Shown piece by piece: positions 1-51,016 of a DNA stretch of 51,016 nucleotides. Every line of letters starts with the position of its first letter. Within the stretch, counting starts at the first letter, position 1. Below the pieces are notes generated by a model that was not told the origin of the DNA, made no database searches, and saw nothing but the letters and a program-made list of their open reading frames with translations. Made by a program: the position numbers and the translations under genes. Where the stretch lies: positions 1 to 51,016 of IMG/VR virus record IMGVR_UViG_3300036781_000120, one strand, 5' to 3'. The DNA comes from a virus.

Positions 1-2244
1 CTTTTGAGTTGTTGTAGTATTCCCTGCCAATCTAGTAGCTACTCCGCTTGCACCACCATAAATAATATCCCCTAAAGTAGTCATAGGGTTTACTAACGGC
101 GTAGCTCCAAGATTGCTGAGTGCTACCCATGTGCCGGGCGTTCCAGCAACAGTGCAAATCCATCCTAACGGCTGGCCCACAGTTGGAGTACTATTATAAA
201 CCTGGTCGTTAACAACCCACGACCCTGTAGTTGGTGCAGCGGATGCGTATATGCCAAACCCTTTTGATAATGCGCCCGGAGTAAATCCTAATGGTGTAGG
301 TTTTCCGGACTTACTCATAACTTGCCAAGCCGCGACGGTCGGGCTTATCATTACGCATTTTAACTTAACCCGGTCACCTATCGCACGAAGTACAATATCA
401 TTTGTTCCGTTTAGATTATAGTCCTGTATTTTATCGGCCGCATTGGGCCGGATTTGATAGGTTACCGCGTATCGATTATCAAATGAATATTCAATACCAA
501 CACTAGTTATAGCTAACGGTAATGTCGTTACGCTTGATACGCTTGATGCCAAAGAATATCCGGCATATGCCCCTGATTGTAAAGTTAAATTGCCTGATAA
601 ATCTATTTTAGGGGGTAATGTATAGGTTATACTCGCATTGGCTGTACGGGTTAAAACAGTATAGCCATTCGAGGTAGACAATTGCCCTGAGCAAACAGGG
701 TTAGTTATTGTTACATTATCAATACTTTGCCCCGATCCGCAATTCATCCAGATAGGCACAAGCATTAAAGGAGTTGCCCTTGTGTCGATTATTTTAGGAT
801 TGTTTATGGTTATTTTGCCTGTAGTGGTTTGAACTGCAATGTCAGCAATGTCTAAAAATACAACTACCCCGCACTGCTGTTCATTTGTTGCTGTAGAACC
901 TATTGTATTGGGGTCAATAACTGTTAAATTGTCTAACTGAACGTCGGGAGCCCCTGGATCCCAACGCGCAAAGTCAACCCCCCGTCCCACTGAATTTATA
1001 ATAGTTGCATCTGTAACTGTTATTTTACCGTATATAGGCGTTGTTGGCCTTATCCCTGTAGCGGTTAACAGGGGGTACGCAAAACGCAAAGCCCCGCTGT
1101 TGCCGTCCTGTAATGAGTTATAGCCAATAACAGTAACATTGAACTTTGGCCTTGTATAAAGAACATTAGTCATCGAACCAGGGACAATTTGTAGTCCTCC
1201 GCCAAAGTTGTTGTATGTGCTAATCCCTATCAGCTTAACGTCAATTTCATCCGTGCCTTTTCCGTTTGGCTCTACGTCAATGCCGTATGAAGGCGACTCG
1301 GTTGCTGTTTGCCCGGTATTTTTAAACATACCGCCTTGAACAACGCCCTTTGTCCAGCTAACTATAGAAAGCCCTTGCCTGCGATTATTATCGGCTATAG
1401 CGTTTTGTAATACGCCCTCGGTCGTGCCGCTGCCGAAGTAAAATCCGTCACCCCAACAGAATGATGCTTTGCAGTCATATAAACGCGGATTGGTTGCGCC
1501 AACCACAAAAAAACCGTAACCGTCTTCGCCCGAGCTCCCTGCATGCGTACCGACGTCGCCGACAACTTCAGCATTATAGATACTTACGTTTGTTGTACCT
1601 GATAAGTTAAAAAACGTATAGGCGTTGGCGGTTGTGGTCGCCATGGTGAGTTTTACGCCATTATCAAACCTTATCGTTGAATTATCTGCCGGTATTATAC
1701 CACCGCCAAAAAAACCTGTCGGGTAAGTAGGGTCCACCGGGTTAATTAAGTATACACCTTTAGTAAACCTTATGCCGCCCCCGATCTTACAAACCTTTTG
1801 CAATAGCTGCGTATCGTCTGTTGTCCCGTCACCTTTCGCGCCGAACCATTTAACATCCATATCGCCCACGTATTGCCGTACCCAGTAGCCCCCGCCGGCG
1901 GCAGCAAAGACAGTACCGCCGTTTACAGTGTATCCACTAGCAAACCATTTAAAGTTACCAGAAGTGTTAACATCGCGAATAAAAGCTTGTACCGAACCTT
2001 TTCTAACTAACGATTTTAAAGCTGCCGTATCATCAACGGTACGTGCCGTAGTACTCCTTGTATAAGAAACAGTCGGATACCAATGGATCCCCCCTATCTG
2101 ACCGGGCCAAAGCGCGCCTAAACTATCAGTCGCACCCACATCGCCCATCGTTTTAAATTGTACTGAGGGGATCGGTTTTTGAGCAAAGGCTGAAAAACTT
2201 ATTAGAATGAGGTAACTAAGCAGTAATATTTTTTTTATTTTCAT
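1..2244 (-). CDS. Tailspike / tail fibre with pectate-lyase-type beta-helix (N-terminal part; runs off the window)
   Basis: The frame is open from the ATG at 2244 to the window edge (748 codons, no stop). Residues 1-22 form a typical signal peptide: KIKK, a hydrophobic stretch, then a SAFAQ cleavage site. The motif VKWFGAKGDGTTDDT at about residue 125 is the start signature of Pectate_lyase_3 right-handed beta-helix tailspikes, which bind or cut surface polysaccharide. It is followed by several hundred residues of repetitive beta-helix-like sequence. The part near position 1 (GWICTVAGTPGTWVALSN, then GVATRLAGNTTTT) is of the kind found near the C-termini of phage fibres, just before a terminal domain that I believe is encoded at 50457-51016. 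It lies 1 bp from the upstream tail gene, in the late operon. A signal peptide on a virion protein is odd. Function is inferred from the fold motif. Confidence 0.85.
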   Translation of the reverse strand, partial: MKIKKILLLSYLILISFSAFAQKPIPSVQFKTMGDVGATDSLGALWPGQIGGIHWYPTVSYTRSTTARTVDDTAALKSLVRKGSVQAFIRDVNTSGNFKWFASGYTVNGGTVFAAAGGGYWVRQYVGDMDVKWFGAKGDGTTDDTQLLQKVCKIGGGIRFTKGVYLINPVDPTYPTGFFGGGIIPADNSTIRFDNGVKLTMATTTANAYTFFNLSGTTNVSIYNAEVVGDVGTHAGSSGEDGYGFFVVGATNPRLYDCKASFCWGDGFYFGSGTTEGVLQNAIADNNRRQGLSIVSWTKGVVQGGMFKNTGQTATESPSYGIDVEPNGKGTDEIDVKLIGISTYNNFGGGLQIVPGSMTNVLYTRPKFNVTVIGYNSLQDGNSGALRFAYPLLTATGIRPTTPIYGKITVTDATIINSVGRGVDFARWDPGAPDVQLDNLTVIDPNTIGSTATNEQQCGVVVFLDIADIAVQTTTGKITINNPKIIDTRATPLMLVPIWMNCGSGQSIDNVTITNPVCSGQLSTSNGYTVLTRTANASITYTLPPKIDLSGNLTLQSGAYAGYSLASSVSSVTTLPLAITSVGIEYSFDNRYAVTYQIRPNAADKIQDYNLNGTNDIVLRAIGDRVKLKCVMISPTVAAWQVMSKSGKPTPLGFTPGALSKGFGIYASAAPTTGSWVVNDQVYNSTPTVGQPLGWICTVAGTPGTWVALSNLGATPLVNPMTTLGDIIYGGASGVATRLAGNTTTTQK

Positions 2245-2245
2245 A

Positions 2246-2923
2246 TTATTTTTTAATCGTTATGTACATTGTTTCACTTGTTGTCGAGAGATCGTTTGTC
2301 GGACCATACACCCACCAACCGGTAAAAGTCCCCGGATCTGATAAATCCGCATAGGTTTTAACTTCATATAAATCTGTGCGTTTTTGAAGCGTATTCGGTA
2401 TGACGGCCCCCGTATTGTCTAACTGGGGGGTGTAGAACAATAATTCCGCATTGTGATCCATACTTAAATAGTCCGTATGGCTTAGAAACAAAGGGTATGC
2501 TGAACCTATTATTATCGGATTTACGTTAATAACGTTGCCGCCGGTATTGCTTAATATGTCGGTCCAAGTCCCATCTGTTCCCGGCTCTGCAATTGTTGAA
2601 GTATTTGCCCTCCAAAGTTTCCCGTCGTGGTCTACCACTGCGGGCGGTACGTAAGGCGTTTTTGTATTATCCCAGGCACCGGAATAAGGGCTAGCTGATA
2701 TCCCCGATAGTAAAGTGGATATTTGGGAAATCGTATAAAATTGATCTGTTAGAACAAGGTCAATAAAACCGCCACCATTCTTATTTAATCTATACGTGCC
2801 CGTAGGATTTCCCGAAATCTTTACTTGCGTAACGCTCTCTATAATCTCGTTAAAATTAGCATTGGCTTTTACCCGGAATCCGGTTTCAAGAGTATCGGTA
2901 GATTCGATTAATTGTATTGCCAT
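2246..2923 (-). CDS. Tail protein upstream of the tailspike (putative tail-tip or fibre-attachment protein)
   Basis: 225 aa. I recognise no named family. The N-terminus (SGNPTGTYRLNKNGGGF) and the middle part (PPAVVDHDGKLWRANTSTIAEP) look like the beta-rich repeats of phage fibre and baseplate-wedge proteins, including the 'something that must be displayed to look like W' pattern of small carbohydrate-binding modules. It starts at the base where the 984-aa tail protein ends (position 2923) and ends 1 bp before the tailspike ATG, so the three are co-translated. A role linking the tail tip to the tailspike is inferred from order only. Confidence 0.75.
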   Translation of the reverse strand: MAIQLIESTDTLETGFRVKANANFNEIIESVTQVKISGNPTGTYRLNKNGGGFIDLVLTDQFYTISQISTLLSGISASPYSGAWDNTKTPYVPPAVVDHDGKLWRANTSTIAEPGTDGTWTDILSNTGGNVINVNPIIIGSAYPLFLSHTDYLSMDHNAELLFYTPQLDNTGAVIPNTLQKRTDLYEVKTYADLSDPGTFTGWWVYGPTNDLSTTSETMYITIKK

Positions 2924-5877
2924 TATGCGAAATTCTCAAATTTACATTGTTCAATTTCAGCTGGCAGCCCCGTTGCAGCTTCGAATTGTCCGAAATCCCA
3001 GCTGGAATACACTGAGCAGTCAAACGGTACGTTCAAATTTACATATTTTTTCCGCAAAACAAAATTTGCTAATTCACTTTCCGGGTTATAAGATAATTCC
3101 ATTAAAAAACCTTGCTGCGCATTCCCGTCGCAGTCAATAACGCTTATATAGCCGTTGTTCCGGCCTAATGGATCCCGGTTTTCAAAGCAGCGCCTTAATA
3201 AGCGAAGCGTGTCCCACGAAATACGCTTACTGAAAGTTATTTTTGTCGGATAAAAGAGCTTATCGAAATTACTAACTGCGGCCAATACCAGGCTATCGCT
3301 CTCCTTGAACACTTGTGTACTGTCGCAAGTATCGGGGGTAATTAATTGAGAGATAAGATCCCCATTTTTAGCGACAAAGGTATTTCGTATTATATCGCTT
3401 GGCTTTTTGTAAGCTAATCCGCTATTTACCCATTTACCCCACCGGTCGAACATTCGCGCGGGGGATTGCCTGATATTATAGGCTGTTTCCGCACCTATGA
3501 TACCTGAAGCTGTAAAATTTTCATTTGTTTCGGATTTAAATCCCGTTCCGCTACGTACCGAACTAACGGCAAAGTTATCTTCATCGTACGTCCAGCTATC
3601 CTCCGGCGTATCTAAAAACGCCTGCCGGCGTGTTAATTCAATAGCGTATCCGGAGGTTATTTGGGAACATTGCTGCGAAAGCTTCTGCTTAAAAGATTGT
3701 ATAGGCGTTAAGTAATCGTGCAGCGTACAAAATTCATCCAGTGTATTTGCAGACGAAGGTAAATTATTAGTAAATTTCTTATAGCCAAATTCGAGTTCGT
3801 TATAAATGATTCCTGTGTCAATATCTTCTACGTAATCGCTTACCTGGTCGAAAAGAATTATTTCCACATTCTGATAAAAGTAATCGAAACGCTCAAGCCT
3901 TACTACGTAGTTATTTTGGTTATTTAATTCGTAGCCTTTCCCTACGCAGTACATCGCGTTAAGCCCTTCTATAAAATCTTTAAAGGAAATTTGTATCGGT
4001 CTGTTTGCAATGTCAAAACCCCTGATCTGGTAACCGTTAGAATAGGCTATTAAAGCCGCGCAACCGTCGGCGGGATACCCGATATCCGTACGGCCTAATA
4101 AATTACTTACTAAAGCTCCCTGATTATCGGTAACCTCTTTAATAACAGCATTTGCCACCTCGAACGACATAAAAGCCTTCGTAGTTGTAGTTTTGGCCAA
4201 CGTATCGCCCGATAGGTTAAGCGTTTGATATACCTGGTCCATTTGCACCAGCCCGTCCATAACGCATCCGCGTTTTTCGCAGATATACTGCCCGTACAAA
4301 AACACTTCATCCCCTTGATTAAGTGTTAAACTGGTTGTGTATTCTGTTTGAAAAGCTACGTCGTTATATCGCGAATTAGTGAAACCCGACTGACCGCCCG
4401 GTAATTCGATAACGTTCGGGATATTATTAACTACTAAAAACCACTTATAAGACCAATAACCGTGACGCGGGCCGCAATTATGCCCTCCGGGGCAAATGCA
4501 AATAGACTTTTGATCTAATTTGATGTGGATAACCACGCTGAACTTTAAAGATATATTGAAAACGCCGCCCCCGTCTGTTTTGAACAGATATTGCCCCGTA
4601 ACTAGCGGGTTATCCGAGTATATGCCAAATGTTGGCGCATCTGGACAAAGATCGTTTTGTGTAGCTCCTGAAAGATCAAGGTAAGACCAATAGCTCAAAA
4701 AAGGCGCATCGCCTGAAGGCGCAGAACCGTTCCAGTCATTTACCGATAGCCCCCCTACTATATCTCCTGTTTTACCGCCGGTATTAACTATCGTGGTTTC
4801 CCGGATTAATTTGCTGTGTAAAGGCAGACTGATCGCGCCGTCTTTTAAACTAACTAACGTATCCGCGCGTGTTTCTAATAGATCGTTAAACGTTTTACGT
4901 TTTACGCCTACCGATACGTAATTTTCCTGCTTTTCGTAAACGTTAAAATCTACATAAGCGTCGAGCTCAGCGATAAAGGCTCCGTATTTATCGAAACCAA
5001 ACTGAAACCGTACTATAGCGTCATTTCCGTATTTATCGTGCTCTTCTATAAGTATTTGCCGTCCTGCGGGATCGTCAAACCGCAATTTTATATCTCCCTC
5101 GCTAAACAGATAGTCCACCCCGTGATAAGTATCGTCGCGTTTTAAAACTATAGCAATTTTATCCCAGTCTTTCGGCTCGTCTATTTCCCAGGTATCGGTA
5201 AGCGTAATCAACCTGAATTGATCCGGTTTCTCATATAGGTTATTAAGTGCTTCGGCGTCGTTCGGGTCGGGTTCAGGATATATACAAGAGCCGTCATTTA
5301 CCTGGGCCGCAGGATTGTAATTTGAAGCTGCGGGATCGGTACACCCGTATACGGGCCCAAAAGCAATAACCGAAAAGTCTTGTTGTGCCGTACAACCGTT
5401 CGAATCCTTAACATAAAAAGTGTAATCGCCGGGTGCAAGTCCTGTAAATACCGATACGCCCGGTGCCGAAAATGTAACTCCGTCTATAGAGCAGTTAAAA
5501 CTATCTGCCGAAGTAATGACGGTCCCGGTAACTGTTCCGTCTTTTGCGTTTAACGCAGTTTCGTTTGTGGCTATTAAATCACCGATAATCAGGTCGCAGC
5601 TATCTGCGCTGGAACAACTATCAGGTGCCCCGACGGTCATAGTTACAAATGGAAAGGCTGTTGCTGCAAAAAATCGGTAAGCTACATTAGCAACGCACTG
5701 CATATTATCACCGTGCACAAGCTCTTCCCCGTCGGTATATCCCCAGTTAGCAGGGTCTAGGCTTGGCAAAGGATGACCGCCGAAAAAGCTCGTTCTTAAG
5801 GAATTATCGTCAGTATCGAAAAAAGCTTGGTAAGTCACACCCGCATAGGTAAAACTGTTTTTAAGAATCATACTCAT
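2923..5877 (-). CDS. Large tail-tip / baseplate protein with SprB-like and GCTDP-type domains
   Basis: 984 aa, starting 4 bp inside the end of the tape measure gene. In siphoviruses this position is held by distal tail and tail-associated-lysin type proteins. The N-terminal part (about residues 95-170) has a SprB-like repeat: GTVTGTV, SFNCSIDG and GLAPGDYTFYVKDSNGCT. It is followed at about residues 176-200 by YGCTDPAASNYNPAA and NDGSCIY, a calcium-binding-like motif common in secreted Bacteroidota proteins. The middle part is Cys-rich (CICPGGHNCGP). The C-terminal half has a tail-hub look (LRLLRRCFENRDPLGRNNGY, RKKYVNLNVPFDC). I infer that it forms the tail tip and contacts the cell surface; the exact family is not recognised. 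Confidence 0.75.
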   Translation of the reverse strand: MSMILKNSFTYAGVTYQAFFDTDDNSLRTSFFGGHPLPSLDPANWGYTDGEELVHGDNMQCVANVAYRFFAATAFPFVTMTVGAPDSCSSADSCDLIIGDLIATNETALNAKDGTVTGTVITSADSFNCSIDGVTFSAPGVSVFTGLAPGDYTFYVKDSNGCTAQQDFSVIAFGPVYGCTDPAASNYNPAAQVNDGSCIYPEPDPNDAEALNNLYEKPDQFRLITLTDTWEIDEPKDWDKIAIVLKRDDTYHGVDYLFSEGDIKLRFDDPAGRQILIEEHDKYGNDAIVRFQFGFDKYGAFIAELDAYVDFNVYEKQENYVSVGVKRKTFNDLLETRADTLVSLKDGAISLPLHSKLIRETTIVNTGGKTGDIVGGLSVNDWNGSAPSGDAPFLSYWSYLDLSGATQNDLCPDAPTFGIYSDNPLVTGQYLFKTDGGGVFNISLKFSVVIHIKLDQKSICICPGGHNCGPRHGYWSYKWFLVVNNIPNVIELPGGQSGFTNSRYNDVAFQTEYTTSLTLNQGDEVFLYGQYICEKRGCVMDGLVQMDQVYQTLNLSGDTLAKTTTTKAFMSFEVANAVIKEVTDNQGALVSNLLGRTDIGYPADGCAALIAYSNGYQIRGFDIANRPIQISFKDFIEGLNAMYCVGKGYELNNQNNYVVRLERFDYFYQNVEIILFDQVSDYVEDIDTGIIYNELEFGYKKFTNNLPSSANTLDEFCTLHDYLTPIQSFKQKLSQQCSQITSGYAIELTRRQAFLDTPEDSWTYDEDNFAVSSVRSGTGFKSETNENFTASGIIGAETAYNIRQSPARMFDRWGKWVNSGLAYKKPSDIIRNTFVAKNGDLISQLITPDTCDSTQVFKESDSLVLAAVSNFDKLFYPTKITFSKRISWDTLRLLRRCFENRDPLGRNNGYISVIDCDGNAQQGFLMELSYNPESELANFVLRKKYVNLNVPFDCSVYSSWDFGQFEAATGLPAEIEQCKFENFA

Positions 5878-8800
5878 AACTTGTTTCTGTCCCTCACTGA
5901 TTTAATCCGGCTATTAGCTGTACGCCTGTAATGTGCGTGTCCGCGTTCGTCCCAAACGTTTTGTTCTAAAGGTAGTTTGCTTACTGCGTTGCTTACAGCA
6001 TTGCCCATGCGCTCGTAATCGATATCCTGCTTTCCTGTATGCGTAGAAATATAAGTATCGTAAATTTGTTTGGACTTACTTACCTGTTCTGAGTTATTAA
6101 CCTGGTTATCTATGAAACGCGCGGTATCATCTGCCCGGATAACTTTTTCGTCTTTTTGTAAATAAGTATACCCGCGCTGACCTTTGTTAGCAAATCTACC
6201 TTTACCGTTTTTAACTAAGAGCTCAGGACCTTTTTCGTTCACTTCGGCAAATGTAGCGGGGCCGCTTTCACGGCCTTTTTCGAATTGCGGAACGGGTTGC
6301 GAGGCGACGATAGCTAATTCAGCTAAACCTAAAGCAGCTATCGCAGAAGCTAACACTATGCCAAAAACACCCGATTGAGCGAACACCTTGCTTACAGCTA
6401 CGGCGGTATTTATGAGAATTTCTATTTCCGCAGCCGCTTTTGCGTTCTTAGCCTGTTTGGTTTTCTCCGCGTTTATTTTTTTCGTGTACTCCGCCTCTAT
6501 TTTCTTTTTAGCTTCTGCATTTGTCCCAGCGCTATCTAAGGCATACTGCATTTCTGTTTCTAGTGCTGCCTGCCGCGCTTTAGAGGCGTTTATCGCAAAG
6601 TCAGTATAAGCGCTCGTAGCATCTATGGCAACCTGGGCGCCGTCTTTGATCGCGTCCTGCGCACTTAATCCGCTAAGATTGCCTGAAGCATCTTTAGTAA
6701 AAGCGTTAACTGCGGTACTCGAAAAATCACTTAGGAGTTTACTTAATCCGGCATTTCCGGTTACTGATCCGACTACGGATGCCGATTTTTCTAAAGTACT
6801 TATTAGGTCTTGCATCAAAGCTTTTTTAGCCTCGTACAAAGCTTTGTCTCTTGCTAAAGAGTCGGCATTATGTCGTTTTTCTAACTCGTCTATTCGCTTA
6901 TATGCTTCAGCGGCTTGCGTACTTTGTGCACCGGAGGCATTAACCACCAACTCGTATTTTATCTGCAAAGCTTTTTTCTGCAAAACGTATTCGTCGTCCG
7001 ATTGCTTTTCCTGCGAGGTCTTAATAGCTAACTCGTATTGTTCGATAGTTAACTTTCTATCTTTATAAGATTTTAAAGTAGCATCATTCGCTTTGTCGTA
7101 CGCTTTTTCGAGTTCACCGAGTTGTTTTTCAGTATCGTTTAATTCTTTGCTTAAATCCCCTTTTATAAAAGCTCCCGCTAATCCCGCGGCTTCATCTGAA
7201 GTAGAAGGGTTTAAACTCGAAGCTGTTAAAACAGGCTGATTGCCTCTGTTCGCAAATGCTTGCCGTTTTTGGGCGTTAGCTAAATCTTCGGCTTGCGCGT
7301 CTTTCCATTTCGTGAATTTTTCAGTTAGATTTACGTAAGCATCTGCTAACTGTTTAGTATTTTTAGACTCCTTGCCTTGGTTTTCCGCGTAATCCCGGAT
7401 AATGCTATCCTGTAAGGCTAACATAGTTTTTTGTATTTGTTCTTCGAGAACAGCAAAACCGTCTTTAGCCTCTTTTGCAGATCCTGATAAATCGTGTAAT
7501 CGTTTCTTTAGCGCGTCTATCCTATTGTTTATAGGGCTACCATCTATTGCGCTACCCGGTAATTTACTTAATTCGGAAATTCGCGCGCGGATTTGCGTTA
7601 TGGAAGTTAAATCGTTGTCGTCTATTTCTTTTATATCTTTCTTAGTTCCGTATATATCCTTATATATAGTCCGTAATTCATTTAGTAACCGCTGTTGAGC
7701 ATTATAAAAACCAATATCCTCATTGTGACCTTTTACTGCTTTTACATAAGCCTGATCCCGAATAGCTGTTTGTGTTTTTAACAACTCCAATTGTTCTTTT
7801 TGAGAAGCCGCAGCAAAATCGTTTATAGCTCCCTGATTCCCTGAATTAGCATCATCTTTATGCACGGAATTCGCAAAAGCGCTTAAAGCTTGGTTTTGAC
7901 CCCCGCCTCCGATTCCCAGAGATCCTATTCGTGCTAACGTTTCCGTCCAAGTAGTAGAATTCCATAAACCTAAAAGTCGTTGTGTCAGGAAAGTTATTTT
8001 ATCTAAAGTAACCTCGAAAAATGTTTTTACGTGAGTATTTTCGTCAACAGCCTCGGTAAATGTATTTTTTAATTTATTAACAGAGGCTTGTAAACTATTA
8101 ATATGAGTTATCCCAGGGGCTACTGAAGCGTTCAAACTTTCTGCGAATTTAGGTAGCACTTCGGAACTTATTATTCCGCCTGTTCTTTCTAGGTCGTGTA
8201 ATTTAGATATCGGAACGCCCAAAGCGTCAGCCATGGCCGCGGTAGCTTGCGGAATGTATATCCCTAATTCGTTTTGCAGATATCTTGCTTGCACAGTTCC
8301 AGTTTCCATCATTCGTGATAACGCTCTTAATGCGCTTGTCGTTTGATCGCTAGTTATGTGCATAATCCCCGCCGCGCGCGCAACCGCTTGGAATATTTTA
8401 TCGCTTTCTTGTAAATTAAAATTAGAGGCTTTGGCCGCGCCGGTGAAAGTATCATACGCCCTTGTTAGATTAGTAAACTCTAATCCGGTTTTATTGGCGG
8501 TATCTTTTAACGTATTTATTTTAGCGTTCGCAAAATCCGCACTACCTAAAATATACTGCAATGCGACGCGATTAGCATCTGTTTCTAAAGCCGTATCAAA
8601 GACCTTAGTCGCCGCCGCTATCGCCCCTTGCAAAGTAAAATACCCCGTTACTAGGGTAGTAAGGCTATCCTGCAAACCTCCTAAGGCCGATTTATAATTT
8701 CCGACATTCCGCTGGTGATTACCCATCGAAGCGTCAAATGCTTTTAATTTATCGTTTAACTCATTATAAGCCGCTATCTGCCCTTTTAGAGCCGGATCGG

Positions 8801-9557
8801 TAGAAGTAAAGCCATCCTTCGCATTTTTAATATCGTTGCCTAACTGTTTAAGTTTTGCAGAAGCTTCGTTATAACTGCCGGTAGCTGCTACCTGGGCCTG
8901 TGCAGCTTGCTTATTGGCTAAAGCCAACGCTGCAATAGCTTGTCGTGATTGCGCGGTCGCCAGCGTAGCCGCTGACTGCGCGGCCTGGTTCTGCTTAATC
9001 GTAGTTATGTACTGCTGATTAGCCAGGTTAGAAGCGGAGATAGCGGACTTGTTATTTTGCTGAGTTGTTATAGCTTGCTGAGTAGCCAGCTTTGCCGCTT
9101 CTATTGCGCCTTTCTGTTGAGTGAGAAAAAGATTTTGCTGTTGTATAGATAACTTGGTGGCCTCTTGCTGCGCTTTTAAATTCTGTTGTTCGGTCGCATA
9201 ATTAGCGGCCGCTACTTTCGCGTCGCTGATAGCCTGTTTATTAGCATTTAAAGTGCTATTCATGCTATCGATCGCCGCTTGCTGGTTCTTAATCTGCGTG
9301 GTAAGGGCTACAACTTGTTTAGCGTAATCGACTATAGCTTGCTGGCTGGCTTCGTCAATTAGCTTGATAGTGCGCGAACCCATCGAAGCGTTAAGCGCTT
9401 CTATCGCTTTCGTTGCTGCGTTTACGGAAGTATTTATCCTTTTGAAGTCAGCAATCACAGCCGTAGAAAACTGATCCGCTGTAGCCTCGCAATCGCGTAT
9501 AGCGGCGTTAAGGCCGTCAATGTCGAAAAGTTGTTGATACGGAACTGGATTTGCCAT
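5874..9557 (-). CDS. Tail tape measure protein
   Basis: 1227 aa, by far the longest late gene. The first ~260 residues are Gln/Ala-rich heptads (many NQQ, TQQ, LANQQ), likely coiled coil. Next comes the tape-measure N-terminal domain at about residues 310-500, with YILGSADFANAKINTLKDTA and RMMETGTVQARYLQNELG. Another helical stretch follows, then hydrophobic segments near residues 1070-1110 (FGIVLASAIAALGLAELAIV) and a basic C-terminus. These features set the tail length; by the usual ~0.15 nm per residue the tail would be near 180 nm. It lies between a chaperone/structural block and the tail-tip genes, as expected. A GCAAAA-AGGGG-TTTTGC hairpin lies 19 nt upstream of the start. No contractile-sheath gene is visible, hence the siphovirus assignment. 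Confidence 0.93.
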   Translation of the reverse strand: MANPVPYQQLFDIDGLNAAIRDCEATADQFSTAVIADFKRINTSVNAATKAIEALNASMGSRTIKLIDEASQQAIVDYAKQVVALTTQIKNQQAAIDSMNSTLNANKQAISDAKVAAANYATEQQNLKAQQEATKLSIQQQNLFLTQQKGAIEAAKLATQQAITTQQNNKSAISASNLANQQYITTIKQNQAAQSAATLATAQSRQAIAALALANKQAAQAQVAATGSYNEASAKLKQLGNDIKNAKDGFTSTDPALKGQIAAYNELNDKLKAFDASMGNHQRNVGNYKSALGGLQDSLTTLVTGYFTLQGAIAAATKVFDTALETDANRVALQYILGSADFANAKINTLKDTANKTGLEFTNLTRAYDTFTGAAKASNFNLQESDKIFQAVARAAGIMHITSDQTTSALRALSRMMETGTVQARYLQNELGIYIPQATAAMADALGVPISKLHDLERTGGIISSEVLPKFAESLNASVAPGITHINSLQASVNKLKNTFTEAVDENTHVKTFFEVTLDKITFLTQRLLGLWNSTTWTETLARIGSLGIGGGGQNQALSAFANSVHKDDANSGNQGAINDFAAASQKEQLELLKTQTAIRDQAYVKAVKGHNEDIGFYNAQQRLLNELRTIYKDIYGTKKDIKEIDDNDLTSITQIRARISELSKLPGSAIDGSPINNRIDALKKRLHDLSGSAKEAKDGFAVLEEQIQKTMLALQDSIIRDYAENQGKESKNTKQLADAYVNLTEKFTKWKDAQAEDLANAQKRQAFANRGNQPVLTASSLNPSTSDEAAGLAGAFIKGDLSKELNDTEKQLGELEKAYDKANDATLKSYKDRKLTIEQYELAIKTSQEKQSDDEYVLQKKALQIKYELVVNASGAQSTQAAEAYKRIDELEKRHNADSLARDKALYEAKKALMQDLISTLEKSASVVGSVTGNAGLSKLLSDFSSTAVNAFTKDASGNLSGLSAQDAIKDGAQVAIDATSAYTDFAINASKARQAALETEMQYALDSAGTNAEAKKKIEAEYTKKINAEKTKQAKNAKAAAEIEILINTAVAVSKVFAQSGVFGIVLASAIAALGLAELAIVASQPVPQFEKGRESGPATFAEVNEKGPELLVKNGKGRFANKGQRGYTYLQKDEKVIRADDTARFIDNQVNNSEQVSKSKQIYDTYISTHTGKQDIDYERMGNAVSNAVSKLPLEQNVWDERGHAHYRRTANSRIKSVRDRNKL

Positions 9558-9576
9558 TGAATAAATTTAATGATTG

Positions 9577-9593
9577 GCAAAACCCCTTTTTGC
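9577..9593 (-). promoter_or_regulatory. Leader hairpin with AGGGG loop before the tape measure gene
   Basis: On the minus strand this reads GCAAAA-AGGGG-TTTTGC: a perfect 6-bp stem with an AGGGG loop, 19 nt upstream of the ATG. Similar hairpins precede the major capsid protein (16787-16805) and the 208-aa structural protein (20815-20831). The loop could pair with the anti-Shine-Dalgarno sequence, so a role in translation or mRNA stability is plausible but inferred. Confidence 0.6.
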
Positions 9594-9630
9594 TGAGTAA
9601 AAGTAATAAAAAATTATTTGTAAAAATAAA

Positions 9631-9661
9631 TTTGTTATTGTCGGTTAAAGTGGTATATTTA
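9631..9661 (+). promoter_or_regulatory. Bacteroidota-type promoter for the 9.67 kb cassette
   Basis: TTTG at 9631-9634, 19 bp spacer, TATATTTA at 9654-9661 (consensus TAnnTTTG, last base differs). The first gene starts at 9670, only 8 nt beyond the box, so its mRNA would be almost leaderless. Confidence 0.65.
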
Positions 9662-9669
9662 CGGTCATT

Positions 9670-9843
9670 ATGACAAGAGCATTAAAATACCCGGTTAAGA
9701 TAGACACGAAAGTAACTTTGGAAACTGAAAAAGAGTTACGGCAATTGGCCGAAGACGACGACCGTAAGTTCGCGGATATGATCCGGGTTGCGCTTACGCG
9801 CGGTATTCGTGAAATTAAACTTGAAAAATCATTAAAACCATGA
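9670..9843 (+). CDS. Small ribbon-helix-helix-like protein
   Basis: 57 aa, too short for usual gene callers. It begins MTRALKYPVKIDTKVTLETE and continues with LRQLAEDDDRKFADMIRVAL. One beta strand followed by two helices matches the CopG/Arc ribbon-helix-helix layout, a small DNA-binding dimer. It is the first gene of a plus-strand cassette of four genes coupled by ATGA overlaps, set against the direction of the tail operon. It may regulate its own cassette (inference). Confidence 0.7.
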   Translation: MTRALKYPVKIDTKVTLETEKELRQLAEDDDRKFADMIRVALTRGIREIKLEKSLKP

Positions 9844-9941
9844 GAATATTAATCATTATCACCGGGTGTGTTTTACAGCTTATCCCGGTATTCTTTATTC
9901 TGAAAACATTTTTCATAAATAAAATCTGGAAACAATTATGA
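9840..9941 (+). CDS. Tiny membrane peptide
   Basis: 33 aa, MRILIIITGCVLQLIPVFFI and then a short basic tail. Almost the whole length is one hydrophobic helix. The start codon overlaps the upstream stop (ATGA) and its stop overlaps the next start (ATGA). This coupling on both sides is the main reason to accept so short a gene. Function unknown. Confidence 0.6.
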   Translation: MRILIIITGCVLQLIPVFFILKTFFINKIWKQL

Positions 9942-10138
9942 ACCTAACCGAGAAAAAGAAAATTCTTTATAAAGAAAAACCAACCGCAAACAGGTTACAC
10001 AGCGATCCGGATCATTTCCATTACTGGACTGAAACCTCAGCCGGCGCCATACATTTTAAAGTGCCTGTAAAAGAAATGGGCGAACTGCCTTTCGGAGAAA
10101 CTGAACAAGGACAATTATTAATACGCTGGATACAATGA
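9938..10138 (+). CDS. Hypothetical small protein
   Basis: 66 aa, hydrophilic, with HSDPDHFHYWTETSAGAIHF in the middle. I recognise no family. It is coupled by 4-bp overlaps to the neighbours on both sides in the plus-strand cassette. Confidence 0.7.
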   Translation: MNLTEKKKILYKEKPTANRLHSDPDHFHYWTETSAGAIHFKVPVKEMGELPFGETEQGQLLIRWIQ

Positions 10139-10350
10139 AAACAGCTTTAGTAAAAACAGAGAAAACCGCTGAGGGAGGTAAAATTACTATCCGGATCGTA
10201 GATAAAATTCCAGCCGGAGAAAGCGAATATGTACGAAACGTTAAGATCGCTTCTTTAGGCGTTACTTTTGTTGCTATTCAAGTTAACGAGGATACCGATT
10301 TATTTTCAAACCCGTTTTTGTTTAACTACATTAAAAGTTTGTTAGTTTAA
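10135..10350 (+). CDS. Hypothetical small protein, last gene of the cassette
   Basis: 71 aa, beta-rich (GGKITIRIVDKIPAGE). No family recognised. Its stop overlaps the stop of the convergent 492-aa tail gene by 4 bp (10347-10350), so no intergenic terminator separates the two transcripts. Confidence 0.7.
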   Translation: MKTALVKTEKTAEGGKITIRIVDKIPAGESEYVRNVKIASLGVTFVAIQVNEDTDLFSNPFLFNYIKSLLV

Positions 10351-11825
10351 CCGCTAAAAGCAACGTTTACGGTAATATCGTAAGTAGATCCCGCCTCTGC
10401 TGTAAATGTGTTATTTATGTTAGCCCCGGGCACGTTGCTTGTTGAATGCTCATATATGTCTACTCCGTCTTTTTTGATGTTCAAATGCAAGTTACAAGGT
10501 TCATCCGGTGATAATTCTGCAAAAGCAATCCCTTCTATGCTATCCCCGTCCGCTACGGTATAACTCGCACTACCTGTAGAGTTTATGGCGGGCTGATCTA
10601 CACCGTTTATTTTTACAAGCCCGTTCGCATCCGCAAAAGGTGTAGTCGGTTCGGTTACATTTAAATTAACAATCGGCGCCGAAGGTGCTCCCCCGTCGCT
10701 TATTGCCACAAAATAATCGTTTCCGTAAACCTGATTCTGCGTAATGGTGTTAGTCGGGTCCGTCGTGGTTATGGTATTTATGGAATAGGTAAAAGTTCCA
10801 TTTGGTAACGAGCGGGCGGTAATGGCTCCGTAGCTTCCGGGCGAAGCTGCTGTAAGATTTAAATAACTGTTAATCTGAAAATCGTTTATATCGATAGTCA
10901 AAGTACTGTGTGCATCTACTACCGATTCGCTCAATAAAACGTCCGCGCTTGAATATTTATGTACGGTAAAGGCTACTGCGGTATTATTGATTAAAACGTA
11001 TTTTCCTGTTTTTAAAACTAATTGCGGTAACTGGCCGTACTTATTGATCCGGCTAAAAGGCTGATCGTAAAGCTCGATTTCACCTATATTAACTTTACTG
11101 TTTACCCGGACATTCGGAGAGTACAGAGTTTTATTAATATAGGTACGGCCGTTGATCTCGATATACGAAGCAATGAACAATGGAATACAGGCCATATTAG
11201 CCCCGTCGTCAAAGTAATAGGTTTGCAGTTTAACGGAGAAGTCCAGGTCGTAGTTATTGTTTCGCCTGGTGCCTGTAGACACTGCTTTCGTTTGATCGAC
11301 CGTTCCTTCGGGCGTATAGCTTTCAAGCGATAGATTTAAACGCAGCTGACAATAAAAATCAGGAACTACCGACCAGTCGTAATAAAAGCTATCCCGGCTA
11401 TTACGCCATTTAACCGAACAAGTGTAAAGGCCGGCGGTTGCCGCGTCGATAACCTGAAAGTAATTGCTTATGCACTTAGTCGTTAAAGTCGAAGTATTGT
11501 AAATTTCATACTGGTATTGTCCTGTAGCTAAAACAGGAACTGTAAACGCGGCATAAAGCCTGTACCCGGTCTGCAGGACTACCGCCTGCATAACATTACC
11601 GATTACCGTTCCGTCGGTTAACCTGAGCTCTAAATCGCTTACCTGGTCCCCGTCGTAAAAAGGGATATCAGAGTTAATATAAAAGCCCGTCTGTTCGCCG
11701 GAAACAAGTTGCGGTAAATAGCTTTTTGCGTCTGCTATGCCTAAACGGGGAATGTTTACCGATTGTTCATCGATAACGCTGCCGGAGTACCAGCGGAAAA
11801 AGTTATTATTGTTTATCTGGCTCAC
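10347..11825 (-). CDS. Virion structural protein, probably tail
   Basis: 492 aa, starting with GTG; the GTGA overlaps the stop of the chaperone frameshift product. The sequence is Thr/Asn/Ser-rich with predicted beta structure throughout; the C-terminal ~120 residues (GDSIEGIAFAELSPDEPCNL) resemble an Ig-like or fibre domain. No named family. It sits between the tail assembly chaperones and the tape measure gene (separated by the plus-strand cassette), which points to a tail component, possibly a decorated tube or tip protein. Confidence 0.75.
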   Translation of the reverse strand: MSQINNNNFFRWYSGSVIDEQSVNIPRLGIADAKSYLPQLVSGEQTGFYINSDIPFYDGDQVSDLELRLTDGTVIGNVMQAVVLQTGYRLYAAFTVPVLATGQYQYEIYNTSTLTTKCISNYFQVIDAATAGLYTCSVKWRNSRDSFYYDWSVVPDFYCQLRLNLSLESYTPEGTVDQTKAVSTGTRRNNNYDLDFSVKLQTYYFDDGANMACIPLFIASYIEINGRTYINKTLYSPNVRVNSKVNIGEIELYDQPFSRINKYGQLPQLVLKTGKYVLINNTAVAFTVHKYSSADVLLSESVVDAHSTLTIDINDFQINSYLNLTAASPGSYGAITARSLPNGTFTYSINTITTTDPTNTITQNQVYGNDYFVAISDGGAPSAPIVNLNVTEPTTPFADANGLVKINGVDQPAINSTGSASYTVADGDSIEGIAFAELSPDEPCNLHLNIKKDGVDIYEHSTSNVPGANINNTFTAEAGSTYDITVNVAFSG

Positions 11826-12579
11826 TTTTGCTTCATTTTATCGAGGTCCTCTTTCATTCTATCGTTGCGCTCTTTAAGCATTTCGATAGCAGTTCTAAAC
11901 TCAAACATACTAAAATTATGGGAATTTTGAATATTATTTTCCGATAAGGCGAATAAGGTTTTTTGATAACTCTTGTCCATTATCAGTAAAACGTTTTCTT
12001 TGTGGCCCTGCTTAAAGTTTTTAGGCTTATTAAAATCGAGTAGTTTGTTATAGGTGACCCGAATAGCTTCGGTCTGGTCTTCTTCTAAAATATCTTTACT
12101 GAGTAACTTAGCATATCGATAAAGTGTATCGTAATAACTCAGGTCCTCTTCCCTGTCGAAACTCTGCTTTAGCTGAGTATTAACTTTTTTTTTAACAGGT
12201 CCACATAATCGGCTATTTCTTCGTGGGTAATCCCCGTTTCGGCTATCAGCTTAGAAAGTGTATTAATGTCGGTATCCGTAACGATTGATTGTTTCACGCC
12301 GTCAATATCGATGATCAGGCAGGCAAAGGCCATAGAAGTATAGCTGATCCCCTCGATAGCGCTATAAAGTGCTAAACGAAAATTGTTAAGCTCGTTACTC
12401 AGGTCTTCTTTACGATCATTTACGGCCATAGTCATAATTGTGTCGGTATGACCGATAACCGACATAGTATCCGAACCGATCCCGGCATCCAGGATAAGGC
12501 ATCGTTGAAATTTCTGGTAATTATATTCCGGTATTTTGTGGATATCCGGATCGAAAAGATTAATGTTTCTTATCAGCAT
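11822..12579 (-). CDS. Tail assembly chaperone, long form made by -1 ribosomal frameshift (gpGT-like)
   Basis: The 136-aa frame below contains GAC CTG TTA AAA AAA AAG. A -1 slip on A AAA AAG (12190-12184) switches into a frame that stays open for about 120 codons, starting VNTQLKQSFDREEDL and ending KEDLDKMKQK, with the stop at 11824-11822. The product is about 252 aa. The extra domain is charged and helical. A short chaperone plus a frameshifted longer one just before the tape measure gene is the classic siphovirus layout (lambda G/GT). The stop overlaps the GTG start of the next gene, which supports the extension being real coding sequence. Confidence 0.85.
12169..12579 (-). CDS. Tail assembly chaperone, short form (gpG-like)
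   Basis: 136 aa, ending KKKLILS shortly after the slippery run. It has a mixed alpha/beta N-terminus (RNINLFDPDIHKIPEYNY) and helical C-terminus (AETGITHEEIADYVDLLKKK). No strong family motif; assigned from position, length and the frameshift extension. The start overlaps the end of the upstream 188-aa gene by 7 bp. Confidence 0.8.
   Translation of the reverse strand: MLIRNINLFDPDIHKIPEYNYQKFQRCLILDAGIGSDTMSVIGHTDTIMTMAVNDRKEDLSNELNNFRLALYSAIEGISYTSMAFACLIIDIDGVKQSIVTDTDINTLSKLIAETGITHEEIADYVDLLKKKLILS
12184..12190 (-). other. Slippery heptamer A AAA AAG for -1 frameshifting
   Basis: The heptamer lies in a run of nine A on the minus strand. A-AAA-AAG is the efficient bacterial slip site known from dnaX. 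In the -1 frame reading continues to 11822; in the 0 frame a TAA follows at 12171-12169. Confidence 0.85.
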
Positions 12580-13139
12580 ACCGAATTACTTTGAACGTAA
12601 CTAACTGTAAATACTAATCTGAAACCCGCATTCGGATAAGAAAGCCATTGCGTATCAGCTTCTTTTTTCTCGATGGATTTTGCAGCGGACCGGTTGAGCC
12701 AGTAAGCAAATTCCGGGAATACCTGTGCGTACGTTTCGTCCGCATAGTCATCGATACTAAAAACGCGACCGTCTTGCTGTAAGATACTGATAACAGCGAA
12801 TTTTATTTCTTCCAGGGTAGCAGGTACGCCTCCAACGCTCAGTTGCCCCCAAAAAGTATAAGCGAATTGCCGTTTAATTGTTCCAATCATAAAGCGGTCA
12901 AACTCCCCGTACTTCTCGTGTCCGGCTGCTATGAAGTAGCTTTGCGCTGTACGCGTATCGTTTGGCAAACAATACTCATAGTCGCCGTTATCCAGTAACG
13001 CTTTAGGAATGCTTACAAGGCCTTTGGTGCCCCATATCTCACGGAAAATTTGAGCACGGCCGTAGCTTTTTTGGATATACGGTAACGCGGCCGCTATTTT
13101 AGCGGCTAAGTTTGAAAGTATGGTATCTACGCCGGTCAT
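12573..13139 (-). CDS. Neck / tail terminator-like protein
   Basis: 188 aa. It starts MTGVDTILSNLAAKIAAALP and ends with strand-like FRLVFTVSYVQ, an outline seen in tail terminator and tail completion proteins that cap the tube. Overlaps neighbours by 4 and 7 bp. No firm family match, so the role rests on position between the connector genes and the chaperones. Confidence 0.65.
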   Translation of the reverse strand: MTGVDTILSNLAAKIAAALPYIQKSYGRAQIFREIWGTKGLVSIPKALLDNGDYEYCLPNDTRTAQSYFIAAGHEKYGEFDRFMIGTIKRQFAYTFWGQLSVGGVPATLEEIKFAVISILQQDGRVFSIDDYADETYAQVFPEFAYWLNRSAAKSIEKKEADTQWLSYPNAGFRLVFTVSYVQSNSVC

Positions 13140-13369
13140 TTCTTAGCTATTCTGTAGTCTTCACCTAACGCGATTCGCAGTATTTCAAGTCCGCTCGTGT
13201 GGCCGTTTCTTATGCTTCTTTCTATTCGCAAAGCTATCTTAACTTCTAAAGGTGCTTCGGATATCATTACGAAAGTATCGGGCAATACTATGGTTACGTC
13301 TCGTTCGCCTATTTCAGATAAAATGTTTAAATTCTCTTTTACGATTTTATCAAGTTGGTTTTCATTCAT
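13136..13369 (-). CDS. Hypothetical small protein of the neck region
   Basis: 77 aa, helical and charged (MNENQLDKIVKENLNILSEI), overlapping both neighbours by 4 bp. No family recognised; probably co-translated with the neck genes. Confidence 0.7.
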   Translation of the reverse strand: MNENQLDKIVKENLNILSEIGERDVTIVLPDTFVMISEAPLEVKIALRIERSIRNGHTSGLEILRIALGEDYRIAKK

Positions 13370-13767
13370 GATATTTGTCTTTCAAGTTGGTTTATTACAA
13401 AGGGGGTAAGGTTTTGCGCCGCACTCTCAAATTCTGTATCAGGTAATCCGATTATATCTTTACCGTACCTGGTCATAAGCGAATCTGTTTTTTCGTTCGG
13501 ATCGATATAAACCATTTCGGTGTTATCCGTAATCACGTCCTCTTCGCCTCTGAACTCTCCGGTTAGCAATAAATCCACCGGCCGGAAACGGTTTTTATAT
13601 TTAAAGTTCTTATACTCCCCGAGGTCTTTGCCTGTACTGTCTAAACCCTTATCCAGTTGAGCGTCGTTCGGCTGTAAAACTATTTCCTTATTGTTGTTAA
13701 TAGCTTCAGCAACCGCAAAATTGCCGTCAATCCGGGATAAGTTCAGAAGTGCTTTTAGATCTATCAT
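13366..13767 (-). CDS. Putative head-tail connector protein
   Basis: 133 aa. FRPVDLLLTGEFRGEED and RYGKDIIGLPDTEFE suggest a small alpha/beta neck protein. Lies in the connector interval between capsid and tail genes. It overlaps the next upstream gene by 41 bp. Assignment is by position; the sequence has no motif I can name. Confidence 0.65.
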   Translation of the reverse strand: MIDLKALLNLSRIDGNFAVAEAINNNKEIVLQPNDAQLDKGLDSTGKDLGEYKNFKYKNRFRPVDLLLTGEFRGEEDVITDNTEMVYIDPNEKTDSLMTRYGKDIIGLPDTEFESAAQNLTPFVINQLERQIS

Positions 13768-13930
13768 TTTCCCACTGCTTTGCTTCCGAAGTTAACCGGA
13801 AAATATCTCTTTGCATTTGCTGACCTATATACGGCCTTTTTCTGTCTATCCCCGAAAGATTTTTATACTGTTTCCCTAAATCCGATAAAGTGGCCATGGC
13901 CAGTTTATATTCGTCTTCCGTTGTTATCAC
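13727..13930 (-). CDS. Hypothetical small helical protein
   Basis: 67 aa, helical (MITTEDEYKLAMATLSDLG). Overlaps the upstream gene by 4 bp and the downstream gene by 41 bp. No family recognised. Confidence 0.65.
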   Translation of the reverse strand: MITTEDEYKLAMATLSDLGKQYKNLSGIDRKRPYIGQQMQRDIFRLTSEAKQWENDRSKSTSELIPD

Positions 13931-15024
13931 CCTAAATAAGTTTTTTTAACCCGCGCGTTATTTACGCAGGGTAAACATAATTCATTAAAACCGGACAGAT
14001 CCACGTTTAATGCTGCGATTATCTCTTCGTACTTCGCCTGCAGGCCTAATGAATCGTTTTGCTTATCCCCGTCGCGCAGGAATATAATCCCGTCTTTAAC
14101 CTGTTCCAGCAACGCGTTATTGCGTATGTTCATTAAAATATACGTAATAATGTCTAAAGCGTAACGCATAGACAGCGCATCGTAGAACATCGCTTTATTC
14201 CGGCAAACAAAATCCGATATATCACAGTTAACAGAGGCTTTAAAGTTGATCCCCCAGTTATTAAAATCCGTATAGTTTACTAGATTCGTATTAAACAGCA
14301 AATCACCATTTAAGTTATTAGCATCTACCCAAAAAGGTTGAACATTTAAATATTTTACGCGTTTTTGAAACTGCGTATAATAGTTTTCGTTGCAGCTGGT
14401 ACAGTTCGGTACGTTTACGTAATCCAGTGTTTTCTTAACGCTCTGAGCGGCGCCCATATCTGTCTCGAAATATCCCAGGTAATAAACGCCGTTATCCGAA
14501 GGCACCGGAATAGGTATTGTTAAACTTTGTACGTCCCCGTTTACCGAAGTATAGTTAAACGGGATATAAGGGGTTACGATATTATCGATTGTAAAATTAA
14601 CAGGCTGCGAAGTTTCAGAGTTGAACAAATAAAACTTCATATCCGGGCACGGCATGTCCGCCTGAAACGAGATATTGAAAATGTTTAGACTTATGTCGCT
14701 GTTCCACTTTAACGAAAGCATAAGACCTACGAAACGCCCCTGGTTAGCGTTCAGGTGATAGTTATCAGCCCTCCCGTTAAACAGGTTAAAATCCGTTAAT
14801 ACGCTTTTTACGTTATTGGTTATTTTCTTGATCCGAATAACGTCCCCCATGAACTTAGTAACGCTACCGGTCTTTAAAGCCGTTAAGATTGCTGCCTGAT
14901 CTCCACCCTGTGGAATAGACTTTCCGATAACGTCGTCCGTTAAATAGGTAGGTGCGTATATCGCCGCGTCACTGAGTGCAACGGTAGGCGAAAGGCAGGT
15001 ATTAACGGCTGAAGGTATGTACAT
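13927..15024 (-). CDS. Virion-associated structural protein
   Basis: 365 aa. The N-terminal ~230 residues are beta-rich (DISLNIFNISFQADMPCPDM, SLTIPIPVPSDNGVYYLGYF); the C-terminal ~100 residues are helical. Cys pairs occur at NCTSC and near the C-terminus (CLPC). I do not recognise the family. Position two genes after the capsid protein and before the connectors suggests a head decoration or head-tail protein. Confidence 0.7.
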   Translation of the reverse strand: MYIPSAVNTCLSPTVALSDAAIYAPTYLTDDVIGKSIPQGGDQAAILTALKTGSVTKFMGDVIRIKKITNNVKSVLTDFNLFNGRADNYHLNANQGRFVGLMLSLKWNSDISLNIFNISFQADMPCPDMKFYLFNSETSQPVNFTIDNIVTPYIPFNYTSVNGDVQSLTIPIPVPSDNGVYYLGYFETDMGAAQSVKKTLDYVNVPNCTSCNENYYTQFQKRVKYLNVQPFWVDANNLNGDLLFNTNLVNYTDFNNWGINFKASVNCDISDFVCRNKAMFYDALSMRYALDIITYILMNIRNNALLEQVKDGIIFLRDGDKQNDSLGLQAKYEEIIAALNVDLSGFNELCLPCVNNARVKKTYLG

Positions 15025-15056
15025 TTATAAATGTGATTAATAAACCAAACCTACAA

Positions 15057-15287
15057 TTAAATATTTACATTTCCAACGGGTAGCCATTTCTCTATCGGAC
15101 AGATTTCCCGCTTTACGCGTAACTTCGCTTCCAGCTGGCAACCGCATAAGCCGCAGTACTCCCCGTAGCCTACCTGTGACTTTAAATTAGGGCATTCCGC
15201 ACATACCTTATGCCGCTCGTCGAAAAGTTCTTGGTTAGCGCCGGTTATGCGTTTAACCTGGCCGGATATGATGCGGGGTAAGTTCAT
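15057..15287 (-). CDS. Small zinc-ribbon-like protein
   Basis: 76 aa with C-x2-C (CAEC), C-x2-C-x-C (CGLCGC) and another Cys near ICPIEKW, a likely zinc-binding cluster. The start overlaps the upstream stop by 4 bp. Similar short Cys-rich proteins occur beside structural genes in Bacteroidota phages; function unknown. Confidence 0.7.
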   Translation of the reverse strand: MNLPRIISGQVKRITGANQELFDERHKVCAECPNLKSQVGYGEYCGLCGCQLEAKLRVKREICPIEKWLPVGNVNI

Positions 15288-15619
15288 GACCCTAATACGT
15301 CTTCGATTGTGGTTTTACTTTTATCGGTGGGTCGGAAATTCTGCATAAGTGATTTACACATTTTACGCTCTACAAATTCAATATGCAGCCTAAACCACAA
15401 AAAGAAAATTGTATAGGCGTAGGTAACCATAAACGCCTGACAAGCGTAGACGTCGCTTCCGTAACCACCCTCGAACCGGTGTTCGTGCATACTCTTAGAA
15501 AAACCATTTCCTGTAGGTAGCAAATAACAATGTTTGCTTAACAATAATTTGATCTTGGGAAAATTGTTTGTGAAAGACGGTTTTTCGATAATCAGGTACT
15601 TTCCGTAATAGCTTTTCAT
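15284..15619 (-). CDS. Hypothetical protein with one membrane segment
   Basis: I start it at the ATG at 15619 (MKSYYGKYLIIEKPSF) because it follows the recurring leader AAACCAAC...TATTATG. That gives 111 aa. A hydrophobic segment (FMVTYAYTIFFLWFRL) lies at about residues 74-90. No family recognised. A -7 box (TATTTTTG) lies 20 nt upstream and a terminator behind the capsid gene lies before that, so this gene seems to have its own transcript. Confidence 0.7.
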   Translation of the reverse strand: MKSYYGKYLIIEKPSFTNNFPKIKLLLSKHCYLLPTGNGFSKSMHEHRFEGGYGSDVYACQAFMVTYAYTIFFLWFRLHIEFVERKMCKSLMQNFRPTDKSKTTIEDVLGS

Positions 15620-15638
15620 AATAGTTTTGTTGGTTTCC

Positions 15639-15646
15639 CAAAAATA
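15639..15646 (-). promoter_or_regulatory. Candidate -7 box with AAACCAAC leader
   Basis: TATTTTTG on the minus strand, followed by GG and AAACCAAC then TATTATG. The same box-plus-leader order occurs before the genes starting at 21411, 22820, 24871, 41346 and 41954. No clear TTTG lies 19 bp upstream. Confidence 0.5.
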
Positions 15647-15651
15647 AGAAA

Positions 15652-15673
15652 ACCCCTGCATAAATGCAAGGGT
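15652..15673 (-). terminator. Terminator after the major capsid gene
   Basis: On the minus strand ACCC-TTGCAT...ATGCAG-GGGT forms a hairpin (TGCAT/ATGCA inner stem, ACCC/GGGT outer stem) followed by TTTTCTT and a T run. It lies between the capsid stop at 15717 and the next start at 15619. Confidence 0.75.
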
Positions 15674-15716
15674 ATCTTTTCTTCAATTAGTAAACCAACT
15701 ATTATGAAAACAATCT

Positions 15717-16745
15717 TTAAACCGCTGCTGCGATCTGATATTTTAAAATACTTGACTTGTTTGCGTCTGAGCTGTATTGCTTCATAAACGCAAAGCTGGC
15801 ACGGTATGACCATACCTGGGTATACTGACCACCAACGCAATTGTATTTGTAATACACCTGCCATTCCATACCCATGATCGGATCGACTTGTTTTTTCCAG
15901 CCCTCAGCACCCGGTATAATTGTGATTTCGTTCTTAGCCTCGTAAGGTAACCAGTTATAAACACCTACGCCGCCCATAGGGACTAAAAAGTGTGTTTCCT
16001 GGATGCTACCATCATTTGCGGTTGGCACGAAGTTAGAGCGATACTGCCCACGCGCTAAAGCCGGCGTAATAGCGTATGCCAGGTTAACGCCGTTTCCGTC
16101 GCCCTGATTAGCGATAAACTCGTAATTAGGTGTTGCTTCAGTGTTGGCAAGATCCGCAGGCATACCGGGGATAACGTTACGCTGAAATATGGTAGAAACC
16201 TTACTGTAAAAAGTTTGTTTCTGGTTATCCGGTACGGTGAAAACACCCCCGGCAAAAGTAGAAGCCGGGAACAACGAAGTAGGCGAAAGGTTAGTAAGCG
16301 ATTTGTTGGTTTCAAGGAAAGCAACGGCGTCGGCTTCCAAAACATCCGCATAGGTGTTTAAAAACCCTTGCTTCATCTGCCAGGCCAAATCTTCGGCCGC
16401 GGTGATATAGTTACCCGCGTTTATGGCCGGCGTAATACCTATGTCAAAACCTGTAGTTACGTAGGTAACCGGAACGAAAGCAGAAGTACTGCCGTCGGGG
16501 CTAACATCGCAAGTATAGGAGTTGTAATAAGTGGTTGTCATTTTGTTAAGCACAGGGATTTTTTCCGGCTGAACGTATGACTTTTTAAGCTCTTCGATTT
16601 GTGATTTCGGGAGCAAGATATCGGCGCCGTCCTTAAAAAGTTTAAAGGCTCCGTATTTGTCTTCCCTGCCTTCGTAATCTTTGAAGGTTTTGTCGTTACC
16701 GACCTGGATTATTGCGTCCTGTAGGACGGTTGCTGCTAATGACAT
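15717..16745 (-). CDS. Major capsid protein
   Basis: 342 aa. MSLAATVLQDAIIQVGNDKT at the N-terminus and the central Gly/Ala/Asn-rich parts with YEAKNEITIIPGAEGWKKQV look like the main capsid protein family of Bacteroidota siphoviruses. It follows the scaffold gene and has its own AGGGG-loop hairpin leader and a terminator, as expected for the most abundant protein. The family name is from position plus overall look, not a unique motif. Confidence 0.82.
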   Translation of the reverse strand: MSLAATVLQDAIIQVGNDKTFKDYEGREDKYGAFKLFKDGADILLPKSQIEELKKSYVQPEKIPVLNKMTTTYYNSYTCDVSPDGSTSAFVPVTYVTTGFDIGITPAINAGNYITAAEDLAWQMKQGFLNTYADVLEADAVAFLETNKSLTNLSPTSLFPASTFAGGVFTVPDNQKQTFYSKVSTIFQRNVIPGMPADLANTEATPNYEFIANQGDGNGVNLAYAITPALARGQYRSNFVPTANDGSIQETHFLVPMGGVGVYNWLPYEAKNEITIIPGAEGWKKQVDPIMGMEWQVYYKYNCVGGQYTQVWSYRASFAFMKQYSSDANKSSILKYQIAAAV

Positions 16746-16786
16746 AATGAGATTGCGTTAATAAGTTAAAAATTAGTTAATTTATT

Positions 16787-16805
16787 GCAACAACCCCTTT
16801 ATTGC
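16787..16805 (-). promoter_or_regulatory. Leader hairpin with AGGGG loop before the capsid gene
   Basis: Minus strand GCAATAA-AGGGG-TTGTTGC, a 7-bp stem including one T-G pair, 41 nt upstream of the capsid ATG. The stem differs from the tape-measure copy by paired changes while the loop is the same. Confidence 0.6.
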
Positions 16806-16814
16806 AGAAAAGAA

Positions 16815-16835
16815 CCTGTATTTATAGCTTACAGG
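16815..16835 (-). terminator. Hairpin overlapping the scaffold stop, possible attenuator
   Basis: Minus strand CCTGTA...TACAGG followed by TTCTTTT. The TAA stop of the scaffold gene lies in the stem. It could reduce read-through or protect the 5' end of a processed capsid mRNA. Confidence 0.5.
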
Positions 16836-17722
16836 GTTAGCTTATTTGATTCTGCTAATTCGTTGGCCCGTTTCATGTAATCCGGAGATCCCATTGTAAG
16901 GCCTTCTTTAGCTAATTGTTGGTATAGATCGGCTTTACTCGTTAAAGTAACAAGTTCGCCTCCTTTACCCCCTTTCGATCCGGACCCGCCTTTATCGACG
17001 GCTACGAAATCATATTTAAAATCTTTGTTTAACAGAAACTTAGCGTCCGCAACTTCTGTTCCGTTCATCTGGACATTGCCTTCTGAATCTGTAAACACAA
17101 TTTTGTTATCCTTCTCTTCGATTTTATACTTAGAAAGAAACAAGGCTTTTTGTTGGGCCTGCTTTTCTTTTATAAAATCGGCTTTGTCCTTATCCGCTAC
17201 CTGGGCAGGGACTGACACCTGTAATTCTGCATAAGCGCGATCTAGTTGCTGATTAGTCTTGAACGACATTTCTTTTGCGGAGAAAGTCTTTGTGAGTTCA
17301 TCTTTTTCAGCCAGTAAATCACTTACCTGCTTTTCAAAAGCTGCAATCTGGGCTTTAGTAACGTCATCGGTTTTACCCTCTGTAGCTAATTTCAGCTTGT
17401 CTTCCAGTTCTTTAATTTTTAAGTCGATCAGGCCGGGAGCTTTTTTAATCATATCATAGACTTTTTCGTCTTTATGATCTTTTTTAATCCCGTACTTGCT
17501 CAAACTTTCTAAAATATCCTTTTCGATATTTCCGTAAAGCTCTGCGGTTTTTGGCCCCAGGCGTTTACCAAATTCTTTTTCGTCGTCTTCGGCTGACCGA
17601 ACGACAAACCCTTTTCCCTTAACATATTCCGGTAATTCGGAATCATACTCATTAAATATTTGCGTTTTTAACTCTGCATTCTCCGCAACCCCTTCGCGGA
17701 TTTGCTCGATTGTTACTGCCAT
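16829..17722 (-). CDS. Scaffolding protein
   Basis: 297 aa, highly charged and helical, with a long coiled coil at about residues 95-150 (IKELEDKLKLATEGKTDDV, FEKQVSDLLAEKDELTKTF), a Gly/Lys linker (KGGSGSKGGKGG) and helical C-terminus. This composition, and the position just before the capsid gene, fit a prohead scaffold that is removed on DNA packaging. No protease motif is visible. Confidence 0.8.
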   Translation of the reverse strand: MAVTIEQIREGVAENAELKTQIFNEYDSELPEYVKGKGFVVRSAEDDEKEFGKRLGPKTAELYGNIEKDILESLSKYGIKKDHKDEKVYDMIKKAPGLIDLKIKELEDKLKLATEGKTDDVTKAQIAAFEKQVSDLLAEKDELTKTFSAKEMSFKTNQQLDRAYAELQVSVPAQVADKDKADFIKEKQAQQKALFLSKYKIEEKDNKIVFTDSEGNVQMNGTEVADAKFLLNKDFKYDFVAVDKGGSGSKGGKGGELVTLTSKADLYQQLAKEGLTMGSPDYMKRANELAESNKLTL

Positions 17723-17731
17723 ATTTTATTA

Positions 17732-18298
17732 TTAAATGTTGGTTACGTTTTGTAGGTCTTCGTTAAGGTCTTTGAGGGTTTTACCCTGAGCAGTCAAAGG
17801 GCCGCCGTCTTTCTGCTTGGCAGTATACAGCGTTTTAGCTGAATTCTGGAAAACTTCAAAAACGATCTCGTTAACAGTGATTTCGCGAATAGGCTGCGAA
17901 GCTTTTTCCGTTTTCTTATTGGCCTCTTCGTTTTCTAAGGATAGATTTATGCTGGCTGTTTGGGTATCCTCTCTCGGTGCGTTGCCTGTAGGAGCAGAAA
18001 CGGTTTTACCGTCTACTGCATTCCCGTTTTCGTCACGTTCCGGGTTATAGAGCACTTCGGTTTTTAAACCCATGCGGATAAAAGCGTTTTGTTTACCGCC
18101 TTCGCGGCCTTCTTCGCGAATAAATTCGTCGTATACTTCAGGATCGTAATACTGGTGCTTAATGGAAGCAGTGTTCAAATCGGAACTGTTTGCATGTAGC
18201 CTATAATGAGCTACCAGCACCTTGCCCGGAACTATCGCCGGCGCCTTCGCCTGCAGTTTCGAGATCAACTCCGTATTGCTTGATGTATTCGTTGACAT
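17732..18298 (-). CDS. Hypothetical protein between portal and scaffold
   Basis: 188 aa, charged, with EVYDEFIREEGREGGKQNAF and a Lys/Glu-rich C-terminal half. The chosen ATG overlaps the portal end by 98 bp, which is long; a later start is possible, but the next ATG would remove about 70 residues including the conserved-looking DPEVYDEFIREE. No family recognised; may assist prohead assembly. Confidence 0.65.
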   Translation of the reverse strand: MSTNTSSNTELISKLQAKAPAIVPGKVLVAHYRLHANSSDLNTASIKHQYYDPEVYDEFIREEGREGGKQNAFIRMGLKTEVLYNPERDENGNAVDGKTVSAPTGNAPREDTQTASINLSLENEEANKKTEKASQPIREITVNEIVFEVFQNSAKTLYTAKQKDGGPLTAQGKTLKDLNEDLQNVTNI

Positions 18299-20021
18299 AC
18301 TCTAAAAGTTTACTTTTTATGATTTGAATTTTCTTTGAAGGCGTTAAAAGCGAACCAAAATCAATAATATCTCCGTTCTCGTCTTCGAATTGTGCGATAA
18401 AGATTGAAAAATTATATTTAAGTTCAAAATTAATTTGCGATATTTTATTTTGAAAATATAATTTACTTATGTCGGCTTCAGCGTAATTCGGGTAAGGTTC
18501 TAGCTTTTCTAGTATTTTCATGCGCTGCATCATGCGCGGATTATTCGAATATTCCGTTACGTTCATCTCTTCCCGTATCAGGTTAATTTCGTACTGGGGG
18601 GCGTTACTTTTTACAGCGCCGTCCAAACGCGCTTGCATCTCTTCGGTTGTTAGCAGTAAAAAGCGAGTACCCAGGTTAACCACCGATCCGGTATAAGCCG
18701 ATTCGTATTGTAGCTTCCCGATAGTATCCATGCAAAATTTAATCGCGCGTTCGAAATTCCGTTTTACCCGCAATAAAATCGTTTGCCGGTCTTCGTACAT
18801 ACTGGTAACCTGCTTTTCGTTCATAGCTTCTTTCGAAGGGTCCTGAACCGCACCGATACATGACTGTATAATATTATTTTTCCGGCTTTCGATTTTCGTA
18901 TCGATGTACTGCAGCGTTTCGGTTGGCGCCGGAATTATCTTAACAACATTATCGACGTCAAACTTTCCGTCAACATCCGGTTGCGCCTCGTAAGCAGATC
19001 CCGCGCCTACCAGGTGATTCTGAGAGCACACAGGGCAAGCTATCTGGTAATTACCCCCGGCACTTCCGTACAGTTCCATACCTGGTGCGTTTGCTGCCAG
19101 GCGCGTTATGAACCCCGCATTACAGCGATTGCCCTGTTCGTCCTGGTAAGTACATTCTGTTTTAGGGATAACGTGAATAGGGTATGAGGCGTAATCTTCG
19201 AGGTTTTCCCCGGATATGATACGGAAAAGTAATTTTTCCATAGGGTAAAGCACCTTAGTAACCGGGCTTTCTTTAATAATCGGTTGCTTGTTATCTAGCG
19301 CGTCGTCGATCAGGAATTTAGCCGGGCAATACCCTAGACCGTGAAAACCGACGGTTACGTGAATGTCGTCTATCTGCCATTCGTTTTTAACCACAACCCC
19401 GTTTGCATCGATCATTTTCGGGTAGGTGTAAAAATTCTGGTCGTCGATAGCAACTAAATCCCCGTTCTCGTTTACAAAGATATAATCCAGAAAAGTTATA
19501 CCGTCGCTGTCTAAAGTTAAATCCTTAGTGGCGGTGATATCAATAGCGCAAATGTAGGGTTGTGGCCTGCTGCCAACTTGTTTAACGGTCATATCGATAA
19601 CCATTACGCAGTTTGGCTGGTCGCGGAACGCTTGCCAAGCGGTTGTTTGCCAGAAATCGGTAAAGCCTAATTCCTGCAAATATTCCGTAAATTCCTGTTC
19701 CAGGTCTTCGCTTGATAGGATCGGGTAGATAGCTTTGTTCTGGGCATCAAAGATTTTGTAAAGACCGCTATAAATAACGTCCGCCGTTTCCATAATTGGA
19801 AGCGGGAACGTTAATTCGGTAAGGTATTTTTGATATTTAGGTATAGGTAATAAATTACTTATACGCTGTAAATGCGTGGCGGTGTAGGTAGGCCGGTTAT
19901 ATTCAAGGCACTTTTTAACGCAGAATTTGACACGATCTTCGTGAAGTGCTGCGATATTAAGCTGGTCCCGATTGTTCGGTTTCGCTATTCTCGCTTTTAC
20001 TTCTTCGGACGATAATGCCAT
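18201..20021 (-). CDS. Portal protein
   Basis: 606 aa. The sequence has the general portal layout: wing and stem with NIIQSCIGAVQDPSKEAMNE and DRQTILLRVKRNFERAIKFC at about residues 380-430. It lies two genes before the capsid gene. A Cys cluster (CTYQDEQGNRC, later CPVC) at about residues 295-345 suggests a zinc-binding insertion in the wing, seen in related Bacteroidota phages. Overlaps both neighbours. Confidence 0.85.
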   Translation of the reverse strand: MALSSEEVKARIAKPNNRDQLNIAALHEDRVKFCVKKCLEYNRPTYTATHLQRISNLLPIPKYQKYLTELTFPLPIMETADVIYSGLYKIFDAQNKAIYPILSSEDLEQEFTEYLQELGFTDFWQTTAWQAFRDQPNCVMVIDMTVKQVGSRPQPYICAIDITATKDLTLDSDGITFLDYIFVNENGDLVAIDDQNFYTYPKMIDANGVVVKNEWQIDDIHVTVGFHGLGYCPAKFLIDDALDNKQPIIKESPVTKVLYPMEKLLFRIISGENLEDYASYPIHVIPKTECTYQDEQGNRCNAGFITRLAANAPGMELYGSAGGNYQIACPVCSQNHLVGAGSAYEAQPDVDGKFDVDNVVKIIPAPTETLQYIDTKIESRKNNIIQSCIGAVQDPSKEAMNEKQVTSMYEDRQTILLRVKRNFERAIKFCMDTIGKLQYESAYTGSVVNLGTRFLLLTTEEMQARLDGAVKSNAPQYEINLIREEMNVTEYSNNPRMMQRMKILEKLEPYPNYAEADISKLYFQNKISQINFELKYNFSIFIAQFEDENGDIIDFGSLLTPSKKIQIIKSKLLEYVNEYIKQYGVDLETAGEGAGDSSGQGAGSSL

Positions 20022-20163
20022 CTTTGTTTTGTGTAAAGTTTTTGTCCTTTAATTCCCAGCCGCTATTTTTAAACCGCGCAAAAAGCCTGTTCGCGTGTTC
20101 CAGGTCATGTGGGCGATCTTCGTTAAGCTCCGCGCTGTATAAGTTAACCTGTGTGTTTGCCAT
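19957..20163 (-). CDS. Hypothetical small protein before portal
   Basis: 68 aa, hydrophilic (HDLEHANRLFARFKNSGWEL). The ATG overlaps the upstream stop (TAATG at 20163) and the end overlaps the portal start by 65 bp. The coupling supports it; function unknown. Confidence 0.65.
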   Translation of the reverse strand: MANTQVNLYSAELNEDRPHDLEHANRLFARFKNSGWELKDKNFTQNKDGIIVRRSKSENSETEQSGPA

Positions 20164-20789
20164 TACGCAGCCGGATAAGTGTTTAAGAAATCGAAAGCCA
20201 TTTGACCTACTTTCAGGTTTTTAGACCAGCCGTATTTCAGATAAAATTCTGAAGCTACGTTGTTAAGCGCTCCCAGCGTTCCGGTAATGTCGGTATCCGA
20301 AGTAAAGAAGTTGAACATATCGATAAGCAGGTCGCCCGCGTTATCGTTCCAAATTGCTTTATTGTCTTCGTTTATCATTACGAAACCCAGCTGAGTAACA
20401 CCCGGCTGGATCTGGGTAAAGGCTGTAAGCGATTGCATTACCGTGATCTGGGCCGGGGTAATAGACCGGTTCATAAACGTACCTTTTACGATGGATCCGC
20501 GCTGAAGTTCAGGCATAGCGTTTATGTTGGTATCCGCTGTCTGTTCTACCGCTGTACTGTTAGGTATGGCGAAGTTAGTAACGTAATTGGATACAATCGG
20601 TTTACCGTCGTCGGTTAAAGCCATTGCGGTTGTCCAGGCGGCCGCTGTTAATATCGTGGTGCCGGTAAAAGGCGTTTGCCCTTTTTGCCACATGGCTATT
20701 TTTTGGATTTGGCCGAAATTGGTGCCGCAAATCTGTTTAAGGATATCCGGTAATTCGGTAGGTAGCGGGCAGTTGTCAAATAAACTCAT
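20163..20789 (-). CDS. Highly expressed structural protein, candidate tail-tube protein
   Basis: 208 aa, Thr/Ala/Asn-rich, with VSNYVTNFAIPNSTAVEQT and MNRSITPAQITVMQ; low charge, mostly beta. No named family. It shares the AGGGG-loop hairpin leader with the capsid and tape measure genes and has its own promoter, which argues for a major virion protein. Since no other gene looks like the tail tube, that is the best guess; a head decoration protein is the alternative. Confidence 0.6.
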   Translation of the reverse strand: MSLFDNCPLPTELPDILKQICGTNFGQIQKIAMWQKGQTPFTGTTILTAAAWTTAMALTDDGKPIVSNYVTNFAIPNSTAVEQTADTNINAMPELQRGSIVKGTFMNRSITPAQITVMQSLTAFTQIQPGVTQLGFVMINEDNKAIWNDNAGDLLIDMFNFFTSDTDITGTLGALNNVASEFYLKYGWSKNLKVGQMAFDFLNTYPAA

Positions 20790-20814
20790 TTTTTAAAGTT
20801 TTAAATGTTTATCT

Positions 20815-20831
20815 GCAAAGCCCCTTTTTGC
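20815..20831 (-). promoter_or_regulatory. Leader hairpin with AGGGG loop
   Basis: Minus strand GCAAAA-AGGGG-CTTTGC, 25 nt before the ATG at 20789. One stem pair is a mismatch (A-C). Same loop as the copies before the tape measure and capsid genes. Confidence 0.55.
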
Positions 20832-20842
20832 GATTGAATGCG

Positions 20843-20871
20843 TAAATATAGAAAAAATATTAAGAAACAAA
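20843..20871 (-). promoter_or_regulatory. Promoter for the 208-aa structural protein
   Basis: Minus strand TTTG (20871-20868), 17 bp spacer, TATATTTA (20850-20843). The hairpin leader follows directly. The spacer is 2 bp shorter than usual. Confidence 0.55.
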
Positions 20872-20885
20872 TAATTTGTAAAATA

Positions 20886-20918
20886 AAAAGCGAACAGGCC
20901 TCGCGCTTATCCGCTTTT
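20886..20918 (-). terminator. Terminator after the 135-aa gene
   Basis: AAAAGCG ... CGCTTTT stem, followed on the minus strand by TTTTTATTTT. The loop contains GCGCGAGGC, shared with the terminator at 21449-21481. Confidence 0.75.
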
Positions 20919-21003
20919 AATGATTTGATAAATTATTGATGAGCTGGCGCCCAACTGAAAATTAAGTTAAGCGAATATACGAAAAAGTTTTTAAGAACGC
21001 CAA

Positions 21004-21411
21004 TTATTGTAAGTTGTAGCTTATTCCTTTTTCCGCCGGCCAATTGTCCCGATCTAAGAATATACTTATAACGACCTCCGCTATTTCGTGGTTCGCTAAT
21101 TTTAGTAAACGTTTACGTGATAATTTCGGCGACAGGCTTTCTACGGAATGATTTTCGTTTTCCGAGTGGATAACGGAAAAATAAAAATAGCCACCTGTGA
21201 CGTTGAAACGCATATTCTCTATCTGCAATAGTTTACAAACAGCACAAAAAGCAACGTCGAAAAGTTCGCATAAATGGATATTTTCTGTTTTTTCGGCTTC
21301 GGATAACTCCGAACTAAAAATTTTAAAACCGTCTACCTTTTGCGATAGTTCTTTTTCTATTGTGAACTCTAAAAGCTCATTCGGAGTAACAACGTAATTT
21401 TTATATTCCAT
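21004..21411 (-). CDS. Hypothetical protein in a self-contained unit
   Basis: 135 aa, acidic, with Cys near the middle (HLCELFDVAFCAVCKLLQ) and DRDNWPAEKG at the end. Not recognised. It has its own -7 box and AAACCAAC leader, and is bracketed by terminators on both sides, so it looks like a moron-type insertion between portal-side and terminase-side late genes. Confidence 0.75.
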   Translation of the reverse strand: MEYKNYVVTPNELLEFTIEKELSQKVDGFKIFSSELSEAEKTENIHLCELFDVAFCAVCKLLQIENMRFNVTGGYFYFSVIHSENENHSVESLSPKLSRKRLLKLANHEIAEVVISIFLDRDNWPAEKGISYNLQ

Positions 21412-21434
21412 AATATTTTAATTTGTTGGTTTCT

Positions 21435-21442
21435 CAAATATA
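21435..21442 (-). promoter_or_regulatory. Candidate -7 box with AAACCAAC leader
   Basis: TATATTTG on the minus strand, followed after 2 nt by AAACCAACAAA and then ATTATG at the start at 21411. Confidence 0.5.
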
Positions 21443-21448
21443 AATAAA

Positions 21449-21481
21449 AAAAAGTGTAAAGCCTCGCGCCGTACACTTTTT
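21449..21481. terminator. Strong two-way terminator
   Basis: AAAAAGTGTA ... TACACTTTTT, a perfect 10-bp stem with flanking A and T runs that would work on either strand. It ends the transcript of the secreted-like 147-aa gene on the minus strand. Confidence 0.85.
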
Positions 21482-21504
21482 AAATGAATAAAGTAGTAAA
21501 GTTC

Positions 21505-21948
21505 TTATGGTTGTCTTCGCCAAATAGCGTAATTCTGCATGGTTGTGCTCTCTGTTCCCGATCCCGTAAAACCTGCCTGATAATAAGTGTAGGCGTGTGT
21601 AGGGATAATCCAAATCTTACTAAGCGTATTCGCGTCAACTGTTAAACTGTCAATTGCAATCGTCCCGGTTTTAGTTATTGTCGGTATCCGCACGAACTTA
21701 ACGCCGTCGTTAGACCCGTAAAGCCGTACAACCCCCGCAGGCGTTCCTGTTTTACTCACTAACAGCGTTTGTATTGATACGACATTTTGAAAACCCGCAA
21801 CGGGTACTTTTTGTAAACGTACGCCGGTATTCGTGACCGTGTCTAAAGTGGTGCCGTTCGTCTGGCTAACCATATACGCGGATTGCGCACTGACTGTAAA
21901 AGCGGACAACGCTATCAGCAAGCCGCAAAAGGTTAATAGTTTTTTCAT
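21505..21948 (-). CDS. Small beta-rich protein with signal peptide
   Basis: 147 aa. MKKLLTFCGLLIALSAF then SAQS is a typical signal peptide. The mature part is Thr/Gly/Val-rich (VVRLYGSNDGVKFVRIPTI), like a head fibre or a small beta-sandwich. It shares the signal-peptide feature with the tailspike. It could be an exported superinfection-exclusion factor or a virion fibre; the sequence does not decide. Confidence 0.72.
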   Translation of the reverse strand: MKKLLTFCGLLIALSAFTVSAQSAYMVSQTNGTTLDTVTNTGVRLQKVPVAGFQNVVSIQTLLVSKTGTPAGVVRLYGSNDGVKFVRIPTITKTGTIAIDSLTVDANTLSKIWIIPTHAYTYYQAGFTGSGTESTTMQNYAIWRRQP

Positions 21949-22010
21949 TGCAATGAATTTTAGTTTTAAAAGCGTAAATATAGAAAAGTTTTTAAATAAA
22001 ACAATTTATC

Positions 22011-22820
22011 TCAATAAAGTACTTCATACAGCGCGAACATTTCGGACGGATCGGAAAATATCATAAGCGCTCTTTCGTCTAAAATATCTTCAAACTTGAT
22101 TTCGCAGATACTTCCGCAATCCGGTAAAACGATTTTAGAATCGCGACCCTCATTCGGATCCAGTTCGTCAAGGAAAACACCTTTGATACACGTTCTGCCG
22201 ACTTCTCTTTCGCACTCTGCCATACGTAAGAAATAAGTCGGGAAGTCAATACGGATTTTATTCCAATATCCTTTGCCCCCTTTTACGCAGCCGATACAGT
22301 TATTATTCGAGTAGCCCAAAAGATACATAGTAGGAAGCAGTATTCCGGCTTCGGCCAAAATATAAGCGCATTCATCTTTTATAATACGCGATTCGATTAA
22401 AGGAAAACGAGGTGATGTTTCGGGGTATTGCTGCAAAAATCGTACAGCCCGGTTTATCTCTTTGAGGGAAAACTCAAACCCGAATACCTGAAGCGTTCCC
22501 ACTGGGTATTGTTTCTGGACTTTTTGACGTACGAACTTTTTTAAATGGGACGTACAAAAAGCGCGCCCAGCTATGTTCACAAAACCCGTGTCCTCTATAA
22601 CTTCGAATTGATCTGCATATTTTAAACTCCTGGTTCGTTTTATCATTTTACCGAACCAGTATTCACAATCTTCTATAAACCGTTCGTTATCGGGATGGGC
22701 GCTACCTATTTCGATATACCATATGTCTACGTTATCCATTCCGTACTTTTCGATAGCTTGCTTACAGGCAACCGCCGAGGTAATTCCGCAGGAAAACCAG
22801 CAGATAACTTTTTTATTCAT
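22011..22820 (-). CDS. PAPS reductase / PP-loop ATPase-like protein
   Basis: I start at the ATG at 22820, which follows the AAACCAACAAAAATATTATG leader; this gives 269 aa. The N-terminus VICWFSCGITSAVACKQAIE matches the PP-loop (SGGxxS-like) of adenylyl-transferring enzymes in the PAPS reductase/DndC group. FGFEFSLKEINRAVRFL and CIGCVKGGKGYW (Cys pair and GG) also fit that group. Members in phages are linked to sulfur or nucleotide modification, but the target is unknown. It sits right after the large terminase and has its own promoter-like box. Confidence 0.75.
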   Translation of the reverse strand: MNKKVICWFSCGITSAVACKQAIEKYGMDNVDIWYIEIGSAHPDNERFIEDCEYWFGKMIKRTRSLKYADQFEVIEDTGFVNIAGRAFCTSHLKKFVRQKVQKQYPVGTLQVFGFEFSLKEINRAVRFLQQYPETSPRFPLIESRIIKDECAYILAEAGILLPTMYLLGYSNNNCIGCVKGGKGYWNKIRIDFPTYFLRMAECEREVGRTCIKGVFLDELDPNEGRDSKIVLPDCGSICEIKFEDILDERALMIFSDPSEMFALYEVLY

Positions 22821-22839
22821 AATATTTTTGTTGGTTTCC

Positions 22840-22847
22840 CAAATATA
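22840..22847 (-). promoter_or_regulatory. Candidate -7 box with AAACCAAC leader
   Basis: TATATTTG on the minus strand followed by GG and the AAACCAAC leader of the PAPS-reductase-like gene. No TTTG at the usual -33 distance. Confidence 0.5.
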
Positions 22848-22855
22848 CGAAATTA

Positions 22856-24258
22856 TCAATACAACTTCTTAGCCGGCGCCGCTTTATTTCCGTAATGATC
22901 GATAATAACGTAACGCAGCTGATCCCAAAAGTGGTTGAACCCGTCTTTAGGATCGTTGGTGTACTCCCCCGACTTGTTTACGTTATACACATATTTAGCA
23001 ACCTCTTCCCAGGCAGCTTCCCCGCATTCGTTGTCATTTACGATATAAAGTTCAAGTCCTTTCATTATACCGATATGGGCTTCGATATCTTTGGGACCGC
23101 AGGGAACAGCGTAAAAGCCGTGTACCAATTGCGGGTATTTAGCTAAAATTTCTTTATCCAGTTTTGAAGCGGGCCAGCCCCTTGACAGTTGTAAAATAGT
23201 ATCCGGCTCCGCGTGATCACAAATAATACGATCGTTCTTTGTAAGCTTTAAATTGCAATACATTTTACCAAGCTCTAAAACTTCTTTCGGCTCGTAGTTT
23301 ATCAGCCTGGCATAAACGCGGTTCTTATCGAACTTAGCGCCGCCGAAGGCAGCTGGCGCTGCTGTACCGAAATCCTGCCCGAAGTACTCTTTTAAAGTTA
23401 AGTTGTGATAATCCTTAATCGAATAAGGTTTACACTTAGTAAAGATTTGCCCTTTGCGGCCTGAACTCGAATAGCCTTTTATAGCGGTTAAGAAATAATG
23501 TTTATCGTACGTCGGGGAAGACGGATTACCGTATTGCTCATAATTGTAGATTATGTGTTCAGGTAGAAAGTTATTGTCGGTGTAATTAGTTTGGATACAA
23601 ACAAAACCTGGTAATTTTTTAGGTATGAGTTTAAAATAACCGTCTTCTACCAGGCGTTCGCCGTATTCGTCATACTGGAAATTTCCTTCGCTGTCCAGGA
23701 TCGGAACGTTTTCAAAAGTGAAATACCGCTTCGAAATAAAATGCGAAATGTCAGGAGTGTTTAACATTATGATAACGATACAACCCTGTTTACGAAGGCT
23801 ATCTACGAAAGTGTTATACTTCATAGGGTCGTTAATGTCTTCGCCCTCTTCGATTATGGCTATGTCGATATCTGAAGCACCTTTTAAATTTGCACGCTTA
23901 CTATTGTCTGAAGCCCGGAAACCTTTGGTATAAACCAGCGTTTTACCAGACTGTTTATCTTTTAGATCGTGTTCATTTTTTACGAAAGCACCGTCTAAAT
24001 GTCCGTCCCGGTTAGCTGTATCATACCGCGCCCAAATTTCGTTTAGTATGCTTTCCCGAATCAATGCTTTTTCGTCGCGGACTATGACACAGCGTTTTTT
24101 ATGTACCGTGGCTGAGAAAGCAATAAACTTGCTTACCTCGTAGGTTTTCATGCCTCCCCGATACTTCACCGCCCGCCGATACAAACAATTAAGTTCGCGT
24201 CGGCGGGCAGGTTATATAGGGTTTTAAATTGATCAGATACTTTTACGTTTATCGGCAT
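22856..24258 (-). CDS. Terminase large subunit, frame broken in Walker A
   Basis: Motor ATPase/nuclease that packages DNA. From the ATG at 24258 the frame reads MPINVKVSDQFKTLYNLPAD, then ANLIVCIGGR, then TGA at 24168. Eleven nt later the other frame continues GGMKTYEVSKF and runs to 22856. Joined, the Walker A reads IGGRGGMKTYEV and the product is about 463 aa, a normal length. Later motifs are intact: Walker B IDIAIIEE, nuclease FGQDFG, ICDHAEPD and DPKDGFNHFWDQLRY. The first 26 bp overlap the HNH gene. The only in-frame starts for the downstream part are a TTG at 24184 and an ATG inside Walker A; neither would encode a working P-loop. Either translation bypasses or shifts at 24171-24158, or the base sequence has an error. 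Confidence 0.85.
24158..24208 (-). other. Candidate translational bypass (recoding) site in the terminase gene
   Basis: In the mRNA a 9-bp GC stem (GCCCGCCGA at 24208-24200 with TCGGCGGGC at 24179-24171) ends at the first base of codon CGG (24171-24169). A UGA follows at once, then AGUAU, then a second CGG (24160-24158) and GGA GGC ATG AAA. A hop from the first CGG to the second restores the Walker A motif. Matched take-off and landing codons with a stop after take-off and a 5' hairpin are the marks of T4 gene 60 bypassing. Not proven; an 11-bp assembly error is possible. Confidence 0.5.
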
Positions 24259-24871
24259 AATACTGCATTACTTCTTCAAGTGTTTTAGTTTTTAACTGGT
24301 AATAAAATCCCGACGGATTAATTTTAAAGTGTCGCGCCCAGTCCGCTAATATCATTCTTTTACCATCGTGTTCAACCCAAACGTTCTTTTTTATGTTTTG
24401 CCCTTGCTCAACGTATGTTGCCCAAAAACAATTGTTTGGACCGTAATCTCCGTTAACATCAAAGCGTTCAATAGTAAACCGGCCGCCTTTTACGCCCTCG
24501 GGACGTTCGCCCATATCGGTTATGAAGTTTTCAAACGAGTTGATCCAACGTTCACAAACCTTTATACCTAAGGCGCCGTATGCGGGATAAGATATGTGTT
24601 TAGGATCGTTGCAACGCTCTTTCATCCCCCGCCATACGCGATAAATCGGATCCTTTGAACGACCATGCGTTTTATTAGCTTCGCTAGCCTTATCTTTTTG
24701 CGAGCAAGTGCAGCTTTGAGTATGTCCGCTTCTAAGTTTATTCCCGACTACAACAACCTCGTTACCGCAATCACACTTACACAACCAGGCTGCGGCAGTC
24801 CTGATATTTTCAACGCGCTTTAAAACTGTCAATCGGCCAAACTTTTGACCTGTAATGTCTTTTAATTCCAT
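24233..24871 (-). CDS. HNH-type homing endonuclease
   Basis: 212 aa from the ATG at 24871, chosen because it follows the AAACCAAA-N-TATTATG leader. N-terminal zinc-ribbon-like part with LCKCDCGN and SCTC, then WRGMKERCND, YPAYGALGIKVCERW, FTIERFDVNGDYGPNNCFWA and a C-terminal DNA-binding tail. This is the order of phage HNH/AP2-type nucleases that spread by homing. It lies between the small and large terminase genes, a common insertion point, and its end overlaps the large-subunit start by 26 bp. Confidence 0.85.
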   Translation of the reverse strand: MELKDITGQKFGRLTVLKRVENIRTAAAWLCKCDCGNEVVVVGNKLRSGHTQSCTCSQKDKASEANKTHGRSKDPIYRVWRGMKERCNDPKHISYPAYGALGIKVCERWINSFENFITDMGERPEGVKGGRFTIERFDVNGDYGPNNCFWATYVEQGQNIKKNVWVEHDGKRMILADWARHFKINPSGFYYQLKTKTLEEVMQYYADKRKSI

Positions 24872-24894
24872 AATAGTTATTTGGTTTAATACCC

Positions 24895-24902
24895 CAAATA
24901 TA
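24895..24902 (-). promoter_or_regulatory. Candidate -7 box before the HNH gene
   Basis: TATATTTG on the minus strand, then GGGTATT and AAACCAA before the ATG at 24871; it overlaps the end of the small terminase region. Confidence 0.45.
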
Positions 24903-24911
24903 CAGCTTATG

Positions 24912-25691
24912 TTATTCAAAAACAATGGGTAATTCTGATAAATTTATACTTACAGTCCGGGTATTATCTTCACTGTATTTACCGGCAATTTTCAACAGTT
25001 GTATTGCTGCATCCTTAGCGTCGTAAAGCTCTACCTCGATACCGTCTTTAGTTTCTTTGTACTTTTTAATTTTGCCGTTTTCGTGATCCGCGCAAATCTT
25101 ATTCAGGTCTAAAACTTGTTTTTTGACCAGGTAAGTATCGCCTAAAACGATACGCTTTGCTAGTGGTCCCTTTTTACGGATCTCCGTTTTCAAAGCTACA
25201 ATGTTTAAAGCAATTTCTTTTTGTCGCTTTTTAGACTGGCTAACATCTAACTTTGTTTCCGCGTACATACATTCGTATTCCTGTTCCGCTGTTAAATCGA
25301 TTTCCAGGTCTTGCAACAAATGTTTTAAAGGGCGCTCGATCCAATCCTGCTGCGGTAATACGCGTTCCGTCATGTACTGCTTTAAATCAGTATCGGCCAT
25401 GCTGCGTAAAATTCGAAGGTTATCATCTGGAACGCCGATTTCCTGTTCTAAGACGTATTCGATATAAGCCTTAACAGCGGGCCGGTTATACGTCTTAACG
25501 CCGTAATTGCTTGCTGTGCTTTCAGGTTTACCGAGATCCCGGGAAGCCTGGGTTTTGTTAAGCCGCTTTAAATAAAAGTTTGCCCAGCGTAAATGCTGCG
25601 GGTCCTCAATCGCGGCCGCTAACTGGTCAACATCTAAAATCGGTTTATCGTCTTCGCTTTGCACGGGGTAAATATAAAAAATATTTGACAA
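24912..25691 (-). CDS. Terminase small subunit
   Basis: 259 aa from a TTG at 25691; a GTG at 25664 (VQSEDDKPILDVDQL) is an alternative start and would avoid the terminator-like T tract. HTH-like N-terminal half with RLNKTQASRDLGKPESTASN and TYNRPAVKAYIEYVLEQEIG, then helices and a basic/acid C-terminus ending SINLSELPIVFE. The layout fits Terminase_2-type DNA-recognition subunits. First gene of the late operon. Confidence 0.82.
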   Translation of the reverse strand: MSNIFYIYPVQSEDDKPILDVDQLAAAIEDPQHLRWANFYLKRLNKTQASRDLGKPESTASNYGVKTYNRPAVKAYIEYVLEQEIGVPDDNLRILRSMADTDLKQYMTERVLPQQDWIERPLKHLLQDLEIDLTAEQEYECMYAETKLDVSQSKKRQKEIALNIVALKTEIRKKGPLAKRIVLGDTYLVKKQVLDLNKICADHENGKIKKYKETKDGIEVELYDAKDAAIQLLKIAGKYSEDNTRTVSINLSELPIVFE

Positions 25692-25697
25692 TAAAAA

Positions 25698-25727
25698 ACC
25701 GTCCCGCTTATCAAGCTGCCAGACGGT
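25698..25727 (-). terminator. Terminator-like hairpin just before the small terminase
   Basis: Minus strand ACCGTC ... GACGGT with inner GCTT/AAGC, followed by TTTTTTATT. It would stop early minus-strand transcripts before the late operon. Confidence 0.7.
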
Positions 25728-25742
25728 ATCATTTAGCCGGGT

Positions 25743-25769
25743 TACGTCCGTTAACCCTACGTCCGTTAA
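25743..25769. repeat. 12-bp direct repeat TACGTCCGTTAA
   Basis: Two identical copies at 25743-25754 and 25758-25769 (15-bp period), just upstream of the small terminase. Could be an operator or a packaging recognition site. Confidence 0.6.
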
Positions 25770-25857
25770 AAGCTAAACTATTTTCTGCATAATACTTATT
25801 ATGTTAAGTGATATTTAAAGCTATTGCAACAACGTTACAACAACTTCTCCCCCTACC

Positions 25858-26052
25858 CTATGGCCTCGCTGATAAATCAAAACTTACGGAATATGCGTAC
25901 CTGTTGTTTTCTCCAAGCTTCATAAACGCTTCTTTAATCTCGTTTTTCCTACTATTTAGTTCTACAGGTAAACAATCTATTGTTAGCGGTCTAACATCGC
26001 CGTGATCGTTTTTATACCATTTAATCGTAAAAGTCCCTTCAAATGTTTTCAT
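25858..26052 (-). CDS. Hypothetical small early protein
   Basis: 64 aa (MKTFEGTFTIKWYKNDHGD). The start is preceded by AAAAACTTTGCGATAATG, a leader shared by several early minus-strand genes. No family recognised. Confidence 0.65.
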   Translation of the reverse strand: MKTFEGTFTIKWYKNDHGDVRPLTIDCLPVELNSRKNEIKEAFMKLGENNRYAYSVSFDLSARP

Positions 26053-26179
26053 TATCGCAAAGTTTTTAATTCACCGAAACACCATGCCCCGGCACCAACA
26101 AAGCCCGGCCCCTTGTTAGGCAGCCAGGCTATTACCTGCGATTTGCAGACTTCGCGGGAACTGCGGCCCGCAGGATCTT

Positions 26180-26281
26180 TTAATGCTTACAATATATCGT
26201 CATGGCTACAACTATAAACCCGATTAAAAGCACAAAAGCTATAAACAGACACCAGAATGCGTACGCTATTTTTTCTTTCAT
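26180..26281 (-). CDS. Tiny membrane peptide
   Basis: 33 aa: MKEKIAYAFWCLFIAFVLLI and then a short hydrophobic and basic end. Single membrane helix. The ATG overlaps the upstream stop (ATGA). Function unknown. Confidence 0.6.
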   Translation of the reverse strand: MKEKIAYAFWCLFIAFVLLIGFIVVAMTIYCKH

Positions 26282-26529
26282 AAATCAATATTAAACAATT
26301 CCTGCCAATTAAAACTAACAACTTTACCGTAATTAAGTTTAACCGCGTAAACTTCCCAATAGTCGGTCCGCTGCGCTATTACCGTACCTGTACGGCCTTC
26401 AAACGAATCGTTGATGCTTTGGCCGTAACGCTTAAACCAATCGCCGTGCGGACCGCATGAAATAATGCAAACAGCATCCCCCACTTCCGGGGGATTGCTG
26501 TTATCGTAGTTTGTGATTATTGTTCGCAT
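26278..26529 (-). CDS. Hypothetical early protein
   Basis: 83 aa, beta-rich (EVGDAVCIISCGPHGDWFKR, GRTGTVIAQRTDYW), resembling a small SH3-like barrel. Not a named family. Overlaps its upstream gene by 13 bp and the downstream peptide by 4 bp. Confidence 0.7.
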   Translation of the reverse strand: MRTIITNYDNSNPPEVGDAVCIISCGPHGDWFKRYGQSINDSFEGRTGTVIAQRTDYWEVYAVKLNYGKVVSFNWQELFNIDL

Positions 26530-26786
26530 GCTGCGTAAAATTCAGCGTCGTTTTTAGCGTCCCGAGCTTTCGCGGCTCTTACTATCTCAACCCATTTGCG
26601 AAACTCAGCACTGTACAATTCCAGGTTATCGATGTGACCCATACCGGTAAAACCTTTGTTAATTTCTGACTGGAAAAATGTGATTTTGTCGGAGCAAGCT
26701 TTTTTAGCCGCTTCCAGGTAGTGAGTGTGTAAGTTAACCAGTTCGTCTGAGGTAAAGTCTGAAGTTAAAATCTGTGAAGTTTTCAT
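26517..26786 (-). CDS. Hypothetical helical early protein
   Basis: 89 aa, helical (DELVNLHTHYLEAAKKACSD). Begins MKTSQ with the same codons as the gene at 30234. Leader ends ACTTTGCGATTATG. Driven by the promoter at 26831-26861. Confidence 0.72.
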   Translation of the reverse strand: MKTSQILTSDFTSDELVNLHTHYLEAAKKACSDKITFFQSEINKGFTGMGHIDNLELYSAEFRKWVEIVRAAKARDAKNDAEFYAACEQ

Positions 26787-26830
26787 AATCGCAAAGTTTT
26801 AAAGTAAATAACTAAATTGTTATTACAATA

Positions 26831-26861
26831 CAAATATAACTATAAAAAGTTAATATGCAAA
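26831..26861 (-). promoter_or_regulatory. Early promoter with dyad spacer
   Basis: Minus strand TTTG (26861-26858), 19-bp spacer, TATATTTG (26838-26831). The spacer and -7 region hold TAACT-TTTTAT-AGTTA, an inverted repeat shared with the promoters at 27173, 29310 and 29954. The upstream 23 bp also match those of 29310. Confidence 0.85.
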
Positions 26862-26872
26862 TTAAATCGTAA

Positions 26873-27139
26873 TTATTTCACATTCATAAATTGCGCTATG
26901 TCAGCCAATAGCGGTAAAGTAGTGTACGCGCCGTCAGACGTACGCTTTGAGCACACTCTGAATTCGCCGTTTACGCAAATAATAGATCCCAAAGCAGGAC
27001 TATTTTTATCCGCGCCGATAGTAAACCGGTAAAATTTTTCAGACTGATCTGAATAGTTTGTATCCTGGTAAATAACAACGCCGAAAGTATTTGATACCTG
27101 ATTAAGTAATTCTGAGTTGTTGAAAATTGAAGTGCTCAT
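26873..27139 (-). CDS. Hypothetical early protein
   Basis: 88 aa (SNTFGVVIYQDTNYSDQSEK, GSIICVNGEFRVCSKRTSD), probably alpha/beta. Leader AAAACTTCGCAACATG. The gene lies between two early promoters (26831 and 27173). No family recognised. Confidence 0.7.
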   Translation of the reverse strand: MSTSIFNNSELLNQVSNTFGVVIYQDTNYSDQSEKFYRFTIGADKNSPALGSIICVNGEFRVCSKRTSDGAYTTLPLLADIAQFMNVK

Positions 27140-27172
27140 GTTGCGAAGTTTTGTTTAGCTGAATTGCTGAAG

Positions 27173-27202
27173 CAAATATAACTATAAAAAGTTAGTATCA
27201 AA
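27173..27202 (-). promoter_or_regulatory. Early promoter with dyad spacer
   Basis: Minus strand TTTG (27202-27199), 18-bp spacer, TATATTTG (27180-27173), with TAACT-TTTTAT-AGTTA in the spacer. The gene at 26873-27139 is its first target. Confidence 0.8.
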
Positions 27203-27720
27203 ATCTTTTTTCACTTTTTTTTCCTGACTTTTCGTCTTAAAAGTTCAAGCGGTCAACTGTAACGCTCGTTATTACTTTAAATTATGAAACCCATTACCTG
27301 AAGTTATGCTAAACGGTGTAAAACAGCCCGACAAACCCCGTTATCACCCATTTTATAAACTTCTCATTTACAATACTTTAACGCTTAAAAAGCTAACAAC
27401 GGAATAACTAAAAATTGCTTGAAGTGCTTTGTTGTTCTACTATAAACTACTAATAATCAATAACTTAAATACTTTATAGAATAAGAGAAACACTAATAAA
27501 TTAAAAGAGTATAGGGAGTAATATTAATGTTATTAGTACTATAGTTATACATAGTAGCGGTAATATTTATTTTATTTTTACGCCATAGACCTGGGATCAC
27601 TGTTTTAGTTAATTCGACGCCAAAAAGGGTTTAATCGCTTGACTATCAACGGACACACAGACACAGCGAAATCGAATTTTTGTTATGCTCTCCGCATGGA
27701 AAATTTATTATTTTTTCGAT
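27203..27720. other. AT-rich gene-free stretch, candidate replication origin
   Basis: No convincing gene in about 540 bp. The base composition is clearly more AT-rich than elsewhere, especially 27400-27570. It contains TAGTACTA (near 27535) and two GTAATATT copies. It lies between divergent early transcripts, a typical place for an origin or regulatory region. Nothing in it matches an origin motif I can name. Confidence 0.4.
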
Positions 27721-27752
27721 GTTGTTTAAAACATTCTAATTTTGTACCTTTG
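27721..27752 (+). promoter_or_regulatory. Promoter for the AbrB-like gene
   Basis: GTTG (27721-27724; TTTG with one change), 20-bp spacer, TACCTTTG (27745-27752). The ATG is at 27757, so transcription would begin at or next to the start codon (leaderless). Confidence 0.6.
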
Positions 27753-27756
27753 CTAA

Positions 27757-27939
27757 ATGAAAAAATCCCAAAAACTTAAAATTCTGAAATCTACGATTAA
27801 GACGAAAAGAGGAAAGTTAGTTTATAACACGTACCGTTTTAACATACCCGAAGAGATCGCCCTGGAGTTTGAAGACAAATTTTTCAGCGTTAAGCGCGTA
27901 GGTAACAGTATTATATTTTCAGTAACAAATAACGACTAA
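27757..27939 (+). CDS. AbrB/SpoVT-like small protein
   Basis: 60 aa. KTKRGKLVYNTYRFNIPEEI and FFSVKRVGNSIIFSV give the swapped-hairpin AbrB-type DNA-binding fold (a strand, IPxE, then a closing strand). A regulator is plausible. It is the first gene of a short plus-strand unit with a leaderless-type promoter. Confidence 0.65.
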   Translation: MKKSQKLKILKSTIKTKRGKLVYNTYRFNIPEEIALEFEDKFFSVKRVGNSIIFSVTNND

Positions 27940-27943
27940 AACA

Positions 27944-28291
27944 ATGCAAAAACGAAGAGCTTTAAGAATTTCCGACCGAAAACCAGTTAAGCCGGAAAAG
28001 GCACCGAAACAGCCAAAACCCGTTAAACTTAAAGGCGCGGCCGCCAGACCGGTGCAGGATGATCGATTAGTATTACCGAAAGGTGAAAGTATTCTGGTCC
28101 CTGACTTCAGGCCTTCGCCGGATATGAAAGATCCTGTATTATTGAAAAGCCATAAGCGTAAACCACTCACTTTATTAGCGGTCCCGGTTTTTAATGAGCT
28201 GCCAAAGTATCAGGTTATATACGACGGGATTATCGTAGCTACCAGGCATTCGATTAATGGCGCGCTGGAAGTGTACCATAGCTACGAATAA
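27944..28291 (+). CDS. Hypothetical basic, proline-rich protein
   Basis: 115 aa. Lys/Pro-rich N-terminal half (KPVKPEKAPKQPKPVKLKG), probably disordered, then a short folded C-terminus (PKYQVIYDGIIVATRHSING). No family recognised. Confidence 0.7.
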   Translation: MQKRRALRISDRKPVKPEKAPKQPKPVKLKGAAARPVQDDRLVLPKGESILVPDFRPSPDMKDPVLLKSHKRKPLTLLAVPVFNELPKYQVIYDGIIVATRHSINGALEVYHSYE

Positions 28292-28293
28292 GA

Positions 28294-28311
28294 AAAGTGC
28301 CTGAGCGCTTT
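28294..28311. terminator. Two-way terminator hairpin
   Basis: AAAGTGC-CTGA-GCGCTTT, 7-bp stem with one G-U pair and tetraloop, flanked by A and T runs between convergent genes. Confidence 0.6.
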
Positions 28312-28320
28312 AAAATACGT

Positions 28321-28542
28321 TCACCCTTTCGGGTAAAGCTCTTTACGGACCAGGTACCGGTAAAGCCGTAACTTCGCTTTGTACCGAGTATCTATATAGA
28401 TTTCGCCGTCATCGATCGCGGCTTTCTTTTCGGCAACGTCCTGATTATTCGTATCGAATTGATGCCATTTACCGGCGCTATCCTTCCAAAGGGCAAAGAA
28501 TTGTTTAGGCGCTGCGGCCTGATATTGCTTTAATGTTTTCAT
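28321..28542 (-). CDS. Hypothetical early protein
   Basis: 73 aa with GKWHQFDTNNQDVAEKKAAI, small alpha/beta. ATG overlaps the upstream stop (TAATG). Leader AAAACCGTAGCGTAATG resembles the shared early leader. Confidence 0.68.
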   Translation of the reverse strand: MKTLKQYQAAAPKQFFALWKDSAGKWHQFDTNNQDVAEKKAAIDDGEIYIDTRYKAKLRLYRYLVRKELYPKG

Positions 28543-28772
28543 TACGCTACGGTTTTAAATTGATAATCCTTATAAAAACATTTGTCGCCTTTAAATACGC
28601 AAAGCATTGCTTTACCCCGGCGTATCTCATATTTCCAGCCTAACAAAGCTGCATCCGATAAAGTTACCACGTAGGTAACATAAGTCATATTTGATTTGTT
28701 GCCGTTATAATCTAAAGGCCAGATCCGTACTCTGATCAAGGGCTGAGGTTTTAAAAGGTGTGCTACGTTCAT
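28542..28772 (-). CDS. Hypothetical early protein
   Basis: 76 aa from the ATG at 28772, which overlaps the stop of the tiny gene upstream (ATGA). The longer reading from 28802 would overlap that gene more. It carries MTYVTYVVTLSDAALLGWKY and FKGDKCFYKDYQ. No family. Confidence 0.65.
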   Translation of the reverse strand: MNVAHLLKPQPLIRVRIWPLDYNGNKSNMTYVTYVVTLSDAALLGWKYEIRRGKAMLCVFKGDKCFYKDYQFKTVA

Positions 28773-28867
28773 GCTTGTATAACTAAGAAGAGTAAATACC
28801 ATAAGATAATTGTTCCTAATAGGATGCCCACTATAAGCAGACGCGGCCCGTTGTTGCTGTAGTTCAT
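28769..28867 (-). CDS. Tiny membrane peptide
   Basis: 32 aa with the hydrophobic stretch LLIVGILLGTIILWYLLFLV. Overlaps the downstream start by 4 bp. Accepted from coupling and membrane character; function unknown. Confidence 0.55.
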   Translation of the reverse strand: MNYSNNGPRLLIVGILLGTIILWYLLFLVIQA

Positions 28868-28872
28868 AATTT

Positions 28873-29061
28873 TTAATCTCTTGAATGTTTTTTCATTGAA
28901 AATAATTCAGCCTCTAAAGTTACCCAAGTATTCCAATCGTTTGAGATTCGGATACATTCTTTGTTGCTTTTCTCGATAGCGTCTTCTACGCTTTTAGCTT
29001 TCGGGTAGTAAAAGTGTTTATCCCCGTTTTGGTTGATGCTGGTTGCGATGTAAGTTTTCAT
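28873..29061 (-). CDS. Hypothetical early protein
   Basis: 62 aa (HFYYPKAKSVEDAIEKSNKE), similar in pattern to small DUF-like early proteins. Its leader (ATTAATCACTTTAAAACTTCG) is identical to that of the upstream gene at 29083. Confidence 0.68.
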   Translation of the reverse strand: MKTYIATSINQNGDKHFYYPKAKSVEDAIEKSNKECIRISNDWNTWVTLEAELFSMKKHSRD

Positions 29062-29082
29062 TGTTACGAAGTTTTAAAGTGA

Positions 29083-29271
29083 TTAATTAACAATGGTGAA
29101 ATCGGTACGGGAATACCAGCTATAAGAATCCGCTTCCGAATGTTTCAGGCGGTATATAGTTACGCCTCCGTAGTTCTGGATGCTATCCAATATACAAACA
29201 GCGCCTTTAAAGAATTTACAGGTTAGTGTTTTCTTTATTTTTACAGTTGTTCCGATTTCTAAAGTTTTCAT
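29083..29271 (-). CDS. Hypothetical early protein
   Basis: 62 aa, beta-rich (GTTVKIKKTLTCKFFKGAVC), perhaps SH3-like. First gene after the promoter at 29310-29340. Shares its leader with 28873. Confidence 0.7.
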   Translation of the reverse strand: MKTLEIGTTVKIKKTLTCKFFKGAVCILDSIQNYGGVTIYRLKHSEADSYSWYSRTDFTIVN

Positions 29272-29309
29272 TGTTACGAAGTTTTAAAGTGATTAATTAT
29301 TCAACACCA

Positions 29310-29340
29310 CAAAGATAACTATATAAAGTTAATATCCAAA
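29310..29340 (-). promoter_or_regulatory. Early promoter with dyad spacer
   Basis: Minus strand TTTG (29340-29337), 19-bp spacer, TATCTTTG (29317-29310). The dyad TAACT-TTATAT-AGTTA keeps both arms while the middle differs. Confidence 0.85.
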
Positions 29341-29404
29341 TTAAATCGTAATTATTTCACTCGACATAGAATTATACGTATATTGGCTTTATATTTAAAA
29401 TACT

Positions 29405-29917
29405 ATGCCCTGCCATTACACACCACACATTTGCCGCTTATGCGGAGAAACCGATAAAACTAAATTTTACAAAACCTATTTAACCCGGTGTAAAAAATGC
29501 CAGGCCAAAGAGCAGAAAGTGAGCAACGATAAAAAGAAAGCGGCAAACCCTAAAGTTAAAAAGATCAAGGTAAAAACGTTCGACCAGAAAGCTTACTACT
29601 TAGCTAACATATTAAAGGTAAGAATTTTTCAGGCCCGCAAAAGAGCGGCTTTTAGAAATATGGAATTTGACTTAACCTTAGATAAAGTAGAACAGTTATT
29701 AATAGATCAAAAAGGCAGATGTTTTTATTCTAATAGGGTTTTTGATAATTCCAGCCCGGTTAATTCAGTATCCATAGATAGACGTGATTCGGACAAAGGA
29801 TACGTTATGAGCAATATAAATTTAGTGTGTTCAAGCGTTAACTATATGAAGAGCGATTTGTCAGAATGTGAGTTCTTAAACCTGATAGCAGAAATAACCA
29901 GGCATTCGGGATATTAA
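29405..29917 (+). CDS. HNH endonuclease-like protein
   Basis: 170 aa. N-terminal Cys pairs (CRLCGE, CKKC) form a likely zinc finger; a Lys-rich linker follows; the C-terminal part has CFYSNRVF, VSIDRRDSDKGYVMSNINLV and VNYMKSDLSECEF, typical of phage HNH nucleases of the homing type. It stands alone between two divergent early promoters, as selfish endonucleases often do. Confidence 0.8.
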   Translation: MPCHYTPHICRLCGETDKTKFYKTYLTRCKKCQAKEQKVSNDKKKAANPKVKKIKVKTFDQKAYYLANILKVRIFQARKRAAFRNMEFDLTLDKVEQLLIDQKGRCFYSNRVFDNSSPVNSVSIDRRDSDKGYVMSNINLVCSSVNYMKSDLSECEFLNLIAEITRHSGY

Positions 29918-29953
29918 CTTTTTAAGGTTAAAATAAAAAAAAGTGAAAATAAA

Positions 29954-29984
29954 TTTGCAAATTAACTTTTTATAGTTATCTTTG
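29954..29984 (+). promoter_or_regulatory. Early promoter with dyad spacer (plus strand)
   Basis: TTTG (29954-29957), 19-bp spacer, TATCTTTG (29977-29984), with TAACT-TTTTAT-AGTTA. Drives the plus-strand early genes from 30008. Confidence 0.88.
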
Positions 29985-30007
29985 TTTCAACAAATCAGAT
30001 AAACAAA

Positions 30008-30229
30008 ATGAAAGTATTAACCGGTCACTTAACCAACACAGATAAAAAAGCCGTAACCGCTATAATGGAAGCCGGTTTAAACGCTGGAAAAGTTGGTAAA
30101 GCTACTTACTACATATCTAATACGGGTACTTTGTTTACTGTTAAAAAAGTAATTAAGGACCGCGGCCTAATACCTTGTGCCGGCAGCTCTTTAAGGTTTA
30201 GTACTTACACTTCAACATTTATTAAATAA
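30008..30229 (+). CDS. Hypothetical early protein
   Basis: 73 aa (LTGHLTNTDKKAVTAIMEAG), small alpha/beta. First gene after the 29954 promoter, 24 nt beyond its -7 box. No family recognised. Confidence 0.7.
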   Translation: MKVLTGHLTNTDKKAVTAIMEAGLNAGKVGKATYYISNTGTLFTVKKVIKDRGLIPCAGSSLRFSTYTSTFIK

Positions 30230-30233
30230 TCAA

Positions 30234-30422
30234 ATGAAAACTTCGCAGAGCCCTTTAATGTTAACCAAAAGAGAATTAAACGATTACGGTATCATACTGA
30301 TAATAGCGTTTAAAGCCGATAGCGTTACTATAGGCAACTTTCAAAATCGTAAAGACGAAAAGTCTTGTTCACTTGAAAGCTTTAATGACCCTTACAAATA
30401 TAAACTATACAAAAATTCTTAA
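30234..30422 (+). CDS. Hypothetical early protein
   Basis: 62 aa (LNDYGIILIIAFKADSVTIG). The first codons (MKTSQ) match the start of the gene at 26517-26786. Function unknown. Confidence 0.65.
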   Translation: MKTSQSPLMLTKRELNDYGIILIIAFKADSVTIGNFQNRKDEKSCSLESFNDPYKYKLYKNS

Positions 30423-30424
30423 TT

Positions 30425-30568
30425 ATGAAAACACTAACCAACCTACAAAACGGAAACCCTGTTACTATGCGTAACGCGTTCCTGGTAATCGCTGCAATAA
30501 TAGTTATCGCAGCTGTTACACTTAACCACTTTGGACTAATTAACTTATCAGCTTTGAATAAATATTAA
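30425..30568 (+). CDS. Small membrane protein
   Basis: 47 aa, short basic N-terminus, then the membrane helix AFLVIAAIIVIAAVTL. Lies 2 bp from its upstream neighbour and 1 bp from the next. Function unknown. Confidence 0.6.
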   Translation: MKTLTNLQNGNPVTMRNAFLVIAAIIVIAAVTLNHFGLINLSALNKY

Positions 30569-30569
30569 G

Positions 30570-30710
30570 ATGAAAACAGTAATCATAATGGCTTCGAGCA
30601 TCAAAGAGGCAAAACAAATAGCGACTGCCAATTACGGAGAAACAGCGGTTTATATTAAACCTTTCCGTTACGCTTCTAAGGGTAATAATTTTTACGAATT
30701 CAATTACTAA
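30570..30710 (+). CDS. Hypothetical small protein
   Basis: 46 aa (SSIKEAKQIATANYGETAVY). Tight spacing in the plus-strand early row is the main support. Confidence 0.6.
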   Translation: MKTVIIMASSIKEAKQIATANYGETAVYIKPFRYASKGNNFYEFNY

Positions 30711-30713
30711 GCT

Positions 30714-30935
30714 ATGAAAGTAACGCGCTATTTAAAAAAGATGTTTGAGGGCGAAGGTTATGAGAATACCGAATTAACTCAAAACGAAATTCAACGTAGG
30801 TTAGACGCTGCGGGCATAGGCTGGCACATAGCGGACGGCATTTTATTCGCTGGAAACCCGTTAACCGAAAGTGATCACGAAATGCAGGAAACAACTAACT
30901 GGAAACTTTTTGACCTTTTAGCCTATATTGAGTAA
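30714..30935 (+). CDS. Hypothetical early protein
   Basis: 73 aa (NEIQRRLDAAGIGWHIADGI), helical. 3 bp after the previous gene. Followed by the structured element at 30949. Confidence 0.68.
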   Translation: MKVTRYLKKMFEGEGYENTELTQNEIQRRLDAAGIGWHIADGILFAGNPLTESDHEMQETTNWKLFDLLAYIE

Positions 30936-30948
30936 CCGGCTATACCCC

Positions 30949-30999
30949 TACCCAGCAAAACAACTCCAACGCTTAACCAGGCTTGGAGTTTTCCCGGTA
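30949..30999 (+). ncRNA. Structured leader/terminator RNA element, copy 1
   Basis: Outer pair TACC/GGTA (30949-30952 with 30996-30999) encloses the stem AACTCCAA/TTGGAGTT (30962-30969 with 30983-30990) and the loop CGCTTAACCAGGC, then TTTTCC and an AAACCAAC leader. A second copy with changed but still paired stems is at 47236-47285. Could be an intrinsic terminator or an RNA switch. Confidence 0.6.
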
Positions 31000-31014
31000 A
31001 AAACCAACATTCAA

Positions 31015-31221
31015 ATGAAAAAGCGTAAACAGAAATTATACATCGATATCGAAATAGTACGCAGCTATTTACACCTGCACGGAATAAAAACCCGCGAGAT
31101 CCACGGAAAGCTATACGCCTACGATGAATACTGGGACACGGTTAAAAAGGTCCACGGGGGAGAGTGGGTAAACGCAACCACCTGGACGCTCCAGGATGCT
31201 CGCGACTTCTTAGGATATTAG
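31015..31221 (+). CDS. Hypothetical protein
   Basis: 68 aa from the ATG at 31015 (MKKRKQKLYIDIEIVRSYLH), because the longer reading would run through the structured element. Strongly basic at the start. No family. Confidence 0.68.
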   Translation: MKKRKQKLYIDIEIVRSYLHLHGIKTREIHGKLYAYDEYWDTVKKVHGGEWVNATTWTLQDARDFLGY

Positions 31222-31280
31222 TGGAACTCTCCCACGATACAACAACTCGACTTTGAAACGAAAAAATTAATCAAAAGAAA

Positions 31281-31502
31281 ATGGCAATTCAACAAAAAAC
31301 CAAAGATCGTTACCCGCTTCTTAACGAGGGGTATCCCGCGCTCGAATGCGCTATGTGCGATAAAAAGTGTTACCCGGACGCGAAAACAGCAGACGGGTCT
31401 GTTATTTACAATAGACACTTTTGCAAAGTGAAATCAGGTATATACCGCGAAACAGTTGAACGCCGTTTTGAAATAACAGAAAACGGAGATTTCGTAATTT
31501 AA
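31281..31502 (+). CDS. Hypothetical protein with Cys cluster
   Basis: 73 aa; CAMCDKKCYPD and a later Cys near RHFCKV may bind zinc. Located just before the regulator gene. Function unknown. Confidence 0.68.
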   Translation: MAIQQKTKDRYPLLNEGYPALECAMCDKKCYPDAKTADGSVIYNRHFCKVKSGIYRETVERRFEITENGDFVI

Positions 31503-31510
31503 TAATAGCT

Positions 31511-31786
31511 ATGACAAAACAACAAATAGGTGCCGAGCTTAAACGGTTAAGAACCGAAGCCGGCTTATCTCAAAAGGAATTAGCGGAGCATGCAGGCGAA
31601 AGCTTCCAGCATATCAGTCATATCGAGGCAGGCAAGTATAACCTTACCCTTGACCGCTTGGAACGCGTAGGCGCGGCCCTGGGCGTTACTGTAGCCCTGC
31701 AGCCAGCGGAAAAAAGCATGCTTATTACTGAGCCCGACAAAAAAGCATGCTTATTGGACGACGATAGCGCCGGCTGGGAGATATAA
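31511..31786 (+). CDS. Helix-turn-helix (XRE family) regulator
   Basis: 91 aa. RLRTEAGLSQKELAEHAG, SFQHISHIEAG and LTLDRLERVGAALG form an HTH_3 domain at residues 10-62. The C-terminal tail has two AAGCATGCTT sites read in different frames (EKSMLI, KKACLL) and ends DDDSAGWEI, an acidic tip ending in W-E-I like two replication proteins. A third palindrome lies just after the stop, so it may be autoregulated by these sites (inference). Confidence 0.85.
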   Translation: MTKQQIGAELKRLRTEAGLSQKELAEHAGESFQHISHIEAGKYNLTLDRLERVGAALGVTVALQPAEKSMLITEPDKKACLLDDDSAGWEI

Positions 31787-33091
31787 AAAAGCATGCTTAT
31801 TAATTTTTAAACTTAAAACCAACAATAGAAATTATGAAAACAGACGATCAAGGTTTAAACCGTAGAAATATCCCGGTTGCCTTTATGGACTACATCGCGG
31901 GAACTTTTGGGTACGACACATTCGGCGATGTTCCTAAAAAGAAGTTAAGCGAAGTAACCGACACGATTAAAATGCGGTTTTCGCAAACTGAAGCAAAGAT
32001 CAGGAGGTTATACGGTAAGAGAACCGAAACGATCAAACGCCGCGCCGGCGAAACGGCTTTAGAGTTTGCGGTAAGAGTTGATAACCGCGACCCGTATCCC
32101 GAAGTGACAGAGACCCGTATTACCGGCACAATACCAGGCGACACAATAATCACCGGTTGTCCTTTCGACGAAGCTTTACCGTCGATCCCCGGTGATGCCG
32201 AAATCCTCAGCCTATCCAACTTAAAACCCGAAACGGTTAAACAGGTAGCCGCCGAATTACTGGAACAGGAAAAAGCCACGGACAATTTTAAAGATTTAAT
32301 ACACGAAATCGTAGCGCCGATAAAGGAAAAGCATGCTTTTTTACCCAAACAGGTTATCGACCCGTACGCTACTCCGATATTCGATTTAAAGAGTTTCGGT
32401 AAACCGTTTCAGAACTTAGACGAAGTCGTTAAAAAATGGCGCGAAACGAATAGTAAAATTGTCGATTTCTTTAAAGAAGTATTATCGGACCGGGTTATAA
32501 TCTCAGAAATACACGACGAGGTTGTATGCGAAAGCGTTACGGATTTTGCAGAACGTTTCGGTAACGCGATGCTAAAGAAAAAGCATGCTTTTTTATCTGT
32601 ACCAGAAACAGGCCCGGAAAAAATAATATCCGCACAAGCTACAAACGAGCTATTAATCGAAACGGGGCAACAATGGTCAACCGAAGAACTTAAACGCTGG
32701 TCCAGCGGTCCCGGCAATATCCAAAATTTGCGTAAGCCTTATTTTAACCCCGATTTAGCACGACCGTACCGCAATACTGTAGAAAGCGCTACTTCTAACG
32801 ACGGCATTAATTGGGCAGACAATTCAGAGCAGATAAAGGATTATCTTATGAACCACATGCCGAGAGTACCATGCGTAAAAAACCCAAACATAACCGACAC
32901 GCACCAGGTAAAAGCCGAATTCCGCGAACCTTTAAAAGTACTTAGCTATACCCCGGAAAACTGGCCAGCATCTGCCCCGCCTTACCATAGCGCTGAAGGC
33001 TGGGAATTTGAGAAAGCTATGTCCCGGAGAAACTTAAAAAGCATGCTTACTATAACCTGGTTGGAAAAGCAACAAACCGAAAAGCATGCTT
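31714..33091. repeat. Cluster of seven AAGCATGCTT palindromes
   Basis: Core copies at 31714, 31743, 31789, 32329, 32581, 33039 and 33082, each with A-rich left and T-rich right flanks. They fall in a regulator gene, an intergenic gap and a 431-aa gene, and are read as SML, ACL and HAFL/HAL, so the DNA and not the protein is preserved. Confidence 0.85.
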
Positions 33092-33129
33092 TAATAGCGC
33101 AGAGATTAAGGGAGATCCTGGCAGCATAA
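31834..33129 (+). CDS. Unknown 431-aa early protein
   Basis: Preceded by an AAACCAACAA leader. No family recognised. N-terminal third is charged (RFSQTEAKIRRLYGKRTETI); middle has a coiled section (DEVVKKWRETNSKIVDFFKE). Four palindromes add the short strings KEKHAFL, KKKHAFL, LKSMLT and EKHALI in different places. The C-terminus is basic and helical. A role in replication or genome organisation is possible given the repeats and position. Confidence 0.72.
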   Translation: MKTDDQGLNRRNIPVAFMDYIAGTFGYDTFGDVPKKKLSEVTDTIKMRFSQTEAKIRRLYGKRTETIKRRAGETALEFAVRVDNRDPYPEVTETRITGTIPGDTIITGCPFDEALPSIPGDAEILSLSNLKPETVKQVAAELLEQEKATDNFKDLIHEIVAPIKEKHAFLPKQVIDPYATPIFDLKSFGKPFQNLDEVVKKWRETNSKIVDFFKEVLSDRVIISEIHDEVVCESVTDFAERFGNAMLKKKHAFLSVPETGPEKIISAQATNELLIETGQQWSTEELKRWSSGPGNIQNLRKPYFNPDLARPYRNTVESATSNDGINWADNSEQIKDYLMNHMPRVPCVKNPNITDTHQVKAEFREPLKVLSYTPENWPASAPPYHSAEGWEFEKAMSRRNLKSMLTITWLEKQQTEKHALIAQRLREILAA

Positions 33130-33143
33130 TTATTTTTAAAACT

Positions 33144-33767
33144 ATGGCAAAGATAGCAGAGTTAAAATTTACGCTTTTTGAGCAAAAGCACAAAATACCC
33201 GTAAATGTCGGGGTAGACGGGGTATTTAAAACGAAGTTACCCAAAGAGGTAGCGGATCCTTTAGGCATACGCCAGGAGTTAAAAGCTGATAAATTATCGG
33301 ATTTAGAGCATGAATTTTTTGCAGCGTTAGATAAATTTAAAACCGCAAAGACTTTTCAGTATCTCTATTTAGCTATTAGGTACGGATCTTGCGGAGTTTA
33401 CAATCGCACAGAAGAAGGGTATTCTTTATTTCACGAAACGGGTTCTAAGTACAAAGTAGATAATTGGAATTCCGACGTAGATAGCATAGCCTTTGAATAC
33501 CGTGTCGTAATAATGGAAAGTGTTGCGGGGGTTGAAAAATGGTATAGTACGATGGAGTTAACACCTGGTAAATACGAAAAGCACACAAGTTTTTATAACA
33601 ACAGTGATAAATGGAAATTAATTCCTTACACTGAAGTTTGCCACCAAACACTGAAAAAAGCGGAAGAAAGCTTAAGGAAAATAAGCGAAATGCTTTTTAA
33701 ATTTATAGATCAAGACGAACAGCAAATAATTTTATCTTTATCGGGTAATACGCTTTTATTAAATTAA
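33144..33767 (+). CDS. Unknown 207-aa early protein
   Basis: Alpha/beta protein (KFTLFEQKHKIPVNVGVDGV, YGSCGVYNRTEEGY, LKKAEESLRKISEML). No family recognised. 14 bp after the 431-aa gene, and followed by a long hairpin. Confidence 0.72.
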   Translation: MAKIAELKFTLFEQKHKIPVNVGVDGVFKTKLPKEVADPLGIRQELKADKLSDLEHEFFAALDKFKTAKTFQYLYLAIRYGSCGVYNRTEEGYSLFHETGSKYKVDNWNSDVDSIAFEYRVVIMESVAGVEKWYSTMELTPGKYEKHTSFYNNSDKWKLIPYTEVCHQTLKKAEESLRKISEMLFKFIDQDEQQIILSLSGNTLLLN

Positions 33768-33802
33768 TTATTTTCCACAAACATTAATTTATCAACATTT
33801 AC

Positions 33803-33849
33803 AAGAGTTATAATTTATAACATTATGTTTGTTATCTATTATAACTCTT
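33803..33849 (+). terminator. Long imperfect hairpin with a -7 box in the loop
   Basis: AAGAGTTATAA (33803-33813) pairs with TTATAACTCTT (33839-33849), and ATAAC/GTTAT pair inside. TTTCTTAT follows. The loop holds TATGTTTG (33824-33831) but no TTTG 19 bp before. Either a terminator for the 207-aa gene or an operator over a promoter for 33857. Confidence 0.5.
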
Positions 33850-33856
33850 TTCTTAT

Positions 33857-34069
33857 ATGCCCGAATTCTTAACGAAGCCAATTACCCGGACCCAGCAAAT
33901 ACGCGACTTGGGTTTTTACGAAAAAGTTCCTTTCACTTTAGAAGAGTATAACTATATCCGGTCACTGGTTAGCGGCCTGATAGCTGCGGAATACCCGTTG
34001 CGGGTTTTTACAGTGAGTAAGAAAAATGGAATCACTGAAGTAACAAGATTAGAGGACGCGGCTATATGA
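33857..34069 (+). CDS. Hypothetical small protein before the primase/helicase
   Basis: 70 aa (FTLEEYNYIRSLVSGLIAAE). Stop overlaps the ATG of the next gene (ATGA). No family. Confidence 0.68.
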   Translation: MPEFLTKPITRTQQIRDLGFYEKVPFTLEEYNYIRSLVSGLIAAEYPLRVFTVSKKNGITEVTRLEDAAI

Positions 34070-36543
34070 TAGAACTATCCATTGCAACGGGACGTACGAT
34101 TAAGAGCCGGGAGACAAAGACCTGGAAAAACCAGACCATAACCTGGAATGCCCTTGTTAAAAAGTTATCCGATCCTATCCGGACACACGAGACATACGCA
34201 CAATATAAAGCTTTAGGCAATACCAAAGAAGGCAAGGAGCAGCAAGCGGACATAAAGGATAAAGGCGGTTTCGTAGGCGGTTATTTAAAAGACGGCCGGC
34301 GTAACCCGCATTCAGTTGAGCACCGCCAATTAATAACCCTTGATCTAGATTTCTCAAATTACGACTTTTGGGACGACTTTACTTGTTATTTTGGTAACGC
34401 GGCGGTTATCCACTCCACCCATAAACACGGGCCGAGCTCGCCGCGTTACCGGCTTATAATGCCTCTTAGTCGCCGGGTATCTAAAGAAGAGTACGAAGCG
34501 ATTTCGCGTAAGCTGGCTTCGTACCTGGATATAGAACTGTTCGACCCGACCACCTTCCAGCCTGAGCGCTTGATGTTCTGGCCAACGGTAGCCAAAGATG
34601 GGGACTGGGTATTTAAACAGCAAAAAGGCGACTGGCTGGACGCGGACGAGGTTTTAAGAAGCTATGAAGACTGGCGTGATATTAGCGCATGGCCGGTGCA
34701 TGCTGAAGAAACGGTTAAGATCAACAAAGGGTTAAAGTTGCAGGGTGATCCGACCACAAAGCCGGGGTTAATCGGTGCCTTTTGCCGTACGTACGATATT
34801 CACGAAGCAATTGAAACATTTTTATCCGACGTATATGAGAAAACAGATTTCGACGAGCGCTATACTTTTATTGAAGGTAGCGGCTCTAATGGCGCTATCG
34901 TTTATGGCGATGCCGCTGATTTCCTTTATAGTAATCACGGGAGTGATCCTACTAACGGGATACTGTGTAATTCTTTTGACTTGGTACGCCTTCACAAGTT
35001 TGGGCACGAAGATGCGGACGGCGATCAGGTTGAGATAACAAAGCGGAAATCGTATCGCTTGATGAACGATTTTGCTAAAACAATCAGCGAAGTAGTAAAA
35101 GAATACGGGGTGGCCCGCATTTCCGCAGCAAGCGATTTCGACGACGGCTTTGAGGTCGAAGCAGACTATAATAACGCGTGGCTGGGCAAACTGAAATTCG
35201 ACAAGTATAACAAGTACGACGCGACGACTACGAATTTCGAGCTGATAATAAAGCACGATCCCCGGTTAAGCAACCAGCCGTATTTTAACAAAGGAGAAAA
35301 ACCAGATAAAGTACCTTTGGGCAATCTGCGGTACGATAAGTTTAACTTACGCCCCGTAAGCACAAAGCCGTTACCGTGGAACAATTTTGACGGAGAAAGG
35401 CAATGGACCGATGAAGACGACGCGGGGTTACGGCATTACCTCGAAACGGAGTACGGGATCTATAACGCTACAAAGTGCAAAGACTCGCTAATGCTGGTAT
35501 TCCGGCAAAATGCTTTCCACCCCATAACAAACTATCTTGACAAACAGGAATGGGACGGCCTCGAACGCCTGGATACCCTGCTTATCGATTACCTGGGCGC
35601 GGACGATACGCGGTTTACCCGCTTAGCTACCCGGAAAGCATTTGTCGCGGCGGTTGCCCGTGTTTACGAACCAGGAATTAAGTTTGACTATGTGTTAACG
35701 CTTATGGGTAAAGAGGGCATAAAGAAAAGCATGCTTTTAGGCAAGATGTTCGGCAAATGGTTTAGTGATAGTTTTGTCGGGGTTGAAGGAAATAAAGCGT
35801 ACGAACAATTGCAAGGTGCCTGGGGCATAGAAATGGGTGAATTAAGCGGCATAAAGCGATCAGAGGCAGAGGCGGTAAAACACTTCATAACGAAACGCGA
35901 AGATCGCTTCCGAGTAGCCTACGGCGCCAGGATCGAAGGGTTTCCGCGTCAGTGTGTTTTTTTCGGCTCTACTAACGAGTATGCGTTCTTACGGGATAAC
36001 AACGGTAACCGGCGTTTCTGGCCTGTACAGGTAAACGCTTACGGGTTACTACATATTGACGATTTACCCATCGACCAGCTTTGGGCGGAAGCTAAACAGT
36101 ATTTCCAGTGGAAAGAGCCGCTTTACCTGGACGAAGATGTAGAGCAAGAGGCTAAAGAAGTACAGAACCAGCACACCGAGACAGACGACCGTACAGGAAT
36201 GATCGTTGAGTATTTGGATACATTGTTACCGATTAACTGGGAAACAATGAAGCTGCACGAACGGAAAGCGTTCCTGCACGACCCGGAAGCGCAATTTAAC
36301 ACCGGGGAATGGCCACGCCTTAAAGTATGCGTCGCTGAAATATGGTGCGAGCTACTGCAATCGCCTTTAAAGGAAATGACCACGCATAACACGAAATACA
36401 TTCATGCGATAATGGAAAAATTACCCGGCTGGGAGAAAACCCCCAGTAACTTATCGTTTGGGATTTACGGTAAACAGCGGGCATATAAGAAAGTAGACCT
36501 GATAAAAAGAGAACAACGAAGTAAAAATAAAACCAACAAATAA
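34066..36543 (+). CDS. VirE/VapE-type primase-helicase
   Basis: 825 aa. The N-terminal ~250 residues contain GGYLKDGRRNPHSVEHRQLI, LDLDFSNYDFWDDF, HSTHKHGPSSPRYRLIMPLS and QPERLMFWPT, a primase-polymerase-like module (as in BT4734-type domains). The C-terminal half has YVLTLMGKEGIKKSMLLGKM (Walker A), FVGVEGNKAYEQLQGAWGIE, MGELSGIKRSEAEAVKHFIT and RRFWPVQV, typical of virulence-associated protein E helicases. One AAGCATGCTT palindrome covers the Walker A codons KKSML. This starts DNA replication. Confidence 0.88.
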   Translation: MIELSIATGRTIKSRETKTWKNQTITWNALVKKLSDPIRTHETYAQYKALGNTKEGKEQQADIKDKGGFVGGYLKDGRRNPHSVEHRQLITLDLDFSNYDFWDDFTCYFGNAAVIHSTHKHGPSSPRYRLIMPLSRRVSKEEYEAISRKLASYLDIELFDPTTFQPERLMFWPTVAKDGDWVFKQQKGDWLDADEVLRSYEDWRDISAWPVHAEETVKINKGLKLQGDPTTKPGLIGAFCRTYDIHEAIETFLSDVYEKTDFDERYTFIEGSGSNGAIVYGDAADFLYSNHGSDPTNGILCNSFDLVRLHKFGHEDADGDQVEITKRKSYRLMNDFAKTISEVVKEYGVARISAASDFDDGFEVEADYNNAWLGKLKFDKYNKYDATTTNFELIIKHDPRLSNQPYFNKGEKPDKVPLGNLRYDKFNLRPVSTKPLPWNNFDGERQWTDEDDAGLRHYLETEYGIYNATKCKDSLMLVFRQNAFHPITNYLDKQEWDGLERLDTLLIDYLGADDTRFTRLATRKAFVAAVARVYEPGIKFDYVLTLMGKEGIKKSMLLGKMFGKWFSDSFVGVEGNKAYEQLQGAWGIEMGELSGIKRSEAEAVKHFITKREDRFRVAYGARIEGFPRQCVFFGSTNEYAFLRDNNGNRRFWPVQVNAYGLLHIDDLPIDQLWAEAKQYFQWKEPLYLDEDVEQEAKEVQNQHTETDDRTGMIVEYLDTLLPINWETMKLHERKAFLHDPEAQFNTGEWPRLKVCVAEIWCELLQSPLKEMTTHNTKYIHAIMEKLPGWEKTPSNLSFGIYGKQRAYKKVDLIKREQRSKNKTNK
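35727..35736. repeat. Eighth AAGCATGCTT palindrome
   Basis: Copy inside the Walker A codons of the primase/helicase, 2.6 kb away from the main cluster. Since the KS of Walker A is needed anyway, this copy could be chance. Confidence 0.6.
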
Positions 36544-36547
36544 GATT

Positions 36548-36847
36548 ATGAAATACGAAAATTTACCCACACCGATAGAAGCTATAAAAGCTTTTAACCA
36601 GGTGGTTGTACCGAAACCTATAGAGGCCTTTTTAGCTGAGTTCGGCAACGAATCGGAATTTTCCGAAAATACTAATTTACGCGGCGCTATTGTCGATGTT
36701 ATCAACTACGCTGAAAATCAGCAAGCCGATAAAATTCTATCACGTTTATCGGCAATCTTTACCGACTATAAAAACGCCGGCTTCGAAAACAGCGCCCAGG
36801 TAACTAAGTTTATAATGACTGAAATTGAACAAATTGTAAAGGTATGA
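36548..36847 (+). CDS. Hypothetical replication-region protein
   Basis: 99 aa, helical (IEAIKAFNQVVVPKPIEAFL). AAACCAACAAA leader; ends in an ATGA overlap with the next gene. No family. Confidence 0.7.
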   Translation: MKYENLPTPIEAIKAFNQVVVPKPIEAFLAEFGNESEFSENTNLRGAIVDVINYAENQQADKILSRLSAIFTDYKNAGFENSAQVTKFIMTEIEQIVKV

Positions 36848-37062
36848 AAATTAAAAAAATACATTTTAACTGGCATCAAGTAAACTGGGATAATTCTGCG
36901 GGTGAAGATTTTCACGTTTATGAAATCGGTACCAAAGGTGTAACCGAAATAGAAGAGCATCCCGCAATGCGCGACGGTGACAAATGGTTCTATTACGTTA
37001 GGTTTGAAAACGGTTCTGAAATAAAGGTTTTTAATCCTAATCAAGTATTTTCAGAACCGTGA
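36844..37062 (+). CDS. Hypothetical small protein
   Basis: 72 aa, beta-rich, with FHVYEIGTKGVTEIEEH and DGDKWFYYVRFENGSEIKVF. Coupled on both sides (ATGA, GTGA). No family. Confidence 0.7.
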   Translation: MKIKKIHFNWHQVNWDNSAGEDFHVYEIGTKGVTEIEEHPAMRDGDKWFYYVRFENGSEIKVFNPNQVFSEP

Positions 37063-37373
37063 AACCCGCCGAAGTTTCCGAAGCCTACATCGAAAAGCTG
37101 TTAAAGGAAAAGCTTAAAGCCGTATTCGGTACGCTGTATGTCCACTGGCTGTATTTGAAGTTTAAAGCGGTATGCTTTAACGGTGTACCCGACAGGCTTA
37201 TAATGTTACCCGGTAGACAGCTTTACTTCGTAGAGCTGAAGCGGCCTAAAGGCGGCGTATTATCACCGGTACAGATAACCGTTCACAAACTGTTTAAGTT
37301 TTTAGGCTTTCCGGTTTACGTGATCTGGACCGTTGAACAATTAGATAATTTTATTTTAGAAATTAGTATATGA
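37059..37373 (+). CDS. VRR-NUC nuclease
   Basis: 104 aa from GTG (overlaps the upstream stop). GVPDRLIMLPGRQLYFVELK followed by RPKGGVLSPVQ is the VRR-NUC PD-(D/E)XK signature: the D of GVPD and the ExK pair of VELK. Structure-specific or Holliday-junction cleavage in replication/recombination is expected. Coupled to the methyltransferase by an ATGA overlap. Confidence 0.87.
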   Translation: MKPAEVSEAYIEKLLKEKLKAVFGTLYVHWLYLKFKAVCFNGVPDRLIMLPGRQLYFVELKRPKGGVLSPVQITVHKLFKFLGFPVYVIWTVEQLDNFILEISI

Positions 37374-39166
37374 GCGTTTGGGAAAACCTAAAGCACCTTA
37401 AAGGATTAAATGTTGTAAACCTGTTCGCAGGAATGGAAGTCGGGCGCCTTGCATGCGAACGCGCCGGTGTTCCTATTGATAAATATTATTCGTCTGAAAT
37501 AGATAAATACGCTATCCAGGTATCGAAAGCAAACTGGCCAGATATAATTCACCTCGGGGACGTAACAAAGGTTTACGGCTGTACGCTGCCGGACATACAT
37601 TTGCTTTTAGGGGGTAGCCCGTGCCAGGGTTTCAGTTTCGCCGGCAAACAGTTGAACTTTAACGATCCCCGTAGCGCGTTATTATTTGAGTACGTCCGCA
37701 TTTTAAAAGAGCTCAGGGAATTTAATCCGGATATCTACTTCTTGCTTGAAAACGTTATGATGAAAAAAGAATATCAGGACGTAATTTCCGAACTCTTGGG
37801 CGTTCAACCGGTAATGGTAAACAGCGCGTTAGTTTCAGCGCAAAACCGCAAACGACTATACTGGACGAACATTCCGTTCTTGGGGCAACCAGCGGACAAA
37901 GGGATTGTTTTAAAAGATATTTTGGAAACAAGCGGAACGGGTTTTGTTATCAATAGAAGTGAACGAAGTGAACGAAGTGAAAAAGCAACGTGCATAGATG
38001 CTAACTATCACAAAGGCGCGGATAATCACGGGCAACGCACTATGATAGGCGTTACTGTTATGGAAAACGGCAACGTTCGACCATATAAGAATGACGGACG
38101 TAAAGGCAGTTTATCGGAAATCGGCACTATAAGCCACGAAAATAACAAAAGTTGTACGCATACCGCTGCAAACACCCCTAAAATTATTATCGCAAATGTA
38201 AACCCTTCAGGCAGGGGCCAAAGCGGGCAGGTTTATAATATTGAAGGTAAAAGCCCTGCATTAACAACGAACAAGGGTGAGGGTGAGGGTAAAAGCCCTG
38301 CATTAACAACGAACAAGGGTGAGGGTAGCAAGATAGGCTGTTATCAAGTCGGTTTAGCGGACGACATAAAAGGTTTTGACGCAAACCGGCGCATATATTC
38401 GCAAGACGGAAAAGCACCTACGTTAATAAGTTCTACCGGTGGCCACAAAGCCCCGAAAGTAGAAATACCGCAAGAGTTGTATTTAACAGAAGAAGAAGTA
38501 AAAGCTTTTGCGCGACGGGGACGCATCGATGAAAACGGCGATTACGGAGTAAACTACGAAATACGGACAGACGAAAAAGCTAATGCAATGACGGTTAGTA
38601 ATTATAAAGATACCGGCATAATTCAAGCCGTGCGTATTGTCGGAAGAAAAATAAACCCAGAGACGAATAAACGTGACGATTACAATACCAACCTGATAGC
38701 GGAGCAACGCTTAGAAATAAACTCCGATCCTGGTAAAACCAATTGCTTAACGACAGTAGACAAAGACAACGTTATAGCTTTTTCAGAAGAAATAATTTTA
38801 TCAGAAAAAGAAGTACAACGGGGTATTTATCAGGCACAAGGCAAAGTCTGGAAAAGCGGTAATAAAATGGGTAACATGGATTTTCCGAATAATCCGAACA
38901 AGAAAGCTAAAACGCTTTGCACAGTCAACACGAAAGGGGGCAGAGAAACAAACCACGTTTTAGAAAACGGGTTAATGTATCGCAAACTAACTGTTACAGA
39001 ATGTGAGCGATTACAAACAGTTCCGGACGGATATACGCAAAGATTATCAGCTACCGCGAAGCAAATAAGCAATACTCAGGCTTACAAGATGCTCGGTAAT
39101 GGCTGGACTGCCGATGTAATTGCGCACCTATTAGGCCCTTTGGGCGATTACCGATTTCTTTACTAA
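37370..39166 (+). CDS. DNA cytosine-C5 methyltransferase
   Basis: 598 aa, longer than usual. Motif I VVNLFAGMEVG, motif IV GGSPCQGFSFAG (catalytic Cys), motif VI LLENV, motif VIII QNRKRLYWTN, motif IX-X ECERLQTVPDGYT and QAYKMLGNGW. Between VIII and IX a ~350-aa region repeats short units like KSPALTTNKGEG, APTLISSTGG, ANAMTVSN and TNCLTTVDKDN, with a 42-nt tandem duplication and a SERSERSE run. This probably forms the DNA-recognition part. Methylation would protect against restriction. Its ATG overlaps the VRR-NUC stop. Confidence 0.9.
   Translation: MSVWENLKHLKGLNVVNLFAGMEVGRLACERAGVPIDKYYSSEIDKYAIQVSKANWPDIIHLGDVTKVYGCTLPDIHLLLGGSPCQGFSFAGKQLNFNDPRSALLFEYVRILKELREFNPDIYFLLENVMMKKEYQDVISELLGVQPVMVNSALVSAQNRKRLYWTNIPFLGQPADKGIVLKDILETSGTGFVINRSERSERSEKATCIDANYHKGADNHGQRTMIGVTVMENGNVRPYKNDGRKGSLSEIGTISHENNKSCTHTAANTPKIIIANVNPSGRGQSGQVYNIEGKSPALTTNKGEGEGKSPALTTNKGEGSKIGCYQVGLADDIKGFDANRRIYSQDGKAPTLISSTGGHKAPKVEIPQELYLTEEEVKAFARRGRIDENGDYGVNYEIRTDEKANAMTVSNYKDTGIIQAVRIVGRKINPETNKRDDYNTNLIAEQRLEINSDPGKTNCLTTVDKDNVIAFSEEIILSEKEVQRGIYQAQGKVWKSGNKMGNMDFPNNPNKKAKTLCTVNTKGGRETNHVLENGLMYRKLTVTECERLQTVPDGYTQRLSATAKQISNTQAYKMLGNGWTADVIAHLLGPLGDYRFLY
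37956..37981 (+). repeat. Short 9-nt tandem repeat in the methyltransferase
   Basis: Three copies of GAAGTGAAC (last partial) code SERSERSE just after motif VIII, a likely slippage site. Confidence 0.6.
38246..38326 (+). repeat. 42-nt tandem duplication in the methyltransferase
   Basis: Two nearly identical 42-nt units (14 codons, GKSPALTTNKGEGE) keep the frame. The perfect identity suggests a recent event. Confidence 0.8.
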
Positions 39167-40497
39167 TGAAGCTGATACCACATGACTACCAGCTAAGAGC
39201 CATTGCGACCGGCAAGGAAAACGATAAATACCTGTATTTACTCGATATGGGCCTCGGAAAAAGCGTGGTAACGCTCACCATATTAAAATACCTGCTCAAC
39301 CGTTCCGAAGTCTTAAAGCCGCTTATCATAGCCCCGAAATTCGTTGCAGGCGATACCTGGCCCACTGAATTAGCAAAGTGGGATCATTTAGCCGGGTTCA
39401 CGATGTCGGTAATAGCCGGGACCGCTACAGAGCGCGTACAGGCGTTAAACAGTAACGCGGATATATACGTCGTTAGCCGGGATAATATCGCGTGGCTGGT
39501 AACCTACTACGGGCGCAAATGGCCTTACGATATGCTGGTACTGGATGAAAGCAGTAACTTCAAAAATGCTTCGTCGAAACGTTTTAAAGCCGTCAAATCG
39601 GTACTCCCCCGTACAAAGCGTTTAATCGAATTAACCGGAACGCCTATTCCAAACGGATTAATTGATCTTTGGGCGCAAATGTTTTTGATCGATCAGGGCG
39701 AACGGCTGCATAAGTTCCGGGAAAGCTTCAGGGCGTTGTACTATCACCCGACAAAGGCTTTAGCGCATGGTGCCATGCAATACGAGATCAACAAAGGCGC
39801 CGAAGATATTATTTACGATAGAATAAAAGACCGGTGTCTGAGCATGCGGGCAGTAGATCACCTGGACCTACCGGAACGACGGGACATTATCAGGGAGTTC
39901 TACCTGAGCCCGGCAGAAATGGAAGCGTATAAAGCGTTCAAGCGCGACAAGATATTAGAGACGCACGAAGGCCAGATAACCGCGTTTAACTCTTCGAGCT
40001 TGTACGGAAAGCTATTACAGTTCTCAAATGGTGCTGTTTACGACGAAGATAAAAACTGGCACCTGGTACACGATAAAAAGCTGGATTTGTTAGAAGAGGT
40101 CGTCGAAGAAGCGCAGGGACATAACGTAATAATCTGTTACCAGTTTAAAAGCGATCTCGAAAGGATAAAGGCCCGATTTCCTACGGCCGTACATATTAAG
40201 AAAGTAGAACAGATCAAATCGTTAAAAGCCGGTGAAATTAATATCGCTGTTTGCCACGCTGCCAGCTTAGGGTACGGGCTTAACCTGCAGGAGCATTTGC
40301 ATATTATGATCTGGTACGGTTTAACCAACGATGCGGAACAATACTGGCAAATGGTAAAACGTATCGACCGGCAGGGGCAAAAGTTCATGGTAAGCAACAT
40401 TATATTACTGGCTCACGGTACTTCAGAGTATAAAGTACATAAATCGATACTCGATAAGACTTATAACCAGGATAAGCTATTTGAAGCTTTGAAATAG
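39166..40497 (+). CDS. SNF2/DEAD-type helicase
   Basis: 443 aa. LDMGLGKSVVTLTIL (Walker A), VLDESSNFKN (DExx), ELTGTPIPNGLIDLW (motif III) and QMVKRIDRQGQ (motif VI) at about residues 27, 125, 155 and 400. Small phage SNF2-like helicases of this size often accompany VRR-NUC and polymerase genes in Firmicutes/Bacteroidota phages. TAATG overlap with the upstream methyltransferase. Stop is directly followed by the convergent adenine methyltransferase. Confidence 0.9.
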   Translation: MKLIPHDYQLRAIATGKENDKYLYLLDMGLGKSVVTLTILKYLLNRSEVLKPLIIAPKFVAGDTWPTELAKWDHLAGFTMSVIAGTATERVQALNSNADIYVVSRDNIAWLVTYYGRKWPYDMLVLDESSNFKNASSKRFKAVKSVLPRTKRLIELTGTPIPNGLIDLWAQMFLIDQGERLHKFRESFRALYYHPTKALAHGAMQYEINKGAEDIIYDRIKDRCLSMRAVDHLDLPERRDIIREFYLSPAEMEAYKAFKRDKILETHEGQITAFNSSSLYGKLLQFSNGAVYDEDKNWHLVHDKKLDLLEEVVEEAQGHNVIICYQFKSDLERIKARFPTAVHIKKVEQIKSLKAGEINIAVCHAASLGYGLNLQEHLHIMIWYGLTNDAEQYWQMVKRIDRQGQKFMVSNIILLAHGTSEYKVHKSILDKTYNQDKLFEALK

Positions 40498-41223
40498 TTA
40501 AATATCTAATTGTGATTCGTGAATAAACAGTTTTTCTACCGCGTCTTTTAAAGTGCGTTTATTAGCAATTCCTTTTTTAAGCACCATACTAAATACCGAA
40601 ACGAAATCTTCCGGAGCAGAGTATTCGGAGACAAAAACCGTATGCCCTCGACAAATTAACAATCGAACATAGTTCCAGAACTTTTCGTGATCGAATTTAA
40701 CCCGATATCCGGTCACTCCTTTATACGGCGGATCTAAATAAATTAAACTGTTTGGGGGTAAATCTACTTTATCATAAGAGAGAGAGGTAAATTTAACGTT
40801 TTTAAGTTTTCCTATTTGTGCTAAAATATTATTCGATGCCCCCAGTTGATAGTTACGCTGTATTCCGGTATCTGGAGTATGTAAACCAGCGTATCCACCA
40901 AAAGGTTTGCCGGAGTAGCTGCAACAAAAGCAAGCGTACCCGACTAAATGTAAATCGTATAGAATATCTTTATATTGCCTGATTTCATAATACTTTTCCT
41001 TTGATATTAAAGAAGGCGGTTTCCAACCCTCCTGCAAGGCTTTCCATAGAGCTATAAGCGGTTCGTTCACATCGTTTGCTAAACGGTGTGGGTGATTTAC
41101 TTTATCAATAAGATTACAACCACCGCAAAATAATTCCACATACGTTTGATCGGGTCTAAGGTCTTTAAGAATTATAGGTAAAATATGTTTAGCCAGTCTG
41201 GCCTTAGACCCCATGTACTTCAT
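40498..41223 (-). CDS. DNA adenine methyltransferase (D12/Dam class)
   Basis: 241 aa. KYMGSKARLAKHI at the start, ELFCGGCNLIDKV (SAM binding), LIYLDPPYKGVTGY with DPPY (catalytic) and YAGLHTPDTG. Orphan Dam-type enzymes protect phage DNA or tune gene expression; the target may be GATC but cannot be read from sequence. It stands at the end of the minus-strand replication unit with no terminator before the helicase stop. Confidence 0.9.
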   Translation of the reverse strand: MKYMGSKARLAKHILPIILKDLRPDQTYVELFCGGCNLIDKVNHPHRLANDVNEPLIALWKALQEGWKPPSLISKEKYYEIRQYKDILYDLHLVGYACFCCSYSGKPFGGYAGLHTPDTGIQRNYQLGASNNILAQIGKLKNVKFTSLSYDKVDLPPNSLIYLDPPYKGVTGYRVKFDHEKFWNYVRLLICRGHTVFVSEYSAPEDFVSVFSMVLKKGIANKRTLKDAVEKLFIHESQLDI

Positions 41224-41312
41224 TAATTGTATTTTTAAAGTGTGAAAAACTGTATAATTTTATGTAAAGCAAGTTGTACGCTATTTATACACCTGATTTT
41301 TAAGAACGTACG

Positions 41313-41320
41313 TATATTTG
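41313..41320 (+). promoter_or_regulatory. Candidate -7 box with AAACCAA leader
   Basis: TATATTTG then AAACCAA and ATTATG at 41346. An ACGTACGT palindrome (41306-41313) overlaps the box edge, possibly an operator. Confidence 0.5.
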
Positions 41321-41345
41321 AGTAAGCAAACCAAATGTACGCATT

Positions 41346-41558
41346 ATGAAAAAATTTCAAAGGTTAATCGATAATTGCCAGGCAGAAATCGAAATCGAAA
41401 AATTAATTATCCAGGGTATCGAATCGGATATCGAAACAAAGACAAAGCAGCTTCAGGAAAAAATGATCCCGCACAAAGAGCGCATTGTTACCCTCGAAGA
41501 AGCGATCAACGACCTGCAGCAAATCCAAACCGATGACGACGAAAAAGAACCCATGTAA
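41346..41558 (+). CDS. Coiled-coil small protein
   Basis: 70 aa, heptad-like (ESDIETKTKQLQEKMIPHKE), acidic tail DDDEKEPM. Single gene with its own -7 box and terminator. No family. Confidence 0.7.
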   Translation: MKKFQRLIDNCQAEIEIEKLIIQGIESDIETKTKQLQEKMIPHKERIVTLEEAINDLQQIQTDDDEKEPM

Positions 41559-41572
41559 AAAGAAGTAAACAG

Positions 41573-41590
41573 GCCCGGCAATAGTCGGGC
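41573..41590. terminator. Terminator hairpin
   Basis: GCCCG-GCAATAGT-CGGGC followed by TTTGTTATTTT. Ends the 41346 gene; the opposite strand also has T-rich sequence, so it may serve both directions. Confidence 0.75.
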
Positions 41591-41594
41591 TTTG

Positions 41595-41954
41595 TTATTT
41601 TGCTAACATCTTTTGAAGGTGAATACTCAATACATCTTTTAAACTATCCCAGTTATGCTCACTCATAGTAAAGGGGCAATCCCGGATAATATCGGTTATC
41701 GTATCTTTCAATTTACCTTGCAGCCTTAAACGCGGATCAGGGTAATTATGTCCGTACTTATCCCAAAACTCGGTATAGATTTTACAATAAACATTGCCCC
41801 AAAAAGGGTAATTTTCTTCCGATTCATGCCAGTTAAAATTTCCCTCTTGTTTTTTAAGCAGTAAGTCAAGCTCACCGTTAGGCAGGTTACCGGCTTCTAT
41901 CTGAAGCGTGTACACCCTGTTTTGAATTTCGATTGGTAATTCGTTGATTTTCAT
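41595..41954 (-). CDS. Hypothetical protein
   Basis: 119 aa with SEENYPFWGNVYCKIYTEFW; helical. Own TAAATTTG/AAACCAAC leader. No family recognised. Confidence 0.7.
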   Translation of the reverse strand: MKINELPIEIQNRVYTLQIEAGNLPNGELDLLLKKQEGNFNWHESEENYPFWGNVYCKIYTEFWDKYGHNYPDPRLRLQGKLKDTITDIIRDCPFTMSEHNWDSLKDVLSIHLQKMLAK

Positions 41955-41971
41955 AATATGTTTTGTTGGTT

Positions 41972-42382
41972 TTAAGCAAATTTAACTATGGTAACACCTA
42001 ATTGCTCTTCGTTGGCTATCTTAATCATACTCTTTGTGCCTGGACTTTGGCCGTCCCAAAAAGCGATTAACCAATCTCCGTTTTGCGCCATTTTTAAATT
42101 GCGGTCATGCCCGGCCATAGCGTTATAAAGCTTACCATAATTATTAGTTTTAATAACCGCACCGGGTGCACCTAAGTAATCCCAAAGCGCGGGATAAAGC
42201 TTAAACTTATACCCGCGTTCTTTAGCATACTTTATGCCCAGTTTATCCGCTCCCGGTGCTTCGCCGCCTATAATAGTAATCGAACTTTTCGGTATTTCTT
42301 TTTCGCGGATAAACTTATCAACGCTTAGTTTCAATAAAACATAATTTTCGAATTTGCGGCCGCCCGCGATAATTATTCTCAT
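41972..42382 (-). CDS. SLOG-family (DUF2493/YspA-like) protein
   Basis: 136 aa. MRIIIAGGRKFENY (Rossmann GGR loop), IGGEAPGADKLGIKYAKERG and HDRNLKMAQNGDWLIAFWDG fit the SLOG nucleotide-binding domain, thought to sense or process nucleotide derivatives. Follows the DNA polymerase gene at 4 bp distance, so a link to nucleotide pools is inferred. No catalytic reaction can be shown. Confidence 0.82.
   Translation of the reverse strand: MRIIIAGGRKFENYVLLKLSVDKFIREKEIPKSSITIIGGEAPGADKLGIKYAKERGYKFKLYPALWDYLGAPGAVIKTNNYGKLYNAMAGHDRNLKMAQNGDWLIAFWDGQSPGTKSMIKIANEEQLGVTIVKFA
41977..41984 (-). promoter_or_regulatory. Candidate -7 box TAAATTTG for the 119-aa gene
   Basis: TAAATTTG on the minus strand, then CTTA and AAACCAACAAAA before the ATG at 41954, inside the end of the SLOG gene. 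Confidence 0.45.
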
Positions 42383-42386
42383 AATA

Positions 42387-44492
42387 TTAATCTTTTTTAT
42401 AATAAGTACTTACAAATCCGTCCGCCGATAATATCAACCCCTTTGCCCAGGCAGGCATATCGCACATTCTTTCGTTAACTTGTTCTAGCGTTACGCTTTC
42501 ATCGCATTCGTTAACAGTTTCATCGTGAACATGGATTGCCGTATAAATTCCCGCATTCGCTAAATTCAAAAGTCCCTGAGCCAAAACATCTCTAGCGATC
42601 GCCTGCACAATGTTCTCGACCAGTTTACCGCCATATGTCTTTATCCGGGTCCACTTTTTAGTGGTCTGATCCATTCCCCAGTAAAGTATTTGTACCCCGA
42701 AATCTCCGGGCACCAGGCTAGCGTTTACGTAGTAAAGCGATCTACCGGAAGGCAGCGTAATAATTAAGTATTTACGCCGGTACTCAAATGATAAATCTTT
42801 TTGCATAAATACTTTTTCGCCTTTATCAATAGCCTTTTTAGCGGCCCGGTCTACATCGTACCAAAGCTTAACGATAGACGGATTAGCTTCGCGCCAAAGG
42901 GTAACAAGCGGTTGTAATTCTCTTTCGGTCAAACCCATATCGAGGGCGCCCATTTTAATAAGCGCATTAACGCCGCCCTGGTAACCAAGTGCAAGCTCTG
43001 AAATTTTACCTTTAGCACGGTAATCGGACGTTTTCGTAACCGCCTCTATCGGCACCTTGAACATTTGAGAAGCGGAAGCTTCGTAAATACGGCCATGCGT
43101 TGCAAACACTTCCATGCGCCAACGTTCACCGGCCAGCCACGCAATAACACGGGCTTCAATAGCGGAGTAATCCGAAATAACAAATTGTTTGCCCTTGGCC
43201 GGGATAAAGGCCGTACGGATCAGTTGTGAAAGCGTATCTGGGATAGCCCCGAATAACGTTTCCAGCATATCAGCGTCACCGCTTAAAACTATTTCCCTGG
43301 CTAAGTTCAAATCCTTATCGTGGTATTTTCCTTTAGGCAGGTTTTGAGGCTGTATAAGACGACCGCCCCAGCGCCCCGTCCTATTGGCGCCATAATATTG
43401 CAGTAAGCCGCGTACCCGGCTATCTGATCCCACGGCCTGCAGCATAGCTGCGTATTTTTTAACGGATGTTTTGCTGAGCTCTTGTCGGATCGTTAGAATT
43501 CGCTTTATAATCGGTTCGTCGAAACGTTCTATAAGTTTAGGAATTTCAGCTTTGCGGAGGTTATCAACTAATTCCCCCGTTTCGTCTTCAATCCATTTTC
43601 TTATTTGCGCGATGCTGTTAGGGTTGGATAACCTAGTTATTTTTATAGCTTCAGCAATTAAACGTTGCCGAAAGGCTGTATCCATTTCGATAGCGTTTCT
43701 AACGAGTAGCATGTTTATTTTAATACCCGTACTGTTTATTTTTTGGTCTAAATTCCAGACTAAACGCTCTATCGGCGGTATCCGTATAAAGGTCAAATGT
43801 TCGGTTATGGCGATTTCCGAATAAACGTCCTGAACGCAGTATCGGCCAAAAGCAAACCATTTTTCGAACTCATGTTCGGGTAAATTTCTAACACGATGCC
43901 CGTTTGCTTTCGTAGGTTTACAAGGGATGCACCAAAACCGAATTAACCCTGTACCCGTTTTATCTTTTTGGATATCCAGGTTTAATGCCGCGCCTGCCTG
44001 ATCGAGGGAAAAAGGCAATCCAGCTATTCCGCAAAGCACCATAGAGCAAAGCCATTGCGCCGGATCTAACTCGATTTCAAGGCAAGCCGATAAACAGGCT
44101 ATTTCGAAGGCCGCGTTATGGGCTATTTTTATAATTGTGGGATCTCGTAAATCCCTGATTAACTGATCCGGTAAAACGTCCGTTGCCAGGTCATAAAGAA
44201 TAACCGGGTTTTTGTCGTAGCCTACAGCTATCAGAAGTATTTCACAATCGGCGGCGTATTTATAAAGACCGGCGTTTTTTAAATTTACTTTCGAGAACGT
44301 TTCGATATCGATGTGTAAACGGCGCCTACCGATAAGTTTTTCGCGTTTTTCAAACTCCTTATAATAGGATATAGGTTTATCTTTCGGATAGCTGCCTGCC
44401 CCGTGTATATATTCATGCCTTTCGATTGCTTCGTTATCCCAGCCGTCGTATGATCGCCACGGTGCGGGTTCGCCTTGATATCCCTGATACAT
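42387..44492 (-). CDS. Family A DNA polymerase
   Basis: 701 aa. N-terminal 3'-5' exonuclease with LHIDIETFSKVNL and KIAHNAAFEIAC; polymerase motif A SDYSAIEARVIAWLAGE, motif B-like KISELALGYQGGVNALIKMG, motif C VHDETVNE near residue 655. No 5'-3' exonuclease domain. This is the phage replicase. It is read from a promoter at 44591-44621 through a structured leader, divergent to the plus-strand replication operon. Confidence 0.95.
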   Translation of the reverse strand: MYQGYQGEPAPWRSYDGWDNEAIERHEYIHGAGSYPKDKPISYYKEFEKREKLIGRRRLHIDIETFSKVNLKNAGLYKYAADCEILLIAVGYDKNPVILYDLATDVLPDQLIRDLRDPTIIKIAHNAAFEIACLSACLEIELDPAQWLCSMVLCGIAGLPFSLDQAGAALNLDIQKDKTGTGLIRFWCIPCKPTKANGHRVRNLPEHEFEKWFAFGRYCVQDVYSEIAITEHLTFIRIPPIERLVWNLDQKINSTGIKINMLLVRNAIEMDTAFRQRLIAEAIKITRLSNPNSIAQIRKWIEDETGELVDNLRKAEIPKLIERFDEPIIKRILTIRQELSKTSVKKYAAMLQAVGSDSRVRGLLQYYGANRTGRWGGRLIQPQNLPKGKYHDKDLNLAREIVLSGDADMLETLFGAIPDTLSQLIRTAFIPAKGKQFVISDYSAIEARVIAWLAGERWRMEVFATHGRIYEASASQMFKVPIEAVTKTSDYRAKGKISELALGYQGGVNALIKMGALDMGLTERELQPLVTLWREANPSIVKLWYDVDRAAKKAIDKGEKVFMQKDLSFEYRRKYLIITLPSGRSLYYVNASLVPGDFGVQILYWGMDQTTKKWTRIKTYGGKLVENIVQAIARDVLAQGLLNLANAGIYTAIHVHDETVNECDESVTLEQVNERMCDMPAWAKGLILSADGFVSTYYKKD

Positions 44493-44511
44493 AATTTATT
44501 TTAAAATAATA

Positions 44512-44591
44512 AAGTCCCGCTTACTCTCGCAGTTCGCAGGACTTCAACCTAAACCTTATCACAATAGGACGGGTGTGTCCTGAAGTAGGAC
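44512..44591 (-). promoter_or_regulatory. Structured leader of the polymerase mRNA, possible attenuator
   Basis: AAGTCCTGC/GCGGGACTT (44544-44536 with 44520-44512) forms a 9-bp terminator-like stem followed by TATTATTTT. An upstream TTCAGGAC near the mRNA 5' end could pair instead with GTCCTGC of this stem. Another palindrome, GTCCTGAAGTAGGAC, spans 44577-44591. Alternative pairings are the layout of an attenuator or riboswitch. Confidence 0.5.
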
Positions 44592-44621
44592 AAACATAAA
44601 AACAATAATGATAATAACAAA
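44591..44621 (-). promoter_or_regulatory. Promoter of the DNA polymerase unit
   Basis: Minus strand TTTG (44621-44618), 19-bp spacer, TATGTTTG (44598-44591). Lacks the TAACT/AGTTA dyad of the early promoters. Confidence 0.8.
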
Positions 44622-44644
44622 GAAAAAAATATTTTTTTTTATTG

Positions 44645-44675
44645 CTTGTTATTTCAAAAACAATTTACATATTTG
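44645..44675 (+). promoter_or_regulatory. Promoter of the plus-strand replication operon
   Basis: CTTG (44645-44648), 19-bp spacer, CATATTTG (44668-44675), one change from consensus in each box. The leader has TTTCTCA/TGAGAAA (44683-44689 with 44706-44712) and two TATTATACAAA copies. Confidence 0.65.
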
Positions 44676-44723
44676 CTCACTCTTTCTCAGGTATTATACA
44701 AAAAGTGAGAAACTATTATACAA

Positions 44724-44939
44724 ATGGATCAGGACATTTTATACACAAAAGAAAAATTAAATTTACTGGAAAAAGGCAAAAGCTATCCGGTAGAAAAATC
44801 TCAAACAGTCTATTCCGCTATCCGGGATAATCCTGATCTTTTTAAAAATAAAGAATTCTCTATCCGGACCGATAAGAAGCCTACCGTTTTACCTTCGGGC
44901 GAATCGAAATTTTTGCAGCGTGTTATACGAATTAAATAA
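44724..44939 (+). CDS. Hypothetical small protein, first of the operon
   Basis: 71 aa (MDQDILYTKEKLNLLEKGKS). Follows the 44645 promoter. No family recognised. Confidence 0.7.
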   Translation: MDQDILYTKEKLNLLEKGKSYPVEKSQTVYSAIRDNPDLFKNKEFSIRTDKKPTVLPSGESKFLQRVIRIK

Positions 44940-44962
44940 ATAAATAACTTAAAAATCAAATT

Positions 44963-45382
44963 ATGAAAATTGAATTTTCTATCGAGGCTGAAACAGCGGC
45001 CGAACTATTAAAAGGCTTGCAAAACTTTGTCGGTTCTACCGGCATAGGTGAAAATGCAGGAGCAAAAGGCAACAAAAAGGGTGCTTCGGACGACGCGGAA
45101 GAAGACAAACCCGCTAAAAAGATTGTCAAAAAAGTAGTTGAAGAAGAGGCCGAAGACAAAGCACCTACGCACGAAGATGCCCGCGCCGCAATTGTGAACC
45201 TGGCTAAAAAATTAGAATGGGATCCAGCCCCGCCGAAAATCCAGGCATTCACTAAAAAGTTTGCCAAAGCACACGATTTGATGGAAGACGACGGCGAAAC
45301 ACTTATCCAACGTATCCCGCAAATCCCGGTTAAAAAGTTAAAAGCGTTTTTACAGGCAATCAAAGACGAGGGAGAAATATAA
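44963..45382 (+). CDS. Hypothetical acidic/basic protein
   Basis: 139 aa. Highly charged centre (SDDAEEDKPAKKIVKKVVEE), probably disordered, with a helical C-terminus. Precedes the DUF2800 gene by 3 bp. May act with the ssDNA-binding proteins; no family. Confidence 0.72.
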   Translation: MKIEFSIEAETAAELLKGLQNFVGSTGIGENAGAKGNKKGASDDAEEDKPAKKIVKKVVEEEAEDKAPTHEDARAAIVNLAKKLEWDPAPPKIQAFTKKFAKAHDLMEDDGETLIQRIPQIPVKKLKAFLQAIKDEGEI

Positions 45383-45385
45383 TCG

Positions 45386-46555
45386 ATGGCCCACGCAATA
45401 CTATCGCCTTCAGCGGCAAGTCGCTGGCTTACGTGTACGCCTTCCGCAAGGCTGGAACTTAATTTCGAAAACACGGAAAGTGATTTCGCAAGAGAGGGAA
45501 CGCTCGCGCATGCTATTTGCGAATGTCTTTTAAACGGCTATTTAGCAAGCGGGTCACCGTTTCTTACTATAGCAGAATGGAAGTATTTTAAAGATCAGGA
45601 GTTTTACACCGAAGCCATGTACGAGCATTGCCAGGCTTACGCCTCCTATGTTCTTAGCTTTTTCGCTGAAGGTGATATATTGCGCGTAGAAGACAAAATA
45701 AACTTGTCTGCGTTCGTTCCTGAGAGTTTCGGCACGTCCGATAGCTGGATTTATAAAACCGCAACCAAACATTTACATGTTCTTGACCTTAAATACGGAA
45801 AAGGTGTTCCGGTATCGGCTGATAGCAATAAGCAGCTTAAGCTTTACGCTTTAGGCATACTGGAAGAGTTGCTATGCCTGTATGATGTTGAAACCGTTAC
45901 GCTGCATATCTATCAGCCGCGCATTCAGAACAATTCGGATTTTACTATATCGGTAAAAGACTTATTAGCCTGGCGCAAAAAGATCGAACCACTTGCTAAA
46001 CTGGCTTTCGACGGTGAAGGCGAATTCGTTGCCGGTGATCACTGTTTATTTTGCAGGGCTAAAGCTACGTGTCGCGCAATTGCTGAATATAATACAGAGC
46101 TTGCAAAGCACGATTTCAAAGATCCGAATTTGCTTGACGACGAAGAGATAATCGAAGTTATCGAACGAAAGAGTATTTTTGAGAGCTGGATAAAAGCAGT
46201 AAGCGAACATGCTTTAAGCGAAGCTGTAAAAGGTAAAAACTGGCCCGGCTACAAACTAGTCGAAGGCAAAGCGGATCGTAAGTACAAGGACGAAAACGAG
46301 ATCGTAAGAACATTAACAAAGCATTTGAATTTCGGCTACGTTTCGGAAATCTACAAACCGCAGCAGCTTTTAGGAATTACTGAGCTCACTAAAAAACTGG
46401 GTACTGAAAACTTTAATACTTACGTAGCGCCTTTACTCATTAAACCGAAAGGCGCACCGACTCTGGTTCCTGAAAGCGACAAGCGGTCGGTATTCAGTAA
46501 TTCGCAAAGCGATTTTAACGACGGCTTTTCCGAAGAGGACAGCTGGGATATTTAA
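45386..46555 (+). CDS. DUF2800 (Cas4/RecB-like nuclease) protein
   Basis: 389 aa. SPSAASRWLTCTPSARLELN, REGTLAHAICECLL, VLDLKYGKGVPVSADSNKQL and CLFCRAKATC fit DUF2800, a PD-(D/E)XK nuclease with a C-terminal Cys cluster as in Cas4/RecB. Expected in recombination or end processing with DUF2815. The C-terminus ends EEDSWDI. Confidence 0.85.
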   Translation: MAHAILSPSAASRWLTCTPSARLELNFENTESDFAREGTLAHAICECLLNGYLASGSPFLTIAEWKYFKDQEFYTEAMYEHCQAYASYVLSFFAEGDILRVEDKINLSAFVPESFGTSDSWIYKTATKHLHVLDLKYGKGVPVSADSNKQLKLYALGILEELLCLYDVETVTLHIYQPRIQNNSDFTISVKDLLAWRKKIEPLAKLAFDGEGEFVAGDHCLFCRAKATCRAIAEYNTELAKHDFKDPNLLDDEEIIEVIERKSIFESWIKAVSEHALSEAVKGKNWPGYKLVEGKADRKYKDENEIVRTLTKHLNFGYVSEIYKPQQLLGITELTKKLGTENFNTYVAPLLIKPKGAPTLVPESDKRSVFSNSQSDFNDGFSEEDSWDI

Positions 46556-46579
46556 TTAACAATTTTAAAATTTAAACAT

Positions 46580-47224
46580 ATGGGATTAACAGGCGTTAAG
46601 GTGGTGTTACCACCAATCCGTTTTAGTTATTTGAAAGCAATTTCGCCTAAAATAAATGACGACGGCAGGGAGGACTATGGTTCTCAATTAATAGTTGATA
46701 AAGACGATACGAAAACTATCCGAATGATCGAAAAAGCTTTACAGGGTGCATTTGAAGAGGGCAAAGGCCTTTTAGGTATTAAGGTCGATAAAATGCCGGC
46801 AAAACTGAAAACGACGTATTTTGACGGCGACGAAGATAAAAATAACGGCAACCCGCCCGACGAATGTACGCAAGGTTGCATGTGCTTAAACACTTCGTCA
46901 AACCGTAAAGTAGAAGTGTTCCACGGCAACCCGCCTATGCCGTTAACTAATCCGGATAAAATTTATTCGGGTATGTACGGCCGTGCTAGCGTTACGTTTA
47001 AAGCTTACGTAACTAAAGACGGCGGTAAGGGTATCGCATGCTATCTGAATGGCATACAAAAGACCAAGGACGGCGCCAGGCTCGACGGTATGAGCAGTTC
47101 TCGCTCTGCATTCGACGACGGATTCGACGATCTGGAAATCGACGACGATTACAACAACGATTTTGCGGACGAACCGACAAAAAAGAAAGTCGTTAAAAAA
47201 GAAGTAGACGACTGGGACATCTAA
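46580..47224 (+). CDS. DUF2815 single-stranded DNA-binding protein
   Basis: 214 aa. KVVLPPIRFSYLKAISPKIN, SQLIVDKDDTKTIRMIEKAL and YSGMYGRASVTFKAY fit DUF2815 (gp2.5-like ssDNA-binding). A long acidic tail ends VDDWDI, like SSB tips that recruit partner proteins. It follows DUF2800 at 24 bp and is the likely SSB of the replication operon. Confidence 0.86.
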   Translation: MGLTGVKVVLPPIRFSYLKAISPKINDDGREDYGSQLIVDKDDTKTIRMIEKALQGAFEEGKGLLGIKVDKMPAKLKTTYFDGDEDKNNGNPPDECTQGCMCLNTSSNRKVEVFHGNPPMPLTNPDKIYSGMYGRASVTFKAYVTKDGGKGIACYLNGIQKTKDGARLDGMSSSRSAFDDGFDDLEIDDDYNNDFADEPTKKKVVKKEVDDWDI

Positions 47225-47235
47225 AACCCTGCATC

Positions 47236-47285
47236 TACCTAAGTAAAACACCGGAACGCTCACAAGGCTTCCGGTTTTCCAGGTA
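47236..47285 (+). ncRNA. Structured leader/terminator RNA element, copy 2
   Basis: Outer TACCT/AGGTA (47236-47240 with 47281-47285), stem ACCGGAA/TTCCGGT (47250-47256 with 47269-47275), loop CGCTCACAAGGC, then TTTTCC and an AAACCAA leader. Same layout as 30949-30999 with compensating base changes. Confidence 0.6.
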
Positions 47286-47304
47286 TAAAACCAAATTAAA
47301 TATT

Positions 47305-47739
47305 ATGAAACAAATTATCACATTAGCCGAGGCTGAAATCGAAAAAGTTAAACAAAAAATTTCCCAGTTAGAGCATGAAAAAGCAGAAGCGTTACGCGAT
47401 GCAACTTGCTCTCAGAACCAGATCGATACGGAAACGGTCGAACTCGAAAAACTGGAATACAGTTTAAATCAGTTGCTTAAAAAGTTTCCAAATGACTTTC
47501 CGCAAATAGAGAAAGGCGCTAGCCCGCTTGCTGCCACGAAAACAGCCGGTAAACCCTCGCAAATAATAACTTTAGACGATTTACGCCATTTAATCAGTGC
47601 TCTTTCTAGAAAAGGAAAAAGGGTCGTCGTTAAAGAAATATTTTCCGATTACGGATACGACCGATTGCCTGAAGTACAAGAAAAAGATTACGTTGGTATT
47701 TTTAACGCCTTATCGGAATTACTACAGCAAATAGTATGA
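47305..47739 (+). CDS. Coiled-coil protein
   Basis: 144 aa. Residues 1-60 are heptad-rich (IEKVKQKISQLEHEKAEALR), the rest a compact alpha/beta tail (LDDLRHLISALSRKGKRVVV). Overlaps the next gene (ATGA). Possibly a scaffolding or SSB-interacting factor; unknown. Confidence 0.72.
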   Translation: MKQIITLAEAEIEKVKQKISQLEHEKAEALRDATCSQNQIDTETVELEKLEYSLNQLLKKFPNDFPQIEKGASPLAATKTAGKPSQIITLDDLRHLISALSRKGKRVVVKEIFSDYGYDRLPEVQEKDYVGIFNALSELLQQIV

Positions 47740-47903
47740 AAGAAGTAAAATACCAATACGACGCAAAGCCGGCACCGCTTTATTACGAGGTACTATCGTG
47801 CACCGGCGAACTTCTTTTTAAGGATGAATGTTACGCTATTTGTAACAGCTTCATAATCGTTAATCAAATTAAAGGCGTACGCCCTAAACCAGTTTATGAG
47901 TAA
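47736..47903 (+). CDS. Hypothetical small protein
   Basis: 55 aa (MKEVKYQYDAKPAPLYYEVL, then Cys near CTGELLFKDECYAIC). Coupled by ATGA upstream and TAATG downstream. No family. Confidence 0.68.
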   Translation: MKEVKYQYDAKPAPLYYEVLSCTGELLFKDECYAICNSFIIVNQIKGVRPKPVYE

Positions 47904-48562
47904 TGAAAGTATTTAGCCTTATATACAAGGATTCTTTACCGTTTTTACGCGTAAAGAATCCTATCGAAAACGACGGCCGCCTGATCTCCCGCGAATGCTG
48001 GCAGCAACACGACGACGCGTATTCCAACGAAGCTATTAAAGTACTTAATCCCACTGCTAACCAACGGGAGTATTTCGGGGCGGAACTGGATATACTTTGG
48101 CGCTTTACCGAAGATAAAGGGGAAACCTGGATCGAAGTTTCAGAGCCAAACTTTATCGGCACGTCGCCGGAAAACTACGAACAGGTTTTCAGAGTTAAGC
48201 CGCGTAAAGAAGTACCGTACCAGGAACGCGTTAAAGACTGGATAGGATCCACTTTCAGCGAAGAGGCGGTAACAGATATCCCGGAACGCTGCCACAGGTT
48301 TATCGAAGAGGCAATAGAGTTGGTACAGGCTTTAGGAATGCCGAAGGACGATATTATCCGGCACATCGTGCGCACTTATTCACGGCCCGTAGGCGACCCG
48401 GTACAAGAGGTAGGCGGCGTTATGGTAACGCTTAACGGTTTAGCTACAGCGGCCGGCATAGATGTGCTCACAGCTGCGGAAACTGAGTTAAGCGCAAATA
48501 TTAAAAACGCAGAGGCTATTCGCGAAAAATGGTTAAGTAAAACTGTAATATCCCCTTTATAA
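47903..48562 (+). CDS. MazG-like nucleotide pyrophosphohydrolase
   Basis: 219 aa. The C-terminal half has HRFIEEAIELVQALGMPKDD and RPVGDPVQEVGGVMVTLNGL, the acidic residue pattern (ExxE, DxxxE) of MazG-like enzymes that hydrolyse NTPs or (p)ppGpp-type alarmones. The N-terminal ~115 residues are a separate domain I do not recognise. Last gene of the operon, ending at a strong two-way terminator. Confidence 0.78.
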   Translation: MKVFSLIYKDSLPFLRVKNPIENDGRLISRECWQQHDDAYSNEAIKVLNPTANQREYFGAELDILWRFTEDKGETWIEVSEPNFIGTSPENYEQVFRVKPRKEVPYQERVKDWIGSTFSEEAVTDIPERCHRFIEEAIELVQALGMPKDDIIRHIVRTYSRPVGDPVQEVGGVMVTLNGLATAAGIDVLTAAETELSANIKNAEAIREKWLSKTVISPL

Positions 48563-48568
48563 TAAAAA

Positions 48569-48625
48569 AAACCGTATCGCGAGATTACGGTTTAGTTTGC
48601 AACCCTGGAATAATATTCCGGGGTT
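48569..48625. terminator. Paired two-way terminators between convergent operons
   Basis: AAACCGTA...TACGGTTT (48569-48593) with CGCGAG in the loop and A/T runs on both sides, then AACCCtGGAAT-AAT-ATTCCgGGGTT (48601-48625) followed by TTT. They end the plus-strand replication operon and the minus-strand late operon. Confidence 0.9.
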
Positions 48626-48626
48626 T

Positions 48627-48908
48627 TTAGTTTATCTTAATCCCCCAAAAGTCTTCAGCCTTTTGCAGTATAAGCACTACGACACCCATATATTCAAGTA
48701 CTTGCTGTTTTACAGCTACCGGTATCGTAGAGATCCCGGTAAATACTATAGGTATGATAAGCACGAAAAAGGTTATCATTTTAAAAATAGCCTTTACTTT
48801 GTCCGGGGTAGGCAGGGTTAAACCCGACAGACCTATTACTGTTTTAGTGTTTGCTTCATCCGTAACTACAGGCTGCTGCGTTACGACTGGTTGTGATTCT
48901 TCGCTCAT
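48627..48908 (-). CDS. Small membrane protein, holin candidate
   Basis: 93 aa. Soluble, Gln/Val/Thr-rich N-terminus (QPVVTQQPVVTDEA), hydrophobic IFKMITFFVLIIPIVFTGIS and VGVVVLI-like second helix near the end. Last gene of the late operon. Size and topology fit a holin; no motif proves it. Confidence 0.65.
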   Translation of the reverse strand: MSEESQPVVTQQPVVTDEANTKTVIGLSGLTLPTPDKVKAIFKMITFFVLIIPIVFTGISTIPVAVKQQVLEYMGVVVLILQKAEDFWGIKIN

Positions 48909-49090
48909 GCTAATAAAGTTTTAATTGTGTTTGCAATCGGTTTTAAGTTTCCGGCGCTGTCGTACATACCGAAATGTGCTTCTTTTGTTAAACCTCTGGC
49001 CGGTTCGTCTAAAAGCTCGTAAAGCGTTTTTTCATACCCACTAAAGGCCGTCATCATGTTAGCGTACTTTAGTCCAAATATCTTTTCCAT
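48905..49090 (-). CDS. Hypothetical small late protein
   Basis: 61 aa (SGYEKTLYELLDEPARGLTK). Overlaps both neighbours. No membrane segment. Function unknown; sits in the presumed lysis block. Confidence 0.62.
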   Translation of the reverse strand: MEKIFGLKYANMMTAFSGYEKTLYELLDEPARGLTKEAHFGMYDSAGNLKPIANTIKTLLA

Positions 49091-49442
49091 TTATTACCTG
49101 ATGCGTATAATAACCTACGTTTCTAAAACCGGGCTTAACATACACTGTCCGTGTCTTAACCGTTCTTATACTGTCAAGGTTAGCGATAGCCGCCCAGATA
49201 TCCCGAAACTGATATTGGCTCTCGTGGTTTAAACTATCGATCTTATGATTAGTATTAACGTTTTCCTGGTGTGCGATTTCCCGGCTTTTTTGTACGTCTC
49301 CGCGAATGTCTTTAATGTCTCCCCGGATAGTAGCTATGCCCATAGTGCCGCCGATTATAAGCGGGATTAAGGCGGATGCGATATAAATGAGCGTTACCCA
49401 TTTAACATTTCGCATATACTCGTTACGTTCTTCGTTGCTCAC
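49059..49442 (-). CDS. Membrane-anchored protein, spanin-like
   Basis: 127 aa from GTG at 49442 (ATG at 49415 also possible). One N-terminal membrane helix (VTLIYIASALIPLIIGG) followed by a helical extracytoplasmic part (IKDIRGDVQKSREIAHQE). This type fits an inner-membrane spanin; the outer partner is not obvious. Confidence 0.68.
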   Translation of the reverse strand: MSNEERNEYMRNVKWVTLIYIASALIPLIIGGTMGIATIRGDIKDIRGDVQKSREIAHQENVNTNHKIDSLNHESQYQFRDIWAAIANLDSIRTVKTRTVYVKPGFRNVGYYTHQVINGKDIWTKVR

Positions 49443-49578
49443 AATCTTTTAATTTAAATTTTAACAATTCGTTTTCAATTTTTAAGCTTTTGTATTTCTT
49501 ATAGTTCCAGACGTTTACCATTGCAAAAACCATGCTAATTAAAATTATCGCCCAGAGAAAGTAATCGTTTGTTTGCAT
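49423..49578 (-). CDS. Tiny membrane protein
   Basis: 51 aa with an N-terminal helix (FLWAIILISMVFAMVNVW) and a basic coiled tail (KSLKIENELLKFKLKDCEQR). Overlaps both neighbours. Could be a holin or spanin subunit. Confidence 0.6.
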   Translation of the reverse strand: MQTNDYFLWAIILISMVFAMVNVWNYKKYKSLKIENELLKFKLKDCEQRRT

Positions 49579-49915
49579 AGTTTAGGCCGTAAAAAATTAA
49601 CGTTACTAATAAGAAGAAACACACTTGCCAGTTATGATCATAAATCCATTTAGTTTTTGAAAATAAGCAAAGTACATAGTAGCAATAAATAAAGACCAAG
49701 TTACAAATAAAATATCTTAAAAATAGCTGTTCGACTTTTTCCAGTTTAACGTTACTGGAACTGAGCCACGTATAAAATAACCCGCCGAACACAATAATCG
49801 GAACTATATTGAATAACACCTGGCACCGTCTGCACCAATCCCCGAAATACAGGTGTCCGGCTATGAATAAAGGATACCCATGTGTTAACAGCAATATAGT
49901 TCCACGCCTGCTCAT
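49535..49915 (-). CDS. Multi-pass membrane protein
   Basis: 126 aa, about three membrane helices (FNIVPIIVFGGLFYTWL, YFICNLVFIYCYYVLCLF, VCFFLLVTLIFYGLNY). Fits a holin-like or antiholin-like protein. The ATG overlaps the upstream stop. Confidence 0.66.
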   Translation of the reverse strand: MSRRGTILLLTHGYPLFIAGHLYFGDWCRRCQVLFNIVPIIVFGGLFYTWLSSSNVKLEKVEQLFLRYFICNLVFIYCYYVLCLFSKTKWIYDHNWQVCFFLLVTLIFYGLNYANKRLLSLGDNFN

Positions 49916-50439
49916 GGTTTCGGCGGGTGTGTTGGATCTGGTGGCACAGGATCACCTTCAATAGATTCGACTTTAGGCTTAACAATAGCTTGGTAAACCA
50001 GTTCGGCTACAGCTGTAAATTTCTGTATTGGCGTTTCCGGGCTTAGTAAAACAGCAAGTAAGCTACCTAATCCCTGCGATATAATCTTCCAGGTATTACC
50101 GTTTTTAGATTTTAAATAAGCAGCAAGTTCGCTAATAGCTTCATCAAGCGTTAAAGGTACGTGTGATTGCACCGCGTTAAGATCTTTGAGCACGATATCT
50201 ATAAAGCCATGCAGCACGTCCGTAGATAAGCCCGGATAAGCTTTTTGAATGGCCGGCAGAATCAGGTCTACCTGATTAACATATTTGTTTGCGATTGCGA
50301 TTACACCATAAGCATAACCTGCGGCTTTCTTTTCGTCTTCAGAAAGCAAATCGTAAATTTTCTCGGCGTTGCTGAAGATCGCTTTGATCCAACTGCCTAT
50401 GCTGTTTATAGCATTTTCCAGAGCGGTTAATAGTGACAT
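49912..50439 (-). CDS. Hypothetical late protein
   Basis: 175 aa, helical (NAINSIGSWIKAIFSNAEKI, AAYLKSKNGNTWKIISQGLG) with a proline-rich C-terminus (VPPDPTHPPKP). First gene after the tailspike. No catalytic lysin motif is visible. Could be a structural or lysis-associated protein. Confidence 0.66.
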   Translation of the reverse strand: MSLLTALENAINSIGSWIKAIFSNAEKIYDLLSEDEKKAAGYAYGVIAIANKYVNQVDLILPAIQKAYPGLSTDVLHGFIDIVLKDLNAVQSHVPLTLDEAISELAAYLKSKNGNTWKIISQGLGSLLAVLLSPETPIQKFTAVAELVYQAIVKPKVESIEGDPVPPDPTHPPKP

Positions 50440-50456
50440 ATTTATTTGTTTTTAAG

Positions 50457-51016
50457 TTATAATTTAATATTCCAAATATAGGTAGTTGCGGCCGTTAATC
50501 CCGTCGTGCCGGAAGTTATTGTCACGTTGGATGGCCCGGTACTTGACATGGATATCATACTGGCCCCATTCAATAATGCGGTAGCTGAACTCGCCGCGCT
50601 AAATACCGGATAAGGCGTATACGGTAGCGCATTTGCTAACGTGACAGTTCCTATAGTTGCGTTAGTCCCAGAAGGGAGGGTGCCCGTAACTATTGTAACC
50701 TGTAACGCACGGCCGTTAGTGGTTACTGTTACTGTAGGAGAAGTACCAGCACCCAGGCCTGCAGCTATAGTCGGCGTTCCTTTGATCGCGTAACTACTTA
50801 GATAAGCTACCGTATCGACAGAGTTAGAATACCCAAATCTAATTATCCTTGTTGAAGGAGGATCGGCAAAAAACAAACCCGTCGAGAAAGAAGATCCTTG
50901 CGCGAATATACCTGTTCCAAAAGTCAAATTAAGGGACGCCGAAAATGTGTTAGTTCCGCTATACGTATTATTAGCCCCAAATAAATCGAAATAAGCCGGG
51001 GCAGCACTCACAGACC
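50457..51016 (-). CDS. Tailspike C-terminal domain (runs off the window; probably the end of the gene at 1-2244)
   Basis: The frame is open to the window edge and reads SVSAAPAYFDLFGANNTYSG near its start. It is the kind of domain that follows a GVATRLAGNTTTTQK motif, which is where the gene at position 1 ends. Both are on the minus strand and the frame joins if 3n+1 bases are missing at the cut. It is beta-rich, with a fibre-tip look. A GTG at 51011 is not the real start. The alternative is a second, separate fibre gene cut by the window. Confidence 0.75.
   Translation of the reverse strand, partial: SVSAAPAYFDLFGANNTYSGTNTFSASLNLTFGTGIFAQGSSFSTGLFFADPPSTRIIRFGYSNSVDTVAYLSSYAIKGTPTIAAGLGAGTSPTVTVTTNGRALQVTIVTGTLPSGTNATIGTVTLANALPYTPYPVFSAASSATALLNGASMISMSSTGPSNVTITSGTTGLTAATTYIWNIKL

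Follow-up and report, generated by a model that had tools for sequence, protein, structure and literature searches.

Four promoters in the window, the 51,016-nucleotide stretch of viral DNA analysed here (IMG/VR record IMGVR_UViG_3300036781_000120), share the inverted repeat TAACT-N6-AGTTA in the spacer between their -33 and -7 boxes. From its sequence, register, multiplicity and conservation, we infer that this dyad is on balance likely to be an operator for a phage-encoded dimeric regulator, which would block RNA polymerase at four early accessory operons.

Four promoters share a dyad at a fixed register

An earlier note on this DNA had described four promoters with TAACT-N6-AGTTA between their boxes, and all four were found again at the same positions. 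The promoters and the gene lying between the last two are:

Promoter A, 26831..26861, minus strand: TTTG-CATAT-TAACTTTTTATAGTTA-TATTTG, dyad 26837-26852; upstream of ORFs 26517-26786 and 26278-26529; orthologue L099:2470-2500, dyad identical
Promoter B, 27173..27203, minus strand: TTTT-GATAC-TAACTTTTTATAGTTA-TATTTG, dyad 27179-27194; upstream of ORF 26873-27139; orthologue L099:2717-2747
Promoter C, 29310..29340, minus strand: TTTG-GATAT-TAACTTTATATAGTTA-TCTTTG, dyad 29316-29331; upstream of ORFs 29083-29271, 28873-29061, 28542-28802 and 28321-28542; orthologue L099:4481-4511, same centre variant, -33 tetramer TTAG
HNH/endonuclease VII-like gene, 29405..29917, plus strand: between promoters C and D; PHROG endonuclease, E=9e-24; no homologue in the relative
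Promoter D, 29954..29984, plus strand: TTTG-CAAAT-TAACTTTTTATAGTTA-TCTTTG, dyad 29963-29978; upstream of the plus-strand run 30008-31786, which ends in an XRE gene; orthologue L099:4556-4586, dyad identical, -33 tetramer CTTG

The four dyads are perfect, and there are no other exact copies in the 51-kb window. All of them sit in the frame TTTK-N5-dyad-TMTTTG, in which 19 bp separate TTTK from the TAnnTTTG box, and all occupy positions -26 to -11, centred at -18.5 (-7 box = T-12 to G-5, PMC6847099). The promoters match the Bacteroidota sigma(ABfr) type, whose consensus is TAHHTTTG at -7 and TTTG at -33 with a spacing of about 19 bp (PMC6847099): the -7 box is TATATTTG or TATCTTTG, with TTTG or TTTT 19 bp upstream. 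The TTTT belongs to promoter B (27203), where a TTTG one base inward would give an 18-bp spacer.

The half-sites are 11 bp apart, centre to centre, and the final TA of the right arm doubles as the TA of the -7 box. An inverted repeat with about one helical turn between half-sites and an overlap with polymerase contacts are what an operator for a dimeric repressor would show. The dyad centre is TTTTAT in three of the four copies and TTATAT at 29316; as had been pointed out before, the middle of this copy differs with both arms kept, and the change amounts to one base of 16. The only G/C pairs of the 16-mer, C-23 and G-14, are symmetric about the centre and invariant in 12/12 copies, including three in the contig L020 described below. 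An RNA hairpin was rejected as an explanation, since the expected start site is located downstream of the dyad, which is therefore not transcribed from its own promoter. Each promoter has a single dyad; a second operator for cooperative binding was not found at these promoters. In the phages carrying the dyad, no near-dyad with a -7 box was detected except for one copy with two mismatches in L020.

The upstream sequence that the earlier note had seen at two copies is the block CAAATTAAATCGTAATTATTTCAC, which is common to the promoters at 26831 and 29310. The upstream blocks of the dyad promoters fall into two shared types, and leaders are reused.

Recurrence, not symmetry, exceeds chance

A perfect 5-bp dyad arises in 34% of the shuffles of one 27-nt spacer. 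The symmetry of the dyad is by itself not significant, and the dyad as such, on which the operator had first been argued, carries little weight, because about a third of the shuffles of so AT-rich a spacer contain one. Furthermore, the four copies are probably one duplicated sequence, so that the existence of a dyad counts as a single observation. What lies above chance is its exact recurrence in several copies at a fixed register, and its conservation between phages. Window-sized dinucleotide shuffles contained a mean of 0.09 exact dyads and at most two, and none of the 200 reached four; for the region 26501-30200 the mean was 0.009, and 0/1000 shuffles reached four. If up to two arm mismatches were allowed, the window contained 40 dyads compared to 44.6 in the shuffles, which is no excess.

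The dyad is conserved in the closest relative

Only two related records were found. The closest one is G003 (IMGVR 3300005439_000002, 51.5 kb), whose PolA is 87% identical and whose core proteins mostly share about 75-92% identity with those of the window; the other one, L019 (IMGVR 3300047509_000023), is a fragment. G003 contains four dyad promoters in the same order and orientation as in the window (three minus, one plus).

Over the four orthologous pairs of promoters, 64/64 dyad bases are identical, and the TTATAT centre variant of promoter C is present in both phages. The flanks match at 32-44% over the 50 nt further upstream and at 37-70% downstream; as this comparison was ungapped, it gives too low a similarity of the flanks, and there are further conserved non-coding blocks nearby. 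In G003 the -33 tetramers of promoters C (TTAG) and D (CTTG) have decayed and the dyads are intact. The upstream blocks differ as well: promoter A has ACGATTTAATTTG in G003 and GAAAATAAATTTG in L019. By this comparison, the 16-mer behaves as a unit of its own, because it is identical while flanks, -33 boxes and upstream blocks differ between orthologues. Arms that are conserved while other promoter parts change are what is expected of an operator. Loss of the dyad from relatives that keep the -33 and -7 boxes had been named as the observation that would speak against an operator; the reverse was seen, as G003 keeps the dyad while the -33 box drifts.

The genes behind the promoters have been replaced. 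The first genes 26517-26786, 26873-27139, 29083-29271 and 30008-30229 have no G003 homologue (tblastn, E<1e-3), a search that small, fast-evolving proteins could escape, and at the same threshold most ORFs at 25.8-31.5 kb lack one. The window and G003 have conserved leaders behind promoters C and D as far as the start codon, beyond which the coding sequence is different. These two promoters are divergent in G003, where 62 bp separate their dyads (4487-4502 and 4565-4580) and the endonuclease gene of the window is absent.

Candidate regulators and proposed mechanism

Three proteins were considered as binders of the dyad:

XRE (HTH_3) protein, 91 aa, 31511..31786, plus strand: candidate binder; in the run behind promoter D; Pfam HTH_3, E=1e-14
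Arc-like ribbon-helix-helix (RHH) protein, 57 aa, 9670..9843, plus strand: candidate binder; weak PHROG match to Arc-like repressor, E=0.008
Basic protein, possibly AbrB-like, 60 aa, 27757..27939, plus strand: candidate binder; transcribed away from promoter B; own promoter without dyad

All three are conserved, and most neighbouring accessory genes are not. The XRE protein, which resembles C.BclI, HigA and SinR, was found only in the window and in G003; the two orthologues are 84% identical over aligned columns, and the recognition region GESFQHISHIEAG is invariant. The RHH orthologue is 47% identical with an invariant beta-strand KIDTKVT, and its gene has its own conserved promoter, again without the dyad. 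Because this gene lies far from the dyad promoters, proximity singles out no one regulator. The 60-aa protein was found only in three related phages carrying the dyad. It has no match in Pfam, PHROG, PDB sequences or Foldseek/PDB folds, the fold query being a low-confidence model. This model (pLDDT 60) shows a beta-beta-alpha-beta-beta topology that is compatible with AbrB, and it is too poor for a fold search; the label AbrB-like, given earlier, is thus compatible with the topology and lacks any Pfam, PHROG or fold match. Close homologues of the XRE and 60-aa proteins were absent from the named phages and from 395 Bacteroidota genomes, and the host XRE homologues examined, though distant, have no such dyad nearby. 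If the dyad is an operator, the XRE protein is a tentative first choice, the RHH protein is possible at somewhat lower probability, and the 60-aa protein is a doubtful third, with an unknown or a host protein making up the remainder.

The earlier proposal of an operator for a phage regulator stands insofar as the dyad is identical in four orthologous pairs despite changed -33 boxes and genes, and is missing from other promoters; for its binder, there are candidates only. In the mechanism that we propose, host sigma(ABfr) polymerase would transcribe four short runs of small accessory genes early after infection. A phage-encoded dimer would then bind TAACT-N6-AGTTA, whose half-sites lie about one turn apart on one face of the DNA, and the A/T-only centre would be read indirectly. 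The bound dimer would extend from -26 to -11, over the TA of the -7 box as well. Polymerase could then neither bind nor open the promoter, and all four units would be shut off together. The best candidates for this role would be the Arc-like RHH protein and the XRE protein behind promoter D, for which autoregulation in a Cro-like feedback loop is possible.

Several observations weigh against an operator. Among them are the frequency of chance dyads in shuffled spacers, the single dyad per promoter and the result for the distant host XRE homologues. Within the clade, moreover, conservation covers the whole 16-mer and not the arms alone, as would equally be seen with a recognition site that has no symmetry. 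The Elizabethkingia phage TCUEAP1 has a different, non-dyad spacer that is repeated and conserved, and it shares the upstream block GAAAATAAATTTG, which points to selection for strength, too.

Comparison with known systems

An operator in the spacer of a phage promoter is of a known kind; what would be new is that a Bacteroidota phage uses several copies and keeps them when the genes are replaced. P22 Arc is a small phage RHH protein, and the operator of the ant promoter (Pant) lies between the promoter boxes with half-sites about one turn apart. The window phage likewise has a conserved Arc-like RHH protein (a weak assignment, PHROG E=0.008) and a dyad in the spacer, but here the operator is predicted, and four promoters of the Bacteroidota type are concerned instead of one. 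Cro and CI of the 434/P22 type are phage XRE proteins that bind inverted half-sites with an A/T centre overlapping early promoters. In contrast, the window phage lacks an array of two or three operators and a recognised lysogeny module or integrase.

A solved case is C.Csp231I, a protein of the XRE fold that binds CTAAG-N5-CTTAG with an A-rich centre (PMC4321490). The 5-bp inverted arms, the A-rich centre and the XRE-fold dimer are alike, and the phage XRE protein resembles C.BclI and other controllers; the phage dyad differs in having N6 instead of N5, other arms, no paired operator and no restriction gene identified adjacent to it. A classical C-box was rejected: it consists of paired GACT/AGTC (consensus GACTTATAGTC; PMC4321490, PMC3758141), whereas the phage has AACT-N6-AGTT and a single dyad per promoter.

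Early transcriptional control in Bacteroidota phages is little described, and a non-exhaustive search of the open literature yielded no phage of this kind with a mapped operator. If correct, the operator reading would supply a concrete operator, along with three candidates for its regulator and a small set of jointly controlled accessory genes. It would also show how a phage keeps control of its early region with gene turnover, and would offer a regulated promoter for Bacteroidota genetics.

Alternative explanations

The most serious alternative, to which we assign a minor but appreciable probability, is an extended signature of strong early promoters as in T4. The spacer would then be tuned for the host polymerase (melting, sigma contacts), there would be no separate binder, and the dyad would be incidental, as the chance dyads in about 34% of shuffled spacers allow. 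In T4 early promoters, conservation extends to additional regions outside the boxes (PMC2988021), and the boxes and upstream block in the window fit such a promoter. The argument of the earlier note that Bacteroidota promoters normally have no conserved spacer fails to exclude such a signature. AT-rich motifs with centres at -18 and -28 occur in promoters of F. johnsoniae (PMC6847099), and an AT-rich spacer centred at -18.5 fits these. TCUEAP1, whose helicase-primase is homologous to that of the window phage, repeats, in about eight promoters, one conserved spacer that starts with TTTGGTAG; this spacer is not a dyad, and the repeated promoters carry the same AAAATAAATTTG upstream block. Yet two promoters of the relative lose the -33 box and keep the spacer, and the invariant C-23 and G-14 are not explained by AT-richness. 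Moreover, the same phages have conserved genes behind other promoters without the 16-mer: because those of the RHH and 60-aa genes are among these promoters, the dyad is not a general promoter need. Compared to T4, where several promoters also share sequence beyond the polymerase boxes (PMC2988021), the shared part here is a symmetric 16-mer that occurs at four promoters only, all within a single 3-kb accessory region, and that outlasts the -33 box. Tuning for strength may possibly hold in part.

Unlikely, in our view, is an asymmetric site for a phage factor that retargets polymerase by a MotA/AsiA-like activation and replaces the -33 contact, which would make the promoters middle promoters. 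A fixed spacer next to a decaying -33 box recalls T4 middle promoters, in which the MotA box takes the place of the -35 element (PMC2988021). However, TTTG or TTTT is kept at -33 in six of the eight promoters of the two genomes, the arms are symmetric, and a protein scan of part of the window ORFs recognised neither a sigma gene nor a MotA/AsiA-like one.

Improbable to a further degree is a recently duplicated promoter cassette whose spacer has no function of its own and owes its identity to recent copying or gene conversion. Two shared types of upstream block and reused leaders indicate that cassettes have been copied. Nevertheless, identity is limited to the 16-mer and the -7 box, upstream blocks, leaders and genes having diverged or been exchanged, and the orthologous pairs keep even the variant base of promoter C.

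Host regulators can act on phage promoters, but the least probable reading is that the dyad serves a regulator or silencer of the host, to the benefit or the cost of the phage: a host regulon was rejected, as 84,980 bacterial and archaeal genomes yielded only 10 single matches to the arm-plus-box pattern and no multi-copy regulon, and six of the 10 matching genomes carry exactly one copy each of a looser pattern.

The dyad in a possible region of gene exchange and in a second contig

An operator for a phage regulator would have a further consequence. Since operator, -7 box and the leaders of C and D persist while genes are replaced, new accessory genes would come under one regulator. The promoter-operator may thus be a stable docking unit of a gene-exchange region, a tentative proposal by which incoming genes would at once be controlled by the phage.

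Rarity of the pattern in viral contigs was discarded as evidence, as TCAAT/ATTGA, an invented dyad placed in the same frame as a control, was more frequent (36 contigs versus 19 for the real pattern). Only multi-copy occurrence separates the two: none of the control contigs and two of the real ones are multi-copy. Among the matches listed in a wider scan for the arms plus a -7 box, there was no further multi-copy promoter set; these matches were mostly isolated and without a -33 box, and some belonged to one recurrent sequence family.

The 9-kb phage contig L020 (IMGVR 3300026544_000107) contains three tandem promoters with TAACTAAATATAGTTA in the same register as the dyads of the window, and a fourth similar one with two arm mismatches. 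They precede small ORFs and follow GC-rich, T-tailed sequences resembling terminators. The arms and the TATAGTTATATTTG half match the window clade, and the centre, AAATAT, differs. No window protein has a homologue in L020, which is apparently unrelated and a possible independent case. It is supportive and not proof, because the contig was found by searching for the arms. If the promoter-operator is a docking unit, the tandem copies in L020 would represent another system of this type, built on identical arms.

A leader ahead of small accessory genes

A leader with the consensus AAAACTTYGYR, whose 3' end lies a few bases ahead of the ATG of small accessory genes, occurs in all three phages, namely the window, its closest relative G003 (L099 coordinates) and the related fragment L019.

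Window 26066, 26800, 27152, 29075, 29285, minus: leader
L099:1590, 2447, 4455, minus: leader
L099:5256, plus: leader
L019:12258: leader

In two adjacent genes, nearly 30 nt of a leader of this type are identical; upstream of several other genes its place is taken by AAACCAACAA. The leader could be a signal for translation control or cassette exchange. Besides the TAACT dyad (TAACT-N6-AGTTA), it is a second element common to these phages.

The accessory gene at window 28542-28802 and L099:4176-4439 is chimeric. The C-terminal 28 residues of the two products (EIRRGKAMLCVFKGDKCFYKDYQFKTVA) are 100% identical, whereas comparison of their N-terminal parts revealed no similarity.

Promoters and non-coding sequences

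An inverted TGTTT...AAACA-like repeat of varying spacing, distinct from the TAACT dyad, surrounds the -33 region of the promoter of the 60-aa gene, and autoregulation of this gene via the repeat is possible.

Window 27713-27757: repeat
L099 3354-3389: repeat
L019 about 12900-12938: repeat

The promoter of the RHH gene is kept between the phages (window 9610-9670 and L152:7030-7092 of a relative; AAAATAAATTTGTTATTGTCGGTWAARGTGGTA); its spacer does not resemble the TAACT dyad. Where the HNH gene ends (window 29915-29930), 48 bp upstream of the dyad of promoter D, the sequence TAACTTTTTAAGGTTA repeats this dyad with a single mismatch; G003 lacks this copy.

A non-coding block of about 120-150 bp, CTTTAACGCTTAAAAAG...AATCAATAACTTAAATACTTTATAGAATAAGAGAAACACTAA, is strongly conserved between the window and G003 and partly retained in L019. 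It may serve as an origin of replication or have a regulatory role.

Window 27355-27520: conserved block
L099 about 3000-3120: conserved block

Elizabethkingia phage TCUEAP1 (MN732896) contains about eight plus-strand promoters (about 25198-44793) with a conserved spacer starting TTTGGTAG and with AAAATAAA upstream; several of them precede small genes.
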